The translations under genes were made by a program, and so were the position numbers. A model generated the notes under the pieces. That model did no database searches and was not told where the DNA came from. It saw only the letters and a list, made by a program, of their open reading frames with translations. A DNA stretch of 33,768 nt, from the NCBI GenBank assembly GCA_016871615.1, contig VHCX01000036.1, forward strand, positions 1-33,768, given 5' to 3'. Below are positions 1 through 33,768 of the stretch, one piece after another. The stretch's first letter is position 1. The number at the start of each line of letters is the position of its first letter. This DNA is from Verrucomicrobiota bacterium (GTDB taxonomy: Bacteria > Verrucomicrobiota > Verrucomicrobiia > Limisphaerales > UBA9464).

Positions 1-261
1 GGCTTTTTTTCGCGGGAGACGATGCACTTCACGCGCGGGACCTTGAAAAGTTTTTGGGACGATGTGCCGCCAAATCGGCTCAAACCCCATCGCTAGGCCT
101 TCCAACCGACTTCACGCATACGCGCTGGCGGCTCAGGTCGGGATCTGCCGGGATCCGGGTTGCCGGGACGGACGCAGCCATTGCCTCAACGTGCTTGCCA
201 CCTACGGGGACCGATTGGACCCTCGCCGGGCGGGCGGAGGAAGGCTTCGCTCGTCTCGTCC
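1..261. other. left-edge spacer, no gene recognised
   Basis: I see no convincing coding sequence here; the short open frames on either strand lack family features. Positions 4-10 are a run of seven T preceded by GGC. This could be the tail of an intrinsic terminator whose stem lies left of the window, but the stem cannot be checked. A purine-rich GGAGGAAGG lies at about 236-244, roughly 20 bases before the chosen start of the next gene, which is far for a Shine-Dalgarno site. Confidence 0.4.
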
Positions 262-1299
262 ATGAACTCCTCTTTCCGCCCCCTCCGCCTTGGCATCGTC
301 GGCACCGGATTCATCGCGGACGTCATCGCCCGGGCTCTCGAAGGAACCCCGGAGGTCGTGCTCGCCGGGGTGGCCAGCCGCCGGGCGGACAAGGCCGCCG
401 ACTTCGCCGCGCGGCACGGCTCGGTGCCGGTTCACGCGACCTGGGAGGCGCTGATCGCCTCCGGGACCGTCGACGCGGTGTACGTCGCGACCCCCACCGC
501 CGTCCGCGAGCCCATCTGCATCGCCGCCGCCGCGCGGGGGCTCGCGGTGCTCGCCGACAAGCCGTTCCGGGATCTGGCCTCGCTTGGGCGCATCACGGAT
601 GCCTGCCGACGCTCCGGGGTCGCCTTCCTCGATGGCACCCACTTCACGCACCACCCGCGCACCGCGACGATCCGCGAAGCCCTGCCCCGCCTGACCGGTG
701 CGCTCTCGGGCCTGCGGACTTCATTCTTCTTCCCGGCGCTTGACCGGTCGAACATCCGGCTGCGGCCGGACCAGGAGCCCACCGGGGTGATCGGCGACAT
801 GGCCTGGTACCCGATGCGGGCGGTCGTCGAGTACTCCGGCAGCGATGCGCCGGTGGCCGAATGCCGGAGTTGGGCCGAGCGGGATCCGGTGACGGGCGGG
901 TGGTTCCGCGGCGCGGGATTCCTCCGGCTGGATGACGGATTCACGGCGACCTGGGATGTGGGCTATTCGGTGGGCGCCTGCCTGATGGACCTCGACCTCA
1001 TGGGACATCTCGGGGTCGTCTCGCTCGACGACTTCGTGCTCGACTGGGAGGGCGGCTTCGCCACGTCGGATGCCACCCGACCGGTCGGCTTCACCCATCG
1101 CTTCGGCATGGCCAACCCGGCCACCTGGGTGCGGACGGAAACCCCGTCGCCGACGCGTCAGGCCACCCGGATGCTCGAGGCCTTGGCACGGCTGGCCCGC
1201 GATCCCGGGGGCCCGGAGGTCGGGGCCAGCATCCGCCGCAGCCTGCGCACCCAGGAACTCGTCGACGCCCTCGTGGCGTCGGTTGGAGTTGGCTGCTAG
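262..1299 (+). CDS. Gfo/Idh/MocA-family oxidoreductase
   Basis: This is a predicted soluble NAD(P)-dependent dehydrogenase of 345 residues, the usual length for the family, which acts on sugars, inositols and similar polyols. The N-terminus is a Rossmann fold with the dinucleotide motif GIVGTGFIA at residues 11-19. The motif DAVYVATPT lies at about 71-79. The conserved catalytic-loop triplet, normally EKP, reads DKP here (residues 99-101). The C-terminal half fits the family's substrate-binding beta-sheet domain. I chose the ATG at 262 because it puts the Rossmann strand close to the N-terminus; the frame stays open upstream to 160, but that extension looks non-coding. A Cupin_5 gene follows 38 bases later on the same strand, so the two may be cotranscribed. 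The substrate is unknown. Confidence 0.85.
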   Translation: MNSSFRPLRLGIVGTGFIADVIARALEGTPEVVLAGVASRRADKAADFAARHGSVPVHATWEALIASGTVDAVYVATPTAVREPICIAAAARGLAVLADKPFRDLASLGRITDACRRSGVAFLDGTHFTHHPRTATIREALPRLTGALSGLRTSFFFPALDRSNIRLRPDQEPTGVIGDMAWYPMRAVVEYSGSDAPVAECRSWAERDPVTGGWFRGAGFLRLDDGFTATWDVGYSVGACLMDLDLMGHLGVVSLDDFVLDWEGGFATSDATRPVGFTHRFGMANPATWVRTETPSPTRQATRMLEALARLARDPGGPEVGASIRRSLRTQELVDALVASVGVGC

Positions 1300-1337
1300 G
1301 CTCCCGACCAGGCGGGTCCAGGTTCCGCCAACCGATC

Positions 1338-1850
1338 ATGCACCCCACGATCCAGACCCTCATCGATCGCTACGGTCTCGAGCCCCTGCCGGTCGAGGGC
1401 ACCCTCTTCGTCCAGACCTACCGGACCTCCCGTGAGACGGAGCCGGGGCGACCGGCTGGCACGGCGATGATCGGGCTCTATTGCGAGGAACCCCTGAGCC
1501 AGTCGCTCTTCCACCGGCTCACGCTCGACGAGGTCTGGCATTTCCACGCCGGGGATCCGTTCCGGCTCATCCTGCTGCATCCGGACGGCACCTCCGGCGA
1601 CGTGGTGCTCGGGCCGGATCCCCTGAAAGGCCACCACAGCCAGGTGGTCGTTCCGGCCGGTGTCTGGCAGGCGGCCCACCTGATTGCCGGCGGGTTGTAC
1701 GCGCTGTACGGCTGCACCCTCGCCCCGGGCTACACGCCCGACATCTTCGAAGGGGGCACCCGGGCCGCGTTGATGGCCACCCATCCCTCCCGCCGGGACG
1801 ACATCGAGCGGTTCTGCTGCCCCGATCACGAAACCCGGATGCCGGGCTGA
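1338..1850 (+). CDS. Cupin_5 (DUF985-like) domain protein
   Basis: A 170-residue protein that is almost entirely one cupin beta-barrel. It resembles the Cupin_5/DUF985 family: residues around DEVWHFHAGDP (about 64-74) and the later HHSQVVVPAGVWQAA stretch are typical of that barrel. The His residues in the first motif and the HH pair could bind a metal or a small ligand. No signal peptide or membrane segment is visible, so it is probably cytoplasmic. Family members are poorly characterised and are often found beside sugar-metabolism genes. Here it lies directly downstream of a Gfo/Idh/MocA oxidoreductase, which hints at a shared carbohydrate role by inference only. The family call is fairly firm; the function is open. 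Confidence 0.8.
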   Translation: MHPTIQTLIDRYGLEPLPVEGTLFVQTYRTSRETEPGRPAGTAMIGLYCEEPLSQSLFHRLTLDEVWHFHAGDPFRLILLHPDGTSGDVVLGPDPLKGHHSQVVVPAGVWQAAHLIAGGLYALYGCTLAPGYTPDIFEGGTRAALMATHPSRRDDIERFCCPDHETRMPG

Positions 1851-1904
1851 CCGGTTGCCGGTCCGCGCGCACGTGTTCCCAGCGGTCTCGACCTGCTTCC
1901 AGCC

Positions 1905-4850
1905 ATGCCTCCCCAAGGACTTCCGATCACCGGCCGGCGCCTCCCTTGCGGCCGGGTAGACACATGGCAGGCCGGCTGGCCCACCCACCGAACCCAGGCG
2001 CCGGGAGGGATTTCCGGGGCCGCCCGATGCATTGCCCTCGTCCTGATGGTGCTGGGGGCAACTTCCGCGCTCCGGGCGGTGGAATTGCCCGCGCGCGTCA
2101 GCACCGGGCCGATGGCGCCGCGAACCAAATCCCTCCCCCAGAGGCCGCCCTCACCGCCGCCGCAGGTCCGGCTGCGTCTCGAAGCTCCGGATCTGTCGGT
2201 CATCCGCGCCGAGGACGCCACCGCACGCCAGTTGCGGCCGAAGGGGCGGGCCCGCGTGGGCCTCCGACGACGCCTGCCGGAGTCGGTCGGTGCCCCGGTC
2301 GCCGGGGGCGCCTGGGCCCTCGGCACCGACGGGACCCGCGTGTGGAGCGCGCACCTCGAATCGGTGGACGCGCTCGCCCTGAGGGTCCATCTCGAGGCGG
2401 TCGATCTGTCCGGAGGGGCCGAGCTGCGGGTCTACCCGGCCGACGATCCCGCGGACCTGCTGGGGCCCTTCGGCGCGGCAGGCCAAGAGGACCGCACCGA
2501 GCTCTGGACGCCCAGTGTCGTCGGCCCGGCGGTGGTCCTGGAGTGCCGCGTGCCCCCGGGTGCCACGCTGCCTTCCTTCCGCATCACCGAGGTGACCCAC
2601 CGGTACCTGCCCCTCGGCGACGATGACCCCGCCCGAGCCGCCACCGCGGCGGCGAAAGCGGCCACCTCCTGCCATGTCGACGTGAGTTGCGAGCCCGCCT
2701 GGGCGACCACCGCGTTGTCCGTCGCCGGCATCGGTTCGGTCGGCGTGGTCGGGGAGATCTTCTGCACCGGATGCCTACTCAACGACCTCGACGAGTCCCC
2801 TAAGACCGACTATCTGCTCACGGCCGACCACTGTCTCTTCAACCAGTCCGAGGCCGACTCCGCCGAGTTCTACTGGAAGTTCCAGACCCCCGCCTGCAAC
2901 GGCACCGCCCCGGGAGCCGCCTCGGTTCCGAGGACGGTCGGTGGTGCCACCATCCTGTCAGCGAGGAACCGCTCGACCGGAAACGACCACTGCTTCGTCC
3001 GGTTGCGCAACCCGGTGCCCGCAGGCGTCACCTATGCCGGCTGGAATTCCGACCCGCCCGGCGTCGGCGAGGTGCTTGCGGGCATCCACCACCCGAAGGC
3101 AGCCTTCAAGCGCATCAGCCTTGGACTCCTCCAGTCCGAGGACTCCGACTACCGCACGGTCCGCTGGACCCGCGGGGTCACCGAGGAAGGGAGCTCCGGG
3201 TCCCCCCTGTTCAATGCCCGCCAGCAGGTCATCGGACAGCTCTGGGGCGGCGAATCCGAATGCTCCATCTCCGATCCGCTCCTGCAGCTCGACCAGTATG
3301 GCCGCTTCAACGTCACCTTCCCGCTCGTGCGGAGATGGTTGCTGAACGAGACGGCCGGCGTGCCCGTGAACGATCCGTTCTCGGGTGCCGAAGGCCTCGT
3401 CGGCGAGCGGGGGACGGTGACCAGCAACACGCTGAATGCCTCCCGGGAGGCCGGTGAGCCCGACCACGCCCAGGGCGGCGGGCGCAATTCCGTGTGGTAC
3501 CTCTGGAAGGCGCCGTCAAATGGCATCGTCACCTTCGAGACCCTGGGCAGCGAGTTCGACACCACCCTCGCCATCTATCAGGGCGCCTCGCTGACCCAAC
3601 TGGTGCGGATCGCGGCCAACGACGATCTCGAGCCCGGCACGCCCGCAAGCCGGGTGGGTTTCGAGGCGTCTGCCGGATCGGTGTACCGGATCGCCGTCGA
3701 CGGCCGGGACGGAGCCCGTGGGGTCGCCCGTCTTTCTTGGAGGCCCGGCGGAATCGCCACACCGCCGCCGAACGATCTGTTCGTCCATGCCGCCCCCACC
3801 GTCGGTTTCGGGGGTGTCTACCGGGGCAACAACCGCGGATTCAGCCGGGAACCGCTCGAGCCGTCCCACGCCGGAGGCACCGGGCAGCGGTCGGCATGGT
3901 GGCGCTGGACCGCGCCCCTCTCGGCCCCGACCGTCATCAAAACGTTGGACAGCACCTTCGACACGCTCCTAGCGGTGTACACGGGTACCTCGGTCACGAA
4001 CCTCACCCGTATCGCCGAGAACGACGACATCGTCGGGCCCTTCGACAGCATCCAGAGCGAGGTGCGGTTCGAGGCGAAGGCCGGGGTCACCTACCACATT
4101 GCCGTCGACGGATTCGGCAACGGGGTCCAGCAGGAGGAGGGCCCCATCCGCCTGGACATCTCCCAGAAGGGTGGGCAACCGGGCGGGAACGACCGCTTCT
4201 CGGCCGCGACGGAACTTTGGGGGGCGGTCGGCGCGGTGACGGCCAACAACCTCGGCTTCTCGCGCGAGGCGGGAGAGCCCGTCCATGCGGGTGTCCGGGG
4301 AGAACGGTCCGCCTGGTGGCGATGGACGGCCCCCGCCGACGGTCTCGTGCGATTCGAGACCACCGGATCGGCCTTCGACACCCTGCTGGCGGTCTTCCTG
4401 GGCGATTTGGTCGGCGCCCTCAGGCGGGTTGTCGACAACGACGACATCGTCTCCGGGGACGTCTGGCAGAGCCGGGTCGAGTTCCAGGCGGTCCGCGGCC
4501 AGGTCTATCGCATCGCCGTGGACGGATTCTTCGATGCGGGCCCCCCGGTGATCCAGGACGAGGGCAACATCCGGCTGGCCTGGTCGCAGGAATCTCCGAA
4601 GCCGATCCCCCAGCCATTCGCCCTGACGCCCGCCTGGTCGACCACCGGCCGCCTCGAGGTGCGCTTGGCCGGACAGGCCGGCATCCGCTACGCCCTCGAA
4701 CGCACGCGGACGCTGGCCGGATCCGCGGCGGTCTGGACGCGCGTGGCGACGGCCCTCGGGGAGGGGACCAGCCTCGTGATGAGCGAGCCGGAAGGGCCGG
4801 GGTCCACCACCGAGGGCGGGGCCTACTTCCGGGTGGTGACCCTCCCCTGA
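1905..4850 (+). CDS. secreted trypsin-fold serine protease with three C-terminal repeat modules
   Basis: A 981-residue predicted exported protein. A hydrophobic signal-like segment (CIALVLMVLGATSALRA) lies at about residues 42-58 after an unusually long N-terminal stretch, so the true start may lie downstream of 1905. An N-terminal propeptide-like region leads into a chymotrypsin-fold protease domain resembling lysyl endopeptidases. The likely catalytic triad is His309 in LLTADHC, Asp361 in STGNDHC and Ser431 in GSSGSP. Cysteine pairs suggest disulfides and an extracytoplasmic location. From residue 488 there are three tandem modules of about 125-135 residues, then a C-terminal beta-rich domain (about 900-981) like those that end many verrucomicrobial surface proteins. 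Its role is probably extracellular proteolysis; cleavage specificity cannot be read. A permease gene begins 19 bases downstream. Confidence 0.85.
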   Translation: MPPQGLPITGRRLPCGRVDTWQAGWPTHRTQAPGGISGAARCIALVLMVLGATSALRAVELPARVSTGPMAPRTKSLPQRPPSPPPQVRLRLEAPDLSVIRAEDATARQLRPKGRARVGLRRRLPESVGAPVAGGAWALGTDGTRVWSAHLESVDALALRVHLEAVDLSGGAELRVYPADDPADLLGPFGAAGQEDRTELWTPSVVGPAVVLECRVPPGATLPSFRITEVTHRYLPLGDDDPARAATAAAKAATSCHVDVSCEPAWATTALSVAGIGSVGVVGEIFCTGCLLNDLDESPKTDYLLTADHCLFNQSEADSAEFYWKFQTPACNGTAPGAASVPRTVGGATILSARNRSTGNDHCFVRLRNPVPAGVTYAGWNSDPPGVGEVLAGIHHPKAAFKRISLGLLQSEDSDYRTVRWTRGVTEEGSSGSPLFNARQQVIGQLWGGESECSISDPLLQLDQYGRFNVTFPLVRRWLLNETAGVPVNDPFSGAEGLVGERGTVTSNTLNASREAGEPDHAQGGGRNSVWYLWKAPSNGIVTFETLGSEFDTTLAIYQGASLTQLVRIAANDDLEPGTPASRVGFEASAGSVYRIAVDGRDGARGVARLSWRPGGIATPPPNDLFVHAAPTVGFGGVYRGNNRGFSREPLEPSHAGGTGQRSAWWRWTAPLSAPTVIKTLDSTFDTLLAVYTGTSVTNLTRIAENDDIVGPFDSIQSEVRFEAKAGVTYHIAVDGFGNGVQQEEGPIRLDISQKGGQPGGNDRFSAATELWGAVGAVTANNLGFSREAGEPVHAGVRGERSAWWRWTAPADGLVRFETTGSAFDTLLAVFLGDLVGALRRVVDNDDIVSGDVWQSRVEFQAVRGQVYRIAVDGFFDAGPPVIQDEGNIRLAWSQESPKPIPQPFALTPAWSTTGRLEVRLAGQAGIRYALERTRTLAGSAAVWTRVATALGEGTSLVMSEPEGPGSTTEGGAYFRVVTLP
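3366..4587 (+). repeat. three tandem protein repeat modules within the protease
   Basis: The modules start near 3366, 3771 and 4188, at residues 488, 623 and 762. Each carries the same ordered landmarks: ND.F near the start, then a N..G/N..A..SRE...EP.HA stretch, a W.W.AP segment, a .S.FDT.LA.Y/F.G segment, a NDD turn, and a final Y.IAVDG. The copies have diverged in DNA sequence, so this is an old protein-level duplication rather than a recent DNA repeat. Such modules are common in verrucomicrobial secreted proteins and probably act as adhesion or substrate-binding units (inference). Confidence 0.85.
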
Positions 4851-4857
4851 TTCGGTC

Positions 4858-4861
4858 AGGA
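4858..4861 (+). promoter_or_regulatory. ribosome binding site of the permease gene
   Basis: AGGA lies eight bases before the ATG at 4870, in the 19-base gap after the protease stop codon. It supports that start and suggests translation from a shared transcript with the protease. Confidence 0.5.
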
Positions 4862-4869
4862 TCCACCCC

Positions 4870-6642
4870 ATGATCCCGGACGGCAACCGAGTCGGGGCAC
4901 CGGCCCCGGGGTCGGCCGCCCCGTTCCTGCTGCTCCTGCAGGTCAATGCGCGGTCGATGGCGCGAAAGGCGCTGTCGCTTCGCGAAAAATCCCGCCTCTG
5001 GGTGACCGTCATCGGCATCTTCCTGGTCGGATATGCCGTCATGGCCTATGGGCTCTTCTTCCAGGGCCTGCGGTTCCTGTCCCGCTTCCCGGGCCTGGGC
5101 GGGCTATTGGTCGAGCGGATGCTTTTCCTGCTCTTCGCCTGCCTCTTCGCCCTGCTCCTCCTGAGCAATCTGGTGATCAGCTACTCGAATTTCTTCCGGA
5201 ATCGGGAATCGGATTTCCTGCTGCCCCTGCCCGTTTCCCCGGGGACCATCTTCCGCTGGAAATTCCTCGAGTCGGTCGTCTTGGCCTCCTGGGCGTTCCT
5301 CTTCCTGATCGCGCCGCTCCTCCTGGCCTACGGTCATGTGCAGCGGGTGGACTGGCAATTCTATCCGATGGTCGGGGGCCTTGTGGTGCTGTTCATCCTC
5401 CTGCCTGCGGTGGCCGGCTCCTGGTTCGCGCTGCTGCTGGCGCGCCATCTCGACCGGCGCCTCTTCCAGATCGTGCTGGTCGGGGGCATCGCGCTGCTGG
5501 TCGGGTTCGTCGTCTGGAGGACGCGCCCCACGGAGGTCACCGAGGAGATGCTCCTGGAGAACCGGGTGCTGGTGGTCATCGACCGCCTCCTCGACAACAC
5601 CCGTGTCGTGCAGTTCCCCCTGCTCCCGAGCTATTGGCTGAGTTCGGCGGTCCAGCACTGGGTGGAGGGTGCCTTCCGCGGGGCGATTTTCTACGGCGCC
5701 GTGCTGCTGAGCCACACGCTGTTCTTCGGGTTGATCGCGGTGACGCGCTTCGGCTCGGTGCTGTACGAGGCGACCAGTTGCGTGCGCGGCCGGGGTTCGC
5801 TTCTGGGCGGCTGGAGCCGGCTGCGCCAGCGCCTCGGAGCGCGTCCCGGGCCCCGGGGGTCCGTGGCCTCCAGCAGCCTGCTGGAGCGCTGGGTGGGGCT
5901 GGTTCCGGGGCTTCCCGGCGACATCGGCGCGATCCTAGTGAAGGACATCCGCGTCTTCTGGAGGGACACCACCCAATGGGGGCAGACCCTCATGCTCTTC
6001 GGCCTGCTCACGGTTTACCTGCTAAACCTGCGCCACTTCACGCGGCAGTCGGACTCCGCCTTCTGGGTGTCTCTGACGGGTTTCCTCAACCTCGGCGCCT
6101 GTTCGCTCAACCTCGCCACCATCACCACACGCTTTGTCTTCCCACAATTCTCGCTCGAGGGACGGCGGGTCTGGCTCATGGGTCTGGCGCCGCTCGGGCT
6201 GGCCCGCGTCGTCTGGTGGAAGTTCGTGACGGCCTCGGTGCTCACCGGGTTTCTGACGCTCGGCCTCACGCTCCTGAGCTGCCGGATGCTCCACCTGGAG
6301 GCGGGCCGCACGGCCTTCTTCGCCGCGGCCATCGTGGGCATGACCCTGGTGCTCAACGCCCTCTCGGTGGGTCTCGGCACCCTCTATCCCAATTTCGCCG
6401 AGACCAACCCGGGCAAGATCGTCAGCGGCTTCGGCGGGACCTTCTGCCTCGTGTTGAGCTTCGTATACATCCTGGGCTCGGTGCTGCTCCTGGCCCTGGG
6501 CAGCCCGTGGGGGTGGCATGGCGAGGAGGCCCTGGCAGGGCGCGCCGTGGCCAGCGGCCTCGGTTTCGTCCTCGCCTCGTTGCTCACCGGCGGGATTCCC
6601 CTGCAACTGGCGCTGCGGCGGGCCGCCACCATGGAGCTCTGA
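4870..6642 (+). CDS. ABC-2-like exporter permease, orphan
   Basis: A 590-residue polytopic membrane protein with roughly a dozen hydrophobic segments in two halves joined by a cytoplasmic linker near residues 300-350. The segment NFFRNRESDFLLPLPVSP in the first half, and KDIRVFWRDTTQWGQ at the start of the second half, are typical of the large putative ABC-exporter permeases of the ABC_tran_2 (PF16949-like) group. In these, the DLR.F.RD.TQW motif recurs. Such proteins normally partner with a separate ATPase, but no ATP-binding subunit lies next to it in this window. It may use an ATPase encoded elsewhere. A short gap and an AGGA ribosome site link it to the upstream protease gene, yet a functional link is unproven. 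Confidence 0.75.
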   Translation: MIPDGNRVGAPAPGSAAPFLLLLQVNARSMARKALSLREKSRLWVTVIGIFLVGYAVMAYGLFFQGLRFLSRFPGLGGLLVERMLFLLFACLFALLLLSNLVISYSNFFRNRESDFLLPLPVSPGTIFRWKFLESVVLASWAFLFLIAPLLLAYGHVQRVDWQFYPMVGGLVVLFILLPAVAGSWFALLLARHLDRRLFQIVLVGGIALLVGFVVWRTRPTEVTEEMLLENRVLVVIDRLLDNTRVVQFPLLPSYWLSSAVQHWVEGAFRGAIFYGAVLLSHTLFFGLIAVTRFGSVLYEATSCVRGRGSLLGGWSRLRQRLGARPGPRGSVASSSLLERWVGLVPGLPGDIGAILVKDIRVFWRDTTQWGQTLMLFGLLTVYLLNLRHFTRQSDSAFWVSLTGFLNLGACSLNLATITTRFVFPQFSLEGRRVWLMGLAPLGLARVVWWKFVTASVLTGFLTLGLTLLSCRMLHLEAGRTAFFAAAIVGMTLVLNALSVGLGTLYPNFAETNPGKIVSGFGGTFCLVLSFVYILGSVLLLALGSPWGWHGEEALAGRAVASGLGFVLASLLTGGIPLQLALRRAATMEL

Positions 6643-6651
6643 AAGCCCGAG

Positions 6652-6757
6652 ACGGTAGGAGCACTTTCCTGTTTTCGGGGAGACCGTTGGACGGCGAGGC
6701 GCGAGGCGGGATCACACCCGCAGCGGGCTGGGACCGACGAGCCGGGAAGCCAGCGGG
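6652..6757 (+). other. hairpin-rich spacer, candidate structured RNA
   Basis: The 349-base gap after the permease (6643-6991) has no gene. Its first part is dense in inverted repeats. ACGGT (6652-6656) pairs with ACCGT (6683-6687) and encloses AGGA (6657-6660) paired with TCCT (6667-6670). GCGGG (6706-6710) pairs with CCCGC (6717-6721) around a six-base loop. GCTGG (6727-6731) pairs with CCAGC (6750-6754). GCGGG recurs at 6723-6727 and 6753-6757, so CCCGC has alternative partners. An intrinsic terminator follows. It could be a 3' UTR, a small RNA or chance pairing in GC-rich DNA. Confidence 0.25.
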
Positions 6758-6769
6758 CCCCCTTGCCGG

Positions 6770-6795
6770 AAAGCCCTCCGGACGAGGGGGCTTTT
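6770..6795 (+). terminator. intrinsic terminator downstream of the permease
   Basis: AAAGCCC (6770-6776) pairs with GGGCTTT (6788-6794), and CGG/CCG flanks can extend the stem with one bulge. The 3' arm runs into TTTT at 6792-6795. It sits about 130 bases after the permease stop codon and would end that transcript before the tRNA gene. Confidence 0.6.
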
Positions 6796-6991
6796 CCGAT
6801 GGACGGCGTTGGCTCGGTCGGTTGCAGCCCACTTCAGCGGCTCTGCCGGCCTCCCCGCCGTGGCCATCACCCAAAACCTTCCCCGGGGGACACCTACGGG
6901 AGTTCCCGGCCCTGATGCCCACCGCCCACACGGTCTTTTGGAGTCCCATCTTGACCCTGGGAATGCGCGCATGGTTTCCTTCGGCACCAGC

Positions 6992-7084
6992 GGAGAGGTG
7001 GCCGAGTGGCTGAAGGCGCTGGTTTGCTAAACCGGTTTACGGTCAAAAGCCGTAACGGGGGTTCGAATCCCCCCCTCTCCGCCA
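6992..7084 (+). tRNA. tRNA-Ser (anticodon GCU)
   Basis: A class II tRNA of 93 nt with an encoded CCA. The acceptor arm GGAGAGG (6992-6998) pairs with CCTCTCC (7074-7080), followed by discriminator G (7081) and CCA (7082-7084). The anticodon stem CTGGT/ACCGG encloses the loop TTGCTAA, giving anticodon GCT, which reads AGC and AGU serine codons. The long variable arm forms ACGG/CCGT. The T stem GGGGG (7057-7061) pairs with CCCCC (7069-7073) around TTCGAAT. The D arm contains the usual GCCGAGTGGCTGAAGGC pattern of tRNA-Ser. Confidence 0.97.
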
Positions 7085-7102
7085 GATTTTGCTGCGGTTT
7101 TT
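7079..7102 (+). terminator. terminator of the tRNA-Ser gene
   Basis: CCG (7079-7081) and CAG (7083-7085) pair with CTG (7092-7094) and CGG (7095-7097) around ATTTTG, with one bulged C, followed by five T (7098-7102). The 5' arm uses the last bases of the mature tRNA including the CCA, so the hairpin can form only before the tRNA folds fully. Confidence 0.5.
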
Positions 7103-7284
7103 GAAGATCGCGGGTCAAATGATCGGTCGGCCCACCCGGGCCCCGAGGCTCGTCAATTCTCCACCGCAATCTCCCACCGAGGTTCGCCTGACCGCTTCCG
7201 GTTGTTTGGGACCGCACCGTCAACAGAGTGCAACCCCTGGATGTTGTATCCGCCGCGACCGGTTCAAACCGATCGTGCCGCCAG

Positions 7285-8715
7285 TCATTCCACCCGGCCG
7301 GGTTCCCGGACACCGGCGCCCACCCGCTGCAGACGCCGGTCGCCGAGTTCCGACCGGGCGGTCTCGGCCAGGGCCGTGAGCCGGGCCACGACCTCCGGAT
7401 GGGCGTTGATCACGTTGCGCGTCTCACCCGGGTCACGCCGCAGGTGGTACAACTCGGTGCCGACCGGCAACTGCTGGTAACGGGCGGCCATCCCGTTGGT
7501 GCCGCCCGGCCGGCCGGCCAACGTCTGTGAGGTGTGCGGGAAGAAGAGCTTCCAGTCGCCGCTGCGCACGGCCAGCAGGTCGCCCTGGTTGTAGTAGATG
7601 AAGTAGGCGGGGTGGGGATTGGTGGCGCCGCGTTCCCCGCGTAGGACGGGCCAGACGTCGAGACCGTCGATCGGCTTGGCAGGCAGTGGCGCACCGGCCA
7701 GGCGGGCCACCGTCGGCAGCACATCGATGGTCATGAGCGGCGTGTCATTGGTTCGGCCCTTCGGGATGTGCCCGGGCCAGCGCATGACGCAGGGCACGCG
7801 GATGCCTCCCTCGAAGCTGGTCCCCTTGCCCTCACGGAACGGACCTGCGCTGCCGGCATGGTGGCCATAGCTCAGCCATGGGCCGTTGTCGGAGGTGAAG
7901 ATCACCAGCGTGTCGTCCTCGACCCGGTGGCGCTTGAGCGCCAAGAGCACCTCGCCCACCGAGGCGTCGATCTCCTCGATGACGTCACCATAGAGTCCCT
8001 GCCGCGAACGCCCCGCGAATCGCGCGCCCGCAAACAGAGGCACGTGGGGCATGGAATGCGCCAGGTAGAGGAAGAAGGGCCGTGAGGCGTTCCGGTCGAT
8101 GAAGGAGACGGCGTGCTCGGTGTACCGGCGGGTGAGCTGCGACGGGTCGGGCATCTCCTCGACCACCCGCTCGCCGTTGATGAGCGGCAGAGGCGGGTAG
8201 GCGTTCTTGGCCGCATTGGGGTTCTCGGGCCACATGTCGTTGGAGTACGGCAGGCCGAAGTACTCGTCGAAACCCTGCCGTGTCGGCAGGAGCTCCACCG
8301 GTCTTCCCAGGTGCCACTTGCCGACGATGGCCGTGACATAGCCCCGGGGTTTGAGCACCTCGGCGAGCGTCATCTCGTCCGGGTGGAGGCCGATTTTTTG
8401 TTTTGGGCCAAGGGCGCCATGGATGCCCAGACGGTTGGCGTAGCAGCCGGTGAGCAGGGCGGCGCGCGACGCCGAGCACACGGCCTGGGCCACGTAGAAC
8501 GAGGTGAACCGGGTTCCCTGGCGGGCCAGGCGGTCGATGTGGGGAGTCCGGATCCTGCGGTTGCCGAAGCAGCCGAGGTCTCCCCAGCCCAGGTCGTCGC
8601 AATAGATGAGCACGACATTTGGCGGCCGTGATGGCGCGGCGGATGTTTCGACCACGGTCCACATCAGGAGGAGGGACAGCAGGCGGCGCCAGCAGGTTGG
8701 AAACCGCGAGATCAT
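7285..8715 (-). CDS. secreted sulfatase (type I, formylglycine-dependent)
   Basis: A predicted exported sulfatase of 476 residues that would hydrolyse sulfate esters, probably on carbohydrates. After a signal peptide (about residues 1-27) comes PPNVVLIYCDDLGWGD with the metal-binding Asp pair at residues 40-41. The activation motif CSASRAALLTG begins at Cys80, which would be converted to formylglycine; the usual Pro at the third motif position is Ala here. Later motifs GKWHLG, HSMPHVP and FTSDNGPW supply other active-site residues. I chose the ATG at 8715 rather than the one at 8733 because it gives a clean signal peptide. No formylglycine-generating enzyme or sulfatase-maturation enzyme gene is in the window. 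A divergent antiporter gene starts 150 bases away. Confidence 0.92.
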   Translation of the reverse strand: MISRFPTCWRRLLSLLLMWTVVETSAAPSRPPNVVLIYCDDLGWGDLGCFGNRRIRTPHIDRLARQGTRFTSFYVAQAVCSASRAALLTGCYANRLGIHGALGPKQKIGLHPDEMTLAEVLKPRGYVTAIVGKWHLGRPVELLPTRQGFDEYFGLPYSNDMWPENPNAAKNAYPPLPLINGERVVEEMPDPSQLTRRYTEHAVSFIDRNASRPFFLYLAHSMPHVPLFAGARFAGRSRQGLYGDVIEEIDASVGEVLLALKRHRVEDDTLVIFTSDNGPWLSYGHHAGSAGPFREGKGTSFEGGIRVPCVMRWPGHIPKGRTNDTPLMTIDVLPTVARLAGAPLPAKPIDGLDVWPVLRGERGATNPHPAYFIYYNQGDLLAVRSGDWKLFFPHTSQTLAGRPGGTNGMAARYQQLPVGTELYHLRRDPGETRNVINAHPEVVARLTALAETARSELGDRRLQRVGAGVREPGRVE

Positions 8716-8865
8716 GGGACCATGGTCGGGCAACCGGTGCGGTCCGGGAAGCGCAGAACGACAGGACCTTGCGGATCGCTGGTCCGCGGCCCGCCCGGGC
8801 TGTCCCGATGGACGAAGGCTCGACGAACCGAGTGTTTTCGGCGATCCTCAAGCTTTATTCTGGAC

Positions 8866-10140
8866 ATGAAGCCGACCTCAGCCGAACTCCTCGCCACGGG
8901 GCTGTTCACCCTGGCCGTGCTGCATACCTTCTGCATCAAGCGCTTCGCGGACTGGTCCCACCATCAGCCGAAGGGTTCGGTCCGACAGAGCCTGCTGCAC
9001 TTTCTGGCCGAGACCGAGATCGTCTTCGGCCTGTGGGCGGCCCTGCTCTTCGTGGCCATCGGGATCCTCGGCGGTTCGGTCCAGAAGGCGGTGGCCCACA
9101 TCGACAGCCTGAACTTCACCGAGCCGAAGTTCGTGTTCGTGGTGATGGTCATGGCCGCCACCCGGCCGGTCGTCGCGCTCGCCGAGCGGATGATCCTGTG
9201 GGTCTCGCGCCTGATCCCGCTCGGCGAGGCGACAGCCTTCTACGTGGCGGCCCTGTCCTTCGGCAGCCTGCTGGGATCCTTCATCACCGAGCCCGCCGCG
9301 ATGACCCTGCTGGCCATCCTGCTCAAGCAGCGCTACTTCGACCGGGGCATCCGTCCGCGCTTCGCCTACGCCACCCTGGGCCTGCTCTTCGTCAACGTGT
9401 CCATCGGAGGCACCCTGACCCACTTCGCCGCGCCCCCCGTCCTCATGGTGGCCTCCAAGTGGCAATGGGACAGCGCCTACCTGTTCACCCACTTCGGTTG
9501 GCGCGCGGCCGCCGCCTGCCTGACCTCGACGGTACTCGTCGCCGCGGCCTTCCGGTCCGAATTGGCGAAGGTGCCCGTGCTCGGCCGCGACGAGGACCGG
9601 ACGCCGGCTTGGTTGACGGCCACCCACCTCGGACTCCTGGCCTGCGTGGTCGCCTTCGCCCATCACCCGGATGTCTTCCTCGGGGTCTTCATGATGTTCC
9701 TCGGGGTCGTCTACTCGACACTGCCCCACCAGGACGGACTGAAGTTCCGCGAGGGACTGCTCGTGGGATTCTTTCTCGCCGGTCTGGTCACCCTCGGATC
9801 CCTGCAATCGTGGTGGCTCAAGCCCCTGATCACGGGGATGGACGGGGCGACCCTCTACTTCGGGGCCACCGGCCTGACCGCCATCACCGACAACGCCGCG
9901 TTGACCTACCTTGGGTCGCTGGTGGATGGCATCGGTGAGCCGATGAAGTATGCGCTCGTCGCAGGCGCCGTCACCGGCGGCGGCCTGACGGTCATCGCCA
10001 ACGCCCCCAACCCGGCCGGCGCGGGCATCCTGCAGAACTCGGAGGTGTTCAAGGCCTCGGGCATCAGCCCGGGAGGTCTGTTCCTTGGGGCGCTGCCGCC
10101 CACGCTGGTGGCGGTCGTCTTCTTCTGGCTGGCCCCCTGA
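8866..10140 (+). CDS. putative Na+/H+ antiporter
   Basis: A 424-residue polytopic membrane protein with about ten or more hydrophobic segments. It resembles the 'putative Na+/H+ antiporter' family (PF07399-like). Recognisable features are the SLLGSFITEPAAMTLLA segment, a GGTLTHFAAPP segment, and a conserved late region with AITDNAALTYLGSL and GGLTVIANAPNPAG. The last two are typical of ion-transporter superfamily reentrant loops. I chose the ATG at 8866, since the frame upstream to 8722 lacks hydrophobic character and would overlap the divergent sulfatase promoter. It probably exports sodium in exchange for protons at the inner membrane, but the substrate ion is inferred from family naming. 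It ends 54 bases before the convergent PHP-domain gene. Confidence 0.75.
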   Translation: MKPTSAELLATGLFTLAVLHTFCIKRFADWSHHQPKGSVRQSLLHFLAETEIVFGLWAALLFVAIGILGGSVQKAVAHIDSLNFTEPKFVFVVMVMAATRPVVALAERMILWVSRLIPLGEATAFYVAALSFGSLLGSFITEPAAMTLLAILLKQRYFDRGIRPRFAYATLGLLFVNVSIGGTLTHFAAPPVLMVASKWQWDSAYLFTHFGWRAAAACLTSTVLVAAAFRSELAKVPVLGRDEDRTPAWLTATHLGLLACVVAFAHHPDVFLGVFMMFLGVVYSTLPHQDGLKFREGLLVGFFLAGLVTLGSLQSWWLKPLITGMDGATLYFGATGLTAITDNAALTYLGSLVDGIGEPMKYALVAGAVTGGGLTVIANAPNPAGAGILQNSEVFKASGISPGGLFLGALPPTLVAVVFFWLAP

Positions 10141-10194
10141 GCGCTCCTTCGATCGGGTGTTCCAAGGCCCCCGCCGCCGGTCCTCCGCGAAGCG

Positions 10195-11520
10195 TCAGCG
10201 AGGCTGCCAGGGTTGGATCCAGGCGGCGGCGGTCTCACCCTTCCGGGACGGGTTGGCGATCCTCTCCGAGGACGTGACCACCGCGCGGACGTAGAGTTCA
10301 CCGCCCCTGGCCGTGTACCGGGCCCGTGGCCCCACCGACACGGCCAAGGTCTCGCCGATCCGGTGGCTGTAGCGCCAGGTGGCCCGGATGGGCTCTCCCT
10401 TGGCGGACATCACCGGTGAACGGGTGGCATCGAAACCGCGGCGGGTTCCGACAAAGCGGATCGTGTAGTTCACCCCGGGTTCCGCCTCGACCTCGACCCG
10501 CATCGTGTTGCCGGTCCGCTCGAGGCGGCGCAAGGACACCCCGCTGCTGCCGTAGAAATCCCCCGACTCCAGCGCGGCCACGAGGGACGGCGCATCCAAC
10601 TGCTCCGACCGCACCATCACCCAGCCCCGCCCCTGGTTGCTCTGGTCGCTCCCGTGGCGGTGGTAGTGGTGGAAATCGTCGACGGCGAGCCCGTGCATCG
10701 GGGGCAGGTCGAGCTTCCCGAGGCGCCGCGCCAGCACGATGTCCCACATCCGTTCCATGCCGGCGTGCACGGTGTCGCCCACGTTATGGACGGCCGGGTT
10801 CCCGTTGTAGACCTCGAAGAACCGCTCGCCGCGCACCTGCATGAGGTCCTCGGCCGTGATGCCCCAGCCGAAGTTCGGATGGTTGATGTGGGGAAACATC
10901 GGCTGGCCGGTCTGGCGGCGCTGCTCCAGCACGGCGTCGACACCCCGCTGCATCACATCGAGCACGTTGGTGTCGCCTTGCGCCGGGATCTTCCGCCGCA
11001 GGTTGGTCGCGTTGATGTGCACCGGGAACGACAGGTGCCCGCTGGTGATCTCCTTCGAGGGAATCATGAGGAAGCGCCCCGGCTGCTCCAGGAGGCCCCG
11101 GAACTCCGCCAGGGTCTTGAGCTGGTACTGGTTGGTGCCCTGCAGCGTCCTCTGGACCAGCCAGTCGCCGCCGAAACGCCGTCGGTTTTTCTCCAGTGCC
11201 TCCGGGAAGTGGTTCTTCATCGACCCGGTCACCCACTGCTCGCCCTCGAGCATCCGGTTGTGGTCCGACAGGGCCAGGAAGTGATACCCGTGGTCCTTGT
11301 ACCACGCGGCGATGGATTCCGGGAAGTCGTCGCCGTCGCTCCAGAGGGAGTGGGTGTGCAGGTTGCCCTTCCACCAGCGGGCTTCCGCAGCCAAGGCCGC
11401 CGGCAGGAGGACCAGCAGGCCGGCGACCGCCAGGATGGCGAGACCCGGAAAACCACGCCCGGGAAGGTTCGACGAGGGATCATGCCACCGGGCCAGCGGA
11501 GGCCCCCGGCGGCCGTGCAA
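10195..11520 (-). CDS. secreted PHP-domain (CehA/McbA-like) metallohydrolase
   Basis: A predicted exported metal-dependent hydrolase of about 441 residues. After a hydrophobic signal segment (about residues 26-45) the sequence reads WWKGNLHTHSLWSDGD, the first PHP motif with its metal-binding His pair at about residues 55-57. FLALSDHN follows as the second motif, and HINHPNFGWG and AVDDFHHY as later ones. This matches CehA/McbA-type secreted PHP phosphoesterases, whose natural substrates are mostly unknown. No ATG is available in this frame near the signal segment; a TTG at 11520 is the best start I can find. The open frame continues upstream to 12111, but there it is antisense to the dehydrogenase gene. 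A C-terminal beta domain is present (about 340-441). Confidence 0.75.
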   Translation of the reverse strand: MHGRRGPPLARWHDPSSNLPGRGFPGLAILAVAGLLVLLPAALAAEARWWKGNLHTHSLWSDGDDFPESIAAWYKDHGYHFLALSDHNRMLEGEQWVTGSMKNHFPEALEKNRRRFGGDWLVQRTLQGTNQYQLKTLAEFRGLLEQPGRFLMIPSKEITSGHLSFPVHINATNLRRKIPAQGDTNVLDVMQRGVDAVLEQRRQTGQPMFPHINHPNFGWGITAEDLMQVRGERFFEVYNGNPAVHNVGDTVHAGMERMWDIVLARRLGKLDLPPMHGLAVDDFHHYHRHGSDQSNQGRGWVMVRSEQLDAPSLVAALESGDFYGSSGVSLRRLERTGNTMRVEVEAEPGVNYTIRFVGTRRGFDATRSPVMSAKGEPIRATWRYSHRIGETLAVSVGPRARYTARGGELYVRAVVTSSERIANPSRKGETAAAWIQPWQPR

Positions 11521-11643
11521 GCGGGTTTTGGATTCCGGTTTTGGCTTCGCATGGTGGCGGCCCCTGTCATCCTCCACGCCATGCCCCCGGCCTGCCACGA
11601 CGGTCCTGCGGACGAGTCCCTGCCCGGCTCGCCATCGTCCGGG

Positions 11644-12516
11644 ATGCGACGTCGCCGCGTCGCCATCGTGGGCCTGGGACTGATGGGTTCGGCCTTCGCC
11701 GAGCGCCTGCTGCGCGCCGGTCACGAAGTGCTCGTGTGGAACCGCACCCGCGGGAAGGCCGATGCGCTGCTTGAAGCCGGGGCCCGCTGGACGGACCGTC
11801 CGCTGCGGGACTGCGACACCGTGCTGGTCTGCCTCTATACCGACGAGGTGGTCCGCTCGGTGCTGGAATCGATGCGCGCGGACTGGCGGCCCGGCTTGGA
11901 CCTCATCGACAGCACCACCGGCGATCCGGGGGCGGCCCGCGCGATGGCCGACGACCTCGCCGCAAGCGGGGTGTGCTATCAGGAGGCCCCCGTCTCCGGA
12001 TCCAGCGCGCAGACGCGGGACGGACTGGCCACGGTCTTCGTCGGCGGTCCGGCCGAGGCGTTCCAGCGGTTGTCGACACTCTGGCCCGTGCTCGGGGCCC
12101 GGGTGCTGCACTGCGGTCCCTGCGGCAGCGCCTCGCGCCTCAAGCTGATCACCAACCTGGTGCTCGGACTCAATCGCCTGGCCCTCGCAGAAGGACTGGC
12201 CTACGCCGAGGCCGTCGGCGTGGACGGTGCGGTGGCCCTCGAGGCCATGAAGGGATCGATGGCCTATTCACGGGCCATGGACGCGAAGGGGGTGAAGATG
12301 CTGGGTCGCGATTACACCCCGCAGGCCCGGTTGTCCCAGCACCTGAAGGACCTGAGGCTCATCCTCGAAAGCGCCCGCGGGAACGGCCTGGAATTGCCCC
12401 TGGGCGCTCTGCACACACGCCTGCTCGAGCAAGCCGAGTCGTCAGGCCTCGGCGACCTCGACAACAGCGCCGTCTTCGAACTGCTGCGGCGACGGCCGGC
12501 CGCCCCTGGACCATGA
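11644..12516 (+). CDS. beta-hydroxyacid dehydrogenase-like NAD(P)-dependent oxidoreductase
   Basis: A 290-residue member of the 3-hydroxyisobutyrate dehydrogenase/tartronate-semialdehyde reductase family, which oxidises or reduces beta-hydroxyacids with NAD(P). The Rossmann motif VAIVGLGLMG is at residues 6-15. WNRTRGK follows the second strand, where Arg suggests possible NADPH preference. The substrate loop APVSGS lies at about 118-123, and the expected catalytic Lys is in SRLKLITN. The start at 11644 places the motif at the N-terminus; an in-frame ATG at 11581 would add 21 residues, and I cannot exclude it. Its stop overlaps the next start as ATGA, so it is translationally coupled to the MFS gene and is the first gene of a three-gene operon. 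Confidence 0.88.
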   Translation: MRRRRVAIVGLGLMGSAFAERLLRAGHEVLVWNRTRGKADALLEAGARWTDRPLRDCDTVLVCLYTDEVVRSVLESMRADWRPGLDLIDSTTGDPGAARAMADDLAASGVCYQEAPVSGSSAQTRDGLATVFVGGPAEAFQRLSTLWPVLGARVLHCGPCGSASRLKLITNLVLGLNRLALAEGLAYAEAVGVDGAVALEAMKGSMAYSRAMDAKGVKMLGRDYTPQARLSQHLKDLRLILESARGNGLELPLGALHTRLLEQAESSGLGDLDNSAVFELLRRRPAAPGP

Positions 12517-13808
12517 CGCCCGCACTGTCCCGACCGGCCCGGTGGGGTGTCCTGACCACCGCGATCCTCGCCCTGCTCTTCGATGGCGTGGAGTTGGGCC
12601 TCATGCCTGTCGCCTCGCTGTCCGTGTCGAAGTCGCTTCTTGGCAGCGCCTATACCCCGACCCTCGGGGGCGACTGGTTCGCCCGCTTCACCGCCGCCTT
12701 GATGCTAGGCGCGGCGGTCGGGGGCATCGTGCTGGGTGGCCTCGGCGATCGGGTGGGCCGCACCCGGGCGCTCGGAGTCAGCGTGCTGTTCTACTCGGTC
12801 TTCGCAGGTCTGGGGGCCTTGGTCGAAACCCAGGGTCAGATGCTGTTGCTCCGGTTCCTGGTGGGCTTGGGCGTCGGCGGGGTTTGGCCGAATGCCGTGG
12901 CGCTGGCGGCCGAATGCTGGCCCGACAAGTCCCGGCCACTGGTCGCCGGCCTGATGGGAGCCGCCCTCAACGGCGGCATCCTGCTGCTCTCGCAGGTCGT
13001 GCGCATCTGGACGCTGACGCCGGATTCGTGGCGTTGGCTCTTCCAATGGGGTGCCCTGCCGGCGGTGCTGGGGCTCGCCGCCCTGACGGTGGTGCCCGAG
13101 TCGCCGCTCTGGCGCAACCGGCGGGTCACGGCCTCCCACGGCGGGGGCAACGACCTGAGCAAACGCCTCCCGGTATTCTGGACGCTGTTCACCCCGCCCC
13201 TCCTGCAGACCACGCTGGTGGGCATCCTGATCGGGTCGATCCCGTTGGTCGGGGCCTGGTCGGCCAGCAAGTGGATGATCCCGTGGGCCGATGCGGTGGC
13301 CGGTGGGGCGGCGCCCGGCTACAAGGCCTCGGCGCAGGGGTATTGGGCGCTCGGGGCCGTGCTCGGGAGCTTCTGCGGGGCGCAAATCGCCCAGGCGCTC
13401 GGCCGACGCCGGGCCTATGCGTGGATGAGCCTGGCCTCGGCGGCGTTGACCGGGTTCCTCTTCGTGGGCACCCGCCCGCTCGCCCCGGGGTTCTTGCCGA
13501 CCGTTTTCGCCCAAGGGTTCGTGGCCACGCTGTTCTTCGGCTGGCTGCCCCTCTACCTACCGGAACTCTTCCCCACCGAGGTGCGCGCCGCCGGCAGCGG
13601 CATCGCCTACAATGTCGGGCGCTTCGTCACTGCCGCCGGCGTCCTGGCAGCGGGCGGACTCTTCGTGGCTCTCGGCGGATCCTATCCCCGCATCGGTGCG
13701 GTCTGCGGACTGGTCTACCTCCTGGGGGTGATCGCCATCCGATGGGCGCCCGACACCACCGGCACCGATCTCGACGCACCGCGAACCTCGACCCCTGCGA
13801 ACCCATGA
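12513..13808 (+). CDS. MFS transporter (sugar/organic-acid type)
   Basis: A 431-residue major facilitator superfamily permease with about 12 hydrophobic segments. The signature loop between segments 2 and 3 reads GGLGDRVGRTRAL. A second-half loop has the repeat-like GRRRAYAWM. The general pattern (LLFDGVELGLMP near the start, FPTEVRAAGSGIAYNVGR late) is like the metabolite:H+ symporter branch that carries aromatic acids, sialic acid and sugar acids. The ATG at 12513 overlaps the upstream TGA, and its own TGA overlaps the next ATG at 13805. It therefore sits in the middle of a coupled operon and most likely imports the substrate, or exports a product, of the flanking enzymes. The exact substrate is unknown. 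Confidence 0.88.
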   Translation: MTPALSRPARWGVLTTAILALLFDGVELGLMPVASLSVSKSLLGSAYTPTLGGDWFARFTAALMLGAAVGGIVLGGLGDRVGRTRALGVSVLFYSVFAGLGALVETQGQMLLLRFLVGLGVGGVWPNAVALAAECWPDKSRPLVAGLMGAALNGGILLLSQVVRIWTLTPDSWRWLFQWGALPAVLGLAALTVVPESPLWRNRRVTASHGGGNDLSKRLPVFWTLFTPPLLQTTLVGILIGSIPLVGAWSASKWMIPWADAVAGGAAPGYKASAQGYWALGAVLGSFCGAQIAQALGRRRAYAWMSLASAALTGFLFVGTRPLAPGFLPTVFAQGFVATLFFGWLPLYLPELFPTEVRAAGSGIAYNVGRFVTAAGVLAAGGLFVALGGSYPRIGAVCGLVYLLGVIAIRWAPDTTGTDLDAPRTSTPANP

Positions 13809-16800
13809 ACCCTCCTCAAACCCGCTGCCGCCCCCGCGATGCGGCCCGCACCAGACAGACCCTGCGCCGGTGGGCTCTCGCCTGGATTCCCGCCCTGGCT
13901 TGCAGCGCCGCCGACTTCGAGGATCCCAACGCCGACCGAGAGGCCATGCCCACGGTGCCGCCGGGTTTCGAGATCACCACCTTCGCCCGCGACCCGCTGG
14001 TGCGTCAGCCCTGCTCCATGGCCTTCGACCTGCAGGGGCGACTGTGCGTGGGCATGGGTCCGCAGTACCGCAGCCCGACGCCGAAAACCCCGGGCGACAG
14101 CGTGGTCTGGGTGCTGGACACCGATGGCGACGGCAAGGCCGACCGGACGAAGGTCTTCGCCACCGGGTTCAACGCCATCCAGGGACTGGCCTGGCGCGGC
14201 CGTGACCTGTGGGTGGCCAATGCGCCCGACCTGACGATCGTCCGGGACCTCGACGGCGACGACGAGGCCGACGAGTACGTGCGCCTCTACACCGACCTCG
14301 GGAACCTGGAGCATGGGTTGCACGGCCTGAACTGGGCCCCCGACGGCAAGCTCTACATGAGCAAGGGCAACTCCAAGGGACTGTCCCAGCCGGGGCGGGT
14401 TGCGCCGAAGGCCTTCCGGAACCTCTGGGGCGTCACCGCCCCGCCGGGGTCGCCCGATCATCCGGCCGCCAGGACCTTCGCCAAGGGCCGCTACGAGAAG
14501 AACTACCACGATCCGGAAGACGACTGGGGACGCGAGGGCGGCGTGCTGCGCTGCGATCCCGACGGACGGAACCTGGAGATCGTCTCGCGGGGTTCCCGCA
14601 ACCCCTGGGACATCACCTTCGACACCGGGTTCCATTGGCTGGGCACCGACAACGACCAGACCACCGGCGACCGGGTCTTCATGCCCTTCGACCGGGCCCA
14701 CTTCGGCTGGAACCATCCCTGGAGCGCCCATTGGGGCACCGAACCCCACGCGCCCTCCGCACCGGTCAGCGGCCCGCTCTTCGAAGGCTCGGGAACCGGC
14801 ATCGTCTTCGGCGACTCGCCGGCCTTCCCGGCATCGCATCGCGGCGTCTTCTTCATCAACGACTGGCTGCGCAAGACCACCTTCCTCTGGCGTCCTCGCT
14901 GGGACGGCGCCCTGATGCGACCCGAGGGCGGCGACTGGCTGCCGTTCATCGAGGGTGGGAAGGCGCTGTTCCGGCCCACCGACCTCGAGTTCGGCCCGGA
15001 CGGTGCGCTATGGGTGCTGGGCTGGGGCCGCGGCTACGGCGCGGAATACCGCGATGGGCAGTTTGCCAGTGAGGGGCGCATTTTCCGCGTCGCGCGGGTC
15101 GGATCTGGTGGCTCGAAGCGGAGCAACCCTCCGCACGATCGTCCACCGGCACGCCGGTCGGTGCCGCAATGGCTCGAGGCCTTCGAGTCCCCCCTGCCCG
15201 TGCGCCGGGTCGAAGCCCAGGAGGAATTGGTGCGCCGGGGCGCTTCCGTGGTTTCGGCCCTGCGCACGGCCCTCTCCAAACCGAGGATGCCCGAGGGCCG
15301 ACAGACCTGGACCGCGTGGACCCTTGGCCGGATCGCCGAGCAAGACGCCACCGGCGACACCTGGTTCGAGCGGCAGGCCGCCGATCCCGAATCACCCCTG
15401 AACCTGCGGCTCCAGTCGGTCCGCATCGTGGCCCACCGGCGCGTCGCCCGGCTCGACCAGGAGGCCCTGCCTGCGGCCATCGTCTCCCGCTTGGCCGACC
15501 AGGAACCCCGCCTCCGCTTCGCGACGATCCAGGCGCTGGGCCGGGTGCCCGCCGCCTCGGCCCGCCCCGGCGTTCCCTCGCTGCTCGAGGCCCTGGCCCG
15601 CGAGACGGACGACACCGTGTTTTATGCCGGATGGCAGACGCTGCGCGCGCTTCAGGAACCCGGCCAGCTTCGCCCGCTCCTGACCGATGCGCGCGCCGGG
15701 GTGCGGCGGGCGGCCTTGCTCGCCCTGCTTGAGGACCATGCCCTGCCCGAGCCCGAGGTCCGGCGTCTCGCCAAGGACGACGACACCCGCGTGGCTGGAC
15801 TTGCGGCGCGTTGGATGGAAAAGGCCACCGGCGAGGGGGCATCCCTGATGGTGCGCGGACGCCCCTTGGGCGGTTCGTCAGCCAGCCCGTCTGCCGGAAC
15901 CGACCTCGGCCCCGAGCCGAAGCACCTGTACCCGGCCAAGATGTCCTTGCCGGCACCGCCTGCCCGCGAGACCGCGGTGGCCCAGGCGTTGGAGCGCTTC
16001 CCGGAGGGTGATCCCCGGCGCGGGGCGTGGCTCTTCCACCACCCTCAGGGCGCGGGATGCTTCCAGTGCCACCGGCTCGACGGCCATGGACAGGGCTTCG
16101 GCCCGGACCTCTCGGTCGTGGGGGCCCGGGTCCCCGTCCAGCACCTCGTGCAATCGATCCTGGAGCCCAACGCCGTCATCACCGAGGGCTTCAGCCTGCA
16201 TCGGGTGGAGACCGCCGACTTGGAACTCTCCGGCATCCTGCTCGAGGAGAGCGGACTGAGCGTGACGCTGGGACTGGCCAACGGACGCCGTGAAACGATC
16301 CCCAAGGCCAGGATCACGGCCCGCGGGTCTGCGACCCAATCGGCCATGCCGGCCTATGACACTGTCCTGCCGGCCCGCGCCGTGGCCGATCTCGCGGCCT
16401 ACCTCGTGCGTCAGGGCGCGCCGGCCCCGGGCGGTTCTCCGGGCTCGGGTCCCACCTCCGGGGCCGCGACGCCCGCCGCGGCAATCGCCACCGCCGATAC
16501 GCTCGCCGTCTCCGAAAGCCCGGGACGACTGCACCTCACCCGGGGCGGGTTCCCGCTGGCCGACTTCGTCCTTCAGGACGACCGCATCCTTCGACCGCAT
16601 TTCGCGAATCTCCACGCCCCTGGAGGCCATCGGGTCAGCCGGCATCACCCGCCCCGTCCACAGCTGGACGCCGTGGACCACGACACCATGCACCCCGGCC
16701 TGTGGCTGGCCTTCGGCGACATCAACGGCGTGGACTTCTGGCGCAACCGCGGGCGCATCGTGCACCGGGGATTCGCCCACCGTCCGGAGGCCCGCGACGG

Positions 16801-17362
16801 ACGCCTCACCTTCGCGACCGACAACCACCTGGTCGACCCGAAGGGTGCCGTGATCGGTGAGGTGCGCCATCGGATCACCTGCCGTGCCCGGCCGGGAGCC
16901 ACGGTGCTGCTCTGGGAGGCGACCTTCCGCAGCGAGGTGGGCGACCTGGTGTTCGGGGATCAGGAGGAGATGGGTTTCGCCGCGCGGGTGGCCACGCCGC
17001 TGACCGAGAAGAACGGCGGTCTGCTCACCAGCAGCGAAGGACGCACCTCGGCCTCGGCCACCTGGGGCCGGGCCGCGGCCTGGTGCGACTACTCCGGCAC
17101 CGTGGATGGGCGGCGGCTCGGCATCCAGATCGTGGCCGATCCCACGAACTTCCGTCCCAGTTGGTGGCACAATCGCGACTACGGCGTTTTCGTGGCCAAT
17201 CCGTTCGGGCGCGAAGCCATGAAACAGGGCGAAAAGAGCCGGGTGACCGTGCCTCGCGGCGACGCCTTCACCATGCGCTTCGGAGCCATCCTGCACGCCG
17301 ACTGCGCCACCCCGCCTTCGGCCAGGGCCGAGTGGTGCAAGGCACCGGCCGAGGCCCCCTGA
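13805..17362 (+). CDS. PVC-type dehydrogenase / HEAT / cytochrome c / DUF6807-like fusion protein
   Basis: A 1185-residue predicted exported protein with four parts. After a signal segment (about residues 20-36) comes a PVC-type membrane-bound dehydrogenase beta-propeller (about 45-435; TIGR02604-like) with two Asp-rich DTDGDGKAD/DLDGDDEAD loops at 105-113 and 148-156. HEAT-like helical repeats span about 452-675. A PVC-type heme domain (about 724-870) carries CFQCH at 752-756, and Met848 in SAMPAYD is the likely axial ligand. The C-terminus (about 900-1180) resembles DUF6807, also called PmoA-like. The likely role is periplasmic oxidation of a sugar or related compound with electrons passed through heme c. 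The gene overlaps the MFS stop codon as ATGA and ends 21 bases from the convergent deacetylase. The substrate is unknown, and I inferred the fusion from one uninterrupted frame. Confidence 0.85.
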   Translation: MNPPQTRCRPRDAARTRQTLRRWALAWIPALACSAADFEDPNADREAMPTVPPGFEITTFARDPLVRQPCSMAFDLQGRLCVGMGPQYRSPTPKTPGDSVVWVLDTDGDGKADRTKVFATGFNAIQGLAWRGRDLWVANAPDLTIVRDLDGDDEADEYVRLYTDLGNLEHGLHGLNWAPDGKLYMSKGNSKGLSQPGRVAPKAFRNLWGVTAPPGSPDHPAARTFAKGRYEKNYHDPEDDWGREGGVLRCDPDGRNLEIVSRGSRNPWDITFDTGFHWLGTDNDQTTGDRVFMPFDRAHFGWNHPWSAHWGTEPHAPSAPVSGPLFEGSGTGIVFGDSPAFPASHRGVFFINDWLRKTTFLWRPRWDGALMRPEGGDWLPFIEGGKALFRPTDLEFGPDGALWVLGWGRGYGAEYRDGQFASEGRIFRVARVGSGGSKRSNPPHDRPPARRSVPQWLEAFESPLPVRRVEAQEELVRRGASVVSALRTALSKPRMPEGRQTWTAWTLGRIAEQDATGDTWFERQAADPESPLNLRLQSVRIVAHRRVARLDQEALPAAIVSRLADQEPRLRFATIQALGRVPAASARPGVPSLLEALARETDDTVFYAGWQTLRALQEPGQLRPLLTDARAGVRRAALLALLEDHALPEPEVRRLAKDDDTRVAGLAARWMEKATGEGASLMVRGRPLGGSSASPSAGTDLGPEPKHLYPAKMSLPAPPARETAVAQALERFPEGDPRRGAWLFHHPQGAGCFQCHRLDGHGQGFGPDLSVVGARVPVQHLVQSILEPNAVITEGFSLHRVETADLELSGILLEESGLSVTLGLANGRRETIPKARITARGSATQSAMPAYDTVLPARAVADLAAYLVRQGAPAPGGSPGSGPTSGAATPAAAIATADTLAVSESPGRLHLTRGGFPLADFVLQDDRILRPHFANLHAPGGHRVSRHHPPRPQLDAVDHDTMHPGLWLAFGDINGVDFWRNRGRIVHRGFAHRPEARDGRLTFATDNHLVDPKGAVIGEVRHRITCRARPGATVLLWEATFRSEVGDLVFGDQEEMGFAARVATPLTEKNGGLLTSSEGRTSASATWGRAAAWCDYSGTVDGRRLGIQIVADPTNFRPSWWHNRDYGVFVANPFGREAMKQGEKSRVTVPRGDAFTMRFGAILHADCATPPSARAEWCKAPAEAP

Positions 17363-17383
17363 ACCGGCCCCACGCCCAGCGCG

Positions 17384-19156
17384 CTATTTGGGTGCCGGCA
17401 AGGACGTGAGGTATTGGCGGCGGCGGATGACCGCCCACGGGTCTTGCGGGGCGTCTGACGGATCGATGTACCGGTCGAGGTCGCGCAGGGCGATGGCCCG
17501 GTATCCGTTGTTCTTCAGCCACTGCAGGTACTCGCGGAAACGTTCGAGCGGCGTGTTGACCCAGGGGTGATCCCGGTCGGGCACCCCGTGGAACTGCAGC
17601 ACCGCGATCCGGCCGCCGCGTGCCTGCTCGGCCGCGTGCCGGAAGTTCTCCAGCGTCCAGGTGGGGCGAGCGTCGCCGGTGGTGGGGATCAGCAGCGGGT
17701 GGTCCCACTCCGGTTCATAGGCCACGCCCCGACCGGTCTCGTAGGCGAACTCTGGTTGCGCACCTCGTCGGGCCCAGCGGAAGCCCAGGTCCCTGAGCAC
17801 CGCCAACGCCCCGGGATGGATGGCGTTGCCCGGGTAGGCGAAGCTGATGGGCTTGGGGATGCCATGCCGCACACACAACGCGTCGATGTGCGTCAATTCC
17901 TCGCGGAGGCGGCCCAGCACATCGGGGCCGATGCCCACATGGCTGCGGGTGTGGTTGCCGACCTCGAAGCCGTCGCGGTGCAGTTCGGCAATTTGCTGCC
18001 AGGTCATGTAGTCGGTCTTGTTGGTGAGGAAGCTGAAGCCCTCGGTGATGAAGAAGCTCGCCCCGAAACCCAACTCCTTCAGCAGAGGCCGCACATTCGC
18101 ATGCAGCGAGGCCACCGAGTCGTCGAAGGTCAGCACCACGAGCTTCTCGGGGATGGGCTGCCGGCGACGGATCTCCGGCAATGGCCGCGCCAGGAACTCC
18201 CGGCGCAGGCGGTCGAACTCAGGCACCGGGTCGGCGCCCTCGAAGAACCAGACCCAGCCACGGGCCTCGCGCGTCTCACCGGGCGGGCAGTCGCTCCACC
18301 GGGGATCGGCATGGATGCAGGGCACCGGGGGGTTCTGCCAGACGCGGTTCAGCCCGTCCCACGCGGTGATCACCCAGCGCCGTCCGCTGGCATCGGCCGC
18401 GGCCGCGAACGGCGCCTCGAGGATCCGCCGACCCGCCGCGGCATCGGCGAAACCGGTGGCCCGCCCGAGCAGGACGCAGACCTGGGCGCTGAGCTGCCGC
18501 AAGGCCTGGGTGCTGCCGTTGCGCACCCATGCCCGGAATTCCGCGTGTCCCACCCCCGGCGTCACCCGGGTCCCAAAGGCCACCCCGTCGGGCAGCGTCC
18601 GCATCATGGCCAGCGAACCGTCAGCACGCCGGCTCCATTCCACGGGTTCCAAGGGTTGGCCGGCTTTTTCCCAGATCGTTGGAATGTGTCGGTGAGCGAG
18701 GTAATTCAAGCCGAGGTGGGACCAGATTGCCTCAGGGACATCCACCACCACCTGGCCCCCGTTGTCCCAAGGAGGGAACAGACTGACCTTGGTGTCACGC
18801 TGCGGATCGATCGCGCCCTCGAAGAATCCCAATCGCGGATGCCGGCCGCCGGGATAGGGCAGGACGCGGATCGTTCCACCCGCCGCCCCGGAACCCGATG
18901 AAGCATCGGCCGGCATGCCCCACTGCTTCAGGGCCGCCGCGATCACCTCATCGCTCAGCCCGGTGGCCGCGCGAACCTCGGCGGCGGTGTACCGGTGGAA
19001 GCGGATCATGTTCTCCAGCCACTCGGCCTGGTCGGCAACTCCCTGCGGAGGTCGTGCCGTTTGAGCCTGCGGCTCGGCGACGGCCACGTGGATCCAACCC
19101 ATCGCCAGGACCAGCCAGCCCAACAAGGACCGCACGCGGTTTCTCAAAGGATTCAT
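17384..19156 (-). CDS. secreted polysaccharide deacetylase (NodB fold) with long N-terminal extension
   Basis: A predicted exported protein of 590 residues whose C-terminal half is a NodB-type deacetylase (carbohydrate esterase 4). The catalytic motif TFDDS is at residues 343-347, followed by the metal-binding GNHTRSH, then SFAYPGN and a late LQFHGVP with the last conserved His. It would remove N- or O-acetyl groups from a polysaccharide. The first 310 residues are not a family I recognise: a short helical stretch resembling an HTH-like module (about 45-80), then a beta-rich region that may bind carbohydrate. I chose the ATG at 19156 over a TTG at 19183 because it gives a standard signal peptide (about 1-28). 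It is monocistronic as far as I can see. Confidence 0.85.
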   Translation of the reverse strand: MNPLRNRVRSLLGWLVLAMGWIHVAVAEPQAQTARPPQGVADQAEWLENMIRFHRYTAAEVRAATGLSDEVIAAALKQWGMPADASSGSGAAGGTIRVLPYPGGRHPRLGFFEGAIDPQRDTKVSLFPPWDNGGQVVVDVPEAIWSHLGLNYLAHRHIPTIWEKAGQPLEPVEWSRRADGSLAMMRTLPDGVAFGTRVTPGVGHAEFRAWVRNGSTQALRQLSAQVCVLLGRATGFADAAAGRRILEAPFAAAADASGRRWVITAWDGLNRVWQNPPVPCIHADPRWSDCPPGETREARGWVWFFEGADPVPEFDRLRREFLARPLPEIRRRQPIPEKLVVLTFDDSVASLHANVRPLLKELGFGASFFITEGFSFLTNKTDYMTWQQIAELHRDGFEVGNHTRSHVGIGPDVLGRLREELTHIDALCVRHGIPKPISFAYPGNAIHPGALAVLRDLGFRWARRGAQPEFAYETGRGVAYEPEWDHPLLIPTTGDARPTWTLENFRHAAEQARGGRIAVLQFHGVPDRDHPWVNTPLERFREYLQWLKNNGYRAIALRDLDRYIDPSDAPQDPWAVIRRRQYLTSLPAPK

Positions 19157-19365
19157 GTCGGGAATTCGGGTTCTATCGGCCAAATCCCACCTGCGGGGCT
19201 TGCCGTTTACTGGAGGCGGTCCGAACCCAATCGAGGCAATCCGACACCCGGGCGCACAAGAAGGGTGATCGGTTTTCCGTTGAGAGTTCCAAGACGATGC
19301 GGAATTCCCAATTGAACCGGCCCGCTGGTTGCAGTGACCTCGAGCAAATCCTCAAGTGATCGATC

Positions 19366-19716
19366 CTAGGCGAAGGTGAAGATGATATGACTTCCCAGCT
19401 TTCTTTCCGGCCTGCCGACGTTGATGAAGGCCGCGAATCGGCGGAAACCGTCGTCGTCGCCGGGCTTGTCGCGAGTCACCACCAGCTTGGCGGCAAACAC
19501 GCCGTCTGAATTGGGTCGGTCCGTGTAAATAGTTTCTTTGCCCCAACCACTGGCAACCTGGATCGCTGATTCGGGCGGGACTCGGAAACGAACCTGCGTC
19601 TCTTGACGATCTGGGTCGGTGGTAGGTGTTTTGACCACAGATATTTCGAAGTCGGTCGGGTTCGGTTGCGAGCAACCAGTTGCCAATACCAGCGCAATGA
19701 CCAAAAACCTGATCAT
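19366..19716 (-). CDS. small predicted lipoprotein, unknown function
   Basis: A 116-residue protein with a signal peptide ending in the lipobox-like LATGC, so Cys15 would be lipidated and the protein anchored to a membrane. The mature part is beta-rich and polar, with no motif I recognise; the Asp/Gly-rich stretch GDDDGFRRF is the most distinctive. The ATG at 19716 is supported by the lipobox. Base composition here is near 50-55% GC, far below the neighbours, which suggests recent acquisition or low-expression lineage-specific DNA. No partner gene is adjacent. It could be a genuine orphan; the coding call rests mainly on the intact signal peptide, the stop at 19366 and plausible composition. 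Confidence 0.6.
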   Translation of the reverse strand: MIRFLVIALVLATGCSQPNPTDFEISVVKTPTTDPDRQETQVRFRVPPESAIQVASGWGKETIYTDRPNSDGVFAAKLVVTRDKPGDDDGFRRFAAFINVGRPERKLGSHIIFTFA

Positions 19717-19810
19717 GGTTGACGGATCACCGCCCTGAGTTTCTTGGATTTTACCGACTTCCATTGTTGCGGCGGGCGTCCGAATCGGAAGCATAAACGC
19801 TGAGGGTGTA

Positions 19811-19900
19811 TTAGATTCCTCGCCGGACGAACTCGGCCAGCGGTATCTCCCGGGTCTGGCAGACCTGCTTGGCCCGCGCGTACACCTCGTCGAGTGGTTG
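19811..19900 (-). pseudogene. remnant of a ribbon-helix-helix antitoxin-like gene
   Basis: Read on the minus strand, this stretch encodes DEVYARAKQVC followed by REIPLAEFVRRGI and then TAA. This pattern of a short strand, helix, turn and helix resembles the ribbon-helix-helix part of VapB/CopG-type antitoxins. A normal start with a strand such as 'M.T..LPDE' is absent, and the usual C-terminal toxin-binding tail is cut off by the stop. No toxin gene is next to it. It lies in the low-GC stretch with the orphan lipoprotein. I read it as a decayed antitoxin fragment; a chance match is possible. Confidence 0.35.
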
Positions 19901-20012
19901 GATTTGCGAGCAACCACGTTTTGGAGTTTGATGGCATCGTCCGATGCCGTCAATGCAGTAGCTGACACGTGGTGCCTTCCGATGCGGGCAGGGAATCCCG
20001 CAGCGGAACCGC

Positions 20013-20903
20013 TCACGGCACCACGACCCGCAGGGCTCTTGGTCGCACGGTGATGGAGGCCGGGAGGGCTCCGACCAGGTCGCCATCGAGGTGCAAGCCC
20101 ATGGGTCCGGCACAGGCGAGGTGGAGTTGGTCGGCCTGAAAGACCTGACGAACCGACGACGTGCGGATCCGCCGCAAGGTCATCCGGATCCAGGTCCCGA
20201 TCAGGGTGGCCCAGTCCAGCCGGGTGATCACCGTGATCCCGAGTCGGCCATCGTCGAGGCGGCTTGCCGGGAAAAGTTCCAGCCGCCCACCGAAGTAATG
20301 GCCGGATCCGATCTCCACGACGGGACCCATGGCAGAATGGGAGACGGTGGTCACCGTGACGAGGGGATGCGGTGGACGCATGGCCCGGGCTCCGGCGACC
20401 AGATAGGCCAACGGTCCAAAACGTTTCTTCTGGGACCAATCGACACCGGCGATGGCCCGAGCGGAAAGTCCGGCGCCGGCGAGTAGGGCGAAGCATCGCG
20501 TCTCCGGCCGCCCCTCCGCGCCCACGAAGGTCGCCTGGGGCAAATCGATGCGCCGTTCGCGCCCTTGGTGGACGACTTGCCAGGCGGCGTCGAAGCTGGA
20601 CGGAATCCCGAGTTCCTTGGCCAGGACATTGACCGTTCCGAGCGGGATCACGGCCAGGCGGGTGGCTTCAAGGGCTCCGGGCACGTCGGCCAGGCCGTTG
20701 AGCACCTCGTTGACGGTGCCGTCCCCGCCCGCGGCGACGATCGTTTCCAACCCCTCCCTCGCGAGGGCCGCAGCGAGGCCCCGCGCGTCGCCGGGCCCTC
20801 GGGTGGGGACGACCCGGACACCGGCCCCCAGCGCCGAGAGCCGATCCCGGAACCGGAGCGCCTTCTCGCCCTGGGCGGTGGGGTTGAACAGGATCCCGGT
20901 CAT
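20013..20903 (-). CDS. diacylglycerol kinase-family lipid kinase
   Basis: A 296-residue protein of the DagK/YegS/BmrU lipid-kinase family, which phosphorylates diacylglycerol or related lipids using ATP. The nucleotide-binding core AAGGDGTVNEVLNGL covers residues 57-71, after an N-terminal strand ILFNPTAQG (residues 4-12) typical of the family. The second domain is a beta-sandwich with GAGLSARAI and a DDGRLGI stretch. No membrane segment is visible, so it acts at the membrane surface. It starts at the ATG at 20903, 174 bases downstream of the dxs stop on the same strand. It could be the last gene of the xseB-dxs run, but the gap makes an independent promoter possible. Confidence 0.9.
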   Translation of the reverse strand: MTGILFNPTAQGEKALRFRDRLSALGAGVRVVPTRGPGDARGLAAALAREGLETIVAAGGDGTVNEVLNGLADVPGALEATRLAVIPLGTVNVLAKELGIPSSFDAAWQVVHQGRERRIDLPQATFVGAEGRPETRCFALLAGAGLSARAIAGVDWSQKKRFGPLAYLVAGARAMRPPHPLVTVTTVSHSAMGPVVEIGSGHYFGGRLELFPASRLDDGRLGITVITRLDWATLIGTWIRMTLRRIRTSSVRQVFQADQLHLACAGPMGLHLDGDLVGALPASITVRPRALRVVVP

Positions 20904-21077
20904 GGATTTCAGGGTCGCCGGGCGGCTCGCTGCGGATCAACTCCCATCAGGCCGGCCAGGGACGCGGGAGAAGGCCACCCTCGGCCCGCCCCAATCGTCA
21001 CCCGCCCCTTGGGCTCAAGGTTCCTGGCGGCGGCAGTCGCGGGATCCGGAGGCCGGGAACCCGCCCGCCCCCCCGGC

Positions 21078-23069
21078 TCACCCCTGCGCCCCCCCGGTCA
21101 CGGAGGTGGCCCGGGTGGCCGGCAGCCGGGCCGTCACCTCGGCCACCAGGCGATCGACCGTCAGGCCGTGCTTCTGGCGGAGGTAGTCGACGCTCGAGGC
21201 GTGCTCGATGAACTGGTCCGGCCACGCCAGACGGAACACTGGCGTCCGGATCCCGGCCTCGCTGAGGCACTCGAGCACGGCGCTGCCATATCCGCCCATC
21301 GCCACATGGTCCTCGAGCGTGGCGACGAGGTCGGCCGCCTCCCCGAAGAAGCGATGGATCCCGGTGTCGAGGGGCTTGAAGAAGCGCGGATTGACGACCG
21401 CCACGTCGTATCCCTCGGCGCGCAGCCTCCGGGCGGCCTCGCGGGCCAGCGTCCGCATGGGGCCCAGGCCGAAGAGGGCCACCTTGGTCGCCCCGGGGCG
21501 GCTCTCGAACTGCGAATCGACCTTCGCCTGGCCGATCCCGACGACGTCGGGCTGGTCCTTGATCGGCACCCCCTCCGCGTTGCCGCGCGGGTAGCGGATG
21601 GCCACCGGGTGCTGCTGCAGCGTCGCCGTGAACATCATGTCCTGCAGCTCGTCCTCGTCGGCCGGGGCCATGCCGATGATCTGCGGCAGGCAGCGCAGGT
21701 AGGCGATGTCGAAGAGCCCGTGATGGGTCGGTCCGTCGTTGGCGCTGAGGCCCGCCCGGTCCATGCAGAAAATCACCGGCAGGTCCTGCAGGCACACGTC
21801 GTGGTGGATGCAGTCGTAGGCCCGCTGGAGGAAGGTGCTGTAGATGGCCACCACGGGATGGAATCCCATGGTCGCCATGCCGGCGGCGAAGATCACGGCA
21901 TGCTCCTCGGCGATGCCCACGTCGTAGTACTGCCCGGGCACCGCCTGCTCGAGCAGCTTGAGGCTGGTGCCGCTGGGCATCGCCGCGGTGATCCCCACCA
22001 CCGACTTGTCCTTCTGGCAGAGCTTGACCATGGTGCGGCCGAAGACCTCCTGCCACATCGGTGCCGCCCCGGCCTTGGGCGGCGGGGTCTGCCCGGTGGC
22101 CGCGTCGTAGGCTCCGAGGCCATGGAACTTCTCGGGGTGCTTCAGGGCGGCTTCGTACCCCTTGCCCTTCTGCGTGAGCACGTGGATCACCACCGGTCCA
22201 TGGCAGGTCTTGGCGAACTCCAGCGTGCTGACCAGGAGCGGCAGGTTGTGGCCGTCGATGGGCCCCAGGTACCGGAGGCCGAATTCCTCGAACAGGAGCG
22301 CGCTGCCATGGCCGCCCCGGCCGTCCGCGTCGAGCTGGTTGTGGGCCGGCTCCAGCGCCACCGACCCGACGATGCCCTTCAGGGCCTCCTCGGTCTTGGC
22401 CCCGAGCATGGCCACCTGTTCGCCCCGGGGCAGGCGCTTGAGCCAGTTGGTGAACTCTCGGGCGAGCCGGTTGTACCGCGGGCTGGCCGTCAGCTTGCCA
22501 AGGTACTCGGCGACGGCCCCGACATTCTTGGCGATCGACCACTCGTTGTCGTTGAGGATGCCGATGAAGCGCTTCGTGGTGCACTTGATGTTGTTGAGCG
22601 CCTCGAAACTGATGCCGTTGGTCAGGGCCGCGTCGCCGAAGATGCAGACCACGTTCTCGTCGGTCTTCTTCTGGTCCCGCGCGGCGCACATGCCCAGCGC
22701 CGCCGAGAGCGCCGTGCCGGCATGCCCGGCACCGTAGCAGTCGTGGTCGCTCTCGGTGCGGAGAGCGAACCCGTTGAGGCCGTCGGTGGTGCGGATGGTC
22801 CGGAAGCGGTCCCGCCGACCGGTCAGGATCTTGTGGACGTAGACCTGGTGGCTGACGTCCCATACGAACTTGTCCCTGGGGGTCTCGAAGACCCGGTGGA
22901 GGGCGATCGACAGCTCCACCACCCCGAGATTGGGGCCAAGGTGCCCGCCGCTCTTGGCCAACCCTTCGATCAACTCCTGGCGGATGTCGGCGGCCAGTTC
23001 GGTCAGTTGCTCCGGGGTCAACTTCTTGACGTGCGACGGGTGATCGACCATTTCGAGATAGCGGCTCAT
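21078..23069 (-). CDS. dxs: 1-deoxy-D-xylulose-5-phosphate synthase
   Basis: A 663-residue thiamine-diphosphate enzyme that condenses pyruvate and glyceraldehyde 3-phosphate in the first step of the MEP isoprenoid pathway. The N-terminal part has WDVSHQVYVHKILTGR (about 70-85). The middle has DVGIAEEHAV with the catalytic Glu, then YSTFLQRAYD, DRAG and DGPTHHG, all well conserved. The C-terminal transketolase-like domain follows. Two cofactor-site motifs differ from textbook Dxs: GAGHAGTALS (113-122) where GAGHSSTSIS is usual, and GDAALTNG (145-152) where GDGA..G is usual, while NDN at 173-175 is kept. I chose the ATG at 23069; the open frame upstream to 23243 overlaps xseB and lacks family sequence. 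xseB lies 62 bases upstream on the same strand. Confidence 0.92.
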   Translation of the reverse strand: MSRYLEMVDHPSHVKKLTPEQLTELAADIRQELIEGLAKSGGHLGPNLGVVELSIALHRVFETPRDKFVWDVSHQVYVHKILTGRRDRFRTIRTTDGLNGFALRTESDHDCYGAGHAGTALSAALGMCAARDQKKTDENVVCIFGDAALTNGISFEALNNIKCTTKRFIGILNDNEWSIAKNVGAVAEYLGKLTASPRYNRLAREFTNWLKRLPRGEQVAMLGAKTEEALKGIVGSVALEPAHNQLDADGRGGHGSALLFEEFGLRYLGPIDGHNLPLLVSTLEFAKTCHGPVVIHVLTQKGKGYEAALKHPEKFHGLGAYDAATGQTPPPKAGAAPMWQEVFGRTMVKLCQKDKSVVGITAAMPSGTSLKLLEQAVPGQYYDVGIAEEHAVIFAAGMATMGFHPVVAIYSTFLQRAYDCIHHDVCLQDLPVIFCMDRAGLSANDGPTHHGLFDIAYLRCLPQIIGMAPADEDELQDMMFTATLQQHPVAIRYPRGNAEGVPIKDQPDVVGIGQAKVDSQFESRPGATKVALFGLGPMRTLAREAARRLRAEGYDVAVVNPRFFKPLDTGIHRFFGEAADLVATLEDHVAMGGYGSAVLECLSEAGIRTPVFRLAWPDQFIEHASSVDYLRQKHGLTVDRLVAEVTARLPATRATSVTGGAQG

Positions 23070-23131
23070 GGGGTTGGGACTGCGGGGAAAAACTGGGATG
23101 CGGCGGCGCGGCGCGGGCGGTTTCAGGGCGT

Positions 23132-23401
23132 TTAGGCGGCGCCGGGGCCGTCGTCGCCCACGGGACGCGTCGTAAGAACCCCGTCGAGGTTCTCCTCGAG
23201 ACGCCGGACCTTCACCTCGGCCTCGCCCAGGCGGTCTTGGCACAACTTGGCGAGCACGGCGCCCTCCTCGAAGCGCTGGATCAACTGGTCCAGCGGCAGG
23301 TCGTCGGACTCCATCGCCTCGACGATGGACTCAAGCTTCCTGAGGGCCTCCTCGAAGGACACCTCGGCCGCCGACGTGACGGTCTGCACACCCTGTGACA
23401 C
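23132..23401 (-). CDS. xseB: exodeoxyribonuclease VII small subunit
   Basis: An 89-residue, mostly helical protein matching the small subunit of exonuclease VII. That enzyme degrades single-stranded DNA from both ends and is built from one large and several small subunits. The core SFEEALRKLESIVEAME (about 15-31), then the LPLDQLI stretch and a FEEGAVLAKLCQDRL helix are characteristic. The start is a GTG at 23401; no ATG exists in frame before the conserved core. The large subunit gene xseA is not in the window. It lies upstream of dxs on the same strand with a 62-base gap; an xseB-dxs neighbourhood is common in many bacteria. The divergent recN start is 121 bases away. Confidence 0.9.
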   Translation of the reverse strand: MSQGVQTVTSAAEVSFEEALRKLESIVEAMESDDLPLDQLIQRFEEGAVLAKLCQDRLGEAEVKVRRLEENLDGVLTTRPVGDDGPGAA

Positions 23402-23510
23402 GGGCGCAAAATGCGTCGAAACCCACCGGATTGCCTAGCGGTATTTTGCAGGGGAGGCGCCGTCGCCCCGGGGAGCGCCGTCTCCGCCTTTGGGGTTTCC
23501 CTCCAGCCCC

Positions 23511-23516
23511 GGAAGG
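23511..23516 (+). promoter_or_regulatory. Shine-Dalgarno site that fixes the recN start
   Basis: GGAAGG lies six bases before the ATG at 23523. It argues for that start rather than the in-frame ATG at 23490, which has no such site and would add 11 residues of low similarity. Confidence 0.6.
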
Positions 23517-23522
23517 CGTTTG

Positions 23523-25214
23523 ATGGGCGTCGTGCTGAGCGTCCTGCGGATCAAGAACCTGGCCCTCGTGGCGGATCTCACCCTGGAGCTGGAGCCGGGG
23601 TTCTGCGCCATCACCGGCGAGACCGGAACCGGCAAGTCGGTGATCCTCGGCGCCTTGAACCTGGTCCTCGGCCGCCGGGCCGACCGCGGCGCCCTCCGGT
23701 CTGGGGCCGACGCCTGCTCGGTGGAGGCCGTCTTCGAGGTGGGGTCCCTGGCCGGTCGTCTGGGGCCGTTCCTCGAGGAGCGGGGGCTCGAGCCCTGCGA
23801 GGCCGGGCAACTGGTGCTGAAGCGCTCCTTCACCGCCTCCGGAACCAACCGACAGTTCGTCAACGGCAGCGCGACCACGCTGGCCACCCTCGAGGAGATG
23901 GGCGGGTGGCTCATCGACCTGCACGGGCCGCACGACCACCAGTCACTGCTCCATCCCCGGTTGCAGTTGAGCCTCGTGGACGCCTATGGCGGTCTCGACG
24001 CGCTTCGGGAGGCCTTCGCCGGGCACCTTCACCACCGGGCGCGGTTGCGGGAGGCCAAGGCGGCGCTGATTGTCGACGAGCGCACCTACGCTCAGCAGCT
24101 GGACCTGCTCCGACACCAGGTCCGCGAGATCACCGAGGCCCGCCTCCGCCCCGGCGAACGGGCCGAACTGGAGGCCGAGCATTCACGGGTGGCCAACGCG
24201 GCACGGCTGCAGGAGCTCACGCAGGGTGCCCTTGGCACCCTCGGCGATGCGGACGATGCCACCCTCACGAGCCTGGGGGCGGTCGGCCGGTCGCTGCAGG
24301 AGCTGGCACGCATCGATCCGGGAGCCCAAGCCCTGCTCGACCTGCAGGGGCAGGCCACCGACCTGCTCCGGGACCTCCAGGCGGGACTTTCACGGTATGC
24401 CGACCGCATCGAGGTCGACCCGTCGCGCCTGGCGGCCCTCGAGGAGCGGCTCGACCTCCTCCAGTCGCTCCAGCGCAAGTACGGCGGGACGCCCGAGGAG
24501 GTGCTGGCCTTTGGGGCCGAGGCGCGCGCCCGCCTCGAGGCGCTCGAGGGGCGCGACGCCGAGCTGGAGCGGATCGACGCCGGATTGAGGGAGGTGGAGT
24601 CGAGGTTGGCCGCGTGCGGACGACAGCTCTCGGAACACCGCCGGGCGGTGCTGCCCGGACTGAACCGGGCCGCCGAAGGCGAACTGGCCAGCCTCGGTTT
24701 CCGTCAGAGCCGCTTCGAGGCCGGCCTGTCCCATGATCCCGACACCGCCCGGGCGACCGAGACCGGGATGGACCGCATGGAGTTCCAATTCGCCCCCAAC
24801 CCCGGTGAACCCGCCAGACCCCTGCGGTCCATCGCCTCGAGCGGCGAACTGGCGCGCGTGATGCTGGCCCTCAAGACCGTGCTGGCCGACCAGGACACCG
24901 TGCCGGTGCTGGTCTTCGACGAGGTCGACGCCAACGTCGGTGGCGAGACCGCCCATGCCGTCGGCCAAAAGATGGCCACCATCGCATCGCGTCACCAGGT
25001 GCTCTGCATCACCCACCTCGCCCCGGTGGCCGCCGCCGCCGGCACGCACTTCCAGGTGATCAAGGAGGTGCGGGACGGCCGGACCGAATCCCGGATCCAG
25101 CGTCTCGATCGCGCGGAACGCGTGGCGGAGCTGGGACGGATGCTCGGCGGCGGACAGGCCGCGCAGTGGCATGCCGAGGACCTCCTGAAGCCATCGGGGA
25201 ACCGGCCGGCCTGA
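23523..25214 (+). CDS. recN: DNA repair protein RecN
   Basis: A 563-residue SMC-like ATPase used in double-strand-break repair, close to the usual family length. The N-terminus reads LRIKNLALV, as in RecN proteins generally, and the Walker A motif GETGTGKS is at residues 32-39. A long central coiled-coil region (about 150-370) is rich in Glu, Arg and Leu. The C-terminal head has the ABC signature SSGELARVMLAL, Walker B LVFDEVD with Asp466-Glu467, and CITHLAPVAA after it. An SD site (23511-23516) supports this start. Its stop is 25 bases before the epimerase gene, so the two are probably cotranscribed. I see no clear LexA-type box in the 121-base divergent region upstream. Confidence 0.95.
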   Translation: MGVVLSVLRIKNLALVADLTLELEPGFCAITGETGTGKSVILGALNLVLGRRADRGALRSGADACSVEAVFEVGSLAGRLGPFLEERGLEPCEAGQLVLKRSFTASGTNRQFVNGSATTLATLEEMGGWLIDLHGPHDHQSLLHPRLQLSLVDAYGGLDALREAFAGHLHHRARLREAKAALIVDERTYAQQLDLLRHQVREITEARLRPGERAELEAEHSRVANAARLQELTQGALGTLGDADDATLTSLGAVGRSLQELARIDPGAQALLDLQGQATDLLRDLQAGLSRYADRIEVDPSRLAALEERLDLLQSLQRKYGGTPEEVLAFGAEARARLEALEGRDAELERIDAGLREVESRLAACGRQLSEHRRAVLPGLNRAAEGELASLGFRQSRFEAGLSHDPDTARATETGMDRMEFQFAPNPGEPARPLRSIASSGELARVMLALKTVLADQDTVPVLVFDEVDANVGGETAHAVGQKMATIASRHQVLCITHLAPVAAAAGTHFQVIKEVRDGRTESRIQRLDRAERVAELGRMLGGGQAAQWHAEDLLKPSGNRPA

Positions 25215-25239
25215 GCCGACGATTCCCGGGAGTCCCATC

Positions 25240-26349
25240 ATGCTGTCGCCTGAACCCGTCACCGCCACGACCGCCTGGCGCTTCGACCTGGCCCTCACCC
25301 ATGCCTGGGCCATCGCGACCGATGTGCGCTCCGGACGGATCGGCGGCAAACGCCATTGCCCGGTCGTCTTCCTGGAATTGACCGACCGCGCCGGTCGCCG
25401 CGGCCTTGGCGAGGCCTCGCCGTCCACACAATACCGGGAGACCCCCGGGACCGTGGAGGCGTTCCTCCGCCGCATCGACCCGTCCCGCCTTTCCTTTGAT
25501 GATCTCCCGGGCTCGCGGTCCTACCTCGAATCGCTGCCCGATCCGAGCATGCCGGCCCGGTGTGCGGTGGACGTCGCCCTGCTGGATGGCGCGGCTCGGG
25601 CCGCCGGCCTGCCGCTGCACCGGTTTCTCGGCCTCGGGTTCCCGGCCTCCGGAGCGGTCTCCTCGTTCACGATCGGGCTCGACACGCCGGAGCGGATGGA
25701 GGCCAAGGCCCGGGAGGCCGCACGTTTCCCCGTGCTCAAGATGAAGCTCGGCGCCCCGACCGACGCCGCCAACCTGGCGGCCGTCCGGCGGACGCTGCCG
25801 GGCAAGCCCTTGCGGGTCGACGCCAACGCCGCCTGGAAGACCCGGGAGGAGGCCCTTGAGCGGATCCGGTCCCTGACCGGGCACGGCCCCATCGAGTTTG
25901 TCGAGCAGCCCATGCCGCCCGACGTCCCCGAGGCCGACGCGATCTGGCTGAAGGAGCGGTCGCCGTTGCCCCTGGTCGGGGACGAGTCCTACCAGGATGC
26001 CCGCGACGCCGACCGGTGTGCCCGCTGCTTCCACGGGGTCAATGTGAAGCTCGTGAAGACCGGCGGCGTCACCGCGGCCAAGGAGGCCCTCGAGGCGGCC
26101 CGCCGGCTCGGTCTCAAGACCATGCTGGGCTGCATGATCGAGTCCTCCGTGCTCATCAGCGCCGCCGCGCATCTGGCCTCCCTGACCGACTGGCTGGACC
26201 TCGACGGAAACGTGCTGATCGACAACGACCCCTTCCAGGGCGTGGTCAACCTCGACGGCCGGCTGACCTTCGATGGGGCCCCCGCCCACCTCGGCCTCCA
26301 GACGGCGCCGCGTGCGGGCCTTCCCCCCGTCCCGTCGCCGGTCCATTGA
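25240..26349 (+). CDS. dipeptide epimerase (L-Ala-D/L-Glu epimerase-like), enolase superfamily
   Basis: A 369-residue member of the enolase superfamily's muconate-lactonizing subgroup, most like dipeptide epimerases such as L-Ala-D/L-Glu epimerase, which act in recycling murein peptides. The catalytic KMK pair is at Lys167/Lys169. Metal ligands are Asp194 in DANAAW, Glu222 in VEQP and Asp248 in GDES. The opposing base is Lys270 in VNVKLVKTGG, and DLDGN follows late, as in known epimerases. The N-terminal capping domain (about 1-125) fits the fold. The substrate specificity is inferred from motif spacing and could be another dipeptide. It lies 25 bases after recN on the same strand; no peptidase or peptide transporter is adjacent. 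Confidence 0.85.
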   Translation: MLSPEPVTATTAWRFDLALTHAWAIATDVRSGRIGGKRHCPVVFLELTDRAGRRGLGEASPSTQYRETPGTVEAFLRRIDPSRLSFDDLPGSRSYLESLPDPSMPARCAVDVALLDGAARAAGLPLHRFLGLGFPASGAVSSFTIGLDTPERMEAKAREAARFPVLKMKLGAPTDAANLAAVRRTLPGKPLRVDANAAWKTREEALERIRSLTGHGPIEFVEQPMPPDVPEADAIWLKERSPLPLVGDESYQDARDADRCARCFHGVNVKLVKTGGVTAAKEALEAARRLGLKTMLGCMIESSVLISAAAHLASLTDWLDLDGNVLIDNDPFQGVVNLDGRLTFDGAPAHLGLQTAPRAGLPPVPSPVH

Positions 26350-26404
26350 ATCCGCGCCGCAGGCGGTCCCAAACGAAGTTCCCGACGAGGCCCCAAAAGC
26401 GGCA

Positions 26405-26434
26405 CGGGCGGGATTCCCGGAGGAACCCCGCCCG
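26405..26434. terminator. bidirectional hairpin between convergent epimerase and secDF genes
   Basis: CGGGCGGG (26405-26412) pairs perfectly with CCCGCCCG (26427-26434). After one A/C mismatch, TTCC (26414-26417) pairs with GGAA (26422-26425) around the tetraloop CGGA. It sits in the 110-base gap between two stop codons. Read on the minus strand it is followed within a few bases by CTTTTGG, a weak T-tract that could serve secDF; there is no T-tract on the plus side. Confidence 0.55.
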
Positions 26435-26459
26435 ATGCGCGGACCGTCACGGCAGGCCC

Positions 26460-29030
26460 TCAGGCCTGGGCGGCGGCCGGGCTCTCGCCCTCCCCGACGG
26501 CGCCGCCGGCGGGAATGACCGTGCCCATCACCGGCCGCTTGCCCTTGTGCCACCAGACCACCAGCGCGCTGGCGATGTAGATGGAGGAGTAGGTACCGGT
26601 AAGGATGCCGACCAGGAAGGTGAAGGCGAAGTCGTTGATCGCTCCGCCCCCGAAGACATACAGCGAGACCGTGGCCAGGAACACGGTGCCCGAGGTGATG
26701 ATCGTCCGGCTCAGCGTCTGGTTGAGGGCCCGGTCGATCAGGGAGGTGAACGACCCGCCGACACCCATCTTCAGGTCCTCGCGGATGCGGTCGAAGATCA
26801 CGATGGTGTCGTTGATGGAGAAGCCGATGATGGTCAGCAGCGCCGCGACGAAGGTGGCGTTGAACTGGCGTCCCTCGCCGGCCAGGCCGGTCAGGCAGTA
26901 CCAACCGATGGTCATGAGCACGTCGTGGGCGACGGCCACCACCGCGGCGACCGCGAAGCTGAACTCGTAGCGGAAGGCCACGTAGACGAGGATGCCGAAG
27001 AGCGACAGCACCGAGGCGATCACGCCCGATTTCTGGATCTCCTTGCCGATGGTCGCACCGACCGAGTCCATGCGGACCCGCTCGAACTTCGACTCGGGGA
27101 AGGCCTTCTTCAGAACCTCCTCGGCCTTCAGACCCGCATCCTTGGCGGCGGTGATGGACAGGTACTCCCGTCGACTGTCCCCGGCCCCCTCGGTCTGGTA
27201 CTGGATGCGGGTTTCGCCAATGCCGCCCTTGGTGAGGGTCTCGCGAACCTTCTCGGTGTCCACCCGCTGGGCGAACCGCAGTTGCAGTTCGTCACCGCCG
27301 GCGAACTCGATGCCCAGCATGTTGTTGCCGCGGACGAAGATCCCGTAGCCGATGCCCACGACGATGAGCAGCCAAGAGGCGATGAATGCAGGCCTGGCGA
27401 AGTTCAGGAAGCGGATGTTGGTGCCCTTGATGATGTGCAGCATGGGCAGCGACCTGAGGATGTTCTTGGCCAGGAGGAAATCGAAGATCAGGCGGGTAAC
27501 CACCAGCGCGGTGAACATCGAGACGCACAGACCGACCGTCAACGCCACGCCGAAGCCCTTGATGGGTCCGGTGCCCATGAGGATGAGTAGCACCGACGAG
27601 ATCAGCGTCGTCAGGTTGGAATCGAAGATCGTCCCGAATGCCTTGTCGTAGCCCGAGGCGACGGCCCCACGCACCGACTTGCCTGCGGCCAATTCCTCGC
27701 GCATGCGCTCGTAGATCAGCACGTTGGCATCCACCGCCATGCCGATGGTGAGCACGATGCCGGCGATGCCCGGCAGGGTGAAGGTGACATCGAGCGAACA
27801 CATCACCCCGAGCATGATGACGAGGTTGAGGATCAGCGCCACGTTGGCGACCAGGCCGGCCGCCAGGTAGTAGACGATCATGAACACGGCGACGGCCCCG
27901 ACGCCCAGCAGCGTGGCGGTCTTGCCGGAGGCGATGGCGTCCGCGCCCAGGGAGGGATCCACGCCACGCTCCTCCTTGACCTCCAGGGGCGCGGCCAGCG
28001 GGTTCTCCAGCGAGGTCGCCAGCTCGAAGGCCTCCTTGTCGGTGAAGGAACCGGTGATCTGGCCATTGCCGCCCACGATGGGCCCGTTGATGCGGGGTGC
28101 GGAGATCACCTCGCCGTCGAGGATGATCGCCAGACGCTCACCGACGGCGGCCTGGGTGATCTCGGCGAAGAGCTGGGCGCCCTCCTGCTTGAGGCTGAAG
28201 CTGACGTAGGGCGATCCGGTCGCCGGATCGTGACCGACACCGGCACCCTCGACGTGCTTGCCCGAGAGCCCCCGCTCAGGGCTGCGCTTCACCAGGATGG
28301 GCAGCGGCACGCGCTGTCCCGGGGTGCCCGAGGGCACCATCTCGAACATGCGCACGTAGCCCGGGGGCACCACGCCGCGGGACAACTGGGCCTCGTTCTC
28401 GGGATGCACCATCCGGAACTCGAGGAAGGCGGCCTTCTGGATCTGGGCCTTGGCCTGCTGCTTGTCGGCCTCGCTCAGGCCCGGCAACTGGACCAGGATG
28501 CGCCCGCCACCGGCCGGCGCGATGACCGGCTCGGCGACGCCGAAGCGGTCCACCCGGCGACGCAGGACCTCGACCGCCTGCTCGGCGATAAAGTCGGTGT
28601 TCATCGCGACGCCGGCATTGGTCAGGGCCCGGCTCATGTCCATCTCCAATAGGAACTGGGTGCCTCCCTGGAGGTCGAGGCCCAGGCGGAACTGCCCGGC
28701 GGCCGAGCGCTGCACGCGGTTGAGGATGCCCCGGTTGAGGTCGCGTTCGACGGCGACATTGACGTAGTTGCTCGGGAAAAAGGGCCGGATGTCGTTGGTG
28801 CCGATGGCAACGAGCAGGTTCGAGTAGGTGATCCCCGGCAGCTTGTCGGTGTTCGAGGCGTCCAGCTGCTGGGCCTTCTTGACGATCTCGTCGAAGGCCT
28901 TGTTGGGGGTCGAGGACTGCTGCTCGAAGGCCTCGATCAGGTTCTTCGAGGTCGGCGGGTAGATCTCGCCGGCCGACCAGGCGATGACCAGGAGGACCAG
29001 GACGAGTTTCCAGAGATGACTGCGGTTCAT
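26460..29030 (-). CDS. secDF: fused protein translocase subunit SecDF
   Basis: An 856-residue fusion of SecD and SecF, the RND-fold accessory part of the Sec translocon that uses the proton or sodium gradient to complete protein export. It begins with one membrane segment (about 8-22). A large periplasmic domain follows, with FRLGLDLQGGTQF near residue 110-125. SecD's membrane block contains DPSLGADAIASG and DANVLIYERMREEL. The SecF half follows without a stop, with its own GIEFAGGDEL motif, periplasmic loop and membrane block with SINDTIVIFDRIREDL. Fused SecDF occurs in several phyla, including Verrucomicrobiota. The C-terminus ends in a short acidic, Ala-rich tail. yajC lies 35 bases upstream on the same strand, forming the usual yajC-secDF operon. 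Confidence 0.95.
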   Translation of the reverse strand: MNRSHLWKLVLVLLVIAWSAGEIYPPTSKNLIEAFEQQSSTPNKAFDEIVKKAQQLDASNTDKLPGITYSNLLVAIGTNDIRPFFPSNYVNVAVERDLNRGILNRVQRSAAGQFRLGLDLQGGTQFLLEMDMSRALTNAGVAMNTDFIAEQAVEVLRRRVDRFGVAEPVIAPAGGGRILVQLPGLSEADKQQAKAQIQKAAFLEFRMVHPENEAQLSRGVVPPGYVRMFEMVPSGTPGQRVPLPILVKRSPERGLSGKHVEGAGVGHDPATGSPYVSFSLKQEGAQLFAEITQAAVGERLAIILDGEVISAPRINGPIVGGNGQITGSFTDKEAFELATSLENPLAAPLEVKEERGVDPSLGADAIASGKTATLLGVGAVAVFMIVYYLAAGLVANVALILNLVIMLGVMCSLDVTFTLPGIAGIVLTIGMAVDANVLIYERMREELAAGKSVRGAVASGYDKAFGTIFDSNLTTLISSVLLILMGTGPIKGFGVALTVGLCVSMFTALVVTRLIFDFLLAKNILRSLPMLHIIKGTNIRFLNFARPAFIASWLLIVVGIGYGIFVRGNNMLGIEFAGGDELQLRFAQRVDTEKVRETLTKGGIGETRIQYQTEGAGDSRREYLSITAAKDAGLKAEEVLKKAFPESKFERVRMDSVGATIGKEIQKSGVIASVLSLFGILVYVAFRYEFSFAVAAVVAVAHDVLMTIGWYCLTGLAGEGRQFNATFVAALLTIIGFSINDTIVIFDRIREDLKMGVGGSFTSLIDRALNQTLSRTIITSGTVFLATVSLYVFGGGAINDFAFTFLVGILTGTYSSIYIASALVVWWHKGKRPVMGTVIPAGGAVGEGESPAAAQA

Positions 29031-29065
29031 GGGGAAAAACAGGAATTCAGGGGTGGCCGTGGAGG

Positions 29066-29404
29066 TCAGGAGGCCGGGGTGCCTGGCGCCACCTCACCGA
29101 TGGCGGCCTTGGTCACCTCGAGCTTGGACTCGCCTGAGCGAAGGGTCACGGAGTTGTCCTTGATGCCGACGACCACGCCCACAATCCCGGAGGTGGTGGT
29201 CACCTTGTCGCCGGCCTTGAGTTCACTGACGAGCTTGGCCTGCTCCTTGGCCCGCTTCTGCTGCGGCCGGATGAGCATCACATAGAAGATGATGCCGATG
29301 AACACCATCATGCCCACCTGTGTGAACATTTGTTTCTTCGTGTCCGCTTCGGACATGGGAGGCCCGCCTTGGGCCAGGATCGCGACGTAGGTTTGGGACA
29401 GCAT
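29066..29404 (-). CDS. yajC: preprotein translocase subunit YajC
   Basis: A 112-residue single-span membrane protein that associates with SecDF. The hydrophobic segment VGMMVFIGIIFYVMLIRP (about 31-48) is followed by the typical QQKRAKEQAKL..ELK.GDKVTT.SGI.G stretch and a small beta-domain ending near residue 107. I chose the ATG at 29404 over the TTG at 29413 because nothing in the first three extra residues is conserved. secDF begins 35 bases downstream, so the two share a transcript. The usual upstream neighbour tgt is not present; a divergent gene starts 197 bases away. Confidence 0.93.
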   Translation of the reverse strand: MLSQTYVAILAQGGPPMSEADTKKQMFTQVGMMVFIGIIFYVMLIRPQQKRAKEQAKLVSELKAGDKVTTTSGIVGVVVGIKDNSVTLRSGESKLEVTKAAIGEVAPGTPAS

Positions 29405-29601
29405 GTGAGGCAACGTGAAGCGCGGAGACTACGGAGGACGGGGCTCTTGGCAAGCGCCTGTTCCGGAAGGGTGCCTAGGGAATATGCCGAAGAGGCCGGT
29501 CTTGTGGGTCACCCCGTCACACCGAGCCGCTACCGCCACCCGCCCCGGCCCGACCGGATCCCGGGCTCGGCAACGCGGACGGAACCTGCTCGACTCGGGG
29601 C

Positions 29602-30132
29602 GTGAAACTCCAGGATCTGCATCTCGGTCAGCGCGTCCTCCACCCCCAGCATGGCGAGGGGGTCGTCAAGGCCATCAACGAATTCGCCGCCGAGATCCTC
29701 TTCCTCGAGGGCCGCAAGCCCGTCGAGCCGGAAAGCGGCGGTCTGGCACCGGCCGAGCCGCAGGCCGGCCTTTCCGGCCTCTCGATGCCGCTGGAGACCC
29801 TGCTCACCCGGGTGGTGGATGCGACGGTCGATCGACTGGGCGTCGAGCGCCCGGATGGCTCCGTCCACGAACTGGCCTCGCGGTGGAAGGCCGGCCGGAT
29901 GGTGCTGCAACCGGCCGACCCGTCGCTCCAGGCCAAGGAAGTCGACCTGGAGACCTTCTTCCACAAGCTCGTGATGATGCGCAACCAACTCCGGGTGCTG
30001 GAGCAGAAGATCAACGCCAGCGAGACCTTGTCCTCGGCCGAGAAGTTCGACTGGCAGCAGTACATCACCCGGTGCTACGGTTCGATGACCACCTTCAACC
30101 TGCTCTTCAAGGACAAGGAATCGAATTTCTGA
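29602..30132 (+). CDS. unrecognised protein with CarD/Tudor-like N-terminus
   Basis: A 176-residue cytoplasmic protein starting at a GTG (29602). The first 35 residues read like a small beta-barrel of the CarD/UvrD-C kind: GQRVLHPQHGEGVVKAI resembles the G..V.HP.HG.G.V motif of RNA-polymerase-binding Tudor-like folds. The rest is mainly helical, with a conserved-looking late part (FFHKLVMMRNQLRVLEQKIN, about 116-135) and FDWQQYITRCYGSMTTFN near the end. I know of no characterised homologue and give no function. It stands between the divergent yajC-secDF operon and a symporter gene 108 bases downstream. Composition is like the neighbours, and the shadow frames on the opposite strand have no family features, so I consider it coding. 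Confidence 0.75.
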   Translation: MKLQDLHLGQRVLHPQHGEGVVKAINEFAAEILFLEGRKPVEPESGGLAPAEPQAGLSGLSMPLETLLTRVVDATVDRLGVERPDGSVHELASRWKAGRMVLQPADPSLQAKEVDLETFFHKLVMMRNQLRVLEQKINASETLSSAEKFDWQQYITRCYGSMTTFNLLFKDKESNF

Positions 30133-30240
30133 CCGGGGGAAGACCACGGCGCCGTGCGCCGGCCCCGACGGGGCTTGCCATTCGCGCCGTTGGCCCAAGA
30201 CTCCCGACCCGACGCCTCCACCGCCACCGGAAACCTTGCC

Positions 30241-32037
30241 ATGCACCTCGCGACGCTCGACTGGGTCATCATCGCCGCCACCTTCCTCCTCTACCTCGCC
30301 ATCGGCCTGTTCGTCGGCAAGTCGGCGGGCAAGGACTACGAGAGCTACTTCCTGAGCGGCCGCACCATGCCCTGGTGGCTGCTGGGAACCTCGATGGTCG
30401 CGACGACCTTCGCCACCGACACCCCGAATCTGGTGGCGGGGATCGTCCGCAAGGACGGCGTGTTCGGCAACTGGGTCTGGTGGGCCCTCCTGCTCACCGG
30501 CACCACCACGGTCTTCCTCTTCGCCAAGCTCTGGCGGCGCAGCGGCATGATGACCGACATCGAGTTCTATGAACTGCGCTACTCGGGCCGGCCGGCGGCC
30601 TTCCTGCGCGGGTTCCGTGCGGTCTACCTCGGGATCTTCTTCAACATGCTGGTGATGGCCAACGTCTCGCTCGCGGCCATCAAGATCGGCGGCGTGATGT
30701 TCGGCCTGGACCCGGTGAAGACCATCGCGGTGGCCTCGGTGATCACGGTGGCCTACAGCATGGTGGGCGGGCTCACGGGCGTCCTGCTGACGGATCTCGT
30801 CCAGTTCGTCATCGCCATGGTGGGCGCGGTCTGGGCGGCGGTGCACGTGGTCGGGCTGCCGCAGGTCGGCGGCCTCTCCAAGCTGCTGGCCGACCCCAGG
30901 GTCCAGGCCAAGATGAGCGTCGTGCCCGACTTCGCCTCCACGCCCCACGACGTGGTGATGGCGGTGTTCCTGATTCCCCTGCTCGTGACCTGGTGGAGCA
31001 TCTACTACCCGGGGGCCGAGCCGGGCGGCGGCGGGTATGTGGCCCAGCGCCTCCTGGCCGCCAAGAACGAAAAGCACGCCCTCGGAGCCTGCCTGTTCTT
31101 CAACGTCATGCACTATGCCCTGCGTCCATGGCCGTGGATCCTGGTGGCGCTGGCCTCGATGGTCGTCTTCCCCGACGTGGCCTCGCTCCAGGCGCGGTTT
31201 CCACACCTCGATCCGAAGATCGTGCAGGACGACCTGGCCTACCCGGCCATGCTCACCTTCCTGCCCCCCGGCCTGATGGGCATCATGGTGGCATCGCTGG
31301 CGGCGGCCTACATGAGCACCATGTCTACCCAGGTGAACTACGGATCGTCCATCGTGGTCAGCGACCTGTACCTGCGCTTCATCAACCCGAAGGCCGGGGA
31401 CGCGCAACAGGTGTGGCTCGGCCGGGTCGTCACCATGGCCCTGATGGCCGCGTCCTGCTGGCTGGCGCTCCAACTCCAGGACGCCCTGTCGAACTTCAAC
31501 CTGATGATGCAGGTGGGGGCGGGTACCGGCCTGGTGCTCATCCTCCGGTGGTTCTGGTGGCGGATCAACGCCGCGGCCGAGATCGCCGCCATGACGTTGT
31601 CCTTCGGCATGGCGCTCTTCTGGAGGCTCTCCTCGGCGGCCGACGGCGTGCCGGAGTGGAAGCGCATGGTGATCGGCGTGGCGGTGACCACCGTGGGTTC
31701 GCTGGCGGTGGCCCTGCTGACCGGACCCACGGCCACCGACACCCTCCGCGAGTTCTACCGGCGGGTGCAGCCCGGCGGGGCCGGCTGGAAGCCCGTCCTC
31801 GACCGGGCGGGCCATGAGCGGGTGCAGTTGCAGGACACTTCGCTGGGCCATGGTTCCGACCTCGGGGCCGGCATCGCCTGCTCCGTCCTCGCCTCCTTCG
31901 GCATCTGGGCGCTCATCTTCGCCGGCGGATGGGCCATCTACGGCCACTGGGGACGGGCCGGCGCGGCCCTGGCGGTGACCCTGGTCTGCGGGGCGCTCTT
32001 GCCGACGTTCATCGGACGTCTGCGCATCCGCGACTGA
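30241..32037 (+). CDS. sodium:solute symporter (SSS family)
   Basis: A 598-residue integral membrane protein with about 13 hydrophobic segments, matching the sodium:solute symporter family that drives uptake of sugars, amino acids or related solutes with Na+. Near the N-terminus it has the family pattern of a YESYFLSGRTMPWWLLG loop followed by TSMVATTFATDTPN. Later, a MSTMSTQVNYGSSIVVSDLY stretch fits the sodium-site helix 8 region. A hydrophilic loop before the last spans (about residues 500-540, with EFYRRVQPGG) is usual for the Bacteroidetes/PVC branch. I chose the ATG at 30241; the upstream open frame back to 30154 has no hydrophobic segment. A GH13 gene follows 121 bases later, which hints at a sugar substrate but does not prove one. 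Confidence 0.9.
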   Translation: MHLATLDWVIIAATFLLYLAIGLFVGKSAGKDYESYFLSGRTMPWWLLGTSMVATTFATDTPNLVAGIVRKDGVFGNWVWWALLLTGTTTVFLFAKLWRRSGMMTDIEFYELRYSGRPAAFLRGFRAVYLGIFFNMLVMANVSLAAIKIGGVMFGLDPVKTIAVASVITVAYSMVGGLTGVLLTDLVQFVIAMVGAVWAAVHVVGLPQVGGLSKLLADPRVQAKMSVVPDFASTPHDVVMAVFLIPLLVTWWSIYYPGAEPGGGGYVAQRLLAAKNEKHALGACLFFNVMHYALRPWPWILVALASMVVFPDVASLQARFPHLDPKIVQDDLAYPAMLTFLPPGLMGIMVASLAAAYMSTMSTQVNYGSSIVVSDLYLRFINPKAGDAQQVWLGRVVTMALMAASCWLALQLQDALSNFNLMMQVGAGTGLVLILRWFWWRINAAAEIAAMTLSFGMALFWRLSSAADGVPEWKRMVIGVAVTTVGSLAVALLTGPTATDTLREFYRRVQPGGAGWKPVLDRAGHERVQLQDTSLGHGSDLGAGIACSVLASFGIWALIFAGGWAIYGHWGRAGAALAVTLVCGALLPTFIGRLRIRD

Positions 32038-32158
32038 CCCGGCCGTCATCGCGGTCAAGGGCCGGGGACGTGATCCGGGGTTGCTCCGGCCCCGCCTGCC
32101 CCACCATGCTCGCGGCGCCAGGGACGCCGGATCGCCGGTGGACCGGCAACCCGAACCC

Positions 32159-33768
32159 ATGGCCGGACCCTCCATGACCCCCTCGCCGGGAACCCGTGTC
32201 GTCCGACACGCCGGCGACACGATGACCTTCGTCCTCCGGGTGCCCGACGGCGGCACGGCCTCCGGCTGGGAGGGCCGGTTGCGGACCAACCTCGGCCGCG
32301 CCGGGCGGGTGCGGGACGAAATCCTCCAGTCCCACTTCGGGAAGCTGCCCCTGGCCGGCGCGGCCTGGCGCGACCTGCCGCTGGAACCGACCGCCGACGG
32401 CGCCTGGTCCCTGACCGTGCCCCTCACCGAGGTTGGCTACTTCCAGGCCAAGGCCTACGCCATCGACCCGAGGGGCTTCCAGCACTGGCCGGCCGGCGCG
32501 GACGTGGGCATCAGCATCCAGCCGTCCTGGACGCGCACGGCCAACACGGTGTACTGCGCCTTCCCCCGGATGTTCGGTGACTGGTCCAAGCGCCGGCTCT
32601 CCACGGCGAACGACCACCACACCCCGATCCTCAAGGCCCTCGACCAGGAGGGCTTCACGGTGATCCCGCCCAGCGGGACGCTCCGCTCCGTCATCGCCGA
32701 GCTGCCCCACATCGTGGACCGGCTCGGCTGCCGGATCGTCCACCTGCTGCCGGTCAGCCCTACGCCCACCACCTTCGCGCGCTTCGGCCGCTACGGTTCG
32801 CCCTACGCCCTGCAGCACCTCACGCTGGTGGACCCCGCTCTCGTCGAGTTCGACCGCAGGACCACCGGCGTGGACCAGTTCCGCGAGCTGGCCCGCGCGG
32901 TGCACGCCCGCGGCGCACGCCTGATGCTCGACCTGGTGATCAACCACACCGGCTGGGGCAGCGCCGAATGGGAACAGCATCCCGAATGGTTCGTCCGCAA
33001 GGGCGACGGCGAGTTCGAGAGCCCCGGTGCCTGGAATGTCGTCTGGGAGGACCTGGTCGAGATGGACCAGCGCCACGTCGCCCTCTGGGACTACCTGGCG
33101 GACGCCTTCCTGGTCTGGTGCCGGCGCGGGGTGGACGCCTTCCGATGCGACGCCGGCTACAAGGTCCCGCCCCACGTCTGGCAATTCATCACGGCGAAGG
33201 TGCGGCGCGAATTCCCCGACACGGTCTTCCTGCTCGAGGGCCTGGGAGGTCCCTGGGAGGCCACGGAGGCCTGCCTCGCCGACGGCGGGATGCAATGGGC
33301 CTACAGCGAGCTCTTCCAGAACCATGGCGCCCTGGGGATCAGCGGCTACCTCGACCACCACCTCCAGGCAAGCGGCCGGTCGGGCGTGCTGATCCACTAC
33401 AGCGAGACCCACGACAACTCCCGCCTCGCGGCCAATGGCGGCGTGCCCGGCCAGCCCCCCACGCCGGAGGGCCGGCGCTGGTCGCTCTTCAGGAACCGTC
33501 TCGCAGCCCTGACCTCGGTGCAGGGCGGCTTCGGCTTCACCGCCGGGGTGGAGTGGTGCGCCACCGAGCAGATCAACGTGCACAGCAGCCGCGGGCTGGC
33601 CTGGGGTGCCAACGACTCCATCGTGGGCGAGTTGGCCAACCTCAACCGGCTGGTTTCCCATCATCCCTGCTTCTTCGACGGGGCGGTGCTGGAGCGGGTG
33701 AGCCAGCCGCACGCACCGGTCTACGCGCTGGTCCGACGCTCCGCCGACGGCCTCGATGCGGTGCTGGT
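32159..33768 (+). CDS. GH13 alpha-amylase-family glycoside hydrolase, 3' end cut by the window
   Basis: An open frame from the ATG at 32159 to the window edge without a stop, giving at least 536 residues. An N-terminal beta-sandwich region (about 1-120) precedes a (beta/alpha)8 GH13 barrel. Motif I is DLVINHTGWG. The nucleophile is Asp331 in FRCDAG, the acid/base is Glu360 in LLEGLG, and the third acid is Asp419 in ETHDNS. The enzyme would act on alpha-glucans such as glycogen or starch, by hydrolysis or transfer. The family has many activities, including branching, debranching and maltosyl transfer, and I cannot choose without the missing C-terminus. Another ATG at 32174 is possible. No signal peptide is obvious, so it is probably cytoplasmic. 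The symporter gene lies upstream. Confidence 0.85.
   Translation, partial: MAGPSMTPSPGTRVVRHAGDTMTFVLRVPDGGTASGWEGRLRTNLGRAGRVRDEILQSHFGKLPLAGAAWRDLPLEPTADGAWSLTVPLTEVGYFQAKAYAIDPRGFQHWPAGADVGISIQPSWTRTANTVYCAFPRMFGDWSKRRLSTANDHHTPILKALDQEGFTVIPPSGTLRSVIAELPHIVDRLGCRIVHLLPVSPTPTTFARFGRYGSPYALQHLTLVDPALVEFDRRTTGVDQFRELARAVHARGARLMLDLVINHTGWGSAEWEQHPEWFVRKGDGEFESPGAWNVVWEDLVEMDQRHVALWDYLADAFLVWCRRGVDAFRCDAGYKVPPHVWQFITAKVRREFPDTVFLLEGLGGPWEATEACLADGGMQWAYSELFQNHGALGISGYLDHHLQASGRSGVLIHYSETHDNSRLAANGGVPGQPPTPEGRRWSLFRNRLAALTSVQGGFGFTAGVEWCATEQINVHSSRGLAWGANDSIVGELANLNRLVSHHPCFFDGAVLERVSQPHAPVYALVRRSADGLDAVL

Follow-up and report, generated by a model that had tools for sequence, protein, structure and literature searches.

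We found one purified TIGR02604-HEAT-heme protein in print, Lac161_ORF7, which released glucose from lactose with a Km of 1.8 mM and whose putative operon contains a PF14100 gene; it was produced in E. coli and the activity reported was hydrolysis, not oxidation (PMC5342196). The fungal CcPDH (AA8-AA12) is described as a quinohemoprotein pyranose dehydrogenase of three domains (PMC6881789; PMC4332668), with heme b and with PQQ in a solved site of Arg430, Asn431 and His363 (PMC6881789). A third protein, Kustd1711, is presented as a putative electron carrier encoded in a nitrite-oxidoreductase cluster, its hemes near +350 mV and a Ca2+ ion 6.9 A from the iron (PMC11791136). The protein analysed here shares with Lac161_ORF7 the modules TIGR02604-HEAT-TIGR02603, its first three, in identical order. 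However, Lac161_ORF7 is described as having just three domains, with PF14100 encoded by an ORF of its own in the putative operon (PMC5342196). With CcPDH it shares a soluble sugar-dehydrogenase-type propeller and a heme domain on one chain, whereas it carries heme c and only a putative PQQ, and the domains reported for CcPDH in those papers do not include DUF6807.

The gene occupies positions 13805..17362 of the forward strand of the window (the whole stretch of 33,768 nucleotides analysed, contig VHCX01000036.1 of a Verrucomicrobiota bacterium), and the features below lie on this strand unless noted. Profile matches and an alignment of relatives place four modules in its single uninterrupted frame of 1185 aa, as a sequence-only reading had proposed. 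Residues 1-36 (13805..13912) resemble a signal peptide in sequence and in the hydrophobic leaders of relatives, so that export is predicted and the large fusion protein is probably secreted. A longer protein starting at 12542, from where the frame is free of stops, was rejected: the upstream stretch is an MFS gene in another frame, and the alignments of relatives begin only at about residue 21-48. Both NCBIfam models suggested earlier passed their cut-offs, TIGR02604 at residues 54-430 (13964..15094; 181.8 bits, curated cut-off 122.2) and TIGR02603 at residues 735-868 (16007..16408; 81.6 against 68.15 bits). The first of these, the PVC-type dehydrogenase propeller, also matched DUF7133 (PF23500; E 7.1e-39, 134.6 bits against 27 in Pfam) and contains an RNP motif at 265-267 and EHGLHG at 169-174. 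Between the two, helices at 453-675 form repeats in the structure model and match alphaRep/HEAT chains; HEAT_2 (PF13646) stayed under its Pfam gathering cut-off (24.8 against 27.7 bits), and we therefore call residues 455-668 (15167..15808) HEAT-like only. A linker modelled at low confidence follows (residues 676-720, 15830..15964), near which several relatives have about 100-150 extra aa. The last domain, residues 910-1177 (16532..17335), had been named DUF6807 under the accession PF20100; the Pfam search identified it significantly as PF14100, the correct accession (E 4.4e-39, 135.2 bits against a gathering cut-off of 27, profile positions 3-269 of 270). The model of the entire chain is of medium quality (pTM 0.56), with uneven pLDDT in the propeller.

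The modules had been described as often separate and here joined. This holds for DUF6807, the addition of which is all that sets the fusion apart from the usual TIGR02604-HEAT-TIGR02603 PVC dehydrogenases; the first three form the ordinary layout seen in Lac161_ORF7. A survey showed that the architecture is common in two phyla: among GTDB genomes, 50 of the best 80 loci carry it, with both Planctomycetota and Verrucomicrobiota represented, and so do 19 of 50 genomes of the host family. Since it recurs across independent assemblies, an assembly error as its source was ruled out. A second, separate fusion with the reverse order (DUF6807 first) was found in another family, and the DUF6807 fusion has thus arisen in two different module orders. 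At the end of this reversed protein L091 has a cytochrome c, and L092 has a cupredoxin at the same place. A single origin of the window-type fusion seems unlikely, as the tree, made by a quick method, needs 15 changes of the fusion label, at least seven of them forced by starred branches; some "standalones" in it are fragments at contig edges, which makes any count of gains and losses provisional.

The CFQCH motif at residues 752-756 (16058..16072) had been taken for the site of an electron-carrying heme c, with Met848 (16346..16348) as a plausible ligand, and the comparison with relatives bears out both proposals. Cys752, Cys755, His756 and Met848, the last within a SAMP motif, are invariant in 15 of 15 proteins (the window protein and 14 full-length relatives of 51-84% identity). 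The Pfam Cytochrom_C model remained just under its cut-off in the fusion protein (20.9 against 21.3 bits), and the heme domain matched that of Kustd1711 (7zs0) at a profile E of 3.5e-26, with Met848 opposite the proven distal ligand Met292, which by homology makes it the distal ligand here. A loop resembling the Ca2+-loop sequence of Kustd1711 is present in 39 of 50 fusions; Kustd1711 differs in having two heme domains and no propeller. Of the 50 fusions, 45 retain CxxCH; among the other five, four are frames from which the start of the heme domain is missing, and in L178 the His is genuinely absent. The host genome carries a cytochrome c assembly gene.

The propeller has the quinoprotein sugar-dehydrogenase fold. 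It matched the glucose/sorbosone dehydrogenase 2g8s (profile E 1.9e-8) and GSDH proteins of the genus (hhalign probability 98, E 2.2e-13), and Foldseek related it to the soluble PQQ glucose dehydrogenase 1qbi (E 4.7e-9) and the PQQ aldose dehydrogenase 3das (E 8.7e-8). Arg265-Asn266 is retained. A clean match to the catalytic His was sought and not found, the alignment to GSDH giving a shifted register: in columns read by eye, E169 stands at the His144-equivalent position with His170 one residue later, and Leu355 apparently at the Lys377-equivalent position with Lys357 near. These columns would be those of the catalytic His and the PQQ Lys. PqqC was found in none of 19 genomes of the host genus (67-97% complete), with a model that scored over cut-off in 6 of 387 genomes of the phylum; PqqE over cut-off was likewise found in 0 of 19, a result for which the PqqE model had no over-cut-off positive control. 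These searches imply that PQQ is scavenged or not used, and its use by the propeller is doubtful. The "beta-propeller oxidase" of the sequence-only reading therefore stands as to fold, with the cofactor in doubt and the oxidase activity a prediction.

The same observations could mean that the propeller is a hydrolase or binding module, that the heme has a structural or sensory role and that nothing is oxidised. The failure to find PQQ synthesis in the genus and the displaced His fit this view, as does the hydrolysis reported for Lac161_ORF7 made in E. coli, which is not known to make PQQ. However, the lactose assay could reflect carry-over of E. coli LacZ, the propeller resembles quinoprotein sugar dehydrogenases in its RNP motif and its fold, CxxCH persists in most fusions and L092 replaces the heme domain with another electron carrier. 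We consider a propeller that oxidises nothing improbable.

The DUF6807 domain was modelled with high confidence (pLDDT 96.6) and is predicted, also with high confidence, to adopt the galactose-mutarotase/PL26-lyase super-sandwich. The model matched the PL26 lyase 5xqg (VIA, Z 17.4) and GalM 4bze (VIA, Z 17.0, rmsd 3.5, 231 aligned). The likeness to GalM and the PL26/PL4 lyases is one of fold (Z about 15-17), whereas identity is only about 5-12%, and the mutant residues of GalM (H96, H170, D243, E304) are unlike the order H959/H963, D1052/E1055, H1122, H1164 of DUF6807. Proteins that have no sugar role share the super-sandwich, among them YidC in its periplasmic domain (Z 15.6) and a subunit of NDH (Z 15.3), and this weakens a sugar role for DUF6807. 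Fifteen residues (R946, D958, H959, H963, D977, W979, D1052, E1055, W1087, W1093, H1122, R1124, Y1126, N1132 and H1164) are kept in 50 of 50 fusions (the window and 49 others) and in 29 of 29 near non-fused copies. The second domain with possible catalytic function that had been suggested is thus supported in another sense, by a mutarotase/lyase fold with conserved polar residues kept upon fusion. In GH97, GH36 and GH2 enzymes, which were also among the structural hits, super-sandwich domains are non-catalytic, and DUF6807 might likewise be a sugar-binding appendage. Yet the same polar residues are invariant in fused and near non-fused copies from two phyla, and DUF6807 also occurs as standalone proteins; we give a purely binding role a small chance.

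The domain had also been called PmoA-like, an identity that did not hold. PmoA is a membrane protein, whereas DUF6807 models as a soluble-type beta super-sandwich and not as an integral membrane pMMO subunit. Beyond the family label we found no tie of DUF6807 to the methane oxygenase, and its mutarotase/PL26 fold makes the label "PmoA / methane oxygenase" misleading.

Upstream of the fusion gene lies an MFS transporter (12513..13808; Sugar_tr/MFS_1 by Pfam, the nearest NCBIfam models being symport families, all below cut-off), whose stop overlaps the fusion ATG by 4 nt (ATGA). It is itself overlapped by 4 nt by a beta-hydroxyacid dehydrogenase gene (11629..12516, start approximate; NAD_binding_2), for which the nearest equivalog, 2-hydroxy-3-oxopropionate reductase, is below cut-off. 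A simple gene caller had masked this forward-strand gene with an ORF at 10195-12111 of the reverse strand, rejected on Pfam and tblastn results. MFS and NAD_binding_2 neighbours up to three genes away were on the same strand in every case counted. Standalone DUF6807 genes seldom adjoin a PVC dehydrogenase gene (2 of 28 loci); of 49 such genes, four had one no more than three genes away, and just one of these four pairs shared a strand. Such proximity could be due to chance alone by a rough estimate, and we rejected operonic linkage as general support. A neighbour cluster (19) read by eye as a DapA aldolase is a carbon-nitrogen hydrolase by Pfam. Gfo/Idh/MocA oxidoreductases, a family used in oxidation-elimination chemistry, often adjoin standalone DUF6807 genes (13 loci, of 49 genes).

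The last observation fits an oxidative glycosidase, in which the propeller would oxidise a glycoside, at C3 for instance, the heme would take the electrons and DUF6807 would cleave the bond thus activated, through beta-elimination or hydrolysis. The domain shares its fold with PL26/PL4 lyases, and Lac161_ORF7 cleaved lactose and has PF14100 in its putative operon, but was reportedly active alone, without this neighbour (PMC5342196). C3-oxidation followed by elimination is reported as established in Agrobacterium, but the eliminases described there are TIM barrels, not super-sandwiches (PMC10628242); for Caulobacter, the proposal is of a LacABC that acts in the periplasm with DUF1080 (PMC9007349). 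This chemistry seems to us rather unlikely, and a wholly self-contained periplasmic form, with its own heme c (a cupredoxin in the reversed fusion) and with the bond broken by a DUF6807 lyase, quite unlikely. If true, DUF6807 would be a previously uncharacterised lyase of the mutarotase/PL26 fold.

We instead propose, with about an even chance of being right, that this single chain is a periplasmic dehydrogenase of sugars (or sugar acids) that contains its own high-potential cytochrome and, in addition, a second domain active on carbohydrates. The overlapping genes would be co-transcribed and the fusion protein exported and furnished with heme c. The propeller would oxidise a sugar hydroxyl, passing the electron to the adjoining high-potential His/Met heme c and on to a periplasmic acceptor. 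DUF6807 might bind or convert the same sugar before oxidation, as a mutarotase-like exchange of anomers, or else cleave or rearrange the oxidised product in the manner of PL26/PL4 lyases. The MFS transporter may take up the product, and the beta-hydroxyacid dehydrogenase encoded just upstream may then reduce or oxidise it. The cupredoxin of L092, where L091 carries cytochrome c, backs the electron-carrier role, and the reverse-order fusion together with the PF14100 gene in the putative Lac161_ORF7 operon backs a functional tie between propeller and DUF6807. The dehydrogenase reading is weakened by the failure to find PqqC/PqqE in the genus, the displaced His, the hydrolysis reported for Lac161_ORF7 and the rare linkage of standalone DUF6807 genes.

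Related propeller and/or heme domains occur at about 30 other sites in the host genome (52 match pieces, grouped). To our knowledge, little is known of the substrates that PVC-type propeller/heme proteins oxidise. In the text of one metatranscriptome study PF14100 serves as a model for the methane-oxygenase PmoA (PMC10291797), a use that the DUF6807 results make unsafe. The recurrence of the fusion in two phyla, and of the opposite order elsewhere, points to a family tied to one partner domain and one kind of substrate. Two unknowns, DUF7133 and DUF6807, thereby become addressable in one protein.

The fusion gene lies on the forward strand at 13805-17362 as an uninterrupted ATG-to-stop frame of 1185 aa. 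TIGR02604 (residues 54-430) and TIGR02603 (residues 735-868) scored above their curated cut-offs, HEAT_2 and Cytochrom_C slightly under their Pfam cut-offs, and the helical repeats were visible in the predicted model and in matches to HEAT-type chains. This three-module arrangement (TIGR02604-HEAT-TIGR02603) is the ordinary PVC layout, already known. The sequence-only reading had placed a CFQCH site and Met848 ahead of a C-terminal DUF6807 domain. Both positions were as stated and the domain was recovered at residues 910-1177 (E 4.4e-39), with PF14100 and not PF20100 as the correct accession. The concern that the frame might be joined by an assembly error can be dismissed, as the heme and DUF6807 domains share one frame in 19 of 50 genomes from the host's own family. 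The match is contiguous in 14 of these, split within a single long frame in two and truncated by contig ends in three, one of the three being spread over two contigs (a tally made by hand from the match table, beside which two more contig-edge fragments were ambiguous).

Among the best 80 of 338 GTDB relatives, which were those retained, 50 loci showed heme and DUF6807 domains in a single frame; Planctomycetota account for 29 of them and Verrucomicrobiota for 21. All four modules were identified in 38 of these fusions, including four that lie at contig edges, with models built from the fusions themselves. The window protein is shorter between the repeats and the heme domain, where several relatives have about 100-150 additional residues. 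The heme residues and Met848 were invariant in an alignment of the window protein with 14 full-length relatives (51-84% identity); S-x-MP was present in 50/50 fusions and CxxCH in 45/50. Four of the frames lacking CxxCH (L159, L170, L185 and L187) start within the heme domain, and one of the four does so at the edge of its contig; since L170, L185 and L187 start there though away from a contig edge, they are possibly frameshifted or broken copies. The fusion at locus L178 (frame 7166-10846) has a complete heme domain with CFNCN for CxxCH, Asn replacing the heme His, and S-x-MP kept; judged by this substitution, it has lost the proximal heme His. In a Planctomycetaceae MAG (locus L145, 9755-10855), two in-frame stops break the DUF6807 reading frame.

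Homology links the heme domain to Kustd1711, a diheme cytochrome c of published structure and electrochemistry, and Met848 aligned with Met292, its distal ligand (PMC11791136). The Kustd1711 heme potentials, near +350 mV, were ascribed by the authors to a Ca2+ whose ligands are backbone carbonyls, water and a heme propionate (PMC11791136). Because a loop sequence resembling that at this Ca2+ was found in 39/50 fusions with a pattern devised for this analysis, a high-potential heme in the fusion protein is plausible by analogy.

The propeller profile matched the glucose/sorbosone dehydrogenase 2g8s (E 1.9e-8) and the GSDH proteins of the host genus (hhalign probability 98), and the top Foldseek matches of the full predicted model were PQQ glucose dehydrogenases. 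Arg265-Asn266-Pro267 aligned with the RNP motif of 2g8s; the PQQ contacts in the homologous fungal pyranose dehydrogenase CcPDH include an Arg-Asn pair, and the equivalent of His144 is named there as the catalytic residue (PMC6881789). Two columns count against the PQQ dehydrogenase match: that of the catalytic His is occupied by E169, with His170 adjacent, and that of the PQQ Lys apparently by Leu355, as read by eye. PqqC was found in 0/19 genomes of the host genus by a model able to detect the gene, as it passed the cut-off in 6/387 genomes of the phylum; PqqE over cut-off was likewise found in 0/19, with a model that had no control genome over cut-off. Despite this, the same 19 genomes have 10-20 GSDH matches each, so that these propellers either depend on scavenged PQQ or use something else. 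A purified TIGR02604-HEAT_2-heme relative from a verrucomicrobial cosmid, Lac161_ORF7, expressed in E. coli, released glucose from lactose with a Km of 1.8 mM (PMC5342196), an activity that could reflect LacZ carry-over from E. coli. It is possible that the propeller is hydrolytic and the heme non-catalytic. Our best reading, to which we give an even chance, is that the fusion is a periplasmic sugar dehydrogenase that contains its own cytochrome and a second domain active on carbohydrates; an oxidative glycosidase would be a bolder version of this sugar dehydrogenase. The putative operon of Lac161_ORF7 includes Lac161_ORF9 with PF14100, a domain that in the window protein is instead fused in the same chain; where heme, PF14100 or ORF9 is mentioned in that paper, joint action of the two proteins is not proposed (PMC5342196).

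The structure of DUF6807, predicted from 63 sequences (pLDDT 96.6), is in the model a galactose-mutarotase-like super-sandwich. It aligned equally well with the PL26 exo-rhamnogalacturonan lyase (Z 17.4, rmsd 3.3, 241 aligned) and GalM (Z 17.0, rmsd 3.5, 231 aligned), and no sequence match was found in the PDB. The fold also occurs in non-sugar proteins, with Z 17.1 for a TPR-domain protein, 15.6 for the periplasmic domain of YidC and 15.3 for a subunit of NDH, and its likeness by itself demonstrates no function; a purely binding role is possible. Fifteen polar or aromatic residues were invariant in 50/50 fused and 29/29 near non-fused copies (two of the latter being contig-edge pieces of unknown layout), which argues that the window-type fused domain is not a decayed remnant. 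These residues were mostly retained in 29 distant copies, and three reversed fusions, with DUF6807 first, retain part of the positions examined, including H959, D977, W1093, N1115 and R1124. In the sources consulted, PF14100/DUF6807 is merely named as a number (PMC10971088) or listed as a PmoA model in a metatranscriptome analysis (PMC10291797); if DUF6807 is not PmoA, counts based on PF14100 in the latter do not gauge methane oxidation.

In the window, genes for a beta-hydroxyacid dehydrogenase and an MFS transporter precede the fusion gene in an apparent operon, each overlapping the next by 4 nt. The nearest equivalog of the dehydrogenase, 2-hydroxy-3-oxopropionate reductase, scored 171.8 bits, under its cut-off of 340.75. 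Within three genes and always on the same strand, MFS genes occurred at 8 loci among 46 fusion genes and 6 among 49 standalone DUF6807 genes, and the dehydrogenase family at 7 and 5, respectively, the loci being related and hence not independent. Gfo/Idh/MocA oxidoreductases were neighbours of standalone DUF6807 at 13 loci (49 genes), near which PVC dehydrogenases were not notable (2/28 loci, 4/49 genes). Divergent from the operon is a conserved gene (10198-11379, minus strand; 81-88% identity in five other genomes of the host genus) with the motif LHTHSLWSDGDD; a Pfam scan of the frame holding it (10198-12111) gave zero matches. A polysaccharide deacetylase gene (17384-19183, minus strand) is convergent with the fusion gene, and a related gene also lies 3' of the fusion in further members of the genus.

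DUF6807 was detected in at least 94 of 387 genomes sampled from the phylum, and the 18 stretches examined among these matches were mostly long frames, one from the window's own genome. Read stop to stop, with start codons unverified, some of these frames joined DUF6807 to a GDSL lipase (L105, frame 72-1745), HEAT repeats (L088, frame 1594-4938), an O6-methylguanine methyltransferase (DNA-methyltransferase) domain (L103, frame 5723-7513) or, in L094, the one scanned of L094-L096, a sub-threshold GSDH/DUF7133 propeller without heme. In at least three genomes, all of one other genus, DUF6807 comes first, followed by the propeller and HEAT-like repeats. One such fusion, L091, terminates in cytochrome c; at that position L092 (frame 4466-8185, minus strand) has a plastocyanin/azurin-type cupredoxin ending a PVC dehydrogenase, with Copper-bind over the Pfam cut-off and an azurin-like match under the NCBIfam cut-off. 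The frame of L093 (4034-7753, minus strand) is as long as that of L092 and gave no heme match, its end being unscanned. In a DUF6807 tree made by a quick method, midpoint-rooted and with several long branches, these three formed a separate clade (SH-aLRT 100), apart from a clade of 79 rows containing all 50 window-type fusions, the window included; independent origins are therefore most likely for the two layouts. Within the window type, the tree would need 15 changes of the fusion label, at least 7 of them forced. Open-licence PMC papers searched by family names yielded no description of a propeller-heme-DUF6807 fusion. What is new here is the DUF6807 fusion, which came about at least twice, with the modules in opposite orders, and once with a different electron carrier, a cupredoxin.
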